In this document: positions 1-64,000 of the stretch, piece after piece
Layout: every line of letters begins with the position of its first letter
Numbering within the stretch: position 1 is the first letter of the stretch
Notes under the pieces: model-generated
The model's database searches: none
The model's input: only the letters and a program-made list of their open reading frames with translations
What the model was told of the DNA's origin: nothing
Assembly (NCBI GenBank): GCA_019359675.1
Contig: JAHHGX010000074.1
Span: forward strand, 1 to 64,000
Reading direction: 5' to 3'
From: Calothrix sp. FI2-JRJ7
Lineage (GTDB): Bacteria; Cyanobacteriota; Cyanobacteriia; Cyanobacteriales; Nostocaceae
Length of the DNA stretch: 64,000 nucleotides
Position numbers and translations under genes: made by a program

Positions 1-134
1 GTTAGGAGTTAGGAGTTAGGAGTTAGGAGTTAGGAGTTAGGAGTTAGGAGTTAGGAGTTAGGAGTTAGGAGTTAGGAGTTAGGAGTTAGGAGTTAGGAGT
101 TAGGAGTTAGGAGTTAGGAGTTAGGAGTTAGGAG
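1..134. repeat. Heptanucleotide tandem array (GTTAGGA)n, STRR-type
   Basis: About 19 uninterrupted copies of the 7-mer GTTAGGA run from the window edge to position 134, so the left end is not seen. Short tandemly repeated heptamers (STRR) are established in heterocystous cyanobacteria. A second small repeat (ACTCAGC units near 151-168) follows before the MCE gene. There are no spacers, so this is not CRISPR. The copy number cannot be trusted because arrays like this often collapse in assemblies. Confidence 0.9.
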
Positions 135-209
135 ATAGCTAATATTCAATACTCAGCACTCAGCACTCATTACTAAATTAATAAACTTAAACGGGAGGAA
201 ATTAAAGAG

Positions 210-1721
210 ATGCGTTCATTGCGTACAGTCCGAGAAGGTACAGTAGGGTTACTATTCCTAGCTGGACTTAGTGTATTTGGGCTAATTTTTCTATGGCTCA
301 ATCGTTTTAATGCCACTCAAAGTAACTATAAAATCTTTGTTGACTTTACCAACGCTGGTGGGATGCAAAAAGGCGCCCCCGTTCGCTTTCGCGGTGTTAA
401 AGTAGGTAGAATTGCTGCAATTCGACCTGGAGTGAATAACGTTGAGGTGGAATTAGAAATTTCTCAACGTGACTTAGTTATTCCGCGAGATGTTAAAGTT
501 GAAGCGAATCAAAGCGGTTTAATTGCCGAAAGCCTTATTGATATTACACCTTTATCCAAGGTACCGCTTGAAGCCATTGCAGCTAAACCGTTAGAACCAA
601 ATTGTGACAATAAACAAATTGTTTGTAATAACTCACGTCTTAGAGGTCAAATTGGCGTTAACGTTGATGAAGTATTACGTTCAACGACAGAATTGGCAAA
701 TAGATATACCAACGAACAATTTTATCAAAATCTGAATCGCACGCTCGAACAAGGAGCAGTAGCTGCTGCTAACGTTGCCGAACTAAGTAAAAATTTAACA
801 GCATTGAGTAAAACTGCACAGAACCAACTCAGTACAACTTCTGGTGTAACAACTTCCGTACAGCGTGCAGCAAATCAAGTAAGCGTTTCAACAGCACAAC
901 TTACTGCAACTGCTGATAGAACTCTTAATAAATTTGGCAACACAGCAAATCAACTAAACTCTACAGTTGGTCAATTTAGTTCAACAGCAAACGAACTCCG
1001 TACCACAGCAGGTCAAGCAAATAAGCTACTTGGCAACCTCGATAGTCTTGTAACCACAAACCGTTCTTCTTTAGTTTCCACACTCAACAATATTTCTGCC
1101 AGCAGTAACCAACTGCGTGTAGCTGCTAGTGGTCTTTCACCAGCTATTAACCGCTTGACTCAAGGTGAATTAATTAAAAACTTTGAAACTCTTTCTGCAA
1201 ACGCAGCACTAGCATCAGCAAATTTACGCGATGCGACAAAAACTCTTACCGACCCTAAAAACGCTGTCGTTCTTCAACAAACATTAGATTCAGCCAGGGT
1301 AACATTTGAAAACACCCAAAAAATTACTTCTGACCTTGATGAGTTAACAGGAGACCCTAAATTCCGTACCAATCTTCGACAGCTTGTCAACGGTTTAAGC
1401 AGCTTAGTTTCTTCTACGCAACAGATAGAACAGCAAGTTCAAGTCGCGCAAACCCTTGATATGATGAAACGGAATCAAGTAATTCAAGTACCATCTGCAC
1501 CAGTGTCTACACCAACCGGGACATTTAGTACTTCAACACCAAATCAAATTTTCCCAGTTGCAGAATTTTCGCAAATTCCAGAAACAAAAGAAGCAATGCA
1601 GCGTAGACAATCTATAAACCGTTTAACGCGCGTTTTGAAGCAAAACACTGAGTCTGCAAAACTACCACAGAATACTAAAGATAAAAATCTTTCAGTAGAT
1701 AAAGACAAAACAGATAGATAA
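210..1721 (+). CDS. MCE/MlaD family lipid-transport protein
   Basis: This 503-residue protein is a predicted inner-membrane-anchored MCE (mammalian cell entry) protein. In this family such proteins act with an ABC ATPase and permease to move lipids across the envelope. A single N-terminal membrane segment spans about residues 11-32, followed by the MCE/MlaD domain at about 38-117, which contains the characteristic GAPVRFRGVKVG stretch. Residues 150-420 form a long Ala/Ser/Thr/Asn/Gln-rich helical region, and the tail is polar. The ATG is preceded by a good ribosome-binding site (GGGAGGA at 193-199). No ATPase or permease partner lies downstream; one may lie left of the window. The family is clear; the transported lipid is unknown. 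Confidence 0.9.
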   Translation: MRSLRTVREGTVGLLFLAGLSVFGLIFLWLNRFNATQSNYKIFVDFTNAGGMQKGAPVRFRGVKVGRIAAIRPGVNNVEVELEISQRDLVIPRDVKVEANQSGLIAESLIDITPLSKVPLEAIAAKPLEPNCDNKQIVCNNSRLRGQIGVNVDEVLRSTTELANRYTNEQFYQNLNRTLEQGAVAAANVAELSKNLTALSKTAQNQLSTTSGVTTSVQRAANQVSVSTAQLTATADRTLNKFGNTANQLNSTVGQFSSTANELRTTAGQANKLLGNLDSLVTTNRSSLVSTLNNISASSNQLRVAASGLSPAINRLTQGELIKNFETLSANAALASANLRDATKTLTDPKNAVVLQQTLDSARVTFENTQKITSDLDELTGDPKFRTNLRQLVNGLSSLVSSTQQIEQQVQVAQTLDMMKRNQVIQVPSAPVSTPTGTFSTSTPNQIFPVAEFSQIPETKEAMQRRQSINRLTRVLKQNTESAKLPQNTKDKNLSVDKDKTDR

Positions 1722-1740
1722 ATAAACATTGTGCATCAAA

Positions 1741-2379
1741 ATGAACCAATTTTTGGGTGCAGTTGCATCAGCTTGTGCTGCTTTTGCGGCAACTAATCTT
1801 GACGACATAATTATTTTAACGTTACTTTTCGCACAAGTAAACGCTAACTTTCGTAAGCGTCATATTATCATTGGACAATATTTAGGCTTTTCTATAATAA
1901 TCCTGGCTAGTTTACCTGGTTTTTTTGGTGGTTTAGTTATTAAACGTTCCTTAATTGGTTTGTTAGGATTTTTACCAATCATTATCGGTATATATCAATT
2001 AGTAAAACGTCAAAACGATGATAATGATGAAATCCAAGCTGTAACTGCAACTACAAATCGAGGCAATAATATATTTAATAACTTACTGGCGCCTCAAATT
2101 TACAACGTCGCCGCCGTGACTTTTGCTAACGGTGGTGATAATATCAGTATATATGTGCCTTTATTTGCAAGTAGTACTCTTCAGCAATTGCTTATAACTC
2201 TAATAGTTTTCTATATTTTGATTGCTGTATGGTGTTATTTAGGATACTTTTTTACACGACATCGTGCAATTACTGGCATTTTTAATAAATATGGAAGTAT
2301 ATTGGCGCCAATCGTATTAATTTGCCTAGGAGTCTACATTTTAATAGATAGCGGAAGTTTGGAACTTTTAGGCTTGTAG
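1741..2379 (+). CDS. Cadmium resistance transporter (CadD family)
   Basis: This 212-residue polytopic membrane protein resembles the CadD/LysE-superfamily transporters, which are linked to cadmium or other cation efflux. The N-terminal segment with ATNLDDIIILTLLFAQ and the mid-protein ANGGDNISIYVPLF are the acidic, helix-embedded motifs expected for the family. Five to six hydrophobic segments can be seen. A TTG lies slightly upstream at 1729, but the ATG at 1741 gives the normal N-terminus (MNQFLGAV) and is preferred. It starts 19 bp after the MCE gene and may be co-transcribed. Its stop codon lies inside a palindromic repeat (2376-2461), so the repeat sets its last residues. Metal specificity is not shown by sequence. 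Confidence 0.82.
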   Translation: MNQFLGAVASACAAFAATNLDDIIILTLLFAQVNANFRKRHIIIGQYLGFSIIILASLPGFFGGLVIKRSLIGLLGFLPIIIGIYQLVKRQNDDNDEIQAVTATTNRGNNIFNNLLAPQIYNVAAVTFANGGDNISIYVPLFASSTLQQLLITLIVFYILIAVWCYLGYFFTRHRAITGIFNKYGSILAPIVLICLGVYILIDSGSLELLGL

Positions 2380-2461
2380 GTTGGGTGGAGGCTTTGCGGA
2401 ACCCAACATTATAAATATACTAGGAACATGTTGGGTTACGCTGTCGCTATACCCAACCTAC
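2376..2461. repeat. Interspersed palindromic repeat (GTAGGTTGGGT family)
   Basis: The element starts GTAGGTTGGGTGGAG and ends with ACCCAACCTAC, with inner arms ACCCAACAT and ATGTTGGGT, so it can fold into a long imperfect hairpin. A half copy sits at 14741-14773 after ureG. The left end supplies the TAG stop of the CadD-like gene. It could also act as a transcription stop, although no T-run follows. Confidence 0.8.
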
Positions 2462-2492
2462 ATAACTATTCATCCGTTACATCCGTTGCAAA

Positions 2493-2774
2493 TTAATTCC
2501 AATCTTGTTCTTCGCGCTTACCGCGAGTTTTATACATACCACCTGCTTCATGTATAAGGCGAGTGCGCTCAAATAGCTGTTCTTCAGTTAAATTCCATTT
2601 TTGTAAAATTGTATCTAAATGGGCTTGAATGTCGCGGGCGCCAGGAAAGCCATTATAACGCACCCGCAAACGAGCTAATTCTGCTAAGTTAAGATCAGAT
2701 GGTTCGCCTTGAAGCAAACTCTCAATTATGGGGCGGTCACGATTATATTGGGGATGTTGCTGGTCTAGAGTCAT
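2493..2774 (-). CDS. DUF3288-like small cyanobacterial protein
   Basis: This protein of 93 residues has no known function. From memory it matches a conserved cyanobacterial family (DUF3288): an opening HPQYNRDRPIIESLLQGEP, a central LAELARLRVRYNGFPGARDI, a predicted helix ending in LTEEQLFERTR, and a charged tail EEQDWN. It is soluble, mostly helical, with no signal peptide. The frame can be extended two codons to a TTG at 2780, but the ATG at 2774 is preferred. It is convergent with the CadD-like gene across the 2376-2461 repeat and divergent from clpC. The family name is a recollection, not a search result. Confidence 0.7.
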   Translation of the reverse strand: MTLDQQHPQYNRDRPIIESLLQGEPSDLNLAELARLRVRYNGFPGARDIQAHLDTILQKWNLTEEQLFERTRLIHEAGGMYKTRGKREEQDWN

Positions 2775-3006
2775 AATCAATACTTTTTTGTCGTAACTAT
2801 ACCTAGAGAAAACTACCTAATAATAAGGCTTTCAAGCATTTTACTTAAGTAGGCGGCTAATACAACTCTAGGCATACGGCTCTCACTACTGTCACAGTGC
2901 TTAAAATAAAGATACATTATCTTTAAGAAAGTACAAACAACTTAAACTGAGGGTGAGATTCATTATCACCCAACGTCGTACCAGCAAGGGAGGCAATAGC
3001 CGGCTT

Positions 3007-5460
3007 ATGTTTGAACACTTCACTTCCCAAGCCATTCGGGTAATCATGTTAGCTCAGGAGGAGGCACGCCGCCTGGGGCACAATTTCGTCGGCACTGAGC
3101 AAATTCTCCTCGGGCTAATTGGAGAAGGAAACGGTGTTGCCGCCAAAGTGCTGAGTGACATGGGCGTTACCCTCAAAGATGCACGTCGCGAAGTCGAGAA
3201 GATTATTGGTCGAGGTTCTGGGTTCGTACCACCAGAGATTCCTTTTACCCCTAAAGTTAAAAGTTTATTTGAGCAAGCTTTTAAAGAAGCACGTACACTA
3301 GGCAACAATTACATTAGCACTGAACATTTACTCTTAGGTTTAACTGACGCAGGCGAAGGTGTTGCAGCTAAAGTACTACAAAATTTGGGTATTGACCTTA
3401 AAGAAGTTCGCACTGCTGTAATTCGCCGTTTGGGTGAAGAAGTAGCAGTGGCGCCGGGTGCTAGTAGTAGCGGTCCGCGTCGCAACCAGCAAAATCTTAC
3501 TATTGAAGAATTTGGTAAGAACTTGACCAAGCTAGCGCAAGAAGGCAAGCTTGACCCAGTTGTTGGTCGTGACAAAGAAATCGAGCGTACCGTTCAAATT
3601 CTCGGCCGTCGTACCAAGAACAATCCTGTATTAATAGGAGAACCTGGTGTTGGTAAAACAGCTATCGCCGAAGGTTTGGCGCAGCGTATTATCAACCAAG
3701 ATGTTCCTGATATTTTGATGGGCAAGCAGGTTGTTAGCCTTGATATGGGCTTACTTGTTGCAGGTACACGCTTCCGTGGCGACTTTGAAGAGCGTCTTAA
3801 GAAAATCATGGAGGAAATCCGCACTGCCGGAAATATCATCCTCGTGATTGATGAAATTCACACTTTGGTAGGCGCCGGTGGAGTTGAAGGTGGCATGGAT
3901 GCTGCCAATATTCTTAAACCAGCGTTAGCACGTGGCGAACTACAGTGTTTGGGCGCCACAACCCTCGATGAATATCGTAAACACATCGAGCGTGATGCAG
4001 CATTAGAGCGAAGATTCCAGCCAATTATGGTAGGCGAACCTTCAGTCCAAGAAACCATCGAGATATTATATGGTTTGCGCTCAGTATACGAGCAGCATCA
4101 CCGGGTTACTATTTCTGATGAAGCTTTACTAGCTGCCGCTACATTATCTGATAGATATATTTCCGACCGTTTCTTACCTGACAAAGCTATCGACTTAATT
4201 GACGAAGCAGGTTCGCGCGTGCGTTTGCGGAATTCACAAAACGCTGCAAGTCGTGAAATTAAACGCGAATTATTATTAGTCAGTAAAGATAAACAACAAT
4301 CTGTTCGTGTTCAAGACTTTGATAAAGCAGGAACACTGCGTGACAAAGAACTTGAGCTTGAAGAACAACTTAAAGCTGAAGAAAACGGGTTTATTAGTAA
4401 CCCCACTGTTGACGAAGAAGACATTGCACAAATTGTTGCTTCGTGGACTGGTGTTCCTGTCAACAAGCTTACAGAGTCTGAATCTGAAATGCTGTTGCAC
4501 CTCGAAGATACATTGCACCAGCGTTTAATTGGACAAGAGCAAGCTGTTACCGCAGTATCTCGTGCCCTTCGACGTGCGCGCGTTGGTTTGAAAAATCCAA
4601 ATCGACCAATTGCCAGCTTTATCTTCTCAGGTCCAACTGGTGTAGGTAAGACCGAGTTAGCAAAATCTTTGGCAGCATATTTCTTCGGCGCCGAAGATGC
4701 AATGATTCGTCTTGACATGTCCGAGTACATGGAACGTCACACCGTTTCCAAACTCATCGGCTCGCCTCCAGGTTATGTAGGCTACGATGAAGGTGGACAA
4801 CTTACCGAAGCAATTCGCCGCAAACCTTACACAGTGGTGCTATTCGACGAAATCGAAAAAGCGCACCCCGATGTATTCAATATGCTGTTGCAATTGCTTG
4901 ATGACGGACACCTTACCGATGCAAAAGGTAGAAAAGTGGACTTCAAAAACACTTTAATTATCTTGACATCGAATATTGGTTCCAAAGTTATCGAAAAAGG
5001 TGGTGGTGGTTTAGGGTTCCAGTTCGAGGATGCAGCTGAAGCGAGCTATAACCGCATCAAGAACTTGGTCAACGAAGAACTCAAAGCTTTCTTCCGTCCA
5101 GAATTCCTCAACCGTCTTGACGACATTATTGTCTTTACTCAACTTAACAAAGACGAAGTTAAGCAAATTGCTGACATTATGCTTAAAGACGTTTCTAACC
5201 GTCTAATTGAAAAAGGTATTACCCTCGAAGTTACCGAGCGCTTTAAAGACCGCGTGGTACAAGAAGGTTATGACCCAAGTTATGGCGCCAGACCATTACG
5301 TCGAGCTATTATGCGTCTGTTAGAAGACTCATTAGCCGAAGCAATGCTCTCTGGTCAAGTTGTCGATGGAGACAAAGCTGTAGTTGATGTTGACGACGAC
5401 GGTCAAATACGAGTCAGAAAATTAGAAAAACCTGAGTTACTTCTAGCTAACGTTAGCTAA
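3007..5460 (+). CDS. clpC: ATP-dependent Clp protease ATP-binding subunit ClpC
   Basis: This 817-residue class I Clp/Hsp100 AAA+ unfoldase feeds substrates to ClpP/ClpR. It has a double Clp N-domain (about 1-150). The first AAA+ module has Walker [11 protein letters not shown] near residue 211 and Walker [13 protein letters not shown]-containing middle domain ([18 protein letters not shown]) follows. The second AAA+ module has [10 protein letters not shown] near residue 541, Walker [11 protein letters not shown] and the sensor-2 region GARPLRRAI. The frame is open to a GTG at 2953, but the universal ClpC start [12 protein letters not shown] is at 3007. Length is normal for the family. It is monocistronic, followed by a strong terminator at 5485-5514. 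In cyanobacteria ClpC is generally essential (family knowledge). Confidence 0.97.
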
Positions 5461-5484
5461 ATTGTAACTTTAACTTAAATACAC

Positions 5485-5514
5485 AAGGGCACGACATCAT
5501 CGTGCCCTTTTTTT
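5485..5514 (+). terminator. Rho-independent terminator of clpC
   Basis: A perfect 10-bp stem (AAGGGCACGA pairing with TCGTGCCCTT, loop CATCA) is followed by a T-run of seven. It starts 25 bp after the clpC stop codon. Confidence 0.9.
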
Positions 5515-5955
5515 ACAGCTTGTAGCACGGGCCAAAGGCGCCTGTGCAGTCACTGTATTTATTTTTACCACAGAGGCACAGAGGGACAGAGAATAATTTG
5601 AGATTAATATAGGCGCCATCTTACAAAATATCGTAGAGACGCGATTTACTGAATGTCTCTACACATTTATAATTTTTACAATTCGATAGGACTTACGCTG
5701 CATAAACCTGGTTTCTACGCATTCATTGTCGCAGACAAATCGTCATTTTTATTACATGCTATCAACGTATATTCCAGGTTTCTAGGTTTTCATGCGTAAG
5801 TCCTGTTCGAGTACTAGTAGTTCATGTTATAAAATTTGGATGGCTTGAAAAATGAACCACATAAGCAGCGAGGATTTCCCGCTTTCTTAGACACGCTCGT
5901 ACACAGAGTAAGAATTATTAAAAAATCAACCTACCAAAATTCTTGATACAAACTA
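5515..5955. other. Gene-free stretch with repeats
   Basis: No coding frame is credible here. It holds a CCACAGAGGCACAGAGG-type repeat (about 5568-5592), an imperfect GTAGAGACG...GTCTCTAC hairpin (about 5632-5662) and the inverted-repeat element at 5688-5804. The rest is AT-rich with no recognised signal. Confidence 0.6.
5688..5804. repeat. MITE-like element with ACTTACGC termini
   Basis: An 11-bp perfect terminal inverted repeat, AGGACTTACGC (5688-5698) and GCGTAAGTCCT (5794-5804), encloses a 117-bp segment without an ORF. The interior also carries the related strings CCTGGTTTCT and CCAGGTTTCT. AGGACTTACGCA-type ends are common on small non-autonomous elements in cyanobacteria. No clear target-site duplication was found, so mobility is inferred. 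Confidence 0.6.
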
Positions 5956-6681
5956 TTAATTATTTGGTAAATTATCAGGGTCAATACCAATAGAACGTAG
6001 ATACTGTGCTAGCTTTTCCGCGCGTTGTTGTTCCTGTTCCGCGCGTTGTTGCTGATAAAATGCGTTTTCGTCTGCTGTCAAATAACGATTTCCTTGTTCT
6101 GAGTACCAACACAATAATTCTTGTTGAATACCAGCAAATATACCTCGATATCTTCCTATACCTAAACCGACTTCAGGCATCCAGTAAGGTTCACCAATTT
6201 GTAATTGATACGATTTGTCTACTAGCTTATACACTTCAAATGGTTGATGTTGGTCACGATACCAATATAGAGGGTTATAAATTACATAGTAAAGCACGCC
6301 CAGTTTCGCGTAAATATCACGTTTTTGGTCATATTCGGCGCCTGGTGTGTGAGATACTATTTCTAATGTCAAAATCGGTACTACTTCATTTTCTTCCCAA
6401 ACTGCATAGCTTCTGCGAGATTCTCCATCTTTTTTACGCGGAACCCCTAAACTCAGAAACCCATCAGGCACTACAGGTACTCTAGTACTAACGCCTGTTG
6501 TATGATAAATTCCCATATCTATACCAAAGAACCAATCCATTCGAGATGCCCAAATTGAGTTGAGTAAAAACAGTAAAACATTGGGCAAAAAATTTTGGTC
6601 TTCGTTATCCACAGGTGTATCGTCCGAACAAGGTAGCTCTTTTGTGCTTGGTAACGCAATTTTCTTGGGGTCACTAAGCAT
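5956..6681 (-). CDS. Uma2 family endonuclease (tandem copy A)
   Basis: This 241-residue protein of the Uma2/DUF820 family has a PD-(D/E)XK restriction-endonuclease-like fold and is greatly expanded in cyanobacteria. Visible core features are the VVPDGFLSLGVPR strand region, VVPILTLEIVSHTPG with the acidic/LEIVS motif, DIYAKLGVLYYVIYNP, and a Gln/Glu-rich helical tail with the repeated unit QQRAEQEQ. Lys in QKRDIYAKLG fits the catalytic pattern. A near-identical copy lies immediately upstream of it in transcription terms (6801-7505). Copy A has 7 extra tail residues (21 bp) where the QQRAE unit is duplicated. The biological role of Uma2 proteins is largely unknown. Confidence 0.85.
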   Translation of the reverse strand: MLSDPKKIALPSTKELPCSDDTPVDNEDQNFLPNVLLFLLNSIWASRMDWFFGIDMGIYHTTGVSTRVPVVPDGFLSLGVPRKKDGESRRSYAVWEENEVVPILTLEIVSHTPGAEYDQKRDIYAKLGVLYYVIYNPLYWYRDQHQPFEVYKLVDKSYQLQIGEPYWMPEVGLGIGRYRGIFAGIQQELLCWYSEQGNRYLTADENAFYQQQRAEQEQQRAEKLAQYLRSIGIDPDNLPNN

Positions 6682-7601
6682 AGTCTTTTATTTAACTCGC
6701 GAGTTCAATTATTTTATTATAGGTTTACAATCTAGGACACGATTTCTAGCTTGACTGTGAAGGCGCCTTTGTACGTTGTATATAGCTTTGAATTTTTTCA
6801 TTAGTTACTTGGTAAATTATCAGGGTCAACACCAATAGAACGCAAATACTGCGCTAGCTTTTCCGCACGTTGTTGTTGATAAAACGCATTTTCGTCTGCT
6901 GTCAAATAACGATTTCCTTGTTCTGAGTACCAACACAATAATTCTTGTTGAATACCAGCAAATATACCCTGGTATCTTCCTATACCTAAACCCACTTCGG
7001 GCATCCAATAAGGTTCACCAATTTGTAGTTGATACGATTTGCCTACTAGCTTATACACTTCAAATGGTTGATGTTGGTCACGATACCAATATAGAGGGTT
7101 ATAAATTACATAGTAAAGCACGCCCAGTTTCGCGTAAATATCACGTTTTTGGTCATATTCGGCGCCTGGTGTGTGAGATACTATTTCTAATGTCAAAATC
7201 GGTACTACTTCATTTTCTTCCCAAACTGCATAGCTTCTGCGAGATTCTCCATCTTTTTTACGCGGAACCCCTAAACTCAGAAACCCATCAGGCACTACAG
7301 GTACTCTAGTACTAACGCCTGTTGTATGATAAATTCCCATATCTATACCAAAGAACCAATCCATTCGAGATGCCCAAATTGAGTTGAGTAAAAACAGTAA
7401 AACATTGGGCAAAAAATTTTGGTCTTCGTTATCCACAGGTGTATCGTCCGAACAAGGTAATTCTTTCGTGCTTGGTAACACAATTTTCTTGGGGTCACTA
7501 AGCATAGTCTTTTATTTAACTCGCGAGTTCAATTATTTTATTATAGGTTTACAATCTAGGACACGATTTCTAGTTTGACTGTGAAGGCGCCTTTGTACGT
7601 T
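5964..7601. repeat. Direct tandem duplication of about 0.8 kb (Uma2 gene plus leader)
   Basis: Unit A covers about 5964-6777 (814 bp) and unit B about 6809-7601 (793 bp). They are nearly identical, including the leader with ATAGTCTTTTATTTAACTCG, and the 21-bp length difference is one extra tail unit. About 31 bp separate them. The high identity points to a recent duplication or continuing gene conversion. Confidence 0.9.
6801..7505 (-). CDS. Uma2 family endonuclease (tandem copy B)
   Basis: This 234-residue near-duplicate of the gene at 5956-6681 has the same Uma2 core and differs at only a handful of residues plus one 7-residue length change in the Gln/Glu-rich tail. Both the coding DNA and about 95 bp of upstream leader (including GGCGCCTTTGTACGTT) are conserved between copies, so each copy probably carries its own promoter. 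No premature stop is present, so both appear intact. An in-frame shadow frame inside the 3' part is not coding. Confidence 0.85.
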   Translation of the reverse strand: MLSDPKKIVLPSTKELPCSDDTPVDNEDQNFLPNVLLFLLNSIWASRMDWFFGIDMGIYHTTGVSTRVPVVPDGFLSLGVPRKKDGESRRSYAVWEENEVVPILTLEIVSHTPGAEYDQKRDIYAKLGVLYYVIYNPLYWYRDQHQPFEVYKLVGKSYQLQIGEPYWMPEVGLGIGRYQGIFAGIQQELLCWYSEQGNRYLTADENAFYQQQRAEKLAQYLRSIGVDPDNLPSN

Positions 7602-7802
7602 ATTTATAGCTTATTAGAGATTCCATAACAAACCCGTAATATATTTGCTCTGATCTATATTGCAATAGCTGGTTTATTTTGATTGTAGTGTTGTGAATAA
7701 TAAATAAAAACAAGCGAAGTGTTGTGCAATTCAATGAATACTTCAACTTTTTTGTAGCTAGTGATATTTGTATTTAGAATTTGCACATACGATAGAAGTA
7801 AT

Positions 7803-7930
7803 CCCAATACTGCTCGGTTAAGAGTTTTAATCCCCCCAACGGGGGGCTAAAAGCCTCTTAAAGTCCCCCGAATTCACGGGGGATTTAGGGGATCGATTTG
7901 AAGTTAATGTCTTAACCGAGCAGTATTGGG
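7803..7930. repeat. MITE-like element with perfect 20-bp terminal inverted repeats
   Basis: The 20-bp sequence CCCAATACTGCTCGGTTAAG (7803-7822) recurs as an exact reverse complement at 7911-7930. The 128-bp element has no ORF and contains nested C-rich/G-rich arms (ACCCCCCAACGGGGGGC type, and CCCCCGAATTCACGGGGG). It lies in the 486-bp gap between the Uma2 copy and murF. The rest of that gap is AT-rich with nothing else recognised. No target-site duplication was found. Confidence 0.75.
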
Positions 7931-7991
7931 GCGGGTTTAGTTTAGTTGTTATTTTGTTTGAAGGTTGTTATGTAACCCGCCCCCACGGTAT

Positions 7992-9347
7992 TTAACAATT
8001 ACATTCGGCGCGTAATTGGTTTACTACTTTTTCTAATCCTACTGAATGTGCTGCTTTAAATAGTAAACGGTCACCTGCTTGTACATATGACTTTAAGCGC
8101 GTCACCATTTCTGTATGACAAGTAAAACACTCAGATGGTATTCCTTCTGCGCTCTTAACTATTGTTTCAGCATCTTGTCCGTCAATTAATACCATAAGCG
8201 CATCTAAATTGAGATTTTTTACCATTTCACCAACGCGCTGATGTAATTGATGCGAACGTTCTCCTAATTCTTTCATGGCGCCTAATACTGCAATATGGCG
8301 CGTACCTGGTGTTTCTGCCAGTAAATTCAACGCTGCTAACATTGCTTCCGGCGCCGCATTATATGTCTCATCCAAAATTACCACATCGTTGGGTAACATA
8401 AACTGCTGCGAACGTCCAGATGGCATGTTAACTTCTACACCTGATTGTAACGACGTAAAGCTAATATCAAGCACTTTCGCTACAGCCAAAGCAGCTAAAT
8501 AATTAGTTGCATTATGGCGCCCAGCTAAGGGTAAAGGTAATCGCATTCCGCCAACTTCGATAGTATGATTATCGATTAAGCTGCCTTGGATATCACCACC
8601 CGATAATCCGTAGGTAATAACTTCACCCTGCCAGACTTTTGTAGCAACTTCCATCAACAGCGGGTTATCGTGGTTGAGAATAGCTACACCGTCAGCTGGC
8701 ATTTCGGCTAATAACTCACACTTTGCTTGGGCAATTGCATCTTCAGAACCAAGTAACTCAATATGCGCTGTTCCCACATTTGTAATTACTCCAATTGTCG
8801 GACGTGCAATATGCGTCAAATCAGCAATCTGCCCCATTCCACGCATTGCCATTTCAATCACAGCAAAATCGTGTTCTTTGCCAACCTCTAATAAAGTCTT
8901 TGGTACACCAATTTCATTATTAAAGTTCGCGTGTGTTTTGTGAACCTTTCCTTGTGTCGCCAAAACCGCAGCTATCAACTCTTTAGTAGTAGTTTTACCT
9001 ACAGAACCAGTTACACCAATCACTGGAATATCAAGGCTATCGCGCCACCAACGTGCAATATTTTGGTACGCTGTTAATGTATTTTTTACTCGGAGTATAG
9101 GCAACCCTTGATTCTCATACTCAAAATCAACAATTGCTGCGATGGCGCCAAATTCAATAGCCATAGACACAAACTTATGTCCATCAAACTTTTCACCGCG
9201 TAACGCTACAAATACCTCACCAGGTCTAATTAGCCTAGTGTCTGTTTGTATACCTATACTTATATTATTTAATGCTGCATTCGATAGATTTAAAGGCTTG
9301 GCGCCAGTAGCTTCAATTAACTTTGTGAGGGTGGCAGAACAGGACAT
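7992..9347 (-). CDS. murF: UDP-N-acetylmuramoyl-tripeptide--D-alanyl-D-alanine ligase MurF
   Basis: This 451-residue cytoplasmic Mur ligase adds D-Ala-D-Ala to the UDP-MurNAc tripeptide in peptidoglycan precursor synthesis. The N-terminal substrate-binding domain (about 1-100) contains DTRLIRPGEVFVALRGEKFDG. The central ATPase domain carries the P-loop GVTGSVGKTTTKE (about residues 110-122), the NFNNEIGVPKT motif and the AVIEMAMRGMGQI segment. The C-terminal domain has LDETYNAAPEAM and AVLGAMKELGE. All hallmark Mur motifs are present and the length is typical. It stands alone between repeat-rich gaps rather than in a dcw-type cluster, as is common in cyanobacteria. Confidence 0.95.
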   Translation of the reverse strand: MSCSATLTKLIEATGAKPLNLSNAALNNISIGIQTDTRLIRPGEVFVALRGEKFDGHKFVSMAIEFGAIAAIVDFEYENQGLPILRVKNTLTAYQNIARWWRDSLDIPVIGVTGSVGKTTTKELIAAVLATQGKVHKTHANFNNEIGVPKTLLEVGKEHDFAVIEMAMRGMGQIADLTHIARPTIGVITNVGTAHIELLGSEDAIAQAKCELLAEMPADGVAILNHDNPLLMEVATKVWQGEVITYGLSGGDIQGSLIDNHTIEVGGMRLPLPLAGRHNATNYLAALAVAKVLDISFTSLQSGVEVNMPSGRSQQFMLPNDVVILDETYNAAPEAMLAALNLLAETPGTRHIAVLGAMKELGERSHQLHQRVGEMVKNLNLDALMVLIDGQDAETIVKSAEGIPSECFTCHTEMVTRLKSYVQAGDRLLFKAAHSVGLEKVVNQLRAECNC

Positions 9348-9640
9348 CTTACTCGGATTTATTTCAAAGGTTCGTTTTTTTATATTCCAGCGTCAGTGAA
9401 TAACGCAAGGATAAAAGTCCTTAAATCCTATATTCTTTTACTTAATATAGGAAGTGTAGAGGTTAACATTCTTACTTTAATTTGTCAAAGTCTGGCGCCG
9501 AGCGAACACTTGCATTTTAGACACAGCAAACAGTAGATTTTTTTACTTACATATATTTAATAGTTCATAACTACTATTTAGCTTTCAAAAATCTTTACTA
9601 AAAAACATTTATAAACAAATTCTCCAAATAAAGCAAATTG

Positions 9641-9711
9641 GCAGCGGATGCAACGGATGTAACGGATGATTTATCTGTCACATCCGCTACATCGGTTCTT
9701 ATCCGTTGCCA
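9641..9711. repeat. CGGATG/CATCCG inverted repeat
   Basis: Direct ACGGATG-type units (about 9645-9670) are followed by reverse-complement CATCCG units (about 9680-9710), giving an imperfect hairpin just downstream of the TerB-like gene. A short relative (CATCCGTTACATCCGTTGC) is at about 2471-2489. It could end TerB transcription, though no T-run is present. The neighbouring 9348-9640 holds no gene and nothing else recognised. Confidence 0.6.
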
Positions 9712-10155
9712 TTACCCGCGATTTTTAATTAACATGACCTCGATAATTTGAGTTGCAACTTCGCTGTCTAAACTCAAAGCTTGGTACAAGTCGTCTAAAA
9801 ATTCCTTTTCTTCTGTGGCAATAACTCCATCCGCTAAAATCAAATCGCTAGCAACGGCAAACGCTGACTCCCGCATGTCGTAAGGTAAAGACTCCTTAGC
9901 AACATCGAACAAACCGTTTATTCCTTCATGACGTAAAATACCCAAAAGCTTATCAAACATCCGTTGCATGACATCGTTTGAGTAGCTGCGGTATAATTTC
10001 ATTCGAGACAACGCAGCAGTTAAAGCGCGTATTTCATCTTCGGAAAGATATCCATCAGACGCAATAGCAGACAAAGTAATAGCAGCAAAAGCTTCTGCCG
10101 GAGTCATCAGTTCTTTTACCGTATTATTACCGAGTACTTTGTCAAATAAACCCAT
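9712..10155 (-). CDS. TerB-family (tellurite resistance/DjlA-like) protein
   Basis: This 147-residue soluble helical protein has the TerB fold. It contains two related acidic helical motifs, SDGYLSEDEIRAL near residue 35 and ADGVIATEEKEFLDDL near residue 115, the typical pairs of acidic loops in TerB, which may bind metal. The frame is open 11 codons further upstream, but the ATG at 10155 (MGLFDKVLG) has a ribosome-binding site (AAGGAT) and matches the start of the broken paralogue next to it. The function of cyanobacterial TerB proteins is not established; tellurite resistance should not be assumed. Confidence 0.82.
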   Translation of the reverse strand: MGLFDKVLGNNTVKELMTPAEAFAAITLSAIASDGYLSEDEIRALTAALSRMKLYRSYSNDVMQRMFDKLLGILRHEGINGLFDVAKESLPYDMRESAFAVASDLILADGVIATEEKEFLDDLYQALSLDSEVATQIIEVMLIKNRG

Positions 10156-10314
10156 TTTAGTGTTATCCTTTTGTTGGAAATATTTCAAGATGACATTACA
10201 CTTGTTATATGGCTGGTAAGCGTCGTAACTTGTGCAATGTCTTTTTTCTGGTAATCTCAGTATTCCCTATATTCAGTAAAAAGTAACACCATCAGCTAAG
10301 TGTATAGAAATTTA

Positions 10315-10711
10315 TTAACCCTGATTCTTGATTATCATGACTTTTACAATCTGTGTAGCGGTTTCGTCTGATATATTCAGGCTTTGATATAAATCGTCTA
10401 AAAAGCTTTGTTCGGTTTCTGTAACATAACCGTCTGATAATACTAAGCCGGTAGCTACAGCAAATGCAGTTTCTTGAAGAGAGTATGGTAAATAATTTTT
10501 GGCTGCATTAATTAATGCGGCAACACCTTCACGTCGAACCATTCCCAGGAGTTTATCAAACATCCTATCTATCACGTCATTGGGAAAACTTCGTTGATAG
10601 CTTCATTCTAGATAGCGCTAGCGCTGAGACTTTGCGCTTCGTCATCTGACTAAGTGGCTCTGTAACTTTACTTTGAACTCCACCAAAAAATATCTTATCA
10701 AATAAGCCCAT
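10315..10711 (-). pseudogene. Broken TerB-family paralogue
   Basis: The 3' part encodes 86 residues closely matching the C-terminal two thirds of the neighbouring TerB protein (RMFDKLLGMVRREGVAALI, then SDGYVTETEQSFLDDL). The 5' end also survives: an ATG at 10711 reads MGLFDKIFFGG, then jumps to SALALSRMKL. The first acidic-motif region is therefore deleted. A 2-bp loss near 10603 then shifts the frame before NDVIDRMFDK. It is a decaying copy that has lost the first half of its TerB fold. Expression of the short C-terminal frame cannot be excluded. Confidence 0.8.
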
Positions 10712-10957
10712 CGTTGCTTGCTCCGTGTAACACGTCGAGATAGCATTGCTTGTTTACCCAGAAAGTTTTACCAAGACCACCTGCTTTATCTGACTTTCAC
10801 ACCTAGTATTCCCAGCACCACAGCTAGACAAACACCAGGGAAGCAACAATTATGATACAAAACTCAATGTAATTTTGTACTAATGTAGTTTTGTTAAGAT
10901 AGAGTCAATCAAAGTTGGGGATGAGAATGCCCTTTTTTCTGAGTCTGCTGTAATTAG
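10712..10957. other. Non-coding stretch
   Basis: No coding frame was seen. It contains AT-rich direct-type strings (AATTTTGTACTAATGTAGTTTTG region, 10870-10895) and a short GGG...CCC followed by a T-run at about 10918-10938. That could weakly terminate plus-strand transcription, but no plus-strand gene precedes it. Confidence 0.3.
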
Positions 10958-11095
10958 TTAGCGGTCGCTTGCTTTCTCTATTGATTCGATTACTGCTAAA
11001 CCGATACCAGAAGCTGCCACAAGTAGTATCGCAGAAGCCAAAAAAGCATTGACAAGAATCCGGAGGGCATCATCGAAGAAAATATAGCTGTCCAT
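10958..11095 (-). CDS. Small single-pass membrane protein (45 aa), unknown function
   Basis: This 45-residue protein starts MDSYIFFDDALRILV. It has one predicted membrane helix (about residues 14-34, VNAFLASAILLVAASGIGLA) and ends in a charged amphipathic tail IESIEKASDR. The frame is open to a start at 11155, but the ATG at 11095 has a well-placed ribosome-binding site (GAGGAT, six bases upstream), which makes translation of the short form likely. It resembles the small membrane proteins common in cyanobacteria, but I do not recognise a family. It is transcribed toward the TerB genes. Confidence 0.5.
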   Translation of the reverse strand: MDSYIFFDDALRILVNAFLASAILLVAASGIGLAVIESIEKASDR

Positions 11096-11384
11096 TGTTT
11101 TATCCTCAATTGTGTAAGTGAACTGGTAGTATTTATTCCTCCACACCCAGAGCATTCAATTCCGTTAAAAATTTGCTCTTAGGGGTATCTTAACAAAACT
11201 TCAAATAAATCATAACGCAATTTTCAGAAAATCATCCTAAAGATAGGATGACTTTTTCATGAGATTTTGTTATGTGTCATACTAAGTACACTTGTGTTTA
11301 AAAAACTATTGATTATCTTTATCAGTATTATCAATGAAGGTAGTGAAGTTTAAATAATTACAATAAATCTATGTTGAATTGCGT
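11096..11384. other. Divergent intergenic region with small hairpin
   Basis: This gap must hold promoters for the minus-strand 45-aa gene and the plus-strand GNAT. A perfect 7-bp stem, TCATCCT/AGGATGA (11229-11248), is followed by CTTTTT on the plus strand and could be a weak terminator or RNA structure. No recognised operator was seen. Confidence 0.35.
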
Positions 11385-11963
11385 ATGAATTTATCAAAAA
11401 TAGAAATCGTCACAAATAGACTTTTGCTCAAACCAATAGCTATGCAGTATAAAAGCGAGATTTTTAGAGAATTTACAAATGAAATAGCTATTTATATGAC
11501 TCCTAGACCTGCGATTGACATATTTGAGACAGAATCGTTTATTAATGAATCTATAACTGGTTTAACTGAAGGGTCTAATCTCCAACTTGTAATTATAAAA
11601 AAAGATACACAAGAGTTTCTAGGCTGTACTGGAATTCATAATCTTAACGCGAAGGCGCCTTCTTTACATCCCGACTCACATCCCGAATTTGGAATCTGGC
11701 TAAAAAAATCTGCACACGGCAATTGTTATGGACTTGAAACAATTCGCGCTCTTAAGGAATGGGCAGAAGAAAACCTTGATATTGATTATCTTATTTATCC
11801 TGTAGATAGAGATAATTACCCAAGTCGCAGAATTCCCGAACGCTTAGGTGGAATAATTGTTAAGGAATATGACAAACTAAGCTTAAGCGGCAATACCCTA
11901 CATTTAGTAGAGTACAAACTTCTTAACAATCCCAAGTCTTCACTAACAAGTAAAAATTACTAA
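11385..11963 (+). CDS. GNAT family N-acetyltransferase (RimJ/RimL-like)
   Basis: This 192-residue protein opens with the RimJ/RimL signature (IVTNRLLLKPI...) and has the acetyl-CoA-binding region FGIWLKKSAHGNCYGLETIRALKEWA at about 100-125, followed by YPVDRDNYPSRRIPERLGG, the typical strand/helix near the GNAT C-terminus. The A-motif is degenerate (normally Q/RxxGxG/A; here KKSAHGNCYG). A TTG two codons upstream is possible; the ATG at 11385 is preferred. Substrate unknown: protein N-termini or small amines are both possible. Confidence 0.8.
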   Translation: MNLSKIEIVTNRLLLKPIAMQYKSEIFREFTNEIAIYMTPRPAIDIFETESFINESITGLTEGSNLQLVIIKKDTQEFLGCTGIHNLNAKAPSLHPDSHPEFGIWLKKSAHGNCYGLETIRALKEWAEENLDIDYLIYPVDRDNYPSRRIPERLGGIIVKEYDKLSLSGNTLHLVEYKLLNNPKSSLTSKNY

Positions 11964-12018
11964 ATTTTATCTTGTGGGCTAGGTGTTCCAATACTGGGCA
12001 CAGTACAGTAAAACCCTG

Positions 12019-12348
12019 TTAAATAGTTGACCATATTTGTTGAATGCATTGACGAACTTGCTGCCAATCATTTGGTTGTAAAGTCCCTAATTGACGGTTT
12101 ACTAAAGTTTTTTCTACTGTATTCACTTTATGTAACCTAACTACCGATGAACGCATTAAACCTGCTTCCTGCCATTCCATAATTTCAATATCAAAAGCTG
12201 TTTGAAGCATTTGGCTAGTTATGCGTGATACAACAATGTCCAAGTCTCCTGTGTCTAAAATTACCAAAGCAGGACGTAATTTTAATGTAGATGCATCTGA
12301 AAAAGGCAGTGCTAGTAAGACTACAGAACCTGGTTGATAGTTTTGCAT
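12019..12348 (-). CDS. PemK/MazF-type toxin
   Basis: This 109-residue protein is predicted to be the mRNA-cleaving toxin of a type II toxin-antitoxin pair. The N-terminus YQPGSVVLLALPFSD is the MazF opening strand with its conserved PGxVV, followed by LRPALVILD (the R-P-A-V-V strand), VVSRITSQ and the C-terminal VRLHKVNTVEKTLV strand. It sits 3 bp downstream of the small antitoxin-like frame and is certainly co-transcribed with it. Length is typical. Confidence 0.88.
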   Translation of the reverse strand: MQNYQPGSVVLLALPFSDASTLKLRPALVILDTGDLDIVVSRITSQMLQTAFDIEIMEWQEAGLMRSSVVRLHKVNTVEKTLVNRQLGTLQPNDWQQVRQCIQQIWSTI

Positions 12349-12351
12349 TAC

Positions 12352-12576
12352 TTATATGGTGTTGTCTATAGTATCGTAGATGGCATCTTCTTCACTGTAG
12401 CCTTTTAGTAATTGTTCGCTAGCAAGACTCTTCCAAGCTTCATCCGACTCTGAATCCTCGTTGACCATGATAATAACTTTAAGTTGTTGATTTTGTGACA
12501 AGCGGTGCAAAATCTTATCTGGTAATTCAATTTTGCCTTCCGCAGTTAGTTGGGTAGGAAATTCATACGCTTTCAT
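12352..12576 (-). CDS. Antitoxin partner of the MazF-type toxin
   Basis: This 74-residue acidic protein opens with KAYEFPTQLTAEGKIELPD, resembling the short DNA-binding/antitoxin N-termini found before MazF-type toxins in cyanobacteria. A central strand LKVIIMV and the acidic C-terminus with DEAWKSLASEQLLKGYSEEDAIYD, the region expected to wrap the toxin, follow. It precedes the toxin gene with a 3-bp gap. The assignment rests mainly on this arrangement and size. Confidence 0.8.
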   Translation of the reverse strand: MKAYEFPTQLTAEGKIELPDKILHRLSQNQQLKVIIMVNEDSESDEAWKSLASEQLLKGYSEEDAIYDTIDNTI

Positions 12577-12702
12577 ATCGTTTGTAATTGCTTATAAAGA
12601 GTTAATACATATTATGACAGATAACACAGAGTAGCGCCTTTTTATAGGTAAATGGAGGTTTCGGCGCCCCGTTCAAATCACGAAACGTCAAATCCACGGC
12701 TT

Positions 12703-12990
12703 TTAAGTAATATGGTCAGATACAAACCAGTAGTACCACCAACTATTCCAATTTTTGTTTGATTCTTTATTAAGAAGCCATGTTTTCTTAAGTATTTTAC
12801 CGTCAGGGTATTTATATTCGTTGTTCTGAATTACCTGAGTTTACTCTTGGTTGCCACGACAACTTCTTAAACTTTGAAAATATTCAAACATCTCGCCTTG
12901 GGGTGAATACTTTGTGCAAACACCTTGCCAGTTTTGCAAATGGTGTGCAAAGAAATTATTCCAGTTTTTCTTTCGTAAATCTGTAATAAT
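12703..12990 (-). pseudogene. Remnant of a DUF3598-like cyanobacterial gene
   Basis: Reading the minus strand from about 12990 gives one continuous coding-looking frame: NWNNFFAHHLQNWQGVCTKY, then SPQGEMFEYFQSLRSC, an in-frame TAA at 12841-12843, then the same frame continues NNEYKYPDGKILKKTWLL to a stop at 12703. No start codon is left at the 5' end. The Trp-rich pattern resembles the N-terminus of DUF3598 proteins (recollection). Real members are much longer, so this is a decayed N-terminal fragment. The remainder of the 12577-13017 gap holds nothing recognised. Confidence 0.55.
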
Positions 12991-13017
12991 TATGTTTAAA
13001 CCTCGAAATTGGTCAAA

Positions 13018-13461
13018 ATGTTAACAGTTATCAGGCGCCAACCACCAAACCCAGATGTGGTAGTAACTCTAACGCTTGCGCTGACAGCAGAAGAACGTAC
13101 TCGTAGTCGTCACCGTTTTGAGACGGAAGACGGTAAGACTGTGTTTTTACGTTTACCGCGCGGGACTGTGTTACAAGATGGTGATATTTTACTTGATGAA
13201 ACTTCGGAAATCAGAGTCAGAATTGTTGCGAAACCTGAAGCTGTAATTACAGTTACGGCACATCATAAGATAGATTTACTCCGCGCGGCTTATCATTTAG
13301 GTAATCGTCATGTGCCTGTTGAAATTACACCTCAGTATTTACGATTGGCACCTGATAGTGTTTTACAATCAATGCTTGAACACTTGGGGTTACACGTTAA
13401 ATCTGAAATCTCAACATTTTATCCAGAAACTGGTGCTTATGGACACCATCATCACGAATAA
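13018..13461 (+). CDS. ureE: Urease accessory protein UreE
   Basis: This 147-residue nickel metallochaperone delivers Ni(II) to apo-urease with UreFGD. The N-terminal peptide-binding domain contains [21 protein letters not shown], the C-terminal metal-binding domain contains [20 protein letters not shown] with the conserved metal-site His, and the tail ends in a short His run (GHHHHE). The frame opens three codons earlier at a TTG; the ATG at 13018 is preferred. Its last 23 bp overlap the start of ureF. Structural ureABC and ureD are not in the window, so they must be elsewhere. Confidence 0.95.
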
Positions 13462-14125
13462 TAATCTTCTTTGGCTGTTACAGCTTGCTAGTCCTGGTTT
13501 ACCTGTTGGTGCATATAGTTATTCGGAAGGTTTGGAGACGCTGACAGAACATGGTGTGATTTTATCTCATGATACTCTCATGCACTGGCTAACATCTGAA
13601 TTAAAGTATGGCGCCATTCGTTTAGAAGCAGCAGTAATAGTACGAGTATATCAAGCATTGCAAAATCAGGACTTTGAAGCACTGACACACTGGAATATGT
13701 GGTTAACAGCACTGCGAGAAACTGAGGAGTTACGCAATAGTAGTTTGCAGATGGGACGGTCGTTAATTCAATTACTCGAAAAGCTTCAGCCAGATATTAA
13801 GATAATTAGTGATAAAGTTGGCGCACTGTGTAATTATGCGGTAGCATTTGGTATTGCGACAGCATATTGGCAAATAGACATCAAAGCAGCGTTACTTGGA
13901 TATTTGCATAGTTGGGTAAGTAATTTAGTAACTGCTGGAGTGAAACTAATCCCTTTGGGGCAAACTACAGGTCAGCAGCTATTATTAAATTTACAACCAT
14001 TTTTAACGAGTGCGGTTGAGGAAGTATTACAGTTAGAAGACGATGACTTAAGTTGTTGCAGTTGGGGTGTATCCCTGGCTAGTATGCAGCATGAGATACT
14101 ATATACAAGATTATTTAGAAGTTAG
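13439..14125 (+). CDS. ureF: Urease accessory protein UreF
   Basis: This 228-residue all-helical protein works as a GTPase-regulating partner of UreG in urease activation. Signature elements are [21 protein letters not shown] at the N-terminus, [15 protein letters not shown], and [13 protein letters not shown] and GQTTGQQLL in the C-terminal half. The open frame extends far upstream inside ureE, but the ATG at 13439 (MDTIITNNN) fits the family's N-terminus. It overlaps the ureE tail by 23 bp and is 12 bp ahead of ureG, so the three genes form one operon with translational coupling. Confidence 0.95.
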
Positions 14126-14137
14126 ATTATTATAATT

Positions 14138-14737
14138 ATGACTTTTAGAATTGGGGTTGCAGGACCAGTTGGTTCAGGAAAAACCGCGTTAGTCGATGCG
14201 CTGTGTAAGGCAATGCGCGACGAGTATAATTTAGCTGTAGTTACAAACGATATATATACCCAGGAAGACGCGCACTTTTTAGTTCGGTCACAAGCACTGG
14301 CAAAAGACCGTATTTTAGGTGTTGAAACTGGTGGGTGTCCTCATACTGCTATTCGTGAGGATGCTTCGATGAATTTAGCTGCTATTGAACAGTTAGAAAC
14401 ACGCTTTGAAAATTTAGATTTAGTCTTTTTAGAAAGCGGTGGAGATAATTTAGCAGCTACTTTTAGTCCGGAATTAGTCGATTTAACTATTTATGTTATT
14501 GATGTAGCCGCAGGTGATAAAATTCCCCGCAAAGGTGGTCCAGGTATTACTAAATCTGATTTGCTGGTAATTAATAAAATTGATTTGGCACCTTATGTTG
14601 GTGCCGACTTAGGAGTGATGGAGCGCGATGCCAAGAAAATGCGCGGTGAGAAACCTTTTATATTTACCAACCTGAAAACTCAAGATGGATTAAACAATGT
14701 AATTAAGTTTGTGTCCTTGCATGTAAGAGATAGTTAG
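14138..14737 (+). CDS. ureG: Urease accessory GTPase UreG
   Basis: This 199-residue SIMIBI-class GTPase couples GTP hydrolysis to nickel insertion. It has the P-loop [10 protein letters not shown] at residues 8-17, the [12 protein letters not shown] switch region, the metal-binding [17 protein letters not shown] motif (CPH), the [15 protein letters not shown] segment and the guanine-specificity NKID motif. It is the last gene of the ureEFG unit, followed by a half copy of the 2376-type repeat. Confidence 0.97.
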
Positions 14738-14740
14738 AGC

Positions 14741-14773
14741 GTAGGTTGGGTGGAGGCTTTGCGGAACCCAACA
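14741..14773. repeat. Half copy of the GTAGGTTGGGT palindromic repeat
   Basis: This 33-bp match to the left half of the element at 2376-2461 (through GCGGAACCCAACA) lies 3 bp after the ureG stop. The right half is absent. It still folds into a short GGTTGGGT/ACCCAAC hairpin and may end the urease operon transcript. Confidence 0.7.
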
Positions 14774-14807
14774 CATTTATTAAAAATTACTCCACAGACA
14801 ATATACT

Positions 14808-15272
14808 GTGAAACAATTAATCGATAATATTAAACACAACATAACACCGCAAAGCTTTAGGTGGGCTTATCCAATAGCATTAGAACTACAAAAGCACCAC
14901 AATAGTTTGCCAATCCAATGGGCAGTAGAATGTATTCAAATATACGCATCTGAATTTCAACCAAATAAACTCTCCCAGCTTGGTAAATATATTCAGCAGG
15001 CAATAGAAGAGCAAGATACTTTAAGTGCTGTACAATGTGGTGAAATTGGTACAGAAATATGGTATTGGGGAACTCAAAGGGATGATTTTCAAACTGCCTT
15101 AGCTCGACTGTGGTGGTCTATATCAGCTTTTAAAGATGGAGAAGAGCTAAGTGGAATAACAGAAGCTGAATCGACTGTTGAATTATTATTTGATACATTG
15201 AATCGTGGTTTAGTAGAGCAATTTTTAGAAGCTGCTCTAAGAATATGTGAAGAATACGAATTACAAAAGTAG
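14808..15272 (+). CDS. Hypothetical soluble helical protein (154 aa)
   Basis: I do not recognise the family. It is a Trp/Gln-rich, mainly helical cytoplasmic protein without signal or membrane segment, with notable stretches LPIQWAVECIQIYASEF, WYWGTQRDDFQTALARLWWS and an acidic tail ICEEYELQK. The proposed start is a GTG at 14808; no strong ribosome-binding site is visible. It follows ureG by 70 bp across the half repeat, so it may be outside the urease operon. Codon use looks like that of real genes. Confidence 0.6.
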   Translation: MKQLIDNIKHNITPQSFRWAYPIALELQKHHNSLPIQWAVECIQIYASEFQPNKLSQLGKYIQQAIEEQDTLSAVQCGEIGTEIWYWGTQRDDFQTALARLWWSISAFKDGEELSGITEAESTVELLFDTLNRGLVEQFLEAALRICEEYELQK

Positions 15273-15445
15273 TCATTTGATATATAGCTATTCGTGTATT
15301 ATTTGTGAAACACTAAACTTCTGTGATTAACCACAAAGGACACAAAGACCACAAAGATAAGAAAATAAAGATTTTACCCTTTAAGGTTAGTTACCTATTA
15401 AAATAAACATAACACCTTACAGACTGGCGCCTAGCGGTATGTATT

Positions 15446-15712
15446 ATGGATACAACGCCTTCGCAAGAAGAAACTCAAGAAATACTCAAATGGTTAAATC
15501 GTAACCGACGGGTGTTACTAGATTTATACAAAAATCAATATATTGCTTATAACGCCAACGGTATCATTGCCCATAGCAAACATTTGCGAGAAGTTTTAAG
15601 TATAGCAGAAGCTTCAGGACAGAAGTTTGTCATTTATTTTGTACCTCGTTCTACAGGTTCAGTTCAAATACTACCTATTCGCTTTCGTGCAGTAGTGCGT
15701 CATGATTGGTAA
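15446..15712 (+). CDS. DUF5678-like N-terminal part of a broken retropepsin-like protein
   Basis: This 88-residue frame has a central LYKNQYIAYNANGIIAHS and a VIYFVPRSTGSV strand resembling DUF5678. It ends LPIRFRAVVRHDW, then a TAA (15710-15712). The frame then continues without a break as PNYEVRLQHRDKVMN into the aspartic protease frame at 15752. LPIRFR..W.PNY is the usual lead-in to the protease domain in cyanobacterial aspartyl proteases, so the two parts were probably one gene split by a single nonsense change. It could still be translated alone. Confidence 0.6.
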   Translation: MDTTPSQEETQEILKWLNRNRRVLLDLYKNQYIAYNANGIIAHSKHLREVLSIAEASGQKFVIYFVPRSTGSVQILPIRFRAVVRHDW

Positions 15713-15751
15713 CCAAATTATGAAGTACGACTCCAGCATCGTGATAAAGTA

Positions 15752-16072
15752 ATGAATGCTGTTATGTTAGTAGATAGTGGTGCCGAACTTAGCTTAATTC
15801 CGTTTCAAACAGGTGAAGAGTTAGGATATGCTTTAGCTGATTCTGAGTCTAAACTAGTCGCAGAAACTATTGGTGGGCAAATAGAATATGTTATGCGCGA
15901 TATTAAAATGACTATTAATGAGAAGCAATTTACTGCACCTGTTGCATGGTTACAAACTGATACAGGTGCAGCCCAACTATTACTTGGTCGTGAAGTTGTA
16001 TTTGATAAGTTTAATATTGAATTTCGCCAATTTGAAGAACAAATTATATTTCATGCTGTAGAGGCGCCTTAA
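15752..16072 (+). CDS. Retropepsin-like aspartyl protease domain (C-terminal part of a split gene)
   Basis: This 106-residue retropepsin-like domain has the active-site motif MLVDSGAELSLI near its N-terminus (catalytic Asp), the flap-side stretch AETIGGQIEYVMRD, and LLLGREVVFDKFNIEF, the usual closing motif before the final strand. It is in the same frame as 15446-15712, separated by one TAA; the 13 codons between that stop and this ATG also read as conserved protein (PNYEVRLQHRDKV). Active alone it would lack its first strand. Target unknown. Confidence 0.7.
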   Translation: MNAVMLVDSGAELSLIPFQTGEELGYALADSESKLVAETIGGQIEYVMRDIKMTINEKQFTAPVAWLQTDTGAAQLLLGREVVFDKFNIEFRQFEEQIIFHAVEAP

Positions 16073-16081
16073 CTACAAAAA

Positions 16082-16408
16082 TCAATATGGTTCAAGCCTA
16101 CCAATTCCTATTTCTCTTAATTTTGCCCGTATATCCTCAAGGTTTTCACCGCAGTAATAATATTTTTTATCTGCGATATTGGCTAAATATTAACCGGGCT
16201 TACCATCGTTGATTTGCAGTAATTTTGCAGCCACCTTCACTAAAGAAGTGCCATACATAGAAAAAGTATCTTCTATAGAGAGGTGGGGTAAATTTAGAGG
16301 GTTCCAAAGAACCTCACCATGCACGAATTCCCAGTTTTCACGTTTCTTTACCAAGAAGATGTGGGCAGGTGTGATAAAACAACTATCAATATTTGACATA
16401 TTATACAA
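16082..16408 (-). pseudogene. Conserved small hypothetical gene interrupted by an in-frame stop
   Basis: The minus strand reads a 72-residue frame (MYNMSNIDSCFITPAHIFLV through AAKLLQINDGKPG), then TAA at 16190-16192. The same frame then continues YLANIADKKYYYCGENLEDI and LREIGIGRLEPY to a TGA at 16082. Together this makes a compact 109-codon protein, so the TAA looks like a nonsense mutation in one gene. The first part alone could be a functional short form. I do not recognise the family. The overlapping plus-strand frame (16209-16460) is a shadow. Confidence 0.6.
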
Positions 16409-16565
16409 AAAAATATTTTTTAATTTTGAGATTTTTGGCTGCGTTCACAATGATACTTGAGATTCTGAGCGAAGCGAAGAATGACATTTAGGCTCGTTGC
16501 ATTTAGGCTTGTTGATAATGGCGCCTACGCATGTCAGAATAGATACAGAATTATTTATTATTAAA

Positions 16566-17528
16566 ATGGGTTGTCATATATTAAAGGCTACAAAAGAAAC
16601 GGTGCATCTAGGTGGTTTCTCGCATTTACTACCACCTGCACTGCAAGTTGATTCGGATGATATTGTGGAAGTTGAGACTTATAGTGGATTTTACGTGTAT
16701 GATAAGGCGCCACCAACCTTTCTAACCCCAGAATTTATAGATATTTGTCAAAATTTGGCGCCATCCCGTAAGGTTGAGAAAGGTCCACATTTGTTGACTG
16801 GGCCTATTTATGTAAGGGGTGCTGAACCTGGTGATGTGTTAGAAGTGGAGTTGCAATCTATTTCTCCACGTTTACCTGTTGGTTTTAATGCTATTCGCAG
16901 TGGTTGGGGCGCCTTGCCACAAAAGTTTACACAACCTGCGCTAAGATTTATTGATTTGGATTTAGATAATAATGTAGCGGAGTTTCCGAAGGGGTCGGGT
17001 ATTAAAATACCTCTGGCGCCTTTTTTTGGTATTTTGGGTGTGGCAACGGCTGATGAACATCGTTCTTCTATACCACCTGGATATTATGGTGGTAATATCG
17101 ATAATCGTGAACTTCAAGCTGGCGCCCGTATATTTCTACCTGTGTTTGTACCCGGCGCCTTATTCTCGATAGGTGATGGTCATTCTGCACAAGGTGATGG
17201 GGAAGTTAATGTCACGGCGATAGAAACTTCGATGAATGGTACTATTAAGCTCAAAGTTCGTAAAGATTTGCATTTGAAGGCGCCAATCGCTGATACGCCA
17301 ACTGATATTATAACGATGGGTTTTGGGAGTACCCTTGATGAAGCTTTGGAAAATGCAGTCTCAAATATGATTGATTTTCTAGAACGCTTTGTTGCTATAT
17401 CAGCCGAAGATGCTTATGTGCTGTGTAGTTTGGCTGTAAATTTTCGCATTAGCCAAGTGGTCAATAGTCCACAGAAGGGTGTACATGGGATGCTGCCTAA
17501 GTCTATTTTGCCGAAGAATGTATTGTAA
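16566..17528 (+). CDS. Acetamidase/formamidase family protein
   Basis: This 320-residue protein of the FmdA/AmdA family hydrolyses short amides to the acid plus ammonium. Family features are VHLGGFSHLLPPALQVDSDD at the N-terminus, TGPIYVRGAEPGDVLEVEL, PPGYYGGNIDNREL and IGDGHSAQGDGEVNVTAIE, the conserved metal-site His/Asp region. The frame is open to 16497, but MGCHILKATKETVHLGG at 16566 matches the family N-terminus. It follows the ureEFG cluster by under 2 kb, consistent with a nitrogen-scavenging theme (inference). The gene contains about seven GGCGCC sites, a very high density. Confidence 0.9.
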   Translation: MGCHILKATKETVHLGGFSHLLPPALQVDSDDIVEVETYSGFYVYDKAPPTFLTPEFIDICQNLAPSRKVEKGPHLLTGPIYVRGAEPGDVLEVELQSISPRLPVGFNAIRSGWGALPQKFTQPALRFIDLDLDNNVAEFPKGSGIKIPLAPFFGILGVATADEHRSSIPPGYYGGNIDNRELQAGARIFLPVFVPGALFSIGDGHSAQGDGEVNVTAIETSMNGTIKLKVRKDLHLKAPIADTPTDIITMGFGSTLDEALENAVSNMIDFLERFVAISAEDAYVLCSLAVNFRISQVVNSPQKGVHGMLPKSILPKNVL

Positions 17529-17561
17529 GCTTGAATCTTGCACTTCCCTTACGCTCAATAT

Positions 17562-18338
17562 ATGGATACATCAAAATTAATATTACTAGCTGTCGGTGGT
17601 TTAGTATCTGGAATCCTCGCTGGATTTTTGGGTATTGGTGGCGGAACTGTTTTAGTACCGTTGCAGGTAGCATTAGGATATACGCCGCTTCAAGCTGTTG
17701 CTACTAGCAGTTTTTCTATAGTTATTACCGCTATTTCAGGAAGTATCCAAAATTGGCGTATGGGCTATTTGAGTTTTAAGCGAGTTATATATTTAGGATT
17801 GCCTGCGGTTATTACTGCACAATTAGGAGCAGAACTTGCTACTCGTATCCCTTCATATGTTTTATTAGTAGCGTTTGGATTGCTACTTTTACTTAATATC
17901 TATTTAGTACAATTACGTAAGCGACTTTCTAATAGTGAAGCCGAAAAGGGTAATAGCTTCAACCCAGTTCTGGCAAGACTTTTTACAGGTGGCGCCGCTG
18001 GAGTACTGGCTGGATTATTTGGTGTTGGTGGTGGTGTAATTATGGTACCACTGCAAATTTTGCTACTAAGTGAAACAATTAAAGTCGCAATTCAGACAAG
18101 TTTAGGCGTGATAATGATTACCGCTGTTTCTGCCACTATTGGACACGCAGCTAAAGGTAATATTTCGTGGACAGAAGGATTGATATTAGGGATAGGTGGA
18201 TTGATAGGCGCCCAAATTAGTACTCGTTTTTTACCAAAGTTACCCGACCATATCGTCAGTTTAGCATTTCGGACACTACTAGGTGTTTTATCTATATATA
18301 TATTCTGGCAAGCTTGGCAAGCATTTTCACGTATGTAA
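17562..18338 (+). CDS. Sulfite exporter TauE/SafE family permease
   Basis: This 258-residue polytopic membrane protein has two related halves of about four helices each: GGLVSGILAGFLGIGGGTVLV near the N-terminus and AAGVLAGLFGVGGGVIMVP in the second half, the duplicated glycine-rich motifs of TauE/SafE (UPF0721) carriers. Members move sulfite, sulfoacetate or other organic anions; the substrate here is unknown. The ATG at 17562 (MDTSKLI) is preferred to the open extension upstream. It starts 33 bp after the amidase and is likely co-transcribed. Confidence 0.9.
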   Translation: MDTSKLILLAVGGLVSGILAGFLGIGGGTVLVPLQVALGYTPLQAVATSSFSIVITAISGSIQNWRMGYLSFKRVIYLGLPAVITAQLGAELATRIPSYVLLVAFGLLLLLNIYLVQLRKRLSNSEAEKGNSFNPVLARLFTGGAAGVLAGLFGVGGGVIMVPLQILLLSETIKVAIQTSLGVIMITAVSATIGHAAKGNISWTEGLILGIGGLIGAQISTRFLPKLPDHIVSLAFRTLLGVLSIYIFWQAWQAFSRM

Positions 18339-18399
18339 AGGTGATTGCAGACAATAAAAGCTACAATCAAGCAAAAAAGTTTATATTTTTTTGCTTTGT

Positions 18400-19530
18400 A
18401 TGGAACGTCGAAAGTTTATTCAATATATAACTTTAACGGGTGCTGGAATGACGTTGACTAGTTGTGGAGGTAGAAAAAGTACTCCTACAATTAAACCGAC
18501 AGTTCAAGCTTCACCAGTTTCTCTTAATCAACCCTTAAAGGTTGGATTTGTTTATCCTGAACCAGTAGGGGATATGGGATGGACTTACGCACATGATTTA
18601 GGACGTAGAGAAATGGAGGCAAATCTCAAAGAGAAAGTTAAAACAACTTTTATTGAAAACGTCAATGATGGTGCAGATGCTGAGAAGGTGATTCGACAAT
18701 TAGCGCTTGACGGTCATGAGTTGATTTTTACAACTTCCTCTGGTTATATGAACCCCACTATTAAAGTTGCCAGAGATTTTCCTCAAGTTGCTTTTGAACA
18801 CTGTACTGGTTTTCAAGGTGCGGCAAATGTAGGTACTTATATCGGTCGCTTTGAAGAATCGCGATATTTAACTGGCATGATTGCTGGTAAAATGACCAAA
18901 TCTAATATTATTGGTTTTATTGGCGCCTCTCCAACACCAGAGGTAATTCGGGGAATTGGTGCATTTACCCTAGGTGCAAGATTGACAAACCCAAAAGCCA
19001 GAGTGCGGGTAGCGTGGGTAAAAACTTTATACGACCCAACAAAAGAACGTGAAGCTGCTATATCTTTGGTAAACTCAGGCGCCGATATCTTAGCACAACA
19101 TACCGACTCAGTGGCAATACTTCAATTTGCTGAAGAAAAAGGAATTTATGCGTTTGGCTACAATACCGATATGAGCAAGTTTGCACCAAAAGCACATTTA
19201 GCATCAGCAATTAATCAATGGGGTAAATTTTATACCGAAAGAGCCATAGCTGTAATTGACAAAACATGGAAACCAGAGAATATTTGGTATGGAATAGCAC
19301 AAGGAATGGTTGATATATCAGCAATGAATACAGCAATTCCTCCAGATATACAAAATTTAGTTAATCAAAAACGTAACGAAATAATTCAAGGAATTGCCCA
19401 TCCTTTCGAGGGTCTAGTTAAAGACCAAAAGGGAGTCGTGCGAGTTTCAACAGGAAAAATACTTGATGATAAGGCACAATTAGCAATGGACTGGTACGTC
19501 GAAGGTGTCGAAGGAACCATACCTAAATAA
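18400..19530 (+). CDS. BMP-family (PnrA-like) solute-binding lipoprotein
   Basis: This 376-residue periplasmic lipoprotein has a signal sequence that ends in a lipobox (TLTSC; Cys near residue 22), followed by a Thr/Pro linker and the BMP domain: VGFVYPEPVGDMGWTYAHDL, DGADAEKVIRQLALDGHELI, IGFIGASPTPEVIRGIGAF, and a DSVAILQFAEEKGIYAFGYN segment. BMP proteins bind nucleosides and feed ABC importers; the family assignment is firm but the ligand is not. No permease or ATPase gene is next to it; the next gene encodes a P450. The ATG at 18400 is preferred to a TTG at 18391. Confidence 0.9.
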   Translation: MERRKFIQYITLTGAGMTLTSCGGRKSTPTIKPTVQASPVSLNQPLKVGFVYPEPVGDMGWTYAHDLGRREMEANLKEKVKTTFIENVNDGADAEKVIRQLALDGHELIFTTSSGYMNPTIKVARDFPQVAFEHCTGFQGAANVGTYIGRFEESRYLTGMIAGKMTKSNIIGFIGASPTPEVIRGIGAFTLGARLTNPKARVRVAWVKTLYDPTKEREAAISLVNSGADILAQHTDSVAILQFAEEKGIYAFGYNTDMSKFAPKAHLASAINQWGKFYTERAIAVIDKTWKPENIWYGIAQGMVDISAMNTAIPPDIQNLVNQKRNEIIQGIAHPFEGLVKDQKGVVRVSTGKILDDKAQLAMDWYVEGVEGTIPK

Positions 19531-19567
19531 CTTTTGGTTTTATATTTTCAAACTACTTTTATTTAAT

Positions 19568-20914
19568 ATGACTAAATCTATTCCTGTTGCTACACCTCCA
19601 ACAACTACAAGGCGCCGCAGTCACACAAGTGCGATGAATGATGATATGCTAGGATACCTTGAACATTTAGCCCAGCAAGGTGATTTTCTTCGCATACCTC
19701 TCGGTTTAATAGGTTCAGCTTATTTTGTCAATCATCCCGATTTAGCACAACAAGTTTTACTCAAGCAATCTAAAAAATTTCAGAAGATATTCACTGTAAA
19801 ATATACAGCAAAAGGAATTTTTGGAGAAAATCTATTTACCAGCGATGGTGAGTTGTGGCAGGTTTTACGTTCTATTCTTAATCCTGCATTCAATGCACAA
19901 CGGTTTAATGCATATGCAAGCATTATGACCGATTATACAACCGCAATGATTTCGCAATGGCAACCTGGAGAAGTTATTGATATCCCAAAAGCAATGATGG
20001 ATTTAACTTTGGGTATCACAACTAAAGCTTTTTTCGGTGAAGATTTGCGAGATAATGAAATCGGGCAAGCAATAATTAGCTTTATTCAATTATTCTCTGA
20101 ACGTATTAGTTCTTTTCCTATTCCAAGTTGGATACCAATTAAAAGTAACCTGGAAATGAAACGCTTATTTGCTCTCATCGATAACCATGTAGGCTCTATA
20201 ATAATCAAACGGCGCCAATTAGGCGAAGATTATGGTGATATATTATCAATGTTAATTCAAGCACAAGCAAGCGATACAACAGGTTTATTGACGAATGAGC
20301 AAATTAGAAACGAAGTACTAAATTTATTTGCTGCGGGTTATGAAGTAACTGCACACTCAATTGCGTTTACATTATATCTCATCTCTCAACACCAAGAAGT
20401 CGAAGCGCGCTTGTTAGATGAAATTAATCAAGTGGTTGGAGACAAAACAATAACAGTTTCAGATTTAAATCAAATGCCATATCTTGAAATGGTATTATTT
20501 GAATCAATGCGGTTATTGCCTGTAACAGCAGTCGTTTCCAGACAAGCGACTGAAAACGTTGTTATTGATGACTATATTATACCCAAAAATAGCTTAGTTT
20601 TAGTCGCGCCTTGGACGCTGCACCGTCGTAGTGATTACTTTTCTGAACCTTTACGCTTTGACCCAGATAGATTCAATAGCCAACACAAAGGCAATATTCA
20701 CAAGTTTGCCTACCTTCCTTTTTCCGGAGGACCTCGCATTTGTATAGGTAATGCGTTTGCCACTATGCAAATGCGAATTAATATAGCTATGATTTTACAA
20801 CGCTTTAAATTAACACCACTTTCTGATTATCAATTGCAACCAATATTTAATTTTAACACCCGCCCTAAAAATGGCTTACCCATGCTTACACATACACGCA
20901 AGGGTATAAATTAG
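19568..20914 (+). CDS. Cytochrome P450
   Basis: This 448-residue soluble bacterial-type P450 (haem-thiolate monooxygenase) has the K-helix ExxR (FESMRLLP), the PERF-like FDPDRFN, and the haem-binding loop FSGGPRICIGNAFA with the proximal Cys, all intact. The I-helix reads AAGYEVTAHS (near residue 254), where the usual acid-Thr pair is E-V, so the proton-relay Thr is missing or shifted by one. The frame is open to 19505, overlapping the BMP gene, but the ATG at 19568 is preferred. No dedicated ferredoxin partner is adjacent. Substrate unknown. Confidence 0.93.
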   Translation: MTKSIPVATPPTTTRRRSHTSAMNDDMLGYLEHLAQQGDFLRIPLGLIGSAYFVNHPDLAQQVLLKQSKKFQKIFTVKYTAKGIFGENLFTSDGELWQVLRSILNPAFNAQRFNAYASIMTDYTTAMISQWQPGEVIDIPKAMMDLTLGITTKAFFGEDLRDNEIGQAIISFIQLFSERISSFPIPSWIPIKSNLEMKRLFALIDNHVGSIIIKRRQLGEDYGDILSMLIQAQASDTTGLLTNEQIRNEVLNLFAAGYEVTAHSIAFTLYLISQHQEVEARLLDEINQVVGDKTITVSDLNQMPYLEMVLFESMRLLPVTAVVSRQATENVVIDDYIIPKNSLVLVAPWTLHRRSDYFSEPLRFDPDRFNSQHKGNIHKFAYLPFSGGPRICIGNAFATMQMRINIAMILQRFKLTPLSDYQLQPIFNFNTRPKNGLPMLTHTRKGIN

Positions 20915-21103
20915 CATTAATTAGTCAAAGAAAGCTTAACAATTCTTAGTTAATGAAAACTTCACATATACAAAGGGTTTGAGGCAGCAAATAAGCGTAA
21001 ATACTTATAAAAAATTCGCCGCTTTGTAAAGGTTAATTGCCATTTGTTGTCAAAGTTACTTTGTTAGGTACAAACTAGAACTATATATACAGGCAATTAT
21101 TCT

Positions 21104-21601
21104 ATGAATGCTATTTCTAACGTTGAATTCAAACGCCCAGTTTGGCACACCATGTTAACTTTAACTCTAGGTTTCTGGTTAAGTGGTAGTTTGCTTATCG
21201 ACTGGGTAATTATGCCTAGCATGTACTTTTCCGGAATGATGAACCTGGATAGTTTTGCTTCCGCAGGGTATTCAATTTTTTGGAATTTTAACCGCATTGA
21301 ATTATTATCTGCTGGTGCAGTTCTAACTAGCATTCTCGCTTTATCCAAAACTCAACTACGTTGGTATGGTGGTGTAGCTGCTTTAGCTGTCACACTCTTC
21401 AGTATATCCTTGGCATTTACATATTTCTTAACACCACAAATGTGCGCCACAGGAATAGATTTAAACTTATTTGACTCAGTGTCTGAAGTTCCAGCATCAA
21501 TGAATATGCTACACGGCTTATACTGGAGTTTTGAAGCATTTAAATTGACAGCACTTGGCTTGATATTCGGATGGTGCTGGCGCCAGAAAGGTCTAATCTA
21601 G
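21104..21601 (+). CDS. Conserved membrane protein (DUF4149-like)
   Basis: This 165-residue protein has four predicted membrane segments (about residues 17-38, 65-83, 87-110 and 140-160). The first carries FWLSGSLLIDWVIMPSMYFSG, reminiscent of small cyanobacterial four-helix membrane proteins annotated DUF4149-like (recollection; moderate confidence). Function unknown. It stands alone and is followed by the perfect palindrome at 21628-21651. Confidence 0.65.
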   Translation: MNAISNVEFKRPVWHTMLTLTLGFWLSGSLLIDWVIMPSMYFSGMMNLDSFASAGYSIFWNFNRIELLSAGAVLTSILALSKTQLRWYGGVAALAVTLFSISLAFTYFLTPQMCATGIDLNLFDSVSEVPASMNMLHGLYWSFEAFKLTALGLIFGWCWRQKGLI

Positions 21602-21627
21602 ATTTAAAATCACAACGAAATTTATGT

Positions 21628-21651
21628 AGAGACTGTACATGTACAGTCTCT
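21628..21651. repeat. Perfect 24-bp palindrome (AGAGAC...GTCTCT family)
   Basis: The two arms AGAGACTGTACA and TGTACAGTCTCT are exact reverse complements and lie between the DUF4149-like gene and higB. A sister palindrome with the same ends and centre (AGAGACGTTACA/TGTAACGTCTCT) is at 38790-38813, and a looser relative is at about 5632-5662. It forms a strong hairpin but lacks a good T-run. Confidence 0.85.
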
Positions 21652-21682
21652 ATTGTTATATTACCTAGCTAAATTTTAATCA

Positions 21683-21982
21683 ATGCACGTTATCAGCCGT
21701 ACAAAATTACGAAACTTTTGTAAAAAACATGCAGATAGCTGTGAAGCCCTAGATGACTGGTATAAAATAGCAAGTAAAGCAGATTGGGGAGATTTATTAG
21801 AAGTCCAAACTGCTTATAATCAAGCAGAAGCCGTAGGTAACTTTACAGTTTTTAATATAAAAGACAATAAATATCGATTAGTTGTTAGCATGAACTATGA
21901 AAACCAGGTTATCTACGTAAAATATGTTTTAACTCACGCTGAATATGACAAGGACAACTGGAAAAATGACCCTTACTATTGA
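21683..21982 (+). CDS. higB: HigB-type mRNA interferase toxin
   Basis: This 99-residue RelE/HigB-fold toxin opens with HVISRTKLRNFCKKH. A central VQTAYNQAEAVGNFTVFNIK (the DAxxxG/VFNI-type core), and a YRLVVSMNYENQVIYVKYVLTHAEYDKDNW strand-helix typical of HigB ending in THAEYDK follow. It precedes and overlaps the antitoxin gene by 17 bp, the inverted toxin-first order that is characteristic of higBA modules. Confidence 0.9.
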   Translation: MHVISRTKLRNFCKKHADSCEALDDWYKIASKADWGDLLEVQTAYNQAEAVGNFTVFNIKDNKYRLVVSMNYENQVIYVKYVLTHAEYDKDNWKNDPYY

Positions 21983-22370
21983 CTCAGCAGTTTACAGTCA
22001 GTTACTATCCCAGTATCAACCTCGAATAATTAAGACCGAACAAGAAAATGAAGAGTTTCTGGGGATTGTCGAGGAACTGCTATCACGTAAGCATCTCAAC
22101 CCAGAAGAAAAGACCCTGCTAGAGTTACTTGTAAAATTAATTGAAGATTTTGAAGATAAAAATTATCAGTTAAACTGTTCTACACCACGCTCTCGGTTAA
22201 TTCATTTGATGGAAGCACAAAATGTGACAGAGGTTGCCCTAGTAGATATATTTGGTTCATCTGAAAATGCCAATAAAGTACTTAGTGGTGATTTGCAAAT
22301 TAATTTACAACAAGCTTTAGCTTTAGGGAAAATGCTCCACGTAGACTATAGCTTGTTTCTAGATGAGTAG
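21966..22370 (+). CDS. higA: HigA-type antitoxin
   Basis: This 134-residue acidic protein has a C-terminal helix-turn-helix stretch around VTEVALVDIFGSSENANKVL with the Gly-Ser turn and LSGDLQINLQQALALGKML, typical of the XRE-like domain of HigA antitoxins. The N-terminal half (TIDSAVYSQLLSQYQPRI and a Glu-rich helix) resembles the long HigA subtype seen in cyanobacteria. A start at 21945 is possible; the ATG at 21966 is preferred. It overlaps higB by 17 bp. Confidence 0.85.
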   Translation: MTLTIDSAVYSQLLSQYQPRIIKTEQENEEFLGIVEELLSRKHLNPEEKTLLELLVKLIEDFEDKNYQLNCSTPRSRLIHLMEAQNVTEVALVDIFGSSENANKVLSGDLQINLQQALALGKMLHVDYSLFLDE

Positions 22371-22379
22371 AGTATTTAT

Positions 22380-22688
22380 TTAAATCGCTGTTTCTTCTTG
22401 TACATCATCAGCTTCTTCGTTATTGAAGAAAAGTAAACGTACTGCGAGAATTGCAAATCCAACTGCTGCAATACCTTTGAGGAATCTTGTTGGTAATAAT
22501 TCTGCTACTGCACCTCCTGCTAAGGCGCCTAGTAAACTAGTTAATAACAATGCAGCAGCGCTACCAAAAAATACGGCACGTGGATATTGGCAACGTCCTG
22601 ACAGCGCAATTGCTGCTAGCTGACTTTTGTCGCCTAACTCTGATAAAAATACTGTTATAAAGCTTATTCCTAAAAGGTGCCAGTTCAT
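22380..22688 (-). CDS. GDT1/UPF0016 family half-transporter (second gene of pair)
   Basis: This 102-residue protein has three membrane helices and the UPF0016 signature ELGDKSQLAAIALS (E-x-G-D-K-S/T) in the first. The family comprises Mn2+/Ca2+:H+ exchangers, such as the cyanobacterial thylakoid Mn2+ exporter Mnx and the human protein TMEM165. It has only one motif, half of the usual two-motif protein, and its partner at 22711-23136 supplies the other. The pair are adjacent (22 bp apart) and probably form a heterodimer. Confidence 0.88.
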   Translation of the reverse strand: MNWHLLGISFITVFLSELGDKSQLAAIALSGRCQYPRAVFFGSAAALLLTSLLGALAGGAVAELLPTRFLKGIAAVGFAILAVRLLFFNNEEADDVQEETAI

Positions 22689-22710
22689 AATTTATTAAGT
22701 AAGGGGTAAG

Positions 22711-23136
22711 TTAACCGATGAAAACATCCCAAAATAACATGACAGAAATCAGCATTAACATTACTCCTGCTGATTTTTCCACTGTTTTGGGTGAAAATTT
22801 GCTTGCCATCCAACTACCTAACAGTACCCCTAGTAAGCTTGTAGTGATTAATGCTGCTGCTGAACCTAGAAATACTACTACTGGTGAGTGAGACTCGGCG
22901 CTCATTAATAGCGTTGATAGCTGGGTCTTATCGCCTATCTCAGCCAAAAATATCGTTACAAATGTTGTTGTAAAAGTTACCCATACCGATTCTTGCTTAC
23001 AAGGCGCCTTTTCTGAAACCGACTGTATTGTTTCAATGGTGGCAATACTATTAATTGTTGAGTCAGTAACGACTGGGGTGCCAAGGTCGTTCTCTAACTG
23101 AGTTATGTAGTTGCTTGGTCTATCGTCAACTTTCAC
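22711..23136 (-). CDS. GDT1/UPF0016 family half-transporter (first gene of pair)
   Basis: This 141-residue protein has a soluble N-terminal extension (about 45 residues, MKVDDRPSNY onwards) and three membrane helices with the motif EIGDKTQLSTLLMS. It pairs with the 22380-22688 gene, which has the complementary ELGDKSQ motif; the two lie head to tail and probably share one transcript. Manganese or calcium transport is family knowledge; which membrane it sits in is unknown. Confidence 0.88.
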   Translation of the reverse strand: MKVDDRPSNYITQLENDLGTPVVTDSTINSIATIETIQSVSEKAPCKQESVWVTFTTTFVTIFLAEIGDKTQLSTLLMSAESHSPVVVFLGSAAALITTSLLGVLLGSWMASKFSPKTVEKSAGVMLMLISVMLFWDVFIG

Positions 23137-23283
23137 GGGCGCCTTCTGTAATTTACTAGCTATTTTTCATATTCTTCTCATTTTTACAGATAGTGTTGAC
23201 AAACGCAACCCTTTGGGGAATGAATAAGGAGATATTGGCTTTCTACCACGGAGACGCAGAGAACACAGAGGAGGAGTACAGTA

Positions 23284-25425
23284 CTAGTTTCTTTTCTGAG
23301 CATTACCAACAATACCTAGAATATTTATACGCGACAGTTTAAGATTATCCAACGCGCGCTTCAGTAGTGATGTATCTGTTTTATCCATCCTAATGGCAAG
23401 TAAAACCCCATTAGTATAAGGCGCCAACAAGCTTGCGTCTGCTAATTCATCTAAGTGAGGAGTATCATATATTACTAAATCGAACGTGTTTTGAAATTCT
23501 GCCATCAGTCGTTTTATCTTTTCGGATGAAAGTAGTTTGATAGGGTCTGGAGGTGTTGGCCCAGAGGTAATAATAGATAATTCTTTAATTTGAGGGTATT
23601 GTCGAATCACTTCTTCGATAGGAGAGTTTGTTGAGATTAAATTACTTAATCCCCATAAATTATTAAGGTTGGCAAGGGTGTGAATTGCTGGTTGACGTAA
23701 ATTTGCATCGACTAACAGTACACGTTGACCCATTACTGCGGCAATTTTAGCAAGATGGAAGGCAATTGTAGATTTACCATCTGAATTCATTGCCGAACTT
23801 ACTACTATTGAACGAATTGGACGGTCGGAACCGAGGAACTGTATGTTGGTATATAGGACTCGCAATGCTTCTAAAAATTTCTCTGAGTAATGACCGTAAT
23901 CTGAAACTCGCGCAATTGAAAGTTCTGGAATACTCGGATGCTGTGAGTTTATGGTTTTTATAGTGGAAATTTGTTTATTTGGACGATTTTGTCCGCTTTG
24001 AAGTTGTCTCTCAAATGGAATAGTACCTACTAATGGTAAATTGACTCCTTCTTTTAAAGCTGAAACTGTGTGGTATGTATTGTCTAACTTTTCTTGTAGA
24101 ACTGCGGCGCCTACTCCTGCTACCATACTACCAAGTAATCCCATAATTAAGGCACGTTTCGTATCTGAATTTGCGGGTGATTCTGGTTTACTAGGTGGTT
24201 GAATCAATTGCCAAGGTAATTCATTTTGCGATATTTGGATTTGTAAAGTTTCGCGTGTTGTTAGAAAACGATTTAAACTTTCGGTTGCAAGCTGTAATTT
24301 TCGCTGTAACTCAGTATATTTTCGTGCTTGTACAGGTAATTGTTTACGCAATTCTTGAAGTCTTTTTTCTGAAGAAGCTAGCTCGTTACTTTGCACTTCC
24401 AACGTTTGCACTTGTGTAGCTGCTTGTGCTGTTCTCACATCCATGAACCGTTGTGCTTCTTGCGTCAATAACGGTAATAAATTATCCCTCTTTTCTCTCA
24501 AGGTGCGAATGCTAGGACTTTCTTCCTGATAACGTGCTAGTTCAGTAGCTATTAATGCTTCTAACTGACGTACTTGTACAAGCAACTGCTGGTAAACAGT
24601 CGCATCGTTCAACACCGCAAGTTTACCATTTTCTCCGCTTAATTCAGATAAATTCGCGCGTGCTTGTGCTAACTGTTGATTAACTGCGAGTCTCTGTTGC
24701 GATAATAAATTAAGCTGACTTGCAATTTGCTGCGCTTGAGCATCTGGGTCTACAAAATTGTTTCGCTGTCTAAAAAACTGTATATCTCTTTGAATTGCGT
24801 CAACTCGTTGTTGTGATGCTGGCAGTTCTCTCTCAATAAACTTAATTCCTTGACGGAGTTTGGTTTGTTTCTTTTCTAAGCTGTAATTTAAATAATCTTT
24901 AGATATTTTTTCGGCAACATCATGAACTTGCGCTGGGTTTTCTCCTCGATATCGTACCTCAATTATCTTAGTTTCACCCAAACGCACTACAGTCAGAGAG
25001 TTAAGTAGCTTGACATAATCAACTTCTGGATAAGATTGTTGTAACGTCTTAACCACATCACCTAGTAAATCAGGACTTTTGAGAACCTGAATTTGGCTTT
25101 CGTAATCTAAAATTGTTTTCGTTGCGTTAGGGTCTTTAGTAATATCCAGTGCTTTGCTGTCATCGTTTACTGGTTCCACTAATAACCTAAAACTGCTTTC
25201 ATACTCTTTTTTCTGGTTTACTATCGAGTTAGCGTTTATCCCCATCACAATGGTTGCCACCCCAACCACAACTAACATACGGCGCCGTATAATACCCAGA
25301 AAGTCGCGAAAATTCCAATCATCACCAGTCCCTTCAGACCAAGGTAAAGGCACTGGTTCACTATATTTTTCAGAGTTCTGACTGCGTTCACGGTCTGAAG
25401 AAGAAAACTTAGAGTAATTCCCCAT
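23284..25425 (-). CDS. Wzc/GumC-like polysaccharide co-polymerase with BY-kinase domain
   Basis: This 713-residue inner-membrane protein controls polymer length/export in Wzy-type systems. Wzz domain and first membrane helix lie at about residues 40-70 (RRRMLVVVGVATIVMGI), followed by a long coiled coil (about 160-400) and a second helix near 428-445. The cytoplasmic ATPase has Walker A NSDGKST near 547, Walker A' LLVDANLRQP near 573 (Asp to Asn versus the usual DADLR) and Walker B LVIYDTP. It ends shortly after, without the C-terminal tyrosine cluster seen in enterobacterial Wzc. Presumably it serves the polysaccharide locus 11 kb to the right. Confidence 0.92.
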   Translation of the reverse strand: MGNYSKFSSSDRERSQNSEKYSEPVPLPWSEGTGDDWNFRDFLGIIRRRMLVVVGVATIVMGINANSIVNQKKEYESSFRLLVEPVNDDSKALDITKDPNATKTILDYESQIQVLKSPDLLGDVVKTLQQSYPEVDYVKLLNSLTVVRLGETKIIEVRYRGENPAQVHDVAEKISKDYLNYSLEKKQTKLRQGIKFIERELPASQQRVDAIQRDIQFFRQRNNFVDPDAQAQQIASQLNLLSQQRLAVNQQLAQARANLSELSGENGKLAVLNDATVYQQLLVQVRQLEALIATELARYQEESPSIRTLREKRDNLLPLLTQEAQRFMDVRTAQAATQVQTLEVQSNELASSEKRLQELRKQLPVQARKYTELQRKLQLATESLNRFLTTRETLQIQISQNELPWQLIQPPSKPESPANSDTKRALIMGLLGSMVAGVGAAVLQEKLDNTYHTVSALKEGVNLPLVGTIPFERQLQSGQNRPNKQISTIKTINSQHPSIPELSIARVSDYGHYSEKFLEALRVLYTNIQFLGSDRPIRSIVVSSAMNSDGKSTIAFHLAKIAAVMGQRVLLVDANLRQPAIHTLANLNNLWGLSNLISTNSPIEEVIRQYPQIKELSIITSGPTPPDPIKLLSSEKIKRLMAEFQNTFDLVIYDTPHLDELADASLLAPYTNGVLLAIRMDKTDTSLLKRALDNLKLSRINILGIVGNAQKRN

Positions 25426-25571
25426 TTTTTTATAAATACTTAGTTACAATTTCAACTTTACTTTTACGATTTTATAAGTATCAAATTTTACTTAAAATTA
25501 AATTTTTAATTATAGGGATAATATTATTAAACCATTACTAAGTAAACAAAGCAATCACTTGACCTAGAATT

Positions 25572-25649
25572 GATCCCCCCAACCCCCCTTGATAAGGGGG
25601 CTAAAACCTATTTATTTTCCCCCCCTTATTAAGGGGGGTCAGGGGGGAT
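25572..25649. repeat. GC-rich palindromic repeat (CCCCCC...GGGGGG)
   Basis: Arms of GATCCCCCCAACCCCCC and their imperfect reverse complement (ending GGGGGGTCAGGGGGGAT) form a long hairpin, with an inner pair around TTGATAAGGGGG and CCCTTATTAAGG. The right arm supplies the last residues (PP) and the TGA stop of the GNAT gene at 25639. A comparable C-rich/G-rich core sits inside the 7803-7930 element. Confidence 0.8.
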
Positions 25650-26178
25650 TTTTACTTTTGCTTTGTTGTATAGAGTAGTAAAGAGCATCCAAATTAAATA
25701 TATAAATTTGCTTTTCATATTGCAAGCCAGCTTTTTCGATTACCCTTTTTGATGCTAGATTATCAGGTAAAAGCATTGCAATAATTCTATGCACTTTAGC
25801 AACATTAAAACCGTATAAAATTGCCTCTTTAGCTGCTTGCGTCGCAATTCCTCTTCCCCAATATTCTTTATCAAGTCCATAAAGCACTTCAACTTCTGAC
25901 AGTTCATCTAAATAACGAAGTCCACAATAACCAATCATTTGAGATGAAGCATTTTCGACAATTGCCCAAATTCCATAACCTCGTTGCCAATGCTCAACGA
26001 AAGTCAAGAGCGCTTTTTCAGCTTTTTCTCTTGGAATTGCAACTCCTCGACTCGGAAGAAAACGAGTTACTTCTGGGTCTGCCCAAATTCCTGCAAGTGC
26101 ATCCAAATCAGAAGATTGAATTGGTCGCATTGCGAAACTACCAATCTCTAAAATTGCTGCATTAGTGGAATTTATCAT
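25639..26178 (-). CDS. GNAT family N-acetyltransferase
   Basis: This 179-residue RimJ/RimL-type acetyltransferase opens FAMRPIQSSDLDALAGIW. It has MIGYCGLRYLD, EVLYGLDKEYWGRGIATQAA (the acetyl-CoA binding loop WGRGIA), HRIIAMLLPDNLASKRVIEKAGL, and a final strand YEKQIYIFNLDALYY. The last three residues and the stop come from the palindrome at 25572-25649, so the natural C-terminus may have been replaced. Substrate unknown. Confidence 0.88.
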   Translation of the reverse strand: MINSTNAAILEIGSFAMRPIQSSDLDALAGIWADPEVTRFLPSRGVAIPREKAEKALLTFVEHWQRGYGIWAIVENASSQMIGYCGLRYLDELSEVEVLYGLDKEYWGRGIATQAAKEAILYGFNVAKVHRIIAMLLPDNLASKRVIEKAGLQYEKQIYIFNLDALYYSIQQSKSKNPP

Positions 26179-26318
26179 AAGTAAGACTGCTATGTGACGG
26201 TACTAATTTAAGAGGATAGCCGTCGCACGTACCTTATTAATTATACTTTCTTTCATATTCTTTGCAATGTAGATTATAATATAGCTACTGAGTAGGTTGT
26301 GATAAGTAGCCAATTAGT

Positions 26319-26588
26319 ATGATGTCACCGCATTTACATGAAATAGAGCGTTCTATTGGTACTTTGTCTTTGGAAGAGCAAGAATGGCTCTTAGAGCGTA
26401 TCTCTGGACAAGTAGAACATAAAAAACAGCTACTAAATAAATTTGCTGATGCTGAATATATAGCTGAACAAATTGCTCAAATGGCTGAAGGTCCAGAGAT
26501 ACAAGCAGAAATTGCAGCTATTAATCAAGAGTTTATTGTTACAGAAATGGATGGTTTAGTAAGAGAAAGATTCTCTAAAATTGCATAG
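26319..26588 (+). CDS. Small acidic helical protein (89 aa), antitoxin-like
   Basis: This short protein opens LHEIERSIGTLSLEEQEWLLERIS, a motif common to small cyanobacterial proteins that often sit beside toxins; function not established. It is Glu/Gln-rich with a long predicted helix and no membrane segment. No toxin gene lies downstream: its 3' end overlaps the convergent VirB10-like gene by 14 bp. It may be an orphan antitoxin. ATG at 26319 or 26322. Confidence 0.55.
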   Translation: MMSPHLHEIERSIGTLSLEEQEWLLERISGQVEHKKQLLNKFADAEYIAEQIAQMAEGPEIQAEIAAINQEFIVTEMDGLVRERFSKIA

Positions 26589-28119
26589 TTTGATTTACGT
26601 ATACTTCGACTTCTCTACCAGCAGGTAAAAACCAAATATTGCTGCGTTGAGTCATTTGTGAAATTGCTTGTTGATTACGCTGGGCAATTTGGGGAACTAT
26701 GGTACTTATACCACCTTCGGCGACACCAGCTAAAATGTTGCGTCTATTGTTATTGTTGATTGTAGTAATACCAGTGCTGTTGTTAGGATAAGAAATTACA
26801 GTGTCGTTACGGTTAATTAATTCCGCAGCTTTACCAAGACCTCCTAGAAAGAATAATCCTGCATCCATCCCAGCTATTGACCCTCCTTTGCTGCGATATT
26901 GGTTTGCTACTAATGGTTTACCTTCGCGCGCGCGGATTATGATTGAATTTTCGGGTAAAGTTTTTTCTGATATAGTGTTACGGTTACGGGTTACTAGTTT
27001 AGTAACGTTGAGTTGAAGTAAACCTTGTTCGGAAATTGAACGAATTTCTGCTAATAGTTCGGTGTTAACGGGTAAAGCTATTTTATTATCTGTAGATTTG
27101 AGAGGTTCTCGCAAACGCACTACAAATACAGGTTTTCCGGTATCGTTTTTATCGCTGTTAGTCGAACGGGTGGTTTCTCCAAATACTGCGGTGGCAAATA
27201 CTGCTTTTACTGTACTACCTACTGCTACTGCTACTCGCGCTTGTGATGTTGGTGTTGGTGTTGGTGTGGGTGTTGGTGTGGGTGTTGCTGCGATAGTTGG
27301 TGTCGGAGTCGATATTATTGCTGGTGTGGGTGTTGGTGTTACTGGTATCACTGGTGATGGTGTGGGGGTTGGTGTAGGAGTGTTGCTAGCTACTGTGTCT
27401 TTTTTGTAGTAGTCGTTTAATTCTGCTAGTTTGACTAAATCTTGAAGTGAGTCTGGTGTAATTTGTGGGGTTGCTTGAATTGTTGGTTTGGGTGTAGGTT
27501 TTGCGGTTGCTTGGGGTCTTTGGGGTTGAGTTTGGGGTGCGGGTATGGTGACTATACGTATACGTTCACGTATACGTTCTGGTTGTGGTTGCACACGCGG
27601 TGGTGTGTAGTTAGTTGCTATGTTGGGGTTTGGGATTAGTCGTACTCTATTTGTAACTATTGGTTGAGTTCTAACAGGTGTTTGTGGTGTTGGTTTGGAA
27701 GATATTGGTAATGGGTTCCTAAGTTTTTGCTGTGCTGCTTTGACTGCTTGTGCTTGTTCGGTTAATGCTAGTTTTGTTTTTAAATCTTCGACTTGTGACT
27801 CTAGTTGTGGGGTGGGTTGGAGTGTTGGTTGCGCTTGTGCGGTAATGATATTGGCTTTTGGTTTTTGATTGCCTGGGTTCATTATTTGTGATAAAAATAA
27901 ACCCGCTACTAATACTACAGCGAATGTGCCGGCGCCGACTAAGCCTAGTTTTGCGAAGGGACTTGCGGATAGGGGTTGTTTGGTTTGTTGTTCTTGGGGT
28001 TCTGGTTGTATAGTGTTTTCTGGTTGGTTGTTAGTTGGATGTTTTGTTTCTAGTCCTACTAACTTTGACATTCTTGCTTCCCAGTCAGAGGCGTCTTGGG
28101 TGTTTGGTAGTTTATTCAT
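26575..28119 (-). CDS. VirB10/TrbI-like T4SS protein
   Basis: This 514-residue protein is cytoplasmic for 50 residues, has a membrane helix (about 52-75, GLVGAGTFAVVLVAGLFL), then a long Pro/Thr/Gln-rich periplasmic linker (about 85-295) with TPTPTP tandem units, then a C-terminal VirB10-like domain (about 300-514). That domain has GSTVKAVFATAVFG, FVVRLREPLKS and LPVNTELLAEIRS and ends near FLPAGREVEVYVN. The topology and linker match the VirB10/TrbI family, which spans the envelope in T4SS. It is the last gene of the VirB-like series. The C-terminal match is by recollection. Confidence 0.75.
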   Translation of the reverse strand: MNKLPNTQDASDWEARMSKLVGLETKHPTNNQPENTIQPEPQEQQTKQPLSASPFAKLGLVGAGTFAVVLVAGLFLSQIMNPGNQKPKANIITAQAQPTLQPTPQLESQVEDLKTKLALTEQAQAVKAAQQKLRNPLPISSKPTPQTPVRTQPIVTNRVRLIPNPNIATNYTPPRVQPQPERIRERIRIVTIPAPQTQPQRPQATAKPTPKPTIQATPQITPDSLQDLVKLAELNDYYKKDTVASNTPTPTPTPSPVIPVTPTPTPAIISTPTPTIAATPTPTPTPTPTPTSQARVAVAVGSTVKAVFATAVFGETTRSTNSDKNDTGKPVFVVRLREPLKSTDNKIALPVNTELLAEIRSISEQGLLQLNVTKLVTRNRNTISEKTLPENSIIIRAREGKPLVANQYRSKGGSIAGMDAGLFFLGGLGKAAELINRNDTVISYPNNSTGITTINNNNRRNILAGVAEGGISTIVPQIAQRNQQAISQMTQRSNIWFLPAGREVEVYVNQTMQF

Positions 28120-28175
28120 GATTTTATGTGTTTTTTATTTTACCTTATTACGCGCAGAGGGCACAGAGAGGGTAG

Positions 28176-28235
28176 GGTGCGTCAAAGCTATTACAATCTT
28201 CAATAAAAATAAAAATTGATCTGCTTTGACGCACC
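28176..28235. repeat. Palindromic repeat (GGTGCGTCAAAGC arms)
   Basis: GGTGCGTCAAAGC (28176-28188) and GCTTTGACGCACC (28223-28235) are exact reverse complements around a 34-bp AT-rich loop, with GGTAGGG just before the left arm. It lies between the VirB10-like gene and the upstream VirB8-like gene; the right arm directly abuts the TAA stop of the latter. Related arms (GGTGCGTGACGCT, GGTGCGTGAAAGC) flank the other end of the cluster at 35745-35920. Confidence 0.85.
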
Positions 28236-28889
28236 TTACGAGCAGTTTTTATCGTTGATGTCGCAAACGTTATATATTTGTAGTCTTGCTTCTCCTAGAC
28301 GGGAGACTGTTATGTTTAGTGGTACTGGTAAATTTGGTAGTGAGGCAAACGGCGCCTCTACTGCTTGTACTAAAATTTGTTTATTAAAGGGGATTGTTTT
28401 TCCTAATTTATCAGAGTTGGTGAAGATGATTTGATTGGCGATTATTTCAACTTTCCATCTGCCCTCACTTATTTTAGTAGGTTGCCCAATAGTTTGGATG
28501 ACTAAAACGTTTTCGGTACCCTGACTCAATGTTTCTGAAGGACTAATTATTGATTCTAATTTCGGCTTTAAGTTATCGTTGACTAAAACAGAAGTAGTTT
28601 GCCAAACCATTCGTGGTTGTTGCTGCTGTGACCAAGTGAGCATTAAAGTCATTGTTTCACCCACAAACCGTCTTATTGTCTCCGGATACCTTTCCATATC
28701 AGGTTTTGGGTCTACACTTATCGCACGTCCATCAATTAACTGCACCAAACTTTGAGGAGTTAAGCGCTGTTGCAACTCCTGTAACAACGACCAATGAAAC
28801 GTCAACAACAAAAAAGTAAACAAATGTAACCCAAACGTTGCTACAGTAAACAACGGCAAAAAACTACTTCTCTTAACCTCTGATTTCAT
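28236..28889 (-). CDS. Single-TM periplasmic protein, VirB8/VirB9 position (paralogue 2)
   Basis: This 217-residue protein has a short cytoplasmic N-terminus, one membrane helix (about 10-35) and a periplasmic domain. It shares FGLHL, LVQLIDGRAI, PETIRRFVGETMTLM and IIFTNSDKLGKTIPFNKQIL segments with the neighbour at 29343-30170, so the two are paralogues. Single-helix topology and position in the operon suggest VirB8-like, but the sequence match is weak. The frame opens at 28985 inside a repeat; the ATG at 28889 has a good ribosome-binding site (GGGAGAGG). Confidence 0.7.
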   Translation of the reverse strand: MKSEVKRSSFLPLFTVATFGLHLFTFLLLTFHWSLLQELQQRLTPQSLVQLIDGRAISVDPKPDMERYPETIRRFVGETMTLMLTWSQQQQPRMVWQTTSVLVNDNLKPKLESIISPSETLSQGTENVLVIQTIGQPTKISEGRWKVEIIANQIIFTNSDKLGKTIPFNKQILVQAVEAPFASLPNLPVPLNITVSRLGEARLQIYNVCDINDKNCS

Positions 28890-28940
28890 CACCTCTCCCT
28901 GTGTGAACTCTGTGTCTCTGTGGTAAAAAATATTATAATT

Positions 28941-29126
28941 GTCATGAGTCGCGAACGTTAACGCAGTTTTCCCGCAGGGTAGCATCTAAATAATATTAAT
29001 ATAATTGTCATGAGTCGCGAACGTTAACGCAGTTTTCCCGCAGGGTAGCATCTAAATAATATTAATATAATTGTCATGAGTCGCGAACGTTAACGCAGTT
29101 TTCCCGCAGGGTAGCATCTAAATAAT
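28941..29126. repeat. Tandem direct repeats, 66-bp period, array A
   Basis: Units starting GTCATGAGTCGCGAACG at 28941, 29007 and 29073 are essentially identical (two full, one partial), each with ACGCAGTTTTCCCGCAGGG. Units abut directly with no unique spacers, so this is not CRISPR. The array lies in the 453-bp gap between the two VirB8-position paralogues. Confidence 0.9.
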
Positions 29127-29140
29127 CTACAAGTTATATA

Positions 29141-29335
29141 GATTCTTCGCTACGCTCAGAATGACAGTTTAGAGATTCTACCCTCCGGGAAAACTCCGTT
29201 TACGCTACGCTCAGAATGACAGTTTTAGAGATTCTACCCTCCGGAAAAACTCCGTTTACGCTACGCTCAGAATGACAATTTATAGATTCTACCCTCCGAG
29301 AAAACTCCGTTTACGCTACGCTCAGAATGACAGTT
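29141..29335. repeat. Tandem repeats, 55-56-bp period, array B (inverted relative of A)
   Basis: Units starting GATTCTACCCTCC at 29174, 29230 and 29285, preceded by one shortened unit from 29141, each carry GCTACGCTCAGAATGAC. The reverse complement of the unit core (GGAGTTTTCCCGGAGGGTAG) matches the array A core (GCAGTTTTCCCGCAGGGTAG), so A and B are inverted relatives that can pair. A similar string (GATTCTGAGCGAAGCG) is at about 16453-16484. Confidence 0.88.
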
Positions 29336-29342
29336 TACAATT

Positions 29343-30170
29343 TTACTTAATAAAAGTCTGGTCATTCTTCAAATTCCCACAAGACTTATCCTGACTCAAA
29401 CCAGTATACTCATCCACCAAACATAAATTTCTAATCTCATAAATTTCCAACTTATCAGCACGAACACTATAAATAGCTTTTTGTAAATCAGTCTTCATAC
29501 TTTGTGGATACCCAAAAGCATCAACCGAACGCACAAGCAAATCCTTATTAAAGGGAATTATCACACTGCGGTTATCAGACTGTTTTTTCTGTATTAAATC
29601 TGCCACCATTCCAACTTGCCACTTACCAGGAGCAATTTTCTTAGGTGGATATATCCTTTTAACCGCTAACCGTGACACAATAGCTTGACTCTTGTTATTT
29701 AAAAAAACTTCAGGTGGAGTCATTTCTGCTATCTTTTCCAAAAACCCCTTACGGAAATCTTCAGATAAAGCAAACCCAGCAACCCAACTAGTAGTACTAA
29801 TTTTTTGATTCCCTTTTCCTGTTGGTACTGATATACCCGCATCTGGTTTAGGTTGTGTTGCTTCTTCGATAGACTGTGGTGGTAACTTTCCTGACCAGGT
29901 AAACATCAACGACATAGTTTTATTTACAAACTGACGTATCGTCTCAGGTTCCGGTTCTAAGTTAGATTTAATTTCTTGCGAATTTATATCTACCGTTTTA
30001 CCATCTATCATCTGCACGAAATTCGGGGGTTTCTGTAAACTCAACGAGCGAATGTTTAACCCCTGTAACACCAGCATCGATAAAGCTAATAGATGTAACC
30101 CAAAAGTTGTAAACGCAAAAATCGTTAGAACGCTTGTTTTAGCTTTTTTCTTTTCGAGTAAACGAACCAT
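29343..30170 (-). CDS. Single-TM periplasmic protein, VirB8/VirB9 position (paralogue 1)
   Basis: This 275-residue protein has one N-terminal membrane helix (about 15-37, VLTIFAFTTFGLHLLALSML). A periplasmic domain with PNFVQMIDGKTVDI, PETIRQFVNKTMSLMFTWS and VIIPFNKDLLVRSVDAFG follows. It is paralogous to 28236-28889. It sits between the VirB6-like gene (14 bp apart) and the paralogue, exactly where virB8 lies in virB operons. VirB8-like topology is the main support; sequence support is weak. Confidence 0.7.
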   Translation of the reverse strand: MVRLLEKKKAKTSVLTIFAFTTFGLHLLALSMLVLQGLNIRSLSLQKPPNFVQMIDGKTVDINSQEIKSNLEPEPETIRQFVNKTMSLMFTWSGKLPPQSIEEATQPKPDAGISVPTGKGNQKISTTSWVAGFALSEDFRKGFLEKIAEMTPPEVFLNNKSQAIVSRLAVKRIYPPKKIAPGKWQVGMVADLIQKKQSDNRSVIIPFNKDLLVRSVDAFGYPQSMKTDLQKAIYSVRADKLEIYEIRNLCLVDEYTGLSQDKSCGNLKNDQTFIK

Positions 30171-30183
30171 TTGTCACACCTCG

Positions 30184-31212
30184 CTAAACTCTATCTCGAA
30201 CTAATGCACCCGTATAGCTAATGGCATTAAATATCGCAAACCCTCCTGCACCTGCTATAACTAGAGAAACAATAGGCGCCAATAAACCAAGAAAAATCAT
30301 AAACCACATCAAGTCAGGGTCAGTATTGGCATTTTGTCCTGGCCCGTTGACAATGACTGCGGCTGTTATTATGGCGATAATATTAAAAGATATTTTAGAA
30401 ATTCCTAAACATAGAAATCCTGTTAACCATGCAAAAATTGGTTTACCTGCAACTGGTAGTAATGAACCTCCTACTGCGAGTGGACCTAAAGCAGCTACTA
30501 ACAACATCGTAGCTTCGATCAGGTTCTGAAATGCATACTGTAATGAAATAAAAAAGTTTTTAATAATCGTTTGCATTGTCGAACCAAGCAATGCGTTAAA
30601 AGTGCTTTCTGATACAGCCCCTTGACTATAAGCAATTTGAGTTACTTTAGTCTCTAAGCGGTCTATCCAAATTTGATTCCCGTATAAATTCCGATATTCT
30701 TGCCAAAGTAAGCTAGCTTTTTCACTTGCTTTTACTAAGCATTGAGTTTGCTGTTCTCCCAAAAGTGACCCACATGGACGCAGTAAAGACCCCGCTATTT
30801 CTTCACCAGTACTCATGTTTAAAGCTTGCTGATATATTTTATTCGCGTCTGCTGTTGTGATAATTTGCTGGTTGACTGTATTGAGTAAATTCCTAACTCC
30901 TAGTGTCAGGTTAGATAATGCACTCCCAGTTCCTGTGTTCGTAAGTAATAATACTATAATAAACGGCCATATTAAAGCTGATATTGGTCGCGAATAGTCA
31001 CTATATATTAAATCTTTGAGCCATTGGAACATGAAAAATAATAATGTACCAACTGCAAAAAATATACCTAGGTTTGTTAAGGCGCCGTAAAAGCTATTAT
31101 TACTTTGTAATAAATCTAACCACTGTTTGTCCCATGCTTCGGCGATACTCTTTGCTGTAGTGGCGCCGCTACCTATTACATTATCTATACCAGTTTGGGC
31201 TAAATAAAACAT
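30184..31212 (-). CDS. VirB6/TrbL-like polytopic membrane protein
   Basis: This 342-residue protein has about six membrane segments. A central periplasmic loop (about 130-210) contains two Cys in GSLLGEQQTQCLVKA, and a C-terminal helical block contains ATMLLVAALGPLAVGGSLLP, WLTGFLCLGISKISFNIIAI, and PDLMWFMIFLGLLAPI. The GPLA...F.W/LTGF..L.I.KI arrangement is characteristic of VirB6/TrbL pore proteins. It is 2 bp from the upstream VirB5-like gene and 14 bp from the next, so the operon is tightly coupled. Confidence 0.75.
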   Translation of the reverse strand: MFYLAQTGIDNVIGSGATTAKSIAEAWDKQWLDLLQSNNSFYGALTNLGIFFAVGTLLFFMFQWLKDLIYSDYSRPISALIWPFIIVLLLTNTGTGSALSNLTLGVRNLLNTVNQQIITTADANKIYQQALNMSTGEEIAGSLLRPCGSLLGEQQTQCLVKASEKASLLWQEYRNLYGNQIWIDRLETKVTQIAYSQGAVSESTFNALLGSTMQTIIKNFFISLQYAFQNLIEATMLLVAALGPLAVGGSLLPVAGKPIFAWLTGFLCLGISKISFNIIAIITAAVIVNGPGQNANTDPDLMWFMIFLGLLAPIVSLVIAGAGGFAIFNAISYTGALVRDRV

Positions 31213-31214
31213 AG

Positions 31215-32006
31215 TTAAGGTTTTCGACCGAATAAGTCAGTTTGAGATGTGGTACGCAAAAGTCGCGCTGCTTCGGTTGAGTTATCGACTCGACGCGCAC
31301 GGTTTGTGTCTTCTATCTGCTCTCCGATACTGGCTAGGTTTAGGTTTGAGTATTGTAAAAGCTGGTTTTCGTGAATTGTTTGTGCAAGCGTTTCGGCGAT
31401 GATTTTTGATTGGTCACGCTGAATTCTAATTTGCTGTAATGTTAAATTGGATTGATTTATGGCGTTGAGTAAGGTTCCGATGAGTGGGTTGTTACTACTA
31501 ATTTGAGTAAGTTGACTAACTTGATTCTGAGCTTCGCTAACAAAATCTTGGTTGATTTTATCTGCTTCTTCGCTGAATGCGTCTATATTTTTTAATTCTC
31601 TTTCGATGTTTTGAAGTTTAATTTTTGTTCGTAGTTGTCCGTTGTTGCCTAATGTACCAGCAGCAGAACTGCGAAATATTAAACGGTTCATTTCGTTGCC
31701 GAAAACTCTTGAGTTGATTAGGGGGTTTGTTTCATAGTTGCTGGATAATAAGTTTATGTTGATGTCGTTGCTAAGTATTTCTCCGGCGCCTAGTGGGTTA
31801 GGGATGTTGAGTTCTCCTGTGGCGCCTGTTATAGCGCTTTGGCTTTGTATTTGTAAGGGGTTTAGTTCATTAAGGTTGTTTCTAAGATGGTTTTGTAGGT
31901 CTGCTGAGTAGGATTGAAAGTCTGTCCATACTTGCCCTAGTTGTGCGGTGGCTGGTAAGGTAATAATGAGGGAGAGAAAAGAAGTAATTATAAAGATTTT
32001 TTTCAT
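31215..32006 (-). CDS. VirB5/TrbJ-like secreted coiled-coil protein
   Basis: This 263-residue protein has a clear signal peptide (residues 1-21; cleavage likely after PATA before QLGQVW), then a mostly helical, Gln/Asn-rich mature protein with a long C-terminal coiled coil (about 130-240). In VirB operons this position holds VirB5/TrbJ, a periplasmic or pilus-tip protein with the same signal-plus-helices plan. Gene order is the strongest argument; there is no motif I can point to. Confidence 0.65.
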   Translation of the reverse strand: MKKIFIITSFLSLIITLPATAQLGQVWTDFQSYSADLQNHLRNNLNELNPLQIQSQSAITGATGELNIPNPLGAGEILSNDININLLSSNYETNPLINSRVFGNEMNRLIFRSSAAGTLGNNGQLRTKIKLQNIERELKNIDAFSEEADKINQDFVSEAQNQVSQLTQISSNNPLIGTLLNAINQSNLTLQQIRIQRDQSKIIAETLAQTIHENQLLQYSNLNLASIGEQIEDTNRARRVDNSTEAARLLRTTSQTDLFGRKP

Positions 32007-32013
32007 ATAAAAA

Positions 32014-34755
32014 TTAAGACGGTTTTCTTAGGGATGTAATTAGTTGATGTGCGAATTTTGATATTGCTTCGTATTTGTCGGGGTATTTTTTCATAATTAT
32101 GTTTCGCGCGTTTTGTTCGTTGGGGTTATTGGCTACTACTGCTAGTTGTTCGTATCCTGGATAGTAACGGCAAAAGGTATATATACCGTTATTATCTAAT
32201 AACCATTGGCTGTATACTCCTTCTTTTCTTGGAAAAAAGCTTTCTGATGCGTTGCGTGAGATGATTTCGCGTGGGTATTTTAATATGTCTACAAAGCTAT
32301 CTATCGCAACGGGTTGGATACGTCCAACTAGTCTTGTTGTTAAGTTTTGTAATATCTTAGATGCAGCTTTTGATTTGGCGATAGTGTCCGGGTCTTGGGC
32401 TGATAAAATAACTCTTATTCCTGCTTTGGCGCCGTTGGCACATATTCTACCAACAAGATTGGCGATTTGCTCGAATTCAAACAAGATTGGCGCCTCGTCG
32501 ATGAAGAATATTGATGCTGGGTTACTAAGTGCGCGACGTAATGCTGCTGAGTATGCGCTCAATGATAATATTGCTGCGTCTTCACTATCTGATAAATTTC
32601 GTAGAGCAAATACTAATAGTTGAGCATCGGTGGGAAAGCTCGATGGTGCTGATATTGCTTGTCCGACTCGACTCGATAACCAAAACCGCAACCGCAAACG
32701 AATTTGACTAAGTGCGTCTTCAACTCGCTGACTCATTGCGTCCAGTTGTAAATGTTCGGGTGAACAAAAGTAGAGAAAATCTTGTAAGGTTGGTGTTTTT
32801 TGCCATGCTGTAGTTCCAAACCCTCCTTCCATTGCTGTTCTATATCTTTGTTTTATCCCCTCGTCGGCAAAGAATGCTGTTAATGCAATATTTAATAGTG
32901 AGCGTACTGTTTGTGATAACAATGGGTTGTCGGTTTCGGCGCCTAATACCATTGTCATGAGTGCCGATTCGAGGAAAGCTGTATAATCTAGCTGACGGTC
33001 GCGTTGTTCTTCTGGTGATAATAAGCGTAGGTCTGGCTGCTCAAATAAATTGTTCGATTGCTTTGATATGTCAAAATAGGCGCCTCCTTCTATAAACTGT
33101 GTGTAGTCAGTAAATGTTGATGTTCCATCGGGTTTAGGAAAATCTAAAGCAACTACTGGTATATTATGTGCTAAAGCTTGCGTTAATATCCCTGATACTA
33201 ATACTGATTTACCTGCGCGTGTTGTGGCAAATAAAGCTAAGTTCTTATGTTCATTAAATAAATCTAAATGTATCGGTGTCCCACCTTCTTCTGCGATTAA
33301 TTCAAACCCGTACTTGTCACTGGGTTTGGTCAGCACTAAAGGCATTAAACCAGGAACTTCGCTGGTTAAATATAATTGGCGCCGATTAAATGGTTTCGCT
33401 AATAATTTTTCCCATACAATTGGTAAAGTTTGTAGCCATATTTTCCAAGTGTACTGAGTTTCTCTTACTACTTCTGCTGGACGTTGAAAGCAATTTTCTA
33501 TATATCTCGTTGCTTCGTCTAGTTGTTCGACGGTGGAACGATGGACGAAAATAACTACTCCTGCGTAAATTGGTACGGCGCCTTCGTATAATTGTTCTTG
33601 CGCTGCTACTGATTTTCTTAACTTTAACTGAGCATTAACGTCAATCGTTTTACTTTTTTCTTGAGCCATTAATGCGGTCATATTCGACTGCTTTAACACT
33701 CGCTGTAACGTTGTTTTGACCAAAGCTGGGTTTGCCGCAGTGAGTTGACAAAATACTTCTGTGTCTACAACCGTTTCACGTGCTAATAATTCCCATAAAT
33801 ATCGTAACTGCGCTGTTTTATTCTGCCAGCTACCAGGTTTTTCTAGAAATGTTAAGGCGCCTATATAATTATCTTTAACATGAATCCAACGACGGTCTGC
33901 ACAGGGTATACTTGATTTGATTAATAGTGTTGTACTATGAATATTTTCTAATAGTAGTTTAGTACTTGCTAAATCAGAATGAACTTCTTCGTTGAGTCCA
34001 TTTTCATCGAATGTAAGCAACTGCGGAATAGGGATGGGTGGATTATTATTAAAACGGCGCCAAATTTCACTCCAAAGTTGTTCAGTAGTCAAAGGTCGAA
34101 TATCGAGTGCCATTTTATTGGCTAATACTTGCTCCCAGCGACAAAATCCTTGAAAAGCATCGGCAATAATAGCTTCGAGTCGCTGATTCTCGACTTCTGC
34201 GACTTCTCCCTTGAATTTAAGCCAGAATAATTCAGCTTTGGCTAAAATTCGTTCTATCCAATCACTTGTATTAGTCGAATTGCTTTCCACTGTATAAGTG
34301 ACATAAATTCGTAGAAATTTTGGCTTGCGAACACCATTACTCGTAAGTTCTTGAATACGCGCGCGTTCTGCGAGCAGTAAATATTTTATATCTTTTGAGG
34401 GGACATTTTTAATTAGAGACGCAAGTTCTTCTTGCCGTTGAGCATCTGAACTAAACGAACCAAGGTGAAAAGTAATTTGCTCGTTGACGGGGATATCCTT
34501 TAAACCAGCTTCGATATTACCAATGATTTGGTCGATTTGTTCTGTTCTCAAAGTCGTATGAATACCACGACACTCAAAACCGAAGACAAAGCATAATCTA
34601 TCCTTTTGAGTTCCTTGTGTCAAAATATAGGCGCCAATATCGCGTCCACCTAGTGAAATCCGCAACATTGTAGCCAAATTGAGCGCATCCTCAAACGGAG
34701 TTAATCTTTCACTTCCTGTTCCTTCGACGCTTTGCTTTCCGATTTTTTCCTTCAT
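32014..34755 (-). CDS. VirB4-like T4SS ATPase
   Basis: This 913-residue cytoplasmic ATPase has a large N-terminal domain (about 1-440) followed by the VirB4/TraC-type motor. Walker A is ATTRAGKSVL near residue 513 (first Gly replaced by Ala), Walker B is IFFIDEAPILFEF near 752, then VILSAQDPDTIAKS, the usual VirB4 sensor region. The motif HLDLFNEHKNLALFATT directly before the P-loop fits the family. Its start codon lies inside the 3' end of the VirB3-like gene (47-bp overlap). It is the longest gene of the cluster and the one that most firmly names it. Confidence 0.85.
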   Translation of the reverse strand: MKEKIGKQSVEGTGSERLTPFEDALNLATMLRISLGGRDIGAYILTQGTQKDRLCFVFGFECRGIHTTLRTEQIDQIIGNIEAGLKDIPVNEQITFHLGSFSSDAQRQEELASLIKNVPSKDIKYLLLAERARIQELTSNGVRKPKFLRIYVTYTVESNSTNTSDWIERILAKAELFWLKFKGEVAEVENQRLEAIIADAFQGFCRWEQVLANKMALDIRPLTTEQLWSEIWRRFNNNPPIPIPQLLTFDENGLNEEVHSDLASTKLLLENIHSTTLLIKSSIPCADRRWIHVKDNYIGALTFLEKPGSWQNKTAQLRYLWELLARETVVDTEVFCQLTAANPALVKTTLQRVLKQSNMTALMAQEKSKTIDVNAQLKLRKSVAAQEQLYEGAVPIYAGVVIFVHRSTVEQLDEATRYIENCFQRPAEVVRETQYTWKIWLQTLPIVWEKLLAKPFNRRQLYLTSEVPGLMPLVLTKPSDKYGFELIAEEGGTPIHLDLFNEHKNLALFATTRAGKSVLVSGILTQALAHNIPVVALDFPKPDGTSTFTDYTQFIEGGAYFDISKQSNNLFEQPDLRLLSPEEQRDRQLDYTAFLESALMTMVLGAETDNPLLSQTVRSLLNIALTAFFADEGIKQRYRTAMEGGFGTTAWQKTPTLQDFLYFCSPEHLQLDAMSQRVEDALSQIRLRLRFWLSSRVGQAISAPSSFPTDAQLLVFALRNLSDSEDAAILSLSAYSAALRRALSNPASIFFIDEAPILFEFEQIANLVGRICANGAKAGIRVILSAQDPDTIAKSKAASKILQNLTTRLVGRIQPVAIDSFVDILKYPREIISRNASESFFPRKEGVYSQWLLDNNGIYTFCRYYPGYEQLAVVANNPNEQNARNIIMKKYPDKYEAISKFAHQLITSLRKPS

Positions 34756-35077
34756 GATTTCTCAGGATGCTGTGATAACGGGCAAATCCTCTAGTCCAAG
34801 TCGGAACACCGATAAACTTACTTAAAAAGCGCCAACTTTTACCTCCTGTGAGTATCCACCAAGTGGCAATTCCCCATGTCGCAACTAATGCAGTCCACAA
34901 CCATCTTTGAAACCCATCTTGAAATAAACCTCCAAAAATACCGTTGATAATGAAATAAGAAGCTAAAGCAATAATCGTCCAAGGCAGCACCTGGTCAGCT
35001 GGTATAGGTCCCAACGAAGGCTGACTACCGAGTATTCTATTAACTGGACGAAAATCCTTATCTTTATCTTGACTCAT
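34709..35077 (-). CDS. VirB3-like small membrane protein
   Basis: This 122-residue protein is cytoplasmic for about 35 residues, has two membrane helices (about 32-50 and 60-80), and a Lys/Arg-rich C-terminal tail ending RKAKRRRNRK. Position directly before virB4, with the genes overlapping by 47 bp, and the two-helix plan match VirB3, which often pairs with VirB4. No strict sequence motif, so the call rests on context. Confidence 0.6.
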   Translation of the reverse strand: MSQDKDKDFRPVNRILGSQPSLGPIPADQVLPWTIIALASYFIINGIFGGLFQDGFQRWLWTALVATWGIATWWILTGGKSWRFLSKFIGVPTWTRGFARYHSILRNHEGKNRKAKRRRNRK

Positions 35078-35589
35078 TAATTACCAATTACAAATCCTGT
35101 AAGTACATCAGCAATTGTAACAGCAATCACAACCAGCAAAGGAGTTCTAGCGATATTCTGCCAGTCATCATCCCTACGAACTGCGTTAATTACGCCAATT
35201 AGAGCTACTGCTATATACAGTAAATACAACGCCCGTAGCACGTTAAAAATCAAACTTATGGCCGCTTGCGTACCAGCAGCATTAGTAGTATTAGAGGTAC
35301 CTTGTGTTAAGTTCGTTCTGAAAAAATCCTCCGCACGTTTAAAAAACTGAGCTTGAGCCGGGTCTGCAAAATAGTCTAACCAAAAACAAGCTAAAATGAC
35401 ACTTACTGCAACAACCTGTAAAAATATAACTTGGCGCCTGGGTAAATTGACTTGGCGCCCGATTTGATGTATAATTACTGAAATTAAACTACCTGCGAGC
35501 AAGCAAAACAGCAGCACAGGACTTTTCAAGCTAATGGCGCCTAATAGTATTGTGCAGGCGATTAAGAAAGGTATAAATTCAAGCATCAT
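35077..35589 (-). CDS. VirB2/TrbC-like pilin-type membrane protein
   Basis: This 170-residue protein has N-terminal hydrophobic segments (about 5-45 and 55-75), then PAQAQFFKR, a plausible signal-peptidase site, then two membrane helices (about 108-133 and 148-165) joined by a charged loop (RRDDDWQNIAR), ending VLTGFVIGN. The two-helix mature region resembles VirB2/TrbC pilin subunits, but the N-terminal part is longer than usual. It is the first gene of the operon, sharing an ATG/TAA junction with the next gene. Confidence 0.6.
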   Translation of the reverse strand: MMLEFIPFLIACTILLGAISLKSPVLLFCLLAGSLISVIIHQIGRQVNLPRRQVIFLQVVAVSVILACFWLDYFADPAQAQFFKRAEDFFRTNLTQGTSNTTNAAGTQAAISLIFNVLRALYLLYIAVALIGVINAVRRDDDWQNIARTPLLVVIAVTIADVLTGFVIGN

Positions 35590-35744
35590 TAAATACCGAG
35601 ATTACAGTAACCTTCTCAGAACAATAAAAAGTACATGTATAACTATTTTCGACAGGTGGTCATGTTAATAATGATATAATGATACATTAATTTTGTTCGT
35701 CAAGATACTATAAAACTTTGATTACATTTTTTTTATATTGTTAC

Positions 35745-35920
35745 GGTGCGTGACGCTCAGAAAAAATTGAGGTAGGGTGCGTGACGCTTAAAAAAATTTG
35801 AGCGTGGTTACAAGACTTGTAGCGTCACGCACCAGCACCAGTTACTTCCTTAATCAGGTGCGTGAAAGCACTTTATATTGCGTTACATTGATTGATTGTA
35901 ATGGCTTTCACGCACCCTAC
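35745..35920. repeat. Nested palindromic repeats (GGTGCGTGACGCT and GGTGCGTGAAAGC)
   Basis: Three left arms (35745-35757, 35776-35788 and 35857-35869) and two right arms (35821-35833 and 35904-35916) make two clean hairpins: GGTGCGTGACGCT with AGCGTCACGCACC, and GGTGCGTGAAAGC with GCTTTCACGCACC. The unit's outer edge GGTAGGG supplies the TAG stop of the WcaF-type gene (35917-35919). The rest of the 327-bp gap must contain the VirB operon promoter; it is not recognised. Confidence 0.85.
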
Positions 35921-36456
35921 CATTTTCGTCGTTTAACAGGTTGTGCGGGATTACCTGAATAAATGGTCATTGACTCTAAAGAATGAGTGGTGACACTACC
36001 CAAAGTCAATACAGCACCCTTACCAATAGTTACACCCGGCCCAATCATCGACTTAGCGGCAATCCAACTACTTTCTTGAATATAAATAGGAGCTACAGAC
36101 AATTTGAAACTAGCGTCGCTCCAATCATGATTACCAGTACATAAGTACACAGCTTGAGACAAACAGACATGATTTTCGATCTTTACATGAGCAAGATTAT
36201 CAATCCAGCAATCTTCACCAATCCAAACACAATTGCCAACAGTTAGGCGCCAAGGAAATTTTACCCTAACACCAGGTTTAATCCGAACTAGTTGCCCAAT
36301 TTGCGCTCCAAATAAGCGAAGTATCCCAACTTTAATATTAGACATTGGCAACCAATGGCATTCCACCAAAGGAGAACCGACGAAGTACCATAGAATTTGC
36401 TTCCATAAAGGCGCCCCTGGTGTATAAGTGCCGATAGTATATTGGTCTAAACGCAT
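35917..36456 (-). CDS. WcaF-type polysaccharide O-acetyltransferase
   Basis: This 179-residue left-handed beta-helix (hexapeptide repeat) acyltransferase is likely to O-acetylate an exopolysaccharide. Features are the N-terminal extension LWKQILWYFVGSPLVECHWL, the repeats IGEDCWIDNLAHVKIENHVCLS, the active-site-like LCTGNHDW (His) and IGPGVTIGKGAVLTLGSV. The repeats-plus-NHDW signature is typical of the WcaF family of cyanobacterial and enteric EPS loci. The stop codon lies in the palindromic repeat. Confidence 0.9.
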   Translation of the reverse strand: MRLDQYTIGTYTPGAPLWKQILWYFVGSPLVECHWLPMSNIKVGILRLFGAQIGQLVRIKPGVRVKFPWRLTVGNCVWIGEDCWIDNLAHVKIENHVCLSQAVYLCTGNHDWSDASFKLSVAPIYIQESSWIAAKSMIGPGVTIGKGAVLTLGSVTTHSLESMTIYSGNPAQPVKRRKW

Positions 36457-36469
36457 AAAAAATTATTTC

Positions 36470-37027
36470 TCATTTACCAAGCGTTTGTGCTGTAAAAATC
36501 CACAGTACCGAACGAAGCATATCTCGGACGATACGAAAATTTGACTCTTGAGGTTGATTTGAAGGAACAGAAACAGGAGTAAAAACAATACCGCGACTGC
36601 CTAGAACTAAAGTACCAATAGCTTTAGCTCTGGGCATATGATAATCACTGGTAATTAGATACAAATGTTGAATTTTAGATTGTTGGAAATCATTTACCAA
36701 AGTAGTAAAATTAGTCACAGTATCAACTGCGTGTTGGTCAATACGTAAGCGAGTAGAATTAATACCCGCAGTTTTAAAGATTTTTTTAGTTTCTACAACA
36801 TTGGGAACCGAAGATAGCCATATATTTAGATTTGGAAACCAACGTGCAATTTCAGCAGTTGCCTCCTCGCGTTTTGGGTCACCTCCTAAAACAAAAAATG
36901 CTTGAGGTTGCGGTGCTTGATGTAACGCTATTTTAATTTTGATGGGAATGGTTAGAATCAGGGTAAGAATAAGAGCAATTATAAATAGGCGCCAGTATTT
37001 TGTTAAAAAACGATACAAAAGTTTCAT
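36470..37027 (-). CDS. YdcF/SanA/ElyC family (DUF218) protein
   Basis: This 185-residue protein has one N-terminal membrane anchor (about 14-30), then a DUF218 domain with FVLGGDPKREEATAEIARW, then YLITSDYHMPRAKAIGTLVL (the SD-x-HMPRA motif), and a C-terminal helix. Such proteins act at the envelope with unknown biochemistry, some in polysaccharide handling. It overlaps the upstream oxygenase gene by 4 bp (ATGA), so they are translationally coupled. Confidence 0.88.
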   Translation of the reverse strand: MKLLYRFLTKYWRLFIIALILTLILTIPIKIKIALHQAPQPQAFFVLGGDPKREEATAEIARWFPNLNIWLSSVPNVVETKKIFKTAGINSTRLRIDQHAVDTVTNFTTLVNDFQQSKIQHLYLITSDYHMPRAKAIGTLVLGSRGIVFTPVSVPSNQPQESNFRIVRDMLRSVLWIFTAQTLGK

Positions 37028-37857
37028 TTGCGGTAATAATGAGACTTTTTAATTCCATATTTAAACACTTTGCGAATTCCATTACGCAGTATGGCATCTC
37101 CTTGTAATATAATATCTCTAAGCTTTTGTTCTGGGCGCCCGCGAAAAGAAGTAACGTGAAAATATGATTCAGTTTCTACAGGTTGGTCAGAGAAATAATA
37201 ATTTGATACACAACAACGTTGTCCTTGATAGTTAACTTTGTTAACAGAATGTAAAGATTTTTTATTAGTCATCATAATTACTAATCGGTTGAACTTATAG
37301 TCAATAGTTCGACACTGATTTTTTAAACCGGAGTCCCACAGTTCTAAGTTGCCTCCATATTCAGGGCGCCAATTAGGAGTAACATAATATAATAAGTTTA
37401 AAACACGATACTTGTCTCGGTCTTTATCATGAGAGTTATCAAGGTGTGGATTAAGAAAACAACCCTTATCCATTAAGCTAATTCCACCTGCATACAGGTA
37501 TTCATCGGGGAATAGTTGTTTAATTCCGGTAATTTCAGAAATAACGTTTACTACTTTCGGATGTTGGAAAGCATAAATTATTTCGGATATTATCGGGCTG
37601 TATTTATCTATTTGAATTCCAACATATTTATATTCGCGCCAGTCATTCAACTGTAACATATCTTGCTTTTTAGGGAAAGCTGCGTATATACTTTTAACAT
37701 CAGCTTCATCCAACAAATGATCAAGATAACAGCTACCTATTTGCTTAGGAATATGGAACTGTTTTTTGAGGTGTTCTTTAGCTGCTTCTAATTTAGAAGC
37801 AATAATCTCAGCACATGTGTTTCGATTTAGTAAATTATCAGAAATAAAATAGTTCAT
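37024..37857 (-). CDS. 2OG-Fe(II) oxygenase
   Basis: This 277-residue protein has a prolyl-4-hydroxylase-like double-stranded beta-helix. Iron ligands are visible as H-x-D in NPHLDNSHDKD near residue 143 and a distal His in KKSLHSVNKV near 204, with an R in the following VNYQGQRCC that fits 2OG binding. YGGNLELWD is a typical family strand. It likely hydroxylates a sugar or protein/peptide in the polysaccharide pathway (inference from context). Its start codon is only 23 bp from the divergent methyltransferase start at 37881. Confidence 0.85.
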   Translation of the reverse strand: MNYFISDNLLNRNTCAEIIASKLEAAKEHLKKQFHIPKQIGSCYLDHLLDEADVKSIYAAFPKKQDMLQLNDWREYKYVGIQIDKYSPIISEIIYAFQHPKVVNVISEITGIKQLFPDEYLYAGGISLMDKGCFLNPHLDNSHDKDRDKYRVLNLLYYVTPNWRPEYGGNLELWDSGLKNQCRTIDYKFNRLVIMMTNKKSLHSVNKVNYQGQRCCVSNYYFSDQPVETESYFHVTSFRGRPEQKLRDIILQGDAILRNGIRKVFKYGIKKSHYYRK

Positions 37858-37880
37858 GTTTGTTTTGATAGCGACAATTT

Positions 37881-38774
37881 ATGTTAAACCAATTGCTTGA
37901 TTTGAAAAAATTTATATCAGTAGAAAATAATGTAGAAGCATGGGAAGATGGGATTTTAAAATGTAAAATTCCTCATATAACACCAGCGATTGAAGCAAAT
38001 AGTTATTACTTTGGGCATCCAGAATGGGGAAAGAATTATTTTGATGCTTGTCATCGAGATGAGAAATTTGTAGAACTTTGGCAGGCAGTTATAAATCGTT
38101 GGGATGCGGCTATAGTAGTTGATATTGGTTGCGGCCCAGGTAATGTGTATGCATCTTTGAAAGACCAATGTGGAGAACCAAGTTTGTTAATTGGTGTAGA
38201 TGTATCACTCGGCGCCTTAAAAATGGCTGAAAAAATTGGTTATACTCCTGTATTAGCGGATGCACATCAATTACCATTTATCTCTGGATTTGCCGATATT
38301 GTGATGCTCAACGCTTGCCTGCATCACTGCGATGATATGGGAAAAGTTTTAGCAGAAGCTGCGCGTTTAGTGCGTCCTGGTGGACTATTAATAACCGACC
38401 ACGACCCGCAACTAAGCGCTTATCAGTTTCGAGGTTTGGGTTTACTGCTGTGGCAAATACGTTTACCGTTTTATCGGTTAATAAAACGAGGTGGACATTC
38501 CACATCTCAGGAACAATTTTGGAGTATAGCAACAGAAGTACATCACAAACCAGGAGATGGTACAACACCAGAGTTTTACCGTCATATACTTGAACCGCTT
38601 GGATTTGCAGTTCAAATATATCCCCATAGTCATATGGTGGGTGAAAAAGCTTTACAAGGAGATTATGGTAAATCTTTCGACAAATGTCGTTTTGCTCAAC
38701 GCTTATCCAGTATAGACCCAGATAAAACAGAAGCAGCATTGTCGTTGATGTGTGTTGCTAGGCGCCATTCATAA
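37881..38774 (+). CDS. Class I SAM-dependent methyltransferase
   Basis: This 297-residue methyltransferase is the only plus-strand gene in a 28-kb minus-strand run. SAM-binding motif I is VVDIGCGPGNVYASL near residue 74; motif II region GVDVSLGALKMAEKIG; motif IV region MLNACLHHCDDMGKVLAEA; then RPGGLLITDHDP. Substrate unknown. It diverges from the oxygenase across a 23-bp gap and converges on the GT2 gene at 38797, with a perfect palindrome covering the gap. Confidence 0.88.
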   Translation: MLNQLLDLKKFISVENNVEAWEDGILKCKIPHITPAIEANSYYFGHPEWGKNYFDACHRDEKFVELWQAVINRWDAAIVVDIGCGPGNVYASLKDQCGEPSLLIGVDVSLGALKMAEKIGYTPVLADAHQLPFISGFADIVMLNACLHHCDDMGKVLAEAARLVRPGGLLITDHDPQLSAYQFRGLGLLLWQIRLPFYRLIKRGGHSTSQEQFWSIATEVHHKPGDGTTPEFYRHILEPLGFAVQIYPHSHMVGEKALQGDYGKSFDKCRFAQRLSSIDPDKTEAALSLMCVARRHS

Positions 38775-38789
38775 TTTAAAATGTGTTGT

Positions 38790-38813
38790 AGAGACGTTAC
38801 ATGTAACGTCTCT
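38790..38813. repeat. Perfect 24-bp palindrome between convergent genes
   Basis: AGAGACGTTACA and TGTAACGTCTCT are exact reverse complements. The hairpin sits between the plus-strand methyltransferase (stop ends 38774) and the minus-strand GT2, and supplies the GT2 C-terminal residues (ERRYM) and TAA stop. It could serve both genes as a transcription end. Confidence 0.85.
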
Positions 38814-39564
38814 CGATTTCAATTAAACGGATTGCGAGGATAATTTCAGCCAAAACACGTTGAAAAGCATAATACCAGCCTCGCCATCCATCCAAAATAC
38901 CACCTTTGAGAATTAAGCAGTAAACTAAGACAACAAAAGGTGCCACTATTTTCTGTTTGCGGATAGTATCGCTTAAACTTAGCTTACTAACTGGGGTTTG
39001 TTGTAATTTTTTAGCTTCAATTACCAAATAACGGTCTTGTGCCCATAACCAACGACTTAAAGGTTTACGGTCGTCGTGGTAAATATAATTTGAAAGCATT
39101 CCCGACTTACCTTTGACTTGTAAAAGCTGTGTGTGTCCATCATCTATGTAAATTGATTTGTCTTTACGGAAAAGAACTTGTCGGGGAGGGAGTATTGTAC
39201 CACGCAAGGGTTTACCAAACACACAGTATTTAAATTTACAATAATATCCATCGATTGGTGTATTTTCAGGTAATGCTTTGATTTCGGAAATTAGCTCCGA
39301 AGAAACTGTGTAATCGGCATCTAAAGAAAGTAACCATTCAGAAGTTACTTGTTGTAAGCCGTAATTCCACTGCATTGCATGAGTATCAAATGCACGTTGA
39401 AATATTTTAACTTGTGGGTATGATTTTAGAATATCTAAAGTTTCATCGGTGCTATAACTGTCAATCACAATAATTTGCGCTGCCCAACACAACTTTTCGA
39501 GAGTCCGGTTGATGTTGGGCGCCTCATTATAGGTGAGGATAACAGGAGTTATTTTTTCTAACAT
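38797..39564 (-). CDS. Glycosyltransferase family 2
   Basis: This 255-residue protein has the GT-A fold. It opens VILTYNEAPNINRTLEKL, then VIDSYSTDETLDIL, then the DxD motif SLDADYTVS near residue 80, followed by YIYHDDRKPLSRWLWAQDRY, a segment found in the lipooligosaccharide GT2 group (WaaE-like). A C-terminal hydrophobic helix may attach it to the membrane. It lies in the GT block and would add one sugar to the repeat unit. Its C-terminus is set by a palindrome. Confidence 0.87.
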   Translation of the reverse strand: MLEKITPVILTYNEAPNINRTLEKLCWAAQIIVIDSYSTDETLDILKSYPQVKIFQRAFDTHAMQWNYGLQQVTSEWLLSLDADYTVSSELISEIKALPENTPIDGYYCKFKYCVFGKPLRGTILPPRQVLFRKDKSIYIDDGHTQLLQVKGKSGMLSNYIYHDDRKPLSRWLWAQDRYLVIEAKKLQQTPVSKLSLSDTIRKQKIVAPFVVLVYCLILKGGILDGWRGWYYAFQRVLAEIILAIRLIEIERRYM

Positions 39565-39567
39565 ATA

Positions 39568-40752
39568 CTAACTTATAGCCATAATTGGCTGGTGCTGGAG
39601 TAAACAAGAGTAAACTTCTTGCATTTGGCAAGCTACTTTGTCCCAGGTATATTTCTCAAAGACGAATTGACGCGCACGCTCACCCATTATTCTCGCTTGT
39701 TCTGGATTGCTTAGACAATCAATTAAAGCGTTGGCAATAGCCGAGCTTTCAATGTCAACAACCAAAGCAGCTTGATTGTTTGCAGCTTCAGGAAAATTAC
39801 AACCTTTAGTGATTATGCAAGGTAAACCTGAAGCCATCCCTTCTAAAACAGACATACTAAACCCTTCTGAATACGAAGGTGCAACATAAATACTAGCGGC
39901 AGCAAGTGCAGCATATTTCATGGCGCCTGTTAACATACCCGTAAAGGTGACAGCATTAAGGCAACCTTCTTCAGCAAAGTAATTTTGAACTGTTGGTAAA
40001 AACCCAGTACTATCGGGACCTGCAACAATTAAGTGAGCATTAGGAAATTTCGCTAATGCTTTGGCAAATGCAGGCGCCAACAAGTCAAGTCCCTTCTTGG
40101 GGTCTACACGACCTAAAAAGAGAACTAAGGTTTTGTCGCGCGTATAGGGAAATTGTTTGTAAAAAGCGTCAGGGTTGTGTTGTAGTTCAAACTCTTGGCA
40201 ATTGATACCATTGGGTACTATAAATAAAGGTGCTTTGATATTTAAAGGTTTAGCGTTTTGTGCTTCTGCCTGATTTAACATTTGAATAGCGCTAGCATTA
40301 TCGAGAGCAGTTTTTTCTACTACGTTGTAGTAAAGTTTTTTCTTCCAAAATTTATAACTAAGTGCCCAAGGTTCTAACATTCCATGAGGGCTATTGATAT
40401 AAGGAATGTTATGGGTTTTACAAGCTAGGTGAGTAATAGAAACTGGATAGGAAAAAACAGCAATTGTATGTACTAAGTCGTAATTAGTAACATTATTAAA
40501 AAGCCATTTTGTCAATGAAGTACTTAATTTATAATCTCCAATATGCCAGCGTGGGAAGTATTGGAGACGGTAAAGTCCTTGATTAAGCCAAGTTCTTAAT
40601 GGTACGTCTAAATCTTCTAAGCCATTGGCATTGGTCGTGACAATATCGATGTCAATACCTAGTTTACCCAAAGCTTGAGCAAATTCGATTGCTACCTTAG
40701 AAGTACCACCATATACATCGCCAATACCAGGAATAACAAGTAAAATTTTCAT
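39568..40752 (-). CDS. Glycosyltransferase family 4
   Basis: This 394-residue protein has the GT-B fold. The N-terminal domain opens KILLVIPGIGDVYGGTSKV, and the C-terminal donor domain has FLGRVDPKKGLDLLAPAFA and the E-x7-E motif in PSYSEGFSMSVLEGMASG, followed by PCIITKGCNFPE. The frame is open to 40776, but the ATG at 40752 (MKILLV) is the family start. The gene is 3 bp from the next downstream one. Donor sugar unknown. Confidence 0.9.
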   Translation of the reverse strand: MKILLVIPGIGDVYGGTSKVAIEFAQALGKLGIDIDIVTTNANGLEDLDVPLRTWLNQGLYRLQYFPRWHIGDYKLSTSLTKWLFNNVTNYDLVHTIAVFSYPVSITHLACKTHNIPYINSPHGMLEPWALSYKFWKKKLYYNVVEKTALDNASAIQMLNQAEAQNAKPLNIKAPLFIVPNGINCQEFELQHNPDAFYKQFPYTRDKTLVLFLGRVDPKKGLDLLAPAFAKALAKFPNAHLIVAGPDSTGFLPTVQNYFAEEGCLNAVTFTGMLTGAMKYAALAAASIYVAPSYSEGFSMSVLEGMASGLPCIITKGCNFPEAANNQAALVVDIESSAIANALIDCLSNPEQARIMGERARQFVFEKYTWDKVACQMQEVYSCLLQHQPIMAIS

Positions 40753-40783
40753 GATAATATTTTTTAGACAGGTCAAAGTAAAG

Positions 40784-42106
40784 TTATTGTTTTATTTTGG
40801 CAAAATAAGCATGTTTTAGGGATAATATGCTATTTGTATAAAATTTATATAAAACTGGTTGATGGACTAACTTAGTCATAATTTTATCGTATACAGAAAC
40901 CGTCCCATTAAAATTATTAAGTTTTTCAAAAATTTGATTTTGATAAATATTTGTAGTAAAATTATATTGTTTAAGAATTTTTAGTTTTTGATTATCTGTT
41001 TGATTGCGACATGCTAAAAAGGAATTGCATAATAATTCTAGGCGCCGCGACACATGTTGATTATCAAATTTATCTATCATCTCTTTGCGTCCATATTTAC
41101 CCATTGTAGATACTTGCTTTTGGTTGTGGAGCAGTTCTATCATGGCATTAAGAAAACTTTTATAGTTATTAACTACTTTGCCAGTGTGATTATGTTCTAT
41201 TATTTCTGTTTGGCTATTATCTTTTGTAGGAGAGCTTAAGGTAATTACAGGAGTTTCGCATAATAGAGATTCTGCGAGTACTATTCCAAAGCTTTCGCCA
41301 ATTCTAGAAGCATGAAGCATGACATTCATTGTTGAGTATAAAAGCCTTAATTCATTGTCATCTGCATTTAGTATCGGTGGAATAATAAAGACTTTTTTGC
41401 CAATATTGGGTGTCAAATTTTTGACTTTATCTTGGATAGATGCTGGTGGAGCTACTAACATCAATGAAATATTATCTTGTTGTTTTGCTAATTCCTCAAA
41501 TGCGTCTATAATAATTGGATGCCATTTACCTTCACAATTGGCGCCGACTCTACCAAATACAAAATCATTTTCAGGTATACCTATGTCTTGTTTTTTCGCA
41601 GTAATTTCATTGACAGAGCTTCTATAAAAATTACTTGAAATTAGAGAATTAGGTAAAACTGTTCCTAAAGGATTATAATTCAAGGCTTTAGACCATTCTA
41701 ACCACTTCCACAAACACCATTCAGTTAAATGTAAATGTAAATCTATATATCCTGATGGAATTTGATAATCTACACGAGAAAAAATATTTGTCTCTAATAT
41801 TAATGGATTGATAGAATTCTTTAAATTTATAATTATCGGATTTATGTGCTTATCATACATACCCGGTCTATGAACATGCACAACATCTGGAGACCAATCA
41901 AAGATTTTTTGTAAAGTATTTTGGTCGTCGTTAAGGCAAACACATTCAATACCTTCGCTTTTCAAATAATCTGCTCTTGCTCCAAGTCCACTAATTGTTA
42001 AAACTTTTACTTCATTCCCAAGATTTTTCATTTCTATAGAATAGTTTTGAGCGACACGTTGAGAACCTCGGTATTCGAGGTTTTCTATAATTGTTAAATA
42101 CTTCAT
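40784..42106 (-). CDS. Glycosyltransferase family 4
   Basis: This 440-residue GT-B protein opens YLTIIENLEYRGSQRVAQNY and has the donor-domain E-x7-E motif in SRIGESFGIVLAESLLCETP near residue 277. It carries a long, Asn/Lys-rich C-terminal extension (about 350-440) that is longer than usual for GT4. It sits in the GGCGCC-poor part of the polysaccharide locus. Substrate unknown. Confidence 0.87.
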   Translation of the reverse strand: MKYLTIIENLEYRGSQRVAQNYSIEMKNLGNEVKVLTISGLGARADYLKSEGIECVCLNDDQNTLQKIFDWSPDVVHVHRPGMYDKHINPIIINLKNSINPLILETNIFSRVDYQIPSGYIDLHLHLTEWCLWKWLEWSKALNYNPLGTVLPNSLISSNFYRSSVNEITAKKQDIGIPENDFVFGRVGANCEGKWHPIIIDAFEELAKQQDNISLMLVAPPASIQDKVKNLTPNIGKKVFIIPPILNADDNELRLLYSTMNVMLHASRIGESFGIVLAESLLCETPVITLSSPTKDNSQTEIIEHNHTGKVVNNYKSFLNAMIELLHNQKQVSTMGKYGRKEMIDKFDNQHVSRRLELLCNSFLACRNQTDNQKLKILKQYNFTTNIYQNQIFEKLNNFNGTVSVYDKIMTKLVHQPVLYKFYTNSILSLKHAYFAKIKQ

Positions 42107-42156
42107 AAATTATGTTAAATTATTTTCAATTTTAAAAATTCGGAAAGAATAATTAG

Positions 42157-43272
42157 TTAGCGCTGTGCTAAAGCGTACTTCACTGCCTGCATCAACCCTT
42201 GAGCAAAATAATCTGGAGAGAAATTTTGAATGTGTTTCAAAGAAGCTTGACTCATAGCTTTTAAGTCCACAGCATCTGAGCTAATTTTAATCATCAGTTG
42301 CGTTAGCTCTTGTTGATTTTCTGGGTCAAAACCAAATCCATTAATACCCTCTAAAACTAAATCTTCAAAACAGCCACAACGGTTAGAAACAAGAACGGGT
42401 AAACCTGCTGCCATTGCTTCATTAACTACTAGTCCCCATTGTTCTTGAATACTGGTATGGATAAAGCAACCAGCATGAGCAAAATAGGGGAGCATTTCAT
42501 CTTGTTGTAGAAACCCAGGAAGACGAACGGAATTTTGTAAGCCAAATTTTGCAATTTGTTCTTTTATATTTAAGCTCAGTTCTCCATCACCGCAAATAAC
42601 TAAATCCCAAGCATTATTACCTGCTATTTGACAGTAAGCTGCATAACATGCGATGAGAAAGGGTAGATTTTTTTTAGCAACAAAGCGATTAATAGCTAAA
42701 AAGAAAGGTTTTTTGATAGGATTTGGTAAATATTTAATTTTATCCGGATGGAAGCAATTATTACCTACTACATCATAACCCAAAAAGATTGCTGACTCTG
42801 GCATCCCTAACTTAATCATGTAACGTTGATGGGGTTTTCCTCCTACTAAAGCTGATTTATATCTTCTTATCAAAAAAGATTTTACTTTTTCACGCCACCA
42901 ACTGCGACTAGCATCATCCTCTTTAGTTTCAGATAGCAAAACTGTTGGTGTATTTTTCCAAATGCTCCAAAGCAAAGCCTCACGCATTCCAGGTACACCA
43001 TAGCCACAAATAATCAGCACATCAGGCTGAACATCTGCAAGAATTTTAACAATACCTTGAAATAAATTTATTGAAGATTGCTTCTCTGCTGGTTGATGAG
43101 ATAGAACTATTCTTTTATAGGGGGCACTTAAGTTTGAATTCCAAGAATAAATTTCTGAAACTTCCCCTAGCTCTATTAAAAAGAAAGAAACGTCAGGAAA
43201 CATAACAGCAAAAGCTGAATATCGAGCAACAATATATGGACCCGATACGGTTGTCAGCGCTGCAACTTTCAT
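42157..43272 (-). CDS. Glycosyltransferase family 4
   Basis: This 371-residue GT-B protein opens KVAALTTVSGPYIVARY. The donor domain has AINRFVAKKNLPFLIACYA and the E-x7-E-like QEQWGLVVNEAMAAGLPVLV. The DASRSWWREKVKSFLIRRYK stretch is common in cyanobacterial GT4s near the membrane-binding helix. ATG at 43272 is preferred over the extension into the next gene (43311). Donor unknown. Confidence 0.9.
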   Translation of the reverse strand: MKVAALTTVSGPYIVARYSAFAVMFPDVSFFLIELGEVSEIYSWNSNLSAPYKRIVLSHQPAEKQSSINLFQGIVKILADVQPDVLIICGYGVPGMREALLWSIWKNTPTVLLSETKEDDASRSWWREKVKSFLIRRYKSALVGGKPHQRYMIKLGMPESAIFLGYDVVGNNCFHPDKIKYLPNPIKKPFFLAINRFVAKKNLPFLIACYAAYCQIAGNNAWDLVICGDGELSLNIKEQIAKFGLQNSVRLPGFLQQDEMLPYFAHAGCFIHTSIQEQWGLVVNEAMAAGLPVLVSNRCGCFEDLVLEGINGFGFDPENQQELTQLMIKISSDAVDLKAMSQASLKHIQNFSPDYFAQGLMQAVKYALAQR

Positions 43273-43285
43273 AAAGTATATGTTC

Positions 43286-43933
43286 CTATTTTGGTGAACA
43301 GATAACTCCAATACCCTCAGTAAGCTGAGGATAAAAGTGGAGTAGTAAGTTAGTTATTTTTGCAGGTAATCCAGTACCACCGTTTACAAAACTAAAGTAG
43401 CTTTCTATGATAAATCCGTGACGTTCAAGTAATGTTTTGAGAGTATGAAGTGAATGATGAGATGTATGGTCTGGATGGATTAATTCGTGTTTTGCTACTG
43501 CTCTGGCAAATCCTTTTAAAGAGTAAGCATTAGGAACGGTAATAATTAATTTAGTATTTGGTTGTGCAATTTTACTTAAACAATCTAAGGCTTTACCTGG
43601 GTTGCTAAGATGCTCTAAAATTTCACCAGCTATAATCAGATCAAATTGTTTTTTGGGGTAATCTTCATAATTTTCTATATTGCCATAATGAATATTGTCG
43701 ATGTGATGATTTACTTTTAACCAGTCAATCATTTCGACGCTAATATCCATGCCAACAACTTCTTCACTAATATTAGTTAATTTAGTATGTAAAAATCTGC
43801 CATGTTCAACAGCACTCTTGGTTTCGGGGTTATCGGTTGCTCCCAGATGAAGTATTTTTTTACCTTTACATAAGTTACAAAGATAAGTTGTTCTTTCAAC
43901 TAGTTTTATTCCTTTTAAAGAATTACGAATCAT
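43286..43933 (-). CDS. Class I SAM-dependent methyltransferase (glycan locus)
   Basis: This 215-residue methyltransferase has motif I as KKILHLGATDNPETKSA near residue 25 (degenerate GxGxG), then VVGMDISVEMIDWL, then LIIAGEILEHLSNPGKALD (motif IV), then LIITVPNAYSLKGFARAV. The HLGATD motif and 'EHLSNPG' region are shared with cyanobacterial EPS methyltransferases. It probably methylates a sugar; the substrate is not identifiable. Confidence 0.85.
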   Translation of the reverse strand: MIRNSLKGIKLVERTTYLCNLCKGKKILHLGATDNPETKSAVEHGRFLHTKLTNISEEVVGMDISVEMIDWLKVNHHIDNIHYGNIENYEDYPKKQFDLIIAGEILEHLSNPGKALDCLSKIAQPNTKLIITVPNAYSLKGFARAVAKHELIHPDHTSHHSLHTLKTLLERHGFIIESYFSFVNGGTGLPAKITNLLLHFYPQLTEGIGVICSPK

Positions 43934-43974
43934 AAATCCTCTACTTTAATTTAAATGCTTATTAGTACTAAATT

Positions 43975-45258
43975 TTAGTCATGAATCATATTGACATGAT
44001 TGTAATAAAATTTATTTTTTGACCGACAATAGTACGCAACCAGGCATACAAAACTTACTTGAAATATAGCTTCTTGGCAAAACCTTCCTATTCCATGTGT
44101 AATGGCTATCATTGATGGGCTAATTAATCCTATATAAAGGAGCCTACTAAAGTAACTTTTTTGATAAATTGAGGATATCCATAGATGTTTAAAAATATAT
44201 CCTATTATTGCTAACAGAAAACAACCAAAGTAACCAAACTCCATAAAAGAGTCTCCAATAGCAGTAACTGTTACACCTTTGGGAAGACTATAGCCGTATA
44301 AATCTTTTAATAAATTTGGATTAAAAATATTAAACTGTAGAGATTTTTTAAACTCAGCACCTAAAATTTGTGCGGGAACATACTGGAATACGATACTGTC
44401 CCAAAAACCAGTGCCATAGCCATACATATTTGTACGCTCTACAGCGTCCATTAATAAAGCAGCATTTCTTAATTCCAATATCTCGCCTTTTTGTTGTGTT
44501 GCAAATGCCTTTTGACTTAAAGATTGTATTTGCTCCCAGTTGCCGCTAAAAACTAAATTCCAAAATTCACCACGTATTTCAGCAAATAAAGGAATAAGAA
44601 CACCTATCATGACTATAGCTGTGATAACTGCCCATCTTGGAGGTGTATAGCGACGAATTAAAAACAATGAAACACCTACTACAATAATAAATGTCATCGT
44701 CGGTTGTCGGCGCCCTATTAAAACCTGTTGAAATGGATACCAACCTGCTAAAAGTGTGTATATAAAATTACTTATACTTGGGTGCTTAAATAACTGTAAA
44801 AGAAATATAGCAAACGCAATGTAAGAAACATTCGTAAAAAGATAATATATAGTTGCTGGAGTCCCTGACTTTAATACACCATCAGTTTCTGCAATTGTAC
44901 GAGCTAGTAAAAAATTAGATAACCATCCTATTAACATTAGAGCTATTCCGGCTCTAAATAGCTTCCGTTCGTCCATTGTTATATTTAGCTTTACTAACCA
45001 TTTTCTGTTTGGCTTTATTTCATAACCCAGCCAACAGGCACCTACACATAAACATGATACAAATAATACCCTTTCTAAAGCTTCTTGACTTACTTGACCA
45101 GGGTTATCAATTAAGGCAGATACTTGAGGCAAAATAAAAGAAGTAAACAAGGCGCCCATAAAAAATGGGTATTGGTAAATTCGCTCAACTCGAATTATTC
45201 CCCAACCTAATATGCCAAGGCAAATTAAAATTAGTAAATATTTATATACTTCAAGCAT
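43975..45258 (-). CDS. Wzy-like polysaccharide polymerase (O-antigen ligase/polymerase type)
   Basis: This 427-residue polytopic inner-membrane protein has about 11-12 hydrophobic helices with a large loop in the middle (about 230-330) and a second loop near 300 containing the short QYVPAQILGAEF stretch. No strong sequence motif is expected in Wzy proteins. Position among GTs and the membrane topology support the call. Together with the Wzc-like protein it would form a Wzy-dependent pathway, although Wzm/Wzt also occur in the locus. Confidence 0.72.
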   Translation of the reverse strand: MLEVYKYLLILICLGILGWGIIRVERIYQYPFFMGALFTSFILPQVSALIDNPGQVSQEALERVLFVSCLCVGACWLGYEIKPNRKWLVKLNITMDERKLFRAGIALMLIGWLSNFLLARTIAETDGVLKSGTPATIYYLFTNVSYIAFAIFLLQLFKHPSISNFIYTLLAGWYPFQQVLIGRRQPTMTFIIVVGVSLFLIRRYTPPRWAVITAIVMIGVLIPLFAEIRGEFWNLVFSGNWEQIQSLSQKAFATQQKGEILELRNAALLMDAVERTNMYGYGTGFWDSIVFQYVPAQILGAEFKKSLQFNIFNPNLLKDLYGYSLPKGVTVTAIGDSFMEFGYFGCFLLAIIGYIFKHLWISSIYQKSYFSRLLYIGLISPSMIAITHGIGRFCQEAIFQVSFVCLVAYYCRSKNKFYYNHVNMIHD

Positions 45259-46495
45259 AATACGTTAAAGTTTGCAAAAGTTTACTCTCCGAATCTTTTA
45301 ATGTATCTTGTAAATAATTGCGAATATTAGCTTTTTTTTCTAAACTATTACCCATGTTATAAACTTTCAGAATTTTATCAGCAATTGCTGATATGTTTCT
45401 AATCGGTACAATAAAACCATCGATTCCATCTCTGACAATAGAACCTGAATTAGGAGTAGTAATAATAGGCAAACCAAAACTCATTGCTTCATAAGTCACC
45501 ATTGCAGACCCCTCACAAATAGAAGGCAAAATAAATACATCTGCCCAAGTATATAAATCTTTAATTTGAGAGCGGGAAACTCTTCCTAAAAATTCACATA
45601 CGTTACTATATTCATTAACACGCTGTAGCTTAATTTCTATAGTCCCAGCTATTTTACAAGTAAAAGGTATTTTGCCTTTAATTTTTCGTAAAGCTTCTAA
45701 TAAATACGGAATTCCCTTTCGTAATCCTACTGAGCCAGCAAATAATATTTTTAATTCATCTTGTTGTATACTCTCGTTTACTCCTTGAGCTTGAACTAAA
45801 TTTTCATCTTTGAGACGCCCTATTGGTAGTACAAATATTTTATTCGCATCAACTCCCCTAGCTATCAACGAGTCTTTAACAAAGTTAGAACCACATATAA
45901 TTTTATCTGCTAAGTCTTGTTCACCTTGTTCTCGCTGCAATAATTCTAAATCACCATCATTAATTGTAAACGGTGATAATGACCATCCTTGCCAAAGCTT
46001 TTCCTCTTCTTGCAAAATTTGATGTACAAACGAACGTTCAGCTTGTGTTTGGTCTAAAATACAGCGAAGTCGCTGTTGTTTTGCGTATTCAAACAATTCA
46101 AGAGAAGTACTATTAAATCCATAGATGGTATTAGCATTTCCTAAACCTCTATTAATGAATCGTTGGCAAAATGCTTTTCCTCCCCAGGCATATATTTTTC
46201 CTGCTTCTTCGATTGGAGCTTTTTTTAAAGCTTGTATAGCTTGATAAGCTAATAAAGGAAAATGAATGATGTCAGCGTTTTTAAGACCTGGCTCGTATCT
46301 ATCTAAACCTTTTTTAAGCAAGTTGGGTAAATGTTTATAAATTCTGGGATAGCGTAATAAGTTCGCCAGCACGCTATGCCCTGAATAAAAATCTGTGTAT
46401 AGTTTATCCAAAATACCCCAACGATGAAATAAAAGAGGTTCTTGATAGTGTTTTCTGGCGCCTGGTTGTGCTACTAAAACCTTGGTATTTTTCAT
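45251..46495 (-). CDS. Glycosyltransferase family 4
   Basis: This 414-residue GT-B protein opens KNTKVLVAQPGARKHYQEPL. The N-terminal half has a long Trp/Tyr-rich region (GWSLSPFTINDGDLELL), and the donor domain has ILFAGSVGLRKGIPYLLEAL and PSICEGSAMVTYEAMSFGLP (E-x7-E). Its end overlaps the Wzy-like gene start by 8 bp, showing operon coupling. Donor unknown. Confidence 0.88.
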   Translation of the reverse strand: MKNTKVLVAQPGARKHYQEPLLFHRWGILDKLYTDFYSGHSVLANLLRYPRIYKHLPNLLKKGLDRYEPGLKNADIIHFPLLAYQAIQALKKAPIEEAGKIYAWGGKAFCQRFINRGLGNANTIYGFNSTSLELFEYAKQQRLRCILDQTQAERSFVHQILQEEEKLWQGWSLSPFTINDGDLELLQREQGEQDLADKIICGSNFVKDSLIARGVDANKIFVLPIGRLKDENLVQAQGVNESIQQDELKILFAGSVGLRKGIPYLLEALRKIKGKIPFTCKIAGTIEIKLQRVNEYSNVCEFLGRVSRSQIKDLYTWADVFILPSICEGSAMVTYEAMSFGLPIITTPNSGSIVRDGIDGFIVPIRNISAIADKILKVYNMGNSLEKKANIRNYLQDTLKDSESKLLQTLTYYA

Positions 46496-46517
46496 ATTAA
46501 AGTCTCACACGTAAGAT

Positions 46518-47633
46518 TTAATCACAGAGAGAGGTAAGTAATTCACTATAACAGGCGCCAACTTTTTCAGGAGCATATCGCTCAAGATAAGCTGAACGAA
46601 TAATTTTTGGTGATATTGACTGTTGTTCTATTAATTTTGCAATTTCCATCAGGCTGTCAGCGAAGTTGTTCGGATTGGCGGAGTGAACTATTCTGCCAAG
46701 GCGGGAATCGCATAAAATGTCTGGGAATGCACCTGCTGAGGTTGCAACAATTGGTCTACCACAACCCAAAATTTCCAAAGCTGCTAAACATTGTCCTTCA
46801 ATGCGAGAAGTAAAAGCAAACATGTGGCATGACGTTATAACATTTTCTATTTGATTATTAGGAACACTGCCATGAAAAATAACGGAAGATGCGATGCCAA
46901 GTTTTTCAGCTAGTTGTTCTAATTGCTCACGCAAATGACCATCTCCAAATAGATGTAAACTAGGCTTTTGAGATTGTGTATTTTGATTATATGCTTGTAT
47001 ATATTTATCTTTAAAACAGCTAAATGCTTCTAGTAATAAAGGAATATTTTTATCTTCTACCAATCTACCTAAAAATCCTATTTTTAATTCTCCTAGTGCT
47101 AACGGTTCGATTTTACCAGGTTGATGAGGGATATAGGAAATGATTTCTACCCGTCCTTGATAGCCAATTTGACGCAAATCATTTGTAAATGCGGAACCTT
47201 GTACTATGATTAAATCAAAGAGATTCAAGACATCTAATAGATGATTTTTTTCGGTATTGCTACTTGGAGGTAAAGGTCTATAAGGAGTAATATAAATAAA
47301 CTTGGTTTTTTGACTAGCTTGCGCTTTTATTTTCTTTAATATATTAATATTAATGAGTTTACCAAAAATAACTATATCAGCTTCCTTAACTTGTTTTACT
47401 CCAATAGGTAAAAGTAACCATTCGGGCAAATTCCATTGACAACCCCACCGCCATGAAGTGCGAAAAATTTTTACTTTTGCCTGTTCAATAGACTTGAGCA
47501 ATGGTGACATCTGACCCCAGCAAACTAAGCGACAATCGTATTTTTGACTCTGAAGATAACTGAGAAAATTTTTGCAGAAAGTCTCGATTCCTCCTATTCG
47601 GGCAAATCCGCTAAAGTAAAAGACTATGTTCAT
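46518..47633 (-). CDS. Glycosyltransferase family 4
   Basis: This 371-residue GT-B protein has an N-terminal FSGFARIGGIETFCKNF, the classic GGIE/GG(I/V)xxH/F donor-acceptor opening, and a donor domain with LGRLVEDKNIPLLLEAF and TSRIEGQCLAALEILGCGRP (E-x7-E). Upstream residues MNIVFY at 47633 look like a normal start. A sugar acceptor is not predictable. Confidence 0.9.
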   Translation of the reverse strand: MNIVFYFSGFARIGGIETFCKNFLSYLQSQKYDCRLVCWGQMSPLLKSIEQAKVKIFRTSWRWGCQWNLPEWLLLPIGVKQVKEADIVIFGKLININILKKIKAQASQKTKFIYITPYRPLPPSSNTEKNHLLDVLNLFDLIIVQGSAFTNDLRQIGYQGRVEIISYIPHQPGKIEPLALGELKIGFLGRLVEDKNIPLLLEAFSCFKDKYIQAYNQNTQSQKPSLHLFGDGHLREQLEQLAEKLGIASSVIFHGSVPNNQIENVITSCHMFAFTSRIEGQCLAALEILGCGRPIVATSAGAFPDILCDSRLGRIVHSANPNNFADSLMEIAKLIEQQSISPKIIRSAYLERYAPEKVGACYSELLTSLCD

Positions 47634-47659
47634 ATATTTTAGATAAATTAACTATCCTA

Positions 47660-48367
47660 TTATTTATTAAAAAATCGCTCAATAATTCTTGATGCTCCTC
47701 TTACGTACTTTGCTAAATATTTAATGTACAAGTAATCAAACTTTGGTATATCACAACATTTATTATTTAAAAACAAAACATCTCCATTATTTTTATTAGA
47801 AAAAACTATACAAGTAAAATCAAGATATTTTAAATGCTTTTTGATTGCTTGAATCTCTTTGGCAATAGGAAATGCAAAATCATGAAACTCAACTGTAATT
47901 TGCTTTATCTTGCTGATTGTGTCATCACTCATTGAGTGAAACAAGTCAATTTCTGCACCTTCTATATCAACTTTTAGTAAATCTATAGACTCAATTTGCT
48001 GCTGTTGGATAAAAGTTTCTAAAGAAACGCCTTCTACAGTAATAGTGTCTATAACATTACTTACAGACCATTTATCAACATGATTATATTCTGGGTTATC
48101 TGTAATAGCAAATTTTACAGGTTCATTGGTTAGAGAAATAGCATAGTTAAATTTTTTAATTAAAGGAGTTTCAACAATTTGGCTATACAAAGAAGGTAGC
48201 GCCTCCACTGCATAACATTTACATCCAAAGAGGTTACTTACTTGATTAGAAAACTCACCTAAGTGAGAACCTAAATCAATAACTGTAGAATTAGAATTAA
48301 CTAAATTAGAATAAAAATGATGCCCTCTAACTGAGACTAAGCCTGATATATTTTTTATTGATTTCAT
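47660..48367 (-). CDS. FkbM family methyltransferase
   Basis: This 235-residue FkbM-type O-methyltransferase has VIDLGSHLGEFSNQV (SAM motif I) near residue 32, YAVEALPSLYSQIV, and the family signature IDLLKVDIEGAEIDLFHSM, ending in a strand VTIEFHDF-like (ITVEFHDFAFPI). It probably methylates a sugar hydroxyl. A GTG start at 48385 is possible; the ATG at 48367 is preferred. Confidence 0.9.
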   Translation of the reverse strand: MKSIKNISGLVSVRGHHFYSNLVNSNSTVIDLGSHLGEFSNQVSNLFGCKCYAVEALPSLYSQIVETPLIKKFNYAISLTNEPVKFAITDNPEYNHVDKWSVSNVIDTITVEGVSLETFIQQQQIESIDLLKVDIEGAEIDLFHSMSDDTISKIKQITVEFHDFAFPIAKEIQAIKKHLKYLDFTCIVFSNKNNGDVLFLNNKCCDIPKFDYLYIKYLAKYVRGASRIIERFFNK

Positions 48368-48430
48368 AAATCTGATTTGGTTCACACAAATTTTCTACGA
48401 AGTGGATAAATTTTGATAGCAGTATAAATT

Positions 48431-49618
48431 TTACCAACCGTGCAAATCATTCAGCCAGTAGCTGAGAATAGGCGATTTTCCAATAAATTCTCTAATTGCT
48501 GAACGTAGGCGGGGGGGTAAAAGCTGAAAACGACGAAATGGAGGTTTAAAAGCTTCTGGTTGCTGACCTTTTTTACTTCTTTCAATTGGCTCAAGTTTGG
48601 CAATTTTATAAATTAGAGATTCATAACCTTGCCACATGATTGCTTCGTTGAACTTGGAACGTGCGCGTTCAACTACATTAGCACTAAAAGCTTGATAGTT
48701 TTCAATTGCGTATAATATTTGTTTGGCTAAGGTTTCTATATTCCCTAATGGTGCAAATAGTCCTGTTTGATTTGGCATCGCGATTTCTTTTGTACCACTG
48801 TCAACATCCCAAGCAACTGGAACACAACCCATACTCATTCCTTCAACTGTTGCCATGCCAAATGCTTCAAAACGACTCAGCATGAGTAAAACTTTTGCTT
48901 CGGCAGCAGTAGAGAAAATTAACTCACGTTGAACGTGACCATAAATATAAATATGCTTAAAGTTAGGTAGATTTTGAATTTTTGCTTTAAATTCCGGCGC
49001 CATATTACCAAACCAGTGCAACTTGCCCCTAAAGCCTTGTTTATTTAGTTGTTTCCATAAGCTCAGGACATCAAGACTTCCCTTAACCAAATTATCGCCA
49101 CCCAGGAATATTAGTGAGTCTTGCCGTGGTACATTTTTTGCAGGTGGTTCAGGAAAAACAGTACCGTTATAAATCACAAATAGCTTCGATGGCTGTTTTA
49201 ACAGGTGTCGAAATTTACTAGCGACAGTCTCGGACACAGCAATTATCGCTTCTAGATTATCTTCCTCTTCCAGACCTGGGCGCCAAGCTGAAGGTGGAGC
49301 ATCGTGGACAACATAAACACATTTGATGTTCGGAGGCAAGTAGGGAATTACAGGGTCAAATTCGCTACAGGCATTAAAAAATACTACATCCTGTGGATTG
49401 TCCTTTAGCCATTGCAGCAGGATTGCAGGTGTTTCTGGTGCCTTTGCATACAACCCTAAAAAGGATACTTGGAAATTATCACCAGTTATCCAGGTGGGTT
49501 TAGCAAGTAAGAGCATTGTAGTCTCATGTCCAGCTTGAGCAGCTTGACGACAACAGGACAAAACGACAGGGGATATTCCACCACTGTGATCGCTAGGAAG
49601 TAGCCAACAAAGTTTCAT
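48431..49618 (-). CDS. Glycosyltransferase family 4
   Basis: This 395-residue GT-B protein opens CWLLPSDHSGGISPVVLSC, has LIFLGGDNLVKGSLDVL and the E-x7-E motif in SRFEAFGMATVEGMSMGCVP near residue 270. The C-terminus carries a Lys/Arg-rich segment (RSKKGQQPEAFKPPFRR) typical of membrane-associating tails. The ATG three codons inside the open frame (about 49618) is preferred. Confidence 0.88.
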   Translation of the reverse strand: MKLCWLLPSDHSGGISPVVLSCCRQAAQAGHETTMLLLAKPTWITGDNFQVSFLGLYAKAPETPAILLQWLKDNPQDVVFFNACSEFDPVIPYLPPNIKCVYVVHDAPPSAWRPGLEEEDNLEAIIAVSETVASKFRHLLKQPSKLFVIYNGTVFPEPPAKNVPRQDSLIFLGGDNLVKGSLDVLSLWKQLNKQGFRGKLHWFGNMAPEFKAKIQNLPNFKHIYIYGHVQRELIFSTAAEAKVLLMLSRFEAFGMATVEGMSMGCVPVAWDVDSGTKEIAMPNQTGLFAPLGNIETLAKQILYAIENYQAFSANVVERARSKFNEAIMWQGYESLIYKIAKLEPIERSKKGQQPEAFKPPFRRFQLLPPRLRSAIREFIGKSPILSYWLNDLHGW

Positions 49619-49661
49619 TTGTAGCAATCCAGATTTTATTAACTATTTATTCTAGATTTAA

Positions 49662-50768
49662 CTAGCTAATTATCGCTTTTGCTACGTCAACTTCATCTAA
49701 AAGGTATGAAGCAAGAATTTTGACGTGTTCTGCTCCTCTATGATTAGCGTACCACTGACGAGCATTGTCTGCGATAGATTGCAGTTGCATTGGAGTCAAA
49801 TTGTTTAATTGTTCGTCAGCAACTGCATAATGCTTGTTAATTTTCAGCCCAGTTGTTTCTATGAGATTGTATTGAGAACTAACGGGAATTAATCCATGAG
49901 AGCAGTAAGCAGCAAAAATGCCCGACTTACCTATATCCTCTGGACAGTGACTATAGTCGAAGAATCCGGCCAATGAAGTTAACATTAATTGACTGACGAC
50001 TTCGGCAGGCTGTTCTCCCATTTTAACGACACGGATCCCAGCTAATTGGGGTAATTCAAGTTGACTTGACGAGCCGATATCACAAATTTCTTCAATTTCC
50101 AAAATTTCGCAACTGAGCAGGAGCTCTTGGAGATATTTGTTATAAACACGACAACGAGAGTATTCTGCTCCAAATACTATCATTCGACGTTCACGTTTTA
50201 CTAGATCGGGAACATGCTTAGGTTCACCAATATTTGAGAAAACGGGGACACATACTATGGAACACTTTAGCCATTTTGAAAGAATAGCTTGATACCTAAC
50301 ACTCGGTGTTATAACATTATTCGCAATTTTAGCGATGCCGCGCGCAGCAAAAAAACGGTGAGGATAAAAAAACTTTATTTTATTCTTTAAACTAAAAGTC
50401 AGACTTAACTCATGAAAAATTACTACTAATTTCAAATGGTGTAGTTTGACAAATGATTGTAAAACTTTCATTAACCAATATTGATTAGAGAAACCTCCTC
50501 CTTCAGGTTGAGAGTAATGTACAATTATTGTGTCAGTGTTTTTCGGAATTAAAGACAAAAAAACTTTCAATTTTTTTTGAGATAATATGTTTATGGGAAA
50601 TCCATTAATTGCCGATGGTATCTGAAAATTTTTATAAATCGGAAAGGGAATTAGAAAATGAGTGAAGACTCCATAATCTTTAAATAATTCCTCTGCCAAT
50701 TTCAGTGAATATGTACTAATCCCACCAATATCTGTTGGTGGATGAGGTACAATTTGTATAATTTTCAT
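49662..50768 (-). CDS. Glycosyltransferase family 4-like, atypical
   Basis: This 368-residue protein opens KIIQIVPHPPTDIGGISTYS, a GT4 N-terminus, and includes VVIFHELSLTFS, but the donor half departs from the usual pattern: the E-x7-E motif is replaced by HCPEDIGKSGIFAAYCSHGL. Some GTs use such a variant or act as partner subunits. It fits the GT block by position. Function uncertain beyond a sugar-transferase fold. Confidence 0.7.
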   Translation of the reverse strand: MKIIQIVPHPPTDIGGISTYSLKLAEELFKDYGVFTHFLIPFPIYKNFQIPSAINGFPINILSQKKLKVFLSLIPKNTDTIIVHYSQPEGGGFSNQYWLMKVLQSFVKLHHLKLVVIFHELSLTFSLKNKIKFFYPHRFFAARGIAKIANNVITPSVRYQAILSKWLKCSIVCVPVFSNIGEPKHVPDLVKRERRMIVFGAEYSRCRVYNKYLQELLLSCEILEIEEICDIGSSSQLELPQLAGIRVVKMGEQPAEVVSQLMLTSLAGFFDYSHCPEDIGKSGIFAAYCSHGLIPVSSQYNLIETTGLKINKHYAVADEQLNNLTPMQLQSIADNARQWYANHRGAEHVKILASYLLDEVDVAKAIIS

Positions 50769-50778
50769 AATAAGTTAA

Positions 50779-51810
50779 TTAATGAACTGTGATTTTTGTT
50801 TCAAGTTGCGTGCGTATCTTGTTTACTATAGTGAGGTAGAAGAATTTGGCACATATCCATAAAGTATAAAAAACCATTTTTAAAGAAAAGCTACAAAGGA
50901 AAGCTTGCCTAATTTGGTTTATAGCACCGTACATATCACCCTTGTTAACAAATTGACTTGCCATACCAAGTGCAAGTGAACCATATCCATTTAATGATTT
51001 TTGGGTCATATAAACACAATCACTTGGCAAATACTGCTGCATAGCACTAATTGCAGTTCTTATATCCTGCACATTCTTACCAGTACGTACAAAACGTCCA
51101 GTTAAAGATGATGAGCTATGACGGTATAAAGCTAAAGGTTCAACTTCGTACCAAATGGGATAGGAGGCTGCAATACGAACCCACATTTCCCAATCTTCAG
51201 CCCAACAGAACATACGACGGTCGAATCCTCCTAGTCGCTCATATACATGACGCCGCACTACAATTGAAGGAGTTTGAATACGTTGGTATTCAGTAATTCG
51301 CTCCAACCAATTGTTTAAGACACCACTTTCAGATTGTTCTAATGCAGAAATACTAGTCCAATGTCCTTGTTCATCCATAGTTATAGTGCGACAGAAAGCA
51401 GCTCCGACTTCGCAATTCTCCTCAAAAGCACGTTGCAACTTGCTATAAAACCCATCCCTTACACAATCATCTCCATGTAGAAGATGTATTAACTTTCCGC
51501 GAGATCGCAGCAGACAAGTTTCAAAGTTTTTAATGTAACCAACATTCTCTAGTTGACGATAGAAACCAACACGACCACATCCTAGTTCTTTAACTACTGC
51601 TTCGGGGTCATCTTTGGTAGAGCAATCGTCTACTACCTCAATCTGCATAATATCTCGACCTGGGTCTTGCTCAAGCACACTTGCTAGAGTTTCCCTTAGA
51701 TAATTAGCACAATTATAGGTAGGAATCATTACAGACCAAAGTGGACGAGGTTGAGCATCTAAAATTGGTGGAATAAATCCACGGTGAGAATTGATATCAC
51801 TCATAACCAT
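50779..51810 (-). CDS. Glycosyltransferase family 2
   Basis: This 343-residue GT-A protein opens WSVMIPTYNCANYLRETLAS. Metal and nucleotide motifs follow: EVVDDCSTKDDPEAV, LIHLLHGDDCVRDG (the DxD equivalent HGDD) near residue 115, and RMFCWAEDWEMWVRIA (ED acceptor region). Start at 51810 or the Met at 51804. Donor unknown. Confidence 0.9.
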   Translation of the reverse strand: MVMSDINSHRGFIPPILDAQPRPLWSVMIPTYNCANYLRETLASVLEQDPGRDIMQIEVVDDCSTKDDPEAVVKELGCGRVGFYRQLENVGYIKNFETCLLRSRGKLIHLLHGDDCVRDGFYSKLQRAFEENCEVGAAFCRTITMDEQGHWTSISALEQSESGVLNNWLERITEYQRIQTPSIVVRRHVYERLGGFDRRMFCWAEDWEMWVRIAASYPIWYEVEPLALYRHSSSSLTGRFVRTGKNVQDIRTAISAMQQYLPSDCVYMTQKSLNGYGSLALGMASQFVNKGDMYGAINQIRQAFLCSFSLKMVFYTLWICAKFFYLTIVNKIRTQLETKITVH

Positions 51811-51919
51811 TTATTAACTATTAGATATTACTAACAATTTTGATTTTAAATTTTTAAAAGGCTGATTTTGTAAGGTATGAATGTCTTTCTATCAAGTCGT
51901 GTTTATTAACATGCCTTTT

Positions 51920-52828
51920 TCAGCTATATTTCTTGGAACCATTCCGAAAACGAAAGGGTCTTCTGATATTCCATATGAGTAAAGCTAAATATTTATTTGT
52001 GTATTCTATGGCCTCTTTATTATTACTAATTTTCCTCCTATAAATTTTCTTCCAATAAATTATAGCCAATTGCTTATAACACTCAGATAGAAGTAATTTG
52101 ATTTTACTCTGATATTTAGAGTCTAGATATTCGTCTAGACAATAACACCAGTTTACCATTTCTAACAGACCTTCAACTTGACTTTTTTGTGACCAATTTC
52201 CTTGGGAATGAAGTCGATATACACTCATAATCTCATCTATATATCCAATATTCCCATGCTGAGACGCAAAAAGTTGTATTATCCTATCAACAAAATCTAC
52301 TTTATAAATCCAGTCAGGAAATTCGTGTATAAAGCCTTGTCGATAAATTATTGAAGCAGTTGGCATCAAATTATTAAATAAAAGTAAATCTTCTAAATTG
52401 AAGACCTTTTGAGGTAAAGCTTTATGATATTCTAATGTGCTGCCATCATGACAAAGATATAAGGCATTATGAAAACAGATTGTATAGTCAGGGTGTGTAT
52501 CTAAAAAATCTACTTGTTTCTGTAGTTTGTAGGGAGAAGTCCAATAATCATCTCCTTCAATAAGTGCTATGTAATTGCCTCGACACGCTTTCAAAGTTTG
52601 AATAAGATTATCATGCATTCCTAAATTTTTATCAGGAAGTAGTAAGCGAATTTTATCTGGATATTCTTTTTGATAACGAATGAGAATATCGCGCGTATTA
52701 TCTGTGGAACAGTCTTCACCGATGACAATTTCATAATCAAAATTAACTTGTTGCATCAGGACACTTTCTAGTGCCTGGACAATAAATTGCTCGTGATTGT
52801 ACGTAATCATTGCCACGCTTACTTTCAT
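51920..52828 (-). CDS. Glycosyltransferase family 2
   Basis: This 302-residue GT-A protein opens SVAMITYNHEQFIVQALESV. It has IGEDCSTDNTRDILIRY, YIALIEGDDYWTSPYKLQKQ (DxD) and FHNALYLCHDGSTLEY, typical of one GT2 subgroup of cyanobacterial EPS loci. The C-terminal half is a helical region rich in Tyr/Lys. It lies in the GGCGCC-free part of the locus. Confidence 0.9.
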   Translation of the reverse strand: MKVSVAMITYNHEQFIVQALESVLMQQVNFDYEIVIGEDCSTDNTRDILIRYQKEYPDKIRLLLPDKNLGMHDNLIQTLKACRGNYIALIEGDDYWTSPYKLQKQVDFLDTHPDYTICFHNALYLCHDGSTLEYHKALPQKVFNLEDLLLFNNLMPTASIIYRQGFIHEFPDWIYKVDFVDRIIQLFASQHGNIGYIDEIMSVYRLHSQGNWSQKSQVEGLLEMVNWCYCLDEYLDSKYQSKIKLLLSECYKQLAIIYWKKIYRRKISNNKEAIEYTNKYLALLIWNIRRPFRFRNGSKKYS

Positions 52829-52865
52829 AGGAATACTTTCTAATAATCTTAATTAATTTTAATAC

Positions 52866-53825
52866 TTACAGTGTTAACTTCTCTGCTTTTAAAAATTCCT
52901 GTTTAAATCTATTAGCTGATGTAGCTAAATTATTATGATGAACCTGAACATTATAGTTATCGCCATTAATAATGTCCATCAGATATAACCCATAGCTGCT
53001 TTTAGCCAATGGTTTGGCGAGTTGATAAAGTTGGTTTGCATCAATATATCCTAAGCGGTAAGCTATTTCTTCAATACAAGCTATTTTCAATCCCTGTCGT
53101 TGTTCCAGAGTTTGAACAAAGCTAGCAGCTTGGTGAAGGGATTCATAGGTACCAGTGTCAAACCAAGCGTAACCTCGACTTAAAAGTTCGATTCTTAGTT
53201 GACCCCGATTGAGATAAACTCGGTTCAAGTCGGTGATTTCTAGTTCATTGCGGGCTGAGGGTTTGAGCTGATCTGCAATTTCTGAAACCTGAGAATTGTA
53301 GAAATAGATACCTGGTACAACATAGTTAGACTTGGGAATGCTGGGCTTTTCCTCTATATTTACTACCTGACCTGCGTCATTCAATTCAACCACACCATAG
53401 TGTTGAGGTTCAGCTACTCTATAACCGAAAATCAATGCACCCTCTCGCAATTGGGCTGCACGAGTAAGCACGTCAGTTAAGCCATACCCATATAAAAGAT
53501 TATCACCTAAGATTAAGCACACGGAGTCATTGGCGATAAAATCTTTGCCCAATATAAAAGCCTGTGCCAAGCCATCTGGTCGTGGTTGTTCAAGATAGCT
53601 AAACTTGAGACCCCATTGACTACCATCCTGTAAAAGTTGCTGGAATAGTGGCAATTGGCTAGGTGTAGAAATAACCAAAATTTCCCGAATCCCAGCCAAC
53701 ATTAGAATTGACAAGGGATAGTAAATCATTGGTTTATCATAAACAGGCATTAGCTGTTTACTCACCACTTGGGAGATTGGGTATAACCTTGTTCCAGAGC
53801 CACCAGCTAGAATAATGCCTTTCAT
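52866..53825 (-). CDS. rfbA: Glucose-1-phosphate thymidylyltransferase (RfbA/RmlA)
   Basis: This 319-residue nucleotidyltransferase makes dTDP-glucose, the first step to dTDP-rhamnose and other dTDP sugars. The pyrophosphorylase motif is [16 protein letters not shown] at the N-terminus, followed by [49 protein letters not shown] and [17 protein letters not shown], all RfbA hallmarks. It is about 25 residues longer at the C-terminus than typical RfbA. No rfbB, rfbC or rfbD lies in the window; the pathway must continue elsewhere. Confidence 0.95.
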
Positions 53826-53967
53826 GATTAAGACCTCAAATAGTTTACCCTGTTTGTTAACGTAATTGTGGTGTTTTTATTAGCCCCTTTAAATTTAATT
53901 TTGAGATAAAAATAAAAGCTTTCAAAGTTTGAATCAAATGTTAACTCAAAACCTAGTTTTCTAATCA

Positions 53968-55197
53968 TCAATGTGCCAGTACCGAATTCTCAGCTGGGTA
54001 CAGTAGTCTCTGCTTCACTTCATGACTATGTTGAACTACAAACCGAATAATCTGGCAGATTTTATTAATTTCCTCTGCATCAAGAGCAGTACCTGTGGGC
54101 AGAACTAACACCCGTTTGCCTAAACTTTCAGTTTCCGGAAGCAGTAGTCCTGCATGAGGAAAGTAGGAACGATAGGGTTCCATGCGATGGCATCCAGGAT
54201 AAAAGTAGCGTCGAGCTAAGACATTTTCAGCCCAGAGGATTTTTACCAGTTGGTCTCGACTGAATTGGGTAATTTCTTCATCAATTTCTAGCACAATGTA
54301 CTGATAGTTGCACTTTTCAGTCTCATCATAGGTTAATAATTTAACACCTGGTATGTCCCTTACTTCGCGCTGATATTGCTTGTAATTACGATAGTTAACA
54401 GCTACAAATTCGTCTAAACTTTCTAAACCCGTTAGCCCCATTGCAGCACAAACTTCGCTCATTTTTCCATTGGTGCCGATATAACTAACATTCTCGAATC
54501 CAGAAAAGCCAAAGTTTTTCATCAGACGAATTTTGGCAGCTAGTTCATCATTATTAGTGGCAACAGCCCCTCCTTCAAAGGTGTTGAAAAATTTAGTTCC
54601 ATGAAAGCTGAATACTTCAGCATCGCCAAAGTTACCAATCATTTGTCCTTTATAGGAACAGCCAAAGGCATGGGCGGCGTCAAACATCAGCTTGAGGTTA
54701 TGCTTCTGGGCAATTTCTGTGAGAGCTTCCACATTACAAGTTTGTCCCCACAGATGAACTCCAATAATTCCGGTCGTGCGCGGCGTAATCATTGACTCTA
54801 CCCGCCAGGGGTTAATGGTGTAAGTGTGAGGGTCTATATCACAGAATACGGGGGTAATCTCTTGCCATTGTAATGCGTGAGCAGTAGCGATAAAGGTAAA
54901 CGAAGGAAGAATGACCTCTCCTGTGAGTCCTGCTGCTCTAATGGCAATTTCTAAAGCAACAGTACCATTACACATCGGTATGCAGTGCTTGACCCCTATT
55001 ATGCCAGCCATGCGTTGCTCAAACTCCTGAACGTAAGGCCCGTTATTGGTCAACCATTTTCTATCTAGCAGGTTGTTAATTCGCTCAAATAGGCGATCAC
55101 GGTTACCAATGTTAGGGCGCCCCACATGTAGCTTTTCATTAAAGGCAGGGGTTCCATTGAATATTGCCAAGTCTTCCAATCGAGTTTTGTTAATCAT
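53968..55197 (-). CDS. DegT/DnrJ/EryC1/StrS family aminotransferase
   Basis: This 409-residue PLP-dependent sugar aminotransferase has the opening GRPNIGNRDRLFERINNLL, CNGTVALEIAIRAAGL, LPSFTFIATAHALQW, HLWGQTCNVEALTEIA, LMFDAAHAFGC (Asp that contacts PLP) and HGTKFFNTFEGGAV with the catalytic Lys near residue 200. It would aminate a keto sugar. Alternative: a sugar-isomerase-like DegT protein is unlikely because the Lys is present. Only 142 bp of gap to rfbA. Confidence 0.92.
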   Translation of the reverse strand: MINKTRLEDLAIFNGTPAFNEKLHVGRPNIGNRDRLFERINNLLDRKWLTNNGPYVQEFEQRMAGIIGVKHCIPMCNGTVALEIAIRAAGLTGEVILPSFTFIATAHALQWQEITPVFCDIDPHTYTINPWRVESMITPRTTGIIGVHLWGQTCNVEALTEIAQKHNLKLMFDAAHAFGCSYKGQMIGNFGDAEVFSFHGTKFFNTFEGGAVATNNDELAAKIRLMKNFGFSGFENVSYIGTNGKMSEVCAAMGLTGLESLDEFVAVNYRNYKQYQREVRDIPGVKLLTYDETEKCNYQYIVLEIDEEITQFSRDQLVKILWAENVLARRYFYPGCHRMEPYRSYFPHAGLLLPETESLGKRVLVLPTGTALDAEEINKICQIIRFVVQHSHEVKQRLLYPAENSVLAH

Positions 55198-55272
55198 TTG
55201 CTATTATCCTTCGGCTTATCTTAGGTTTATTAAGTGAAATCATCTTCGGGTGGGCACTGCCCACCTTACCTG

Positions 55273-56226
55273 CTAAAATTTCCAGTGTGCTGGTACATCG
55301 GGTACAGCTTGTTTGATTTTTTCAACGACTTCGGGAGCGAGGGCGCCTAATTCCACAGCTTGGAAATTAGCTTTTACTTGTTCAGCATTTCTCATTCCTG
55401 GTATAACGACTCCAACCCCTGAATGATGTAAGACATACCGCAACGCTGAAACTGTAATTCCTCCAGGCAATTCATCTAAAAAAGCTAACTTTCTTGCACT
55501 TTCGAGCAACCAGCTTTTATCTTTTTCGGGCAAATAATGGCGCCAATCATTTTCGGCAAAATCTGGGGTTTTGTACAAATATTTTTGATTTAAAAAGCCC
55601 GAAGCTAAAGGCACTCTAGCAATGAATTCGGAATTCAACGCTATATGGTTGTTAAATAAATATTCTTCAGCACGCCTATCTAATGCATTAAAAATTGCCT
55701 CAATCACGCTTCCAAACTTATCGTTTGCTACTTTTAATGCACCTTTAAGCGTTTTTGAGCTAACACCATATTTCTTAATATATCCTTTCTGAGTAAGTCG
55801 GTCTATAATAGTAACGTCGTAATTTTTCCAGTCAAAATCATCTGGCGGACTATGAAATAATAAAACATCAATGCAATCAATCTTTAAACGTTCAAGGCTA
55901 TTAATTACAGCTTTTTCGAGCCATTCGGGAGAAAAATCCTGAAAATAATTACCATCATTATCGTTCCGATTGCCAAACTTGGTGCAAATAATATAGTTTG
56001 CATTTGGATAGCTTTGAAAAGCTTTGCCTAAAATTTCTTCAGACCTCCCCTCTCCGTAGGAATCAGCCGTATCAAAGAATTGGATACCGTGATCAAGAGC
56101 AAGGTGAACCGCCTGAATAGCTTCTTTGTCGTCAATATATCCCCATCCTTTATGCTTACCGCCAATAATATTTTCGCCCCCAAATTGCCAAGTCCCAAAG
56201 CCTAACTTATGAATTTCTCTTTTCAT
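55273..56226 (-). CDS. Aldo/keto reductase
   Basis: This 317-residue NADPH-dependent oxidoreductase with the (beta/alpha)8 fold has IQFFDTADSYGEGRSEEILG (the D-x3-Y-G-G-like catalytic segment with Tyr), IICTKFG, IDVLLFHSPPDDFDW, KKYGVSSKTLKGAL and GVGVVIPGMRNAEQVKANF. This subgroup often sits with sugar-modifying enzymes. It overlaps the upstream dioxygenase gene by 4 bp (ATGA), so the pair is translationally coupled. Substrate unknown. Confidence 0.92.
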   Translation of the reverse strand: MKREIHKLGFGTWQFGGENIIGGKHKGWGYIDDKEAIQAVHLALDHGIQFFDTADSYGEGRSEEILGKAFQSYPNANYIICTKFGNRNDNDGNYFQDFSPEWLEKAVINSLERLKIDCIDVLLFHSPPDDFDWKNYDVTIIDRLTQKGYIKKYGVSSKTLKGALKVANDKFGSVIEAIFNALDRRAEEYLFNNHIALNSEFIARVPLASGFLNQKYLYKTPDFAENDWRHYLPEKDKSWLLESARKLAFLDELPGGITVSALRYVLHHSGVGVVIPGMRNAEQVKANFQAVELGALAPEVVEKIKQAVPDVPAHWKF

Positions 56227-57020
56227 GCTTGGCAGTAAAGTTCTAAATTTTTATGTTTTCTAGAGTGCAAAATTACAGAACCTTTAAGGAGAACGCGGTC
56301 GCCTTTGTTCGAAGTAAAAAATGCATTTCTACCATGCAAAAGTCTTTCATCATGAAAAAATACAGCCTCTCCTTTTCTTAATATAATATCCGTGCAAATT
56401 CCGCTATTATGAACGCGATCTTCAAGAAAGTACTGAAATCTTTCAACTAAATTTTTGGCTTCTGGAGTGTTATCTTTATCTAAAGGGTAATAATTATAAT
56501 TCAAGCGAAGCCCTAATTCGTCTTCTGTAATAATGGGCTTAGTTTTGCTGGTGCCTTGTTTTGAAAAACATACAGGAATAGTTTTGAGGTCTTCTAGTAA
56601 CTGATGCTCACTGTCTAACTCCAAAACTTTAATGAGCAATTCACTATCTAAGAAAAAAGTAGCACCTCCTACTTGCGCCTGAGATAAGCAATAAAAATAA
56701 TTCACAGCATCGTGATGGTTAAGATAAGAATTATCCGTATGAAGAGGCTGCCTGGTTTTACTTGAGCGGTACTTATTCGGACGTGCAGGGTCGTAGCTAA
56801 TATCTATCCAACGTTGACCCGTTCGTTTGCCTGTATCTTTATCTTCATCCATGCTAATCACTAAGCCTAAAAAATCACTAAGTTCAGTGAAATAATCGTG
56901 AATACTTATTTGAAAATCAAAGCCGACAAAATGAACAAGTTTATAATTTTCCAGCGCTGAACGAATAGCTTTTTTAGTTTCTTCAGGAGAGGTGTATTCA
57001 ATTTTTTTATAAAATTTCAT
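56223..57020 (-). CDS. TauD/TfdA-like 2OG-dependent dioxygenase
   Basis: This 265-residue Fe(II)/2OG oxygenase has H-x-D in RQPLHTDNSYLN near residue 95 and the distal His in DERLLHGRNAFF near 228, with R in the last strand (GDRVLLKGSVI) for 2OG. It belongs to the TauD/TfdA-CAS-like group rather than the prolyl-hydroxylase group of the 37024 gene. Adjacent, coupled aldo/keto reductase suggests a two-step oxidation/reduction on a sugar or small acid (inference). Confidence 0.85.
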   Translation of the reverse strand: MKFYKKIEYTSPEETKKAIRSALENYKLVHFVGFDFQISIHDYFTELSDFLGLVISMDEDKDTGKRTGQRWIDISYDPARPNKYRSSKTRQPLHTDNSYLNHHDAVNYFYCLSQAQVGGATFFLDSELLIKVLELDSEHQLLEDLKTIPVCFSKQGTSKTKPIITEDELGLRLNYNYYPLDKDNTPEAKNLVERFQYFLEDRVHNSGICTDIILRKGEAVFFHDERLLHGRNAFFTSNKGDRVLLKGSVILHSRKHKNLELYCQA

Positions 57021-57060
57021 ATGAGCCTTTTTGAATAAATTTATATTTACTTATACGTTT

Positions 57061-57708
57061 TTATACGTCAATTTTCCTTATTACTCTAGCCGGGATGCCA
57101 TAGGCTAAGACACTATCAGGAATATCATCGACCACAACCGCACCCGCCCCGATAAGAGCGCCTGCACCTATCCGCACGCGATCTATCACCGTCGCTCCAA
57201 TTCCCACCTTGGCTGCACGCCCCACTGTTACTCTTCCAGCCAGGTTAACACCTGGACAAATATGGGCTCCGTCTTCTATTACACACTCATGATCTACGCT
57301 CGCACAGGTGTTGATAATGACATTCCGTCCAATCCTCGCTCCAGAATTAACAACCGCTCCGGCTGCAATTACGGTTCCCGGTTCTATAGACACGTCAGCA
57401 GCAATTGTTGCCGTCGGGTGGATAGCAGTCGCTAAGGAAAAACCTTTTCCAACAACCAACTCAGACAACTTTAATCGCGCTTGACAATCTCCAAATCCAA
57501 AAATTGTGTGTTCAATGCCTTTATCCTTACAAAAATCTAATTGTTCCTGTCCTCCAAAAATTGGCACTCCGCAGAAATTTTCACCCTGACGTTGTGGATT
57601 CACATTGTCAAGCAAGCCAACAATCTCATAGATTCCTTGTAAGCGGATTATATCTATCACCACTAAGGCGTGTCCTGAAGCTCCCCATATTAGTAATTTG
57701 GATATCAT
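57061..57708 (-). CDS. NeuD/PglD-like sugar O/N-acyltransferase
   Basis: This 215-residue protein has an N-terminal Rossmann-like domain (KLLIWGASGHALVVIDII, then IFGFGDCQARLKL) and a C-terminal left-handed beta-helix made of hexapeptide repeats from IHPTATIAADVSIEPGTVIA to GAGAVVVDDIPDSVLAYGIP. The conserved His in ASVDHECVIEDG near residue 136 is the expected catalytic base. It would acylate an amino group made by the DegT-type aminotransferase. Together they make a short amino-sugar module. Confidence 0.92.
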   Translation of the reverse strand: MISKLLIWGASGHALVVIDIIRLQGIYEIVGLLDNVNPQRQGENFCGVPIFGGQEQLDFCKDKGIEHTIFGFGDCQARLKLSELVVGKGFSLATAIHPTATIAADVSIEPGTVIAAGAVVNSGARIGRNVIINTCASVDHECVIEDGAHICPGVNLAGRVTVGRAAKVGIGATVIDRVRIGAGALIGAGAVVVDDIPDSVLAYGIPARVIRKIDV

Positions 57709-57789
57709 AAAAATTTAACAAAAATATTCGCGCTCATTATCTAGGTCTTAATTTATTCTCAATATTTTTTAGCCTGTAATACCAAGTTG

Positions 57790-59088
57790 TCAACAGCAAG
57801 ACTTAGAAGTAGATATTTCAATGGGAGCAAAGTTCCATTTCAAATTGGGGCGAACTACTCCTTGCCACTTGCCATACCATTTGAATTCTCTCTCAACATC
57901 ATGCACAGTAAAACTCAGCAAATTTGCATATGTATAAAGGACACTTGAAGTATCTTGAACAATCATCATTGTAATTTGATAACTTCCATCATTGAAAAAA
58001 TTTCCAGGAATGTAACAAACTCCTCGGATTAGTCCTTCAGGACAAGGAATAGAAGCTGAGATTGAGTTAAAAACGCAAATTCCCTCCAGTGTGTAAACGT
58101 GCAAGCTCAAATTTAAGTGGGCGCCAGCGAGGTAATTCCAATACTCAAATTCAATCTTTAGAGGGGTTTTAACTGTAATTTCATCTACTGATTCATCAAT
58201 ATCTGGAATTACCCTGATTTGATGGAGGCGAACTTTATCATTGCCAGGAGCAGTTTCAATATCATCCCAGATTCTTTCGAGAAAACTAGAGTCATTGTCG
58301 GATTCTAAATAATGAGATACAACCTCATGAGTTTCTCCATCATTTATCAAACATCCTGATTTAAGAAGTATCGCTCGCTCACATAGACTTTTTAATGCTG
58401 CCATATTGTGACTGACGAACAAGACGGTGCGCCCTTCTTTTTCGGCAACATCACTCATTTTCCCCAAGCACTTCTTTTGAAATTTGGCATCCCCTACCGC
58501 CAGAACTTCATCAACAATCAAAATCTCTGGCTCTAAATGCGCTGCCACCGCAAATGCCAGACGCACATACATCCCTGATGAATAGCGTTTAACAGGCGTA
58601 TCTAAAAACTTTTCAACTTCAGCAAAAGTGACTATTTCATCAAACTTTCTTTTAATCTCCACCCTGCTCATTCCCAAAATGGCGCCGTTGAGATAAATGT
58701 TTTCTCTACCTGTCAATTCTGGGTGAAAACCTGTCCCCACTTCTAAGAGACTTGCGACCCTACCTGTAATGGAAATACGTCCACTTGTTGGTTCAGTAAC
58801 ACGGCTTAAAATTTTGAGTAGGGTTGATTTCCCGGCGCCATTGCGACCAATAATCCCAACGCGATCGCCTTGTTTAATCTCAAACGAAACATCGTTCAAT
58901 GCCCAAAACTCTTCACGGGTTGGATTAAATATTTCTTTACTAGAAGGCTTAAGCAATTTTTTACTCAGTGAAGTAACCCCATTACTGATAGATTCCCGCA
59001 AAGATTTATACTTACTTCTTCCTTCCTGTTGGTGACTCAGGACGTACTTCTTACTCAGATTCTCAACACTAATTACTGTATCAGACAT
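57790..59088 (-). CDS. wzt: Wzt-like ABC transporter ATP-binding protein
   Basis: This 432-residue protein of the O-antigen/teichoic exporter type has Walker A GRNGAGKSTLL near residue 80, the signature YSSGMYVRLAFAVA and Walker B ILIVDEVLAVGD, then the H-loop LFVSHNMAALKSL. A C-terminal domain (about 270-430) resembles the Wzt carbohydrate-binding domain that recognises the non-reducing end. The start at 59088 (MSDTVISVENLSKKY) is preferred over the open frame to 59151, which overlaps the DUF1566 gene. The permease is at 63144-63986, separated by three unrelated genes. Confidence 0.93.
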   Translation of the reverse strand: MSDTVISVENLSKKYVLSHQQEGRSKYKSLRESISNGVTSLSKKLLKPSSKEIFNPTREEFWALNDVSFEIKQGDRVGIIGRNGAGKSTLLKILSRVTEPTSGRISITGRVASLLEVGTGFHPELTGRENIYLNGAILGMSRVEIKRKFDEIVTFAEVEKFLDTPVKRYSSGMYVRLAFAVAAHLEPEILIVDEVLAVGDAKFQKKCLGKMSDVAEKEGRTVLFVSHNMAALKSLCERAILLKSGCLINDGETHEVVSHYLESDNDSSFLERIWDDIETAPGNDKVRLHQIRVIPDIDESVDEITVKTPLKIEFEYWNYLAGAHLNLSLHVYTLEGICVFNSISASIPCPEGLIRGVCYIPGNFFNDGSYQITMMIVQDTSSVLYTYANLLSFTVHDVEREFKWYGKWQGVVRPNLKWNFAPIEISTSKSCC

Positions 59089-59126
59089 TGGTACGTTACT
59101 CTCAGCTTTATCAAAAAGTAAAGGCT

Positions 59127-59792
59127 TTATGGTTTTGCACGAACTGGCCACCCGTAGACGAGGCTCGGCTTACTGGTATTAATAACGTCTCCGAAGTTTA
59201 GGAAGATCGCCCAGGCGGAACTCACAGCGTCGCGGTAGGGGCCCGTCGTACTCGACCAGTAGTTGAACTGGACATTGGTGGCCCACTGTATTCCTGCTGC
59301 AAAGCAGCCTGCCCCATACTGGTCTACCAATGTTGGGGCACTACAGTTAAGAGATGAGGGAGGTAAGATCGCCGTAAGCTCGTCTTTGGTTGGCAAACGC
59401 CAATCGCCAGGAGAGGAGTTATCTGATAAATTACAGTCGCCGCTTTTAATCTCGGCTGCTTTGTAATTGGCACTTGCCCAATCTGTTGCCTCGAAACAAT
59501 CTGCCTTCTTAAGCCATATGAGTCCAGTTGCTGTATCAGTCACCGTGCCGTTACCACAGTCTACATAGCGATCGCTATTATTGAAGCAGGGACCAGTGGC
59601 TTTAATCGCAGCCCTCGCGTAACGTTGGGGCTTCGTGTAGGTTACAGGGATTTGCGACTGTACGACCACAGGAAGAGTAATGGTAATAGCCAGAAATAAT
59701 AATATGGATACAGCCCCGTAGAGTATATTGATTGCAAAACGAGGGAAGCGAATACGGAGCATATTCCTGAACTCTAAACGTCTAAATCTCAC
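59127..59792 (-). CDS. DUF1566 (Lcl-like) domain secreted protein
   Basis: This 221-residue protein has an N-terminal membrane/signal segment (about 20-45), then a DUF1566/Lcl domain: RYVDCGNGTVTDTATGLIWL, DWRLPTKDELTAIL and FNYWSSTTGPYRDAVSSAW. Six Cys in the domain suggest disulphides outside the cytoplasm. Lcl-like proteins can mediate adherence and carbohydrate binding in other bacteria (family knowledge). It lies between Wzt and Wzm; it contains the HIP1 octamer GCGATCGC at 59569, which is rare in this window. Confidence 0.8.
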   Translation of the reverse strand: MRFRRLEFRNMLRIRFPRFAINILYGAVSILLFLAITITLPVVVQSQIPVTYTKPQRYARAAIKATGPCFNNSDRYVDCGNGTVTDTATGLIWLKKADCFEATDWASANYKAAEIKSGDCNLSDNSSPGDWRLPTKDELTAILPPSSLNCSAPTLVDQYGAGCFAAGIQWATNVQFNYWSSTTGPYRDAVSSAWAIFLNFGDVINTSKPSLVYGWPVRAKP

Positions 59793-59806
59793 AATAAAAG
59801 CCTTTT

Positions 59807-60820
59807 TTAAACTCGCGCGAACGCAATTTTATCGACTGCGAGTTTTAAGAGCAGCGTCATTTCGCCAGTTTTCACATCGACAGTGAACAGGGAATTAGTT
59901 CCCTCATTGTTGGGGTCAGCAAGCGCAAACAGTTGACCTGATGAAGAAAAAGCTAGACTTGCCAAGTCATTGTCCAGCGGTTTTTTGTTAAAGCTTAATC
60001 CTACCAAGGGGATAATCTTTCCCCTGCCAGTAACTACTGCCCGGTTTTCTAGGTCTAGCTGCACTAAACTTGTGGTGTCTTGACCACCAACATTAGTAGC
60101 GTAAATTTTTCCATCCGGAGATTTAGCAAGGTTACTGAGTCTTTGATTAGGTGGCAGCGTTGGCAGACCCGTCTGGGCACTAGCATCTACTTGACCTGAG
60201 TTGGGGTCAATAAATGCCAACTCAAAAGGCGCCACACCTTCTGCTAAACTAACTACACTAAGCAACTGGTCGCCTTTTTTGTCTTTTATAGTAGTGAAGA
60301 GCAAACTTTCCACCGTACTAAACTTCTTGTCTTTGGTTTTTTTGATTTTCAATCCTTTTTTAGGAGGCTTTTTCCCATTTCCTTTAGGAGGTTCAATAAA
60401 TATAAGGCGACTGAAATCGCCATTCTTAGTGGTCGCTGTAGCAGCTATAACGAATGTGTTATCGGATAAGACAGTAAAACCAGTTATCCGCTCGCTGGGC
60501 TTTTTTACAACAAAGGCTTTAGTTGCTGTCTCAGTGGTTTCCTCTTGGTTACTAACTGTTACCGTAGGAATTTCAGTAGATACCAACTGCTGACCAGTTG
60601 TCAAGTTTATGGATTGTAAGATAATTTCCGGGGTGGTGTTAGCTGCGGCAGCGTCAACTAAGTCTTGTGTTTTACTGCTGCTAATTGAAGAAAGGAGTAC
60701 ACCAAAAAGCTGCTCCGACTCTTGTGCAATGACCTTGGATGTGGAGTTGGCGAGCGCTGTTGTGACAGCGCTTACAATAGCCAATTGTCCAAATCTTCGC
60801 CGTTTTATTCTAAAATTCAT
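59807..60820 (-). CDS. Predicted Tat-exported, propeller-like hypothetical protein
   Basis: This 337-residue protein has a basic N-terminal RIKRRRFGQLAIVSAVTT segment (twin-arginine-like signal, cleavage near residue 35), then a Thr/Lys-rich stretch and repeated short strands containing LSNLAKSPDGKIYATNVGG and LASLAFSSSGQLFALADP, the SPDG-type blade signature of beta-propellers. It has a lysine-rich loop (KGNGKKPPKKGLKIKK) near residue 150. I do not recognise the family. Start Met at 60820 preferred over 60829. It is transcribed with the genes around it. Confidence 0.55.
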   Translation of the reverse strand: MNFRIKRRRFGQLAIVSAVTTALANSTSKVIAQESEQLFGVLLSSISSSKTQDLVDAAAANTTPEIILQSINLTTGQQLVSTEIPTVTVSNQEETTETATKAFVVKKPSERITGFTVLSDNTFVIAATATTKNGDFSRLIFIEPPKGNGKKPPKKGLKIKKTKDKKFSTVESLLFTTIKDKKGDQLLSVVSLAEGVAPFELAFIDPNSGQVDASAQTGLPTLPPNQRLSNLAKSPDGKIYATNVGGQDTTSLVQLDLENRAVVTGRGKIIPLVGLSFNKKPLDNDLASLAFSSSGQLFALADPNNEGTNSLFTVDVKTGEMTLLLKLAVDKIAFARV

Positions 60821-60844
60821 AACAAGCACTCCTAGTACAGTTTT

Positions 60845-63022
60845 TCAAGGCACAATTATCTTTGCGCCGGGAGTTACAGGTTTGGCACCCATATCTGCCA
60901 GGATATTAACAACCATTTGCTTGACGCGAACATCTTCGCGTGGAGCAGTAACGCCATAGCTATCTAACCCCCACATAAACTGAATGGAGCCAGTCGAAAA
61001 GACCTTGGCGCCACTGGCAGAAGTAAAGCGAACTGCTTGGGAAATTCGGGGATCTGTTCCAGCAGGAAAACCCTCTAACTCAGCTTGATCAAGGTTTTGC
61101 AACTGTGTGGACTCGCTTAGACTGACCAACCCACTTAGAGATGTGTTTAGATTCATTGCATCCCATTCAAAGCCCACCAAACCACTCAATTTATCACCAT
61201 TATTCAGGTTTGTGTTGGCGTAGTAAGGATTGTTACTGTTTTTTACCACGAAATCGAACCCATCGAAATAGAAATTCTGCCACCTTCCTCCAATGTACAT
61301 ATTTCCTTTCAACGCGCTCTCTGGCTTGTTGTTTTCTGGGCTGCGGAACTTGTTTGTTGGTGCTACAGGGTCTGAGGTATTTTTATAACATGCCATAACC
61401 CTGTTGGGTGTCCCCGTACTGGAGTTTTCAAAGCGTACTCGCCAGTAAACACTGTTTCCTGAGAAAAAACCTTTGTTGACACTGCTGGTCTGGACACTAT
61501 TAAACTCCTCTAGCGACCAGTACTCGTCGTGACCGACCGACAGAAATACTTTGTGCTGTTGCAGCAAATTTGGGTTGGCGTGGATGTCCACGTTAGTTAC
61601 ATAGGATACATCATATGCCTGTGATTCTAGCCACCGGATCATATTGTGTTCCCAAGCCATGATAATGTTGTTATAAGGATTAGCGCCACTTAAAGTGCCA
61701 TGTTGTGCGAATGGTCGGTCGTAAGAAACCTTAAACGCTCTTTGACCTCCTATACTATGATCTGGGTATAAAGAATAACCACCACCTAGATTGTAAGCCA
61801 GCAAAGTGTTGAAGCTGCTCTGGAATAATATGTCAGACCCTCCACTGTCATCGCGAACAACAAACAATACCTGGGACTGATTGCCAGTTCTCTGGTCGGT
61901 TAGCTTGGCAATATACAAACCACTCGTCCAGTCAGATCCCACTGGTAACGTGTAGGAATCTGACCATTGACATTCGATTTTGCGGGTAGAATTGTCAAAA
62001 CTACATGCGGGCTGAGTAATTCCATTCAACTGACCACTGCTTAATATCAGTCGGCCACCTTGACCTCCGTAATAACCTAAGCGGTACACATCAATGGTAT
62101 AATTTCCAGGTTGTGCTAGGGAAACTTTGATTGGCAGGGAGCCGCCCTTATCTACACTAGTTGCTGCTGCATAGCCAGCAATATCTGATTGAGGAGATTG
62201 GGGAATCTGCCAGCCTGTACTACCAGGTTTCTGGTTTTCCAAATAAATGGCATTAGTAGTTCCTGGATTAGCTGTGGCAGTGAAGGTGAGGCTGCCTATA
62301 CCAGAAGCCGTCGCACTCACAGTATTTGTTGTACCAACCGTTGCACCCAGCGTTAGCACTGTGCTGGCTTGACCATTGGTACCAGTTACTGCACTGGTAG
62401 GCGAGACTGATCCCCCGCCACTGGCAACGGCAAAGTTGATCGTGATGCCAGCAGTAGGATTGCCACTACTATCTGTGACTTTTACGACCAACGGGTTAGA
62501 TAAAGCAGAGCCTGCCGTGCCACTCTGATTATCTCCGCTTACTTTAGTAAGGCTATTGCCAGGGACAAATACTATGTCGCGAAAATAGTTGCTGTTTTGA
62601 TGAGAATTAGTTGGGAATGAATTGGGTGTACCATAAACTGCATTATTGTTATCAGCAACTGACCTGAGATCCCCATTCACAATTGAGGTTCCCAATATAT
62701 TCTGCGTGACACCAAAATAGCTATTGCAACTGACGGTGACTACATAAGTTGTGTTGGCTTGGATGCTTAACGGTGTGCTGAGAACCTGTTGCTGCCAACC
62801 CGAAGCCGTCTCATTCAAGAAAGTAACGTTTGCTAAAATAGCTCCCGTTGCCGACCAAATTCTACCTACATGGGCGCCAGTCTCATTAACCGCTTTCCAA
62901 TAGCGAATCGCGGTAATTTGACCAGCCTTTGCACTCTGGAACTTCATTCCCAGTTCATAGGAGACACCATCGCTCCATTCAAACCCAGGCACCTGACTTG
63001 TAAAGATAGTTTGTTGAGCCAT
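60845..63022 (-). CDS. DUF4082-Ig-DUF6605 (N,N-dimethylformamidase-like) multidomain protein
   Basis: This 725-residue protein has no signal peptide visible at its Met. Domains in order: DUF4082 (about 1-155; GQITAIRYWKAVNETGAHVG, LNETASGWQQQVL, VVTVSCNSYFGVT), a bacterial Ig-like domain (about 160-255; GTAGSALSNPLVVKVTDSSG, then ATAS.SLTFTA), and a C-terminal region (about 262-715) like the DUF6605/N,N-dimethylformamidase beta-subunit C-terminal domain (PGNYTIDVYRLGYYGGQGGR, then SVGHDEYWSLEEFNSVQ). Such proteins are seen in secreted glycan-binding or glycan-processing contexts; no catalytic function is shown. Confidence 0.82.
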   Translation of the reverse strand: MAQQTIFTSQVPGFEWSDGVSYELGMKFQSAKAGQITAIRYWKAVNETGAHVGRIWSATGAILANVTFLNETASGWQQQVLSTPLSIQANTTYVVTVSCNSYFGVTQNILGTSIVNGDLRSVADNNNAVYGTPNSFPTNSHQNSNYFRDIVFVPGNSLTKVSGDNQSGTAGSALSNPLVVKVTDSSGNPTAGITINFAVASGGGSVSPTSAVTGTNGQASTVLTLGATVGTTNTVSATASGIGSLTFTATANPGTTNAIYLENQKPGSTGWQIPQSPQSDIAGYAAATSVDKGGSLPIKVSLAQPGNYTIDVYRLGYYGGQGGRLILSSGQLNGITQPACSFDNSTRKIECQWSDSYTLPVGSDWTSGLYIAKLTDQRTGNQSQVLFVVRDDSGGSDILFQSSFNTLLAYNLGGGYSLYPDHSIGGQRAFKVSYDRPFAQHGTLSGANPYNNIIMAWEHNMIRWLESQAYDVSYVTNVDIHANPNLLQQHKVFLSVGHDEYWSLEEFNSVQTSSVNKGFFSGNSVYWRVRFENSSTGTPNRVMACYKNTSDPVAPTNKFRSPENNKPESALKGNMYIGGRWQNFYFDGFDFVVKNSNNPYYANTNLNNGDKLSGLVGFEWDAMNLNTSLSGLVSLSESTQLQNLDQAELEGFPAGTDPRISQAVRFTSASGAKVFSTGSIQFMWGLDSYGVTAPREDVRVKQMVVNILADMGAKPVTPGAKIIVP

Positions 63023-63143
63023 TGGCGTTAAAATTGCTATTCAAATTTTTTTTCAATTGTCGGTAAAATATATACAAACTATTTTTTTATTTTTTGCACA
63101 AGTCTAAAAATCATAATTTTTAGACCGAAGCACAAAATCTCTT

Positions 63144-63986
63144 CTAAATTACGTCAGCAAATGTCTTTTCCATTCGGCGGAAGTACCAAATTCCGCTTAC
63201 TAATAAAAGCACAACTAATCCTACAGATAGCATGAATCCAGACCAATAAAGTCTTGACTCTCCGCCTAAAATAGCCCAACGAAAGCCGTCAATTACACCA
63301 ACCATTGGATTTAATGAATAAAGCAACCGCCATTGTTCGGGTACAATATTACTACTAAATCCAACGGGCGATATATATAAGCCAAACTGGACAACAAACG
63401 GCACAATATAGCGAAAGTCTCGATATTCCACATTTAAGGCTGCCATCCATAATCCAACTCCAATAGAAGCGGCGAAGGCTATGCTAATAAATAATGGTAG
63501 CGTTAATATACGCCAACTCGGAACGTAGTTATACCAAGCCATTAGCCCTAACATAATCATGCCAGAAATCATAAAGTCTACGAAACTAACAATTACTGCA
63601 CTAGTAGGCACAATCAAACGCGGAAAGTAAACTTTAGAAATTAAATTGGCGTTGCTAATTAGACTAGTGCTGCACTCACTTAGTGCAGTCGAGAAAAACT
63701 GCCAAGGTAACATGCCAGCAAACACCAAAATAGGATACGGTACTCCTTCGGAAGGTAATTTTGCCAAATTTCCAAACACTACTGTGAACACCACCATTGT
63801 TAAAAATGGTCTGATTAGTGCCCAAGCCATGCCAATTGCTGTTTGTTTATAGCGTACCAAAATGTCACGCCATGCCAGAAAATAGAACAGTTCGCGATAG
63901 CGCCATAGGTCTTTCCAATATTGCTGTTCAGTGCGTCCTGCTTCAATTACTAATTTCTGCTTGGGAAGTATCTTGTCGCTGTTCAT
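63144..63986 (-). CDS. wzm: Wzm-like ABC-2 polysaccharide exporter permease
   Basis: This 280-residue polytopic protein has about six membrane helices, with RYRELFYFLAWRDILVRYKQ at the N-terminus and the ABC-2 helix stretch IGMAWALIRPFLTMVVFTVVFG, then a C-terminal ISPVGFSSNIVPEQWRLLYS. This pattern matches Wzm/RfbA-type glycan exporters. It is the permease partner of the Wzt-like ATPase at 57790-59088. The two are separated by three cell-surface-type genes. The product would be a chain assembled in the cytoplasm. Confidence 0.92.
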   Translation of the reverse strand: MNSDKILPKQKLVIEAGRTEQQYWKDLWRYRELFYFLAWRDILVRYKQTAIGMAWALIRPFLTMVVFTVVFGNLAKLPSEGVPYPILVFAGMLPWQFFSTALSECSTSLISNANLISKVYFPRLIVPTSAVIVSFVDFMISGMIMLGLMAWYNYVPSWRILTLPLFISIAFAASIGVGLWMAALNVEYRDFRYIVPFVVQFGLYISPVGFSSNIVPEQWRLLYSLNPMVGVIDGFRWAILGGESRLYWSGFMLSVGLVVLLLVSGIWYFRRMEKTFADVI

Positions 63987-64000
63987 AGATTCGTGCTTAA

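Follow-up and report, generated by a model that had tools for sequence, protein, structure and literature searches.

Does a set of genes resembling a type IV secretion system (T4SS), with neither a relaxase gene nor the gene for the coupling protein VirD4 beside it, belong to a conjugative element, or has such a machine been turned to another use? T4SSs are known to serve conjugation, effector delivery and DNA uptake, and the question is raised here by a locus of Calothrix sp. FI2-JRJ7, lying in a stretch of 64,000 nucleotides that was analysed as a whole (the window).

Composition of the operon

Eight ORFs on the minus strand fill exactly the region from 35589 to 26575 (Table 1), the virB3-like ORF overlapping virB4, and the compact T4SS-like operon of the preliminary description is thus present as proposed. 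The operon is real and not a product of chance, since 88 of 96 distinct loci carry the same eight genes in the same order on one strand. All eight products are profile-level homologues of proteins from cyanobacterial conjugative plasmids of the MPF_C class, and each slot matches the same slot in VirD4-bearing cyanobacterial loci (HHalign probability 99.8–100). From the gene list of that class, B2, B3, B5, B6, B8 and B10 are all found in order around VirB4.

Table 1. Genes of the operon, its neighbours and the upstream repeat, with window coordinates.
Feature	Position	Strand	Length and evidence
VirB2/TraA-like pilin precursor	35077..35589	-	170 aa; HHalign 99.92 to plasmid B2
VirB3-like protein	34709..35077	-	122 aa; HHalign 100 to plasmid B3, 52% identity over 110 columns
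VirB4/TraC-like ATPase	32014..34755	-	913 aa; HHalign 100 to VirB4 from loci with VirD4; TIGR02746, TIGR00929, Walker motifs
VirB5-like protein, signal-peptide-like start	31215..32006	-	263 aa; HHalign 99.80 to plasmid B5
VirB6-like polytopic protein	30184..31212	-	342 aa; HHalign 100 to plasmid B6
VirB8a	29343..30170	-	275 aa; HHalign 100 to plasmid B8 (a and b pooled)
VirB8b, paralogue of VirB8a	28236..28985 (as called)	-	249 aa; VirB8-fold model, tree
VirB10/TrbI-like protein, Pro/Thr-rich linker	26575..28119	-	514 aa; PF03743 above cut-off
Wzz-domain, BY-kinase-like exopolysaccharide gene	23284..25425	-	PF02706 Wzz 2e-7; downstream context, outside the machine
WcaF-type acetyltransferase	35917..36456	-	NF007797 3.7e-71, over cut-off; upstream neighbour, context
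Degenerate TTAA triplet, 11-bp spacing	35662..35691	-	11/12 core letters, about 100 bp upstream of virB2

Profile HMMs bear out the earlier calls of VirB4 (TIGR02746 TraC, 4.1e-13, and TIGR00929, 6.1e-10, both scoring well short of the curated cut-offs) and of VirB10 (PF03743 TrbI, 2.1e-9, 38 bits, the cut-off being 35); the remaining six products have no meaningful match in Pfam or NCBIfam. VirB4 carries a Walker A motif, TTRAGKS, from residue 511 and a Walker B motif, FFIDEA, from residue 750, and G515, K516 and S517 as well as D753 and E754 are invariant in an alignment of 18 sequences. Its matches include 114 plasmid records, the genera among the matches listed being cyanobacteria. In the alignment, inspected by eye, VirB2 has in common with the plasmid copies an A-x-A-Q-F-F processing-like site and two hydrophobic segments; a D-[DE]-D-W loop lies between the segments. 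Comparison of sequence profiles with the PDB was uninformative for B2, B8, B10 and P1 (in plasmids, the gene next after VirB10); for VirB4 the hits were for the most part weak ones, to ATPases of the FtsK and HerA types and to a coupling protein.

The two single-TM proteins encoded between VirB6 and VirB10 had been assigned to a VirB8–VirB9 slot. This part of the preliminary description has to be revised: there is no VirB9, and both proteins are VirB8 paralogues, the second of them identified by family, fold match and tree. The AlphaFold2 model of VirB8b (mean pLDDT 77) has VirB8-type proteins, or complexes containing them, as all of its first 28 PDB fold matches (TrwG, TraM, TraE, CagV, TraH, or T4SS complexes), 16 of them with E <= 0.001. 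In the tree the B8b clade is monophyletic (99/94), as is B8a, and the two adjoin each other save for one weakly placed long-branch plasmid row. The true start of VirB8b is probably Met33, at about 28889, because alignments with relatives begin near residue 31.

Descent and the absence of conjugation genes

The operon is found mostly in one family. Of 217 genomes of the family to which the window belongs, the Nostoc family, 174 have a strong VirB8b match; in a phylum-wide sample such a match occurs in 23 of 43 family genomes and in one of 343 other cyanobacteria. In a VirB4 tree of 92 rows, the 63 rows bearing VirB8b form one side of a branch with SH-aLRT 98, and all 21 VirD4-bearing rows fall outside it; none of the 63 has VirD4 within the sequence stretch examined per locus. 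This tree is the result of a quick search with long plasmid branches flagged, and it omits L067, L068, L085, L092, L103 and L127, which are truncated, duplicate or broken.

The families and the order of B2, B3, B4, B5, B6, B8 and B10 are shared with the MPF_C plasmids of cyanobacteria, as is P1 in most relatives, whereas the duplicated VirB8 and the absence of P2, VirD4 and relaxase alongside set the operon apart, as does the loss of P1 in the window's lineage. On the plasmid pCC7120alpha, according to the relevant part of PMC8600333, alr7206 is VirB4 and alr7213 is VirD4. In plasmids, P1 and P2 are the two genes that separate VirB10 from VirD4. Of the complete clade loci, 92 in number, 67 have P1; it was not found in the window operon, and P2 occurs within the clade in genome G165 only. 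The model of P1, examined for VirB9 identity, is poor (pLDDT 58), its best match being Legionella Dot/Icm (7muc, E 4.8e-3).

VirD4 is found in none of the 96 distinct clade loci, where the downstream flank has a median of 4.2 kb, so that a slightly more distant VirD4 would escape outside the 12 whole genomes. No relaxase adjoins the operon either, the BLAST search of the locus flanks resting on one valid relaxase query (Mob2). The nearest relatives have common flanking genes on both sides, the same exopolysaccharide genes among them, with no sign of an element whose ends lie at changing insertion points, and the window contains no tRNA. Judged by its gene content, the operon is no conjugation island, and its earlier separation from integrative conjugative elements stands.

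The statement that there is no relaxase is true of the locus and not of the genome, because contig C82 of the same genome carries plasmid-type genes of its own, namely those for relaxase, VirB4, P1 and VirD4. The operon might therefore be read as a mating-pair machine that serves in trans plasmids with their own VirD4 and relaxase, for which the relaxase and VirD4 on C82 would speak; yet VirB4 and P1 are encoded on C82 as well. Genome-wide scans argue in the same direction: of 12 genomes with the operon, nine lack any match to the coupling-protein family PF10412 and eight any match to PF03432, the one relaxase family scanned for. Each of the three genomes with PF10412 has a second, plasmid-type VirB4, and in the four with PF03432 the relaxase is separated from the operon by more than 0.7 Mb or placed on a different contig. 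Service in trans is accordingly very improbable.

The eight-gene operon that remains is under purifying selection, as shown by sequence comparison of the window with five relatives, where dN/dS is 0.01–0.31 in all eight genes; in other close pairs a few short genes reach 0.4–1.1, values based on few changes. Broken copies are few (VirB4 of L103; B3 and P1 of G388). These copies, together with the loss of relaxase and VirD4 and, in the window, of P1, are what an integrated conjugative element might show in the course of decay, but the low dN/dS of every gene, the invariant Walker residues and the conserved gene order speak against decay, which is left with hardly any likelihood. The T4SS is very probably non-conjugative and domesticated, and a putative role as an export or contact machine, as suggested from the outset, is still reasonable.

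Exopolysaccharide setting and probable phosphate link

Both in the window and in the six relatives nearest to it, the operon is surrounded by an exopolysaccharide cluster. The WcaF-type acetyltransferase adjoins it in all six of these relatives, the Wzz-domain gene adjoins it also in L055, L056, L090, L096 and L100, and related exopolysaccharide genes lie beside it in G220. In Gloeothece PCC 7822, a pair of genes homologous to those at 60845–63022 and 59807–60829 of the window (57% and 32% identity), with one further gene in between, begins the run into the operon, and polysaccharide export genes are near. This setting would suit a machine that exports large surface proteins or proteins related to exopolysaccharide, the link to phosphate then being secondary. 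Such a context is, however, limited to the window's sub-lineage, its kin such as G220, and Gloeothece, and is rejected as the general context of the operon, while in G361, G389, G303 and G405 the homologous surface protein is located far from it; we regard this exporter as unlikely.

The region upstream of virB2 was compared with the Pho boxes of the cyanobacterial Pho regulon (regulator SphR), taken as three upstream 8-bp repeats with 3-bp linkers and represented by a matrix from 21 published sites. The 93 upstream regions were obtained after nine duplicate loci, as well as L058, L142 and L176 (no usable upstream), had been dropped. In a first matrix run the controls included PhoX and PstS-like genes, PhoX upstreams giving six of the 12 top control scores, and 27 of 62 loci passed at the 5% tail and three of 62 at the 1% tail; of 20 VirD4-bearing loci none passed. 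In a later run, with phosphate genes removed from the controls and 31 new distinct loci added, 43 of 93 operon upstreams passed at a control tail <=0.05 (4.7 expected), as did 14 of the 31 held-out loci, which are relatives of the first set and not independent by descent. At the stricter 1% tail the numbers are five of 93 (0.9 expected) and one of 31.

A perfect, Pho-box-like triplet of TTAA at 11-bp spacing precedes virB2 in 37 of 93 loci, against 0 to 4 of 93 at spacings of 8–10 and 12–14. The pattern was spotted in an alignment, and an earlier first count, which included the loci aligned there, is hence not independent. Among the held-out loci the triplet occurs in 12 of 31, compared with five of 515 controls. 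In 25 of 93 loci, none of them in the window's lineage, the 2 kb upstream contain a gene for PhoX, PhoA or a PstS-like protein; beside non-clade loci no such gene was found, the only two matches belonging to truncated members of the clade. Of the 93 loci, 40 lack both signs, the perfect box as well as the phosphate gene. With kinship taken into account, clusters at 88% VirB4 identity have the perfect box in four of 26 and either sign in 12 of 26, and those at 85% in two of 18 and eight of 18, respectively. From these upstream sequences, the operon is probably Pho-linked in most lineages.

The window itself has no phosphate gene beside the operon. Its degenerate triplet is not significant against the published Pho-box matrix (control tail 0.28) and is possibly a relic of a Pho box. 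PhoX is not a universal cargo, because the window's genome has no PhoX match, and common regulation is no proof that phosphatases are the cargo.

Both the absence of an adjoining VirD4 and the Pho link of many lineages are consistent with DNA uptake of the ComB type, in which the fibre of a VirD4-less machine would draw DNA from outside the cell into the periplasm, here to supply phosphorus when phosphate is scarce. The ComB operons of Helicobacter pylori, as described in the relevant part of PMC13395361, likewise have a T4SS core without VirD4; they lack VirB5, which is said there to fit uptake, and the system requires VirB11, whereas the present operon keeps VirB5 and contains no VirB11 gene. 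Uptake is for these reasons quite improbable.

Proposed role and significance

Domestication and, in most lineages, a Pho link are together the reading that we favour, with some reserve when both layers are taken jointly. The operon would originate from a cyanobacterial conjugative (MPF_C) system that gave rise to a domesticated, mostly chromosomal T4SS. The sequences show that its ancestor lost relaxase and VirD4 and duplicated VirB8; afterwards P2 was lost outside G165, and P1 in some lineages. Pilin, VirB3, the VirB4 ATPase, VirB5, VirB6, two VirB8 and VirB10 were retained as one operon, mostly in one family.

Bordetella Ptl and other T4SSs are also VirD4-less. Without VirD4, cytoplasmic DNA-protein substrates would not be recruited, and by analogy with Ptl, which shares the absence of a coupling protein and belongs to another MPF class, cargo might be taken from the periplasm through the VirB10 channel; alternatively, a VirB2/VirB5 fibre might be displayed. 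Periplasmic scavenging proteins or surface proteins are only tentatively put forward as the exported material. In most lineages the machine would probably be part of the phosphate-starvation response and of phosphorus scavenging. In the window's lineage its use may have drifted, because the operon there is embedded among exopolysaccharide genes, is without P1 and has only a degenerate switch.

A published category close to this operon is that of the MOBless T4SSs (Guglielmini et al. 2011, PMC3158045), VirB4-containing clusters without a relaxase, with cyanobacteria named among the environmental bacteria. The likeness lies in that gene content; the relevant part of that paper is a genome-wide count, which describes neither an operon conserved in a family nor a duplicated VirB8 nor a link to Pho. 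Among the matches listed from openly licensed papers, none treats this operon or a cyanobacterial T4SS with a Pho link; the text of PMC1906773 has no conjug, TrbI, type IV or PhoX, and in PMC3610870 the terms secretion system, VirB and TrbI are absent.

It is conceivable, though we hold it with less than even confidence, that this T4SS is a fixed phosphate-starvation organ of Nostoc-family cyanobacteria, devoid of a coupling protein and Pho-switched together with PhoX, PhoD or PstS genes, which scavenges phosphorus through the release of folded periplasmic phosphatases, a capture fibre or DNA uptake. The loci also offer a natural series for the domestication of a conjugation machine, from the plasmid system through the G165 intermediate to the nine-gene and the eight-gene forms. 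If true, a T4SS in most examined members of a major nitrogen-fixing family would have a housekeeping use in nutrient acquisition, which bears on how Nostoc-family cyanobacteria obtain phosphorus and can be tested directly in Nostoc strains amenable to genetic manipulation.

Gene content and plasmid counterparts

The preliminary description had placed the eight minus-strand ORFs of the operon exactly. VirB4 and VirB10 are detected by public profiles, in which the other six genes have no meaningful match, and all genes of the operon are profile-level homologues of genes in the same slots of VirD4-bearing cyanobacterial loci (HHalign 99.8–100). The proposed colinearity with VirB2–VirB10 holds for the gene slots, but not for VirB9, the slot of which contains a second VirB8. 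The two VirB8 genes, virB8a and virB8b, match each other at the profile level, with 26–34% identity in the alignment, and each forms one group in the tree. Together they are split from plasmid VirB8 (96/92), with the exception of one long-branch plasmid row (L131). The structural check of the VirB8 assignment was also favourable, as the predicted model of VirB8b matches solved VirB8-type proteins.

In cyanobacterial conjugative plasmids (MPF_C), annotated records and profiles give the order B2-B3-B4-B5-B6-B8-B10-P1-P2-VirD4, and some annotated records list a relaxase near this set; in PMC8600333, alr7206 is VirB4 and alr7213 is VirD4. None of P1, P2, VirD4, and relaxase was found in the window's operon, as had been noted for relaxase and VirD4, and VirD4 is present in none of 96 distinct loci (downstream flanks, median 4.2 kb). 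P1 is found in 67 of the 92 complete distinct loci, and the sole P1 of the window's genome is a plasmid-type copy on contig C82. The 89-aa ORF overlapping the end of virB10 may be an orphan antitoxin, since its homologue in locus L096 adjoins a PemK/MazF-type toxin gene.

Coordinates of the features discussed
Feature	Sequence	Positions	Remarks
T4SS-like operon	window	26575–35589	minus strand; eight ORFs, 35589 to 26575
Pro/Thr-rich repeat of virB10	window	27062–27409	coincides with strong GC skew (0.415 in 27001–28000) and with a likely spurious antisense ORF
89-aa ORF	window	26319–26588	opposite strand; relatives carry P1 there
PemK/MazF-type toxin gene	L096	17905–18252	PF02452, 6.6e-27
DUF4082/Big_1/DMFA2_C large protein	window	60845–63022	
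Large protein and 340-aa protein	window	59807–63022	homologous (57% and 32%) to genes one and two of the Gloeothece run
~600-aa proteins	L099; L150	6506–8329; 1272–3071	upstream of operon; twin-arginine-like start; no Pfam match
Plasmid-type set	C82	about 126–147 kb	relaxase, VirB4, P1, VirD4

In the VirB4 tree (92 rows), one branch (SH-aLRT 98) separates the 63 VirB8b rows, two of them from the same genome, from the 21 VirD4 rows; eight rows carry neither label. Neighbouring rows are broadly of the same genera, and flagged long branches leave the inner order of the plasmid rows uncertain. The first-branching VirB8b row, G165, has the VirB8 duplication and P1, with P2 on the opposite strand and no VirD4 found in the fetched stretch; it is plausibly an intermediate between the plasmid system and the domesticated operon. 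Several Calothrix-type genomes carry two operon copies belonging to two sub-clades (L055/L089, L090/L105, L096/L091, and L100/L093); only one copy was found in the window's genome.

Conservation, spread, and separate conjugation genes

The eight genes are complete in 92 of the 96 distinct loci and lie on one strand in canonical order in 88. The four exceptions are genome G155 and the Gloeothece PCC 7822 plasmid, with rearranged copies (half inverted in G155), and L103 and L155, each with a split gene. Between the window and five relatives, every one of the eight genes has a dN/dS within 0.01–0.31, with the largest values in B5 and B10; other close pairs, with few changes, gave 1.10 for B5 and 0.59 for P1 (L078/L102) and 0.63 for B2 (L087/L110). 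At the sequence level, the parts list, the loss of DNA-transfer genes, and the conservation are established, and the function of the operon is kept.

The VirB4 of the window is 79–99% identical to that of named relatives (e.g., Dulcicalothrix, Calothrix, and Nostoc), which places the window in the Nostoc family (Nostocaceae sensu lato, the heterocyst formers). Of 217 genomes of this family, 189 have a VirB8b match, which is strong in 174 (E ≤ 5.4e-46 in the family set) and weak in 15; in the order sample, 9 of the 18 family members have a VirB4 with 80% identity or more. In the phylum sample (n = 386), strong VirB8b was found in 23/43 family members and in 1/343 others (G155). Contigs 5 to 11 Mb in length carry several of the copies, which are hence chromosomal (presumably so where the contig belongs to a draft).

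Twelve operon-bearing genomes were searched, the window's being a draft of 91 contigs and the others comprising 1 to 3. The window's genome has both a relaxase and VirD4 in the separate set on C82. The VirD4 profile PF10412 is absent from nine of the twelve; plasmid VirD4 controls scored at 2.6e-25 or better. The three positive genomes (G000, which is the window's, G388, and G309) each have a second, plasmid-type VirB4, and the relaxase profile PF03432 is found in four of the twelve. Contig C3 of G220 (6.8 Mb) holds two further MPF_C copies (L112 and L113), possibly integrated elements; in one of them, two ORFs match VirD4. Cyanobacterial T4SS without a relaxase were included in a 2011 count (PMC3158045).

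Phosphate and exopolysaccharide neighbourhoods

Within 2 kb upstream of the operon, 25 of 93 loci have a phosphate gene (PhoX 17, PstS-like 7, and PhoA 1). Since PhoX has 1–6 matches per genome in 13 of 14 genomes, a rough estimate of chance expectation for PhoX at this distance is ~0.14 of 93 loci. All 32 phosphate-gene matches lie on the virB2 side, the downstream side being covered less. Pfam confirmed PhoX, alkaline phosphatase, and PBP_like_2 among the neighbours tested, as well as PhoD behind PhoX in L143 and L145, and the PstS-like neighbours match TIGR00975 below its cut-off.

The cyanobacterial Pho box consists of three 8-bp repeats with 3-bp linkers, as described in PMC1906773. With a matrix built from published cyanobacterial sites, 43 of 93 operon upstreams rank in the top 5% of 515 control upstreams and 5 in the top 1%; the numbers are 14 and 1 for 31 held-out loci, and 0/20 VirD4-bearing loci reach 5%. 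A perfect TTAA triplet with 11-bp spacing occurs in 37/93 operon upstreams (other spacings, 0 to 4 of 93), and in 12/31 held-out loci versus 5/515 controls (Fisher 6e-13, kinship ignored). Among 26 clusters at 88% VirB4 identity, 4 have a perfect box, 11 a phosphate gene, and 12 either. The window has no phosphate gene and its genome no PhoX match; its own upstream site agrees at 11 of the 12 core letters and is not significant by the matrix. The phosphorus link that we infer from neighbouring genes and putative boxes would apply to many lineages, but not to that of the window.

An exopolysaccharide cluster surrounds the operon in the window, as it does in the six nearest relatives, and in G220 related genes adjoin it; the operon most likely moved into this context later, in the lineage of the window. 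The DUF4082/DMFA2_C protein has a homologue on the Gloeothece plasmid, where it starts the run that leads to the T4SS genes. In seven relatives belonging to the sub-lineage of the window (G220, G296, G297, G300, G301, G311, and G312), the protein is encoded 25–37 kb from virB8b, and judging from these positions it is a possible candidate cargo in the exopolysaccharide context.

Searches of the openly licensed literature returned no account of the operon, of its duplicated VirB8, or of a link to phosphate. Domestication was most likely linked to phosphate, and without VirD4 the machine would handle periplasmic cargo or build a fibre.
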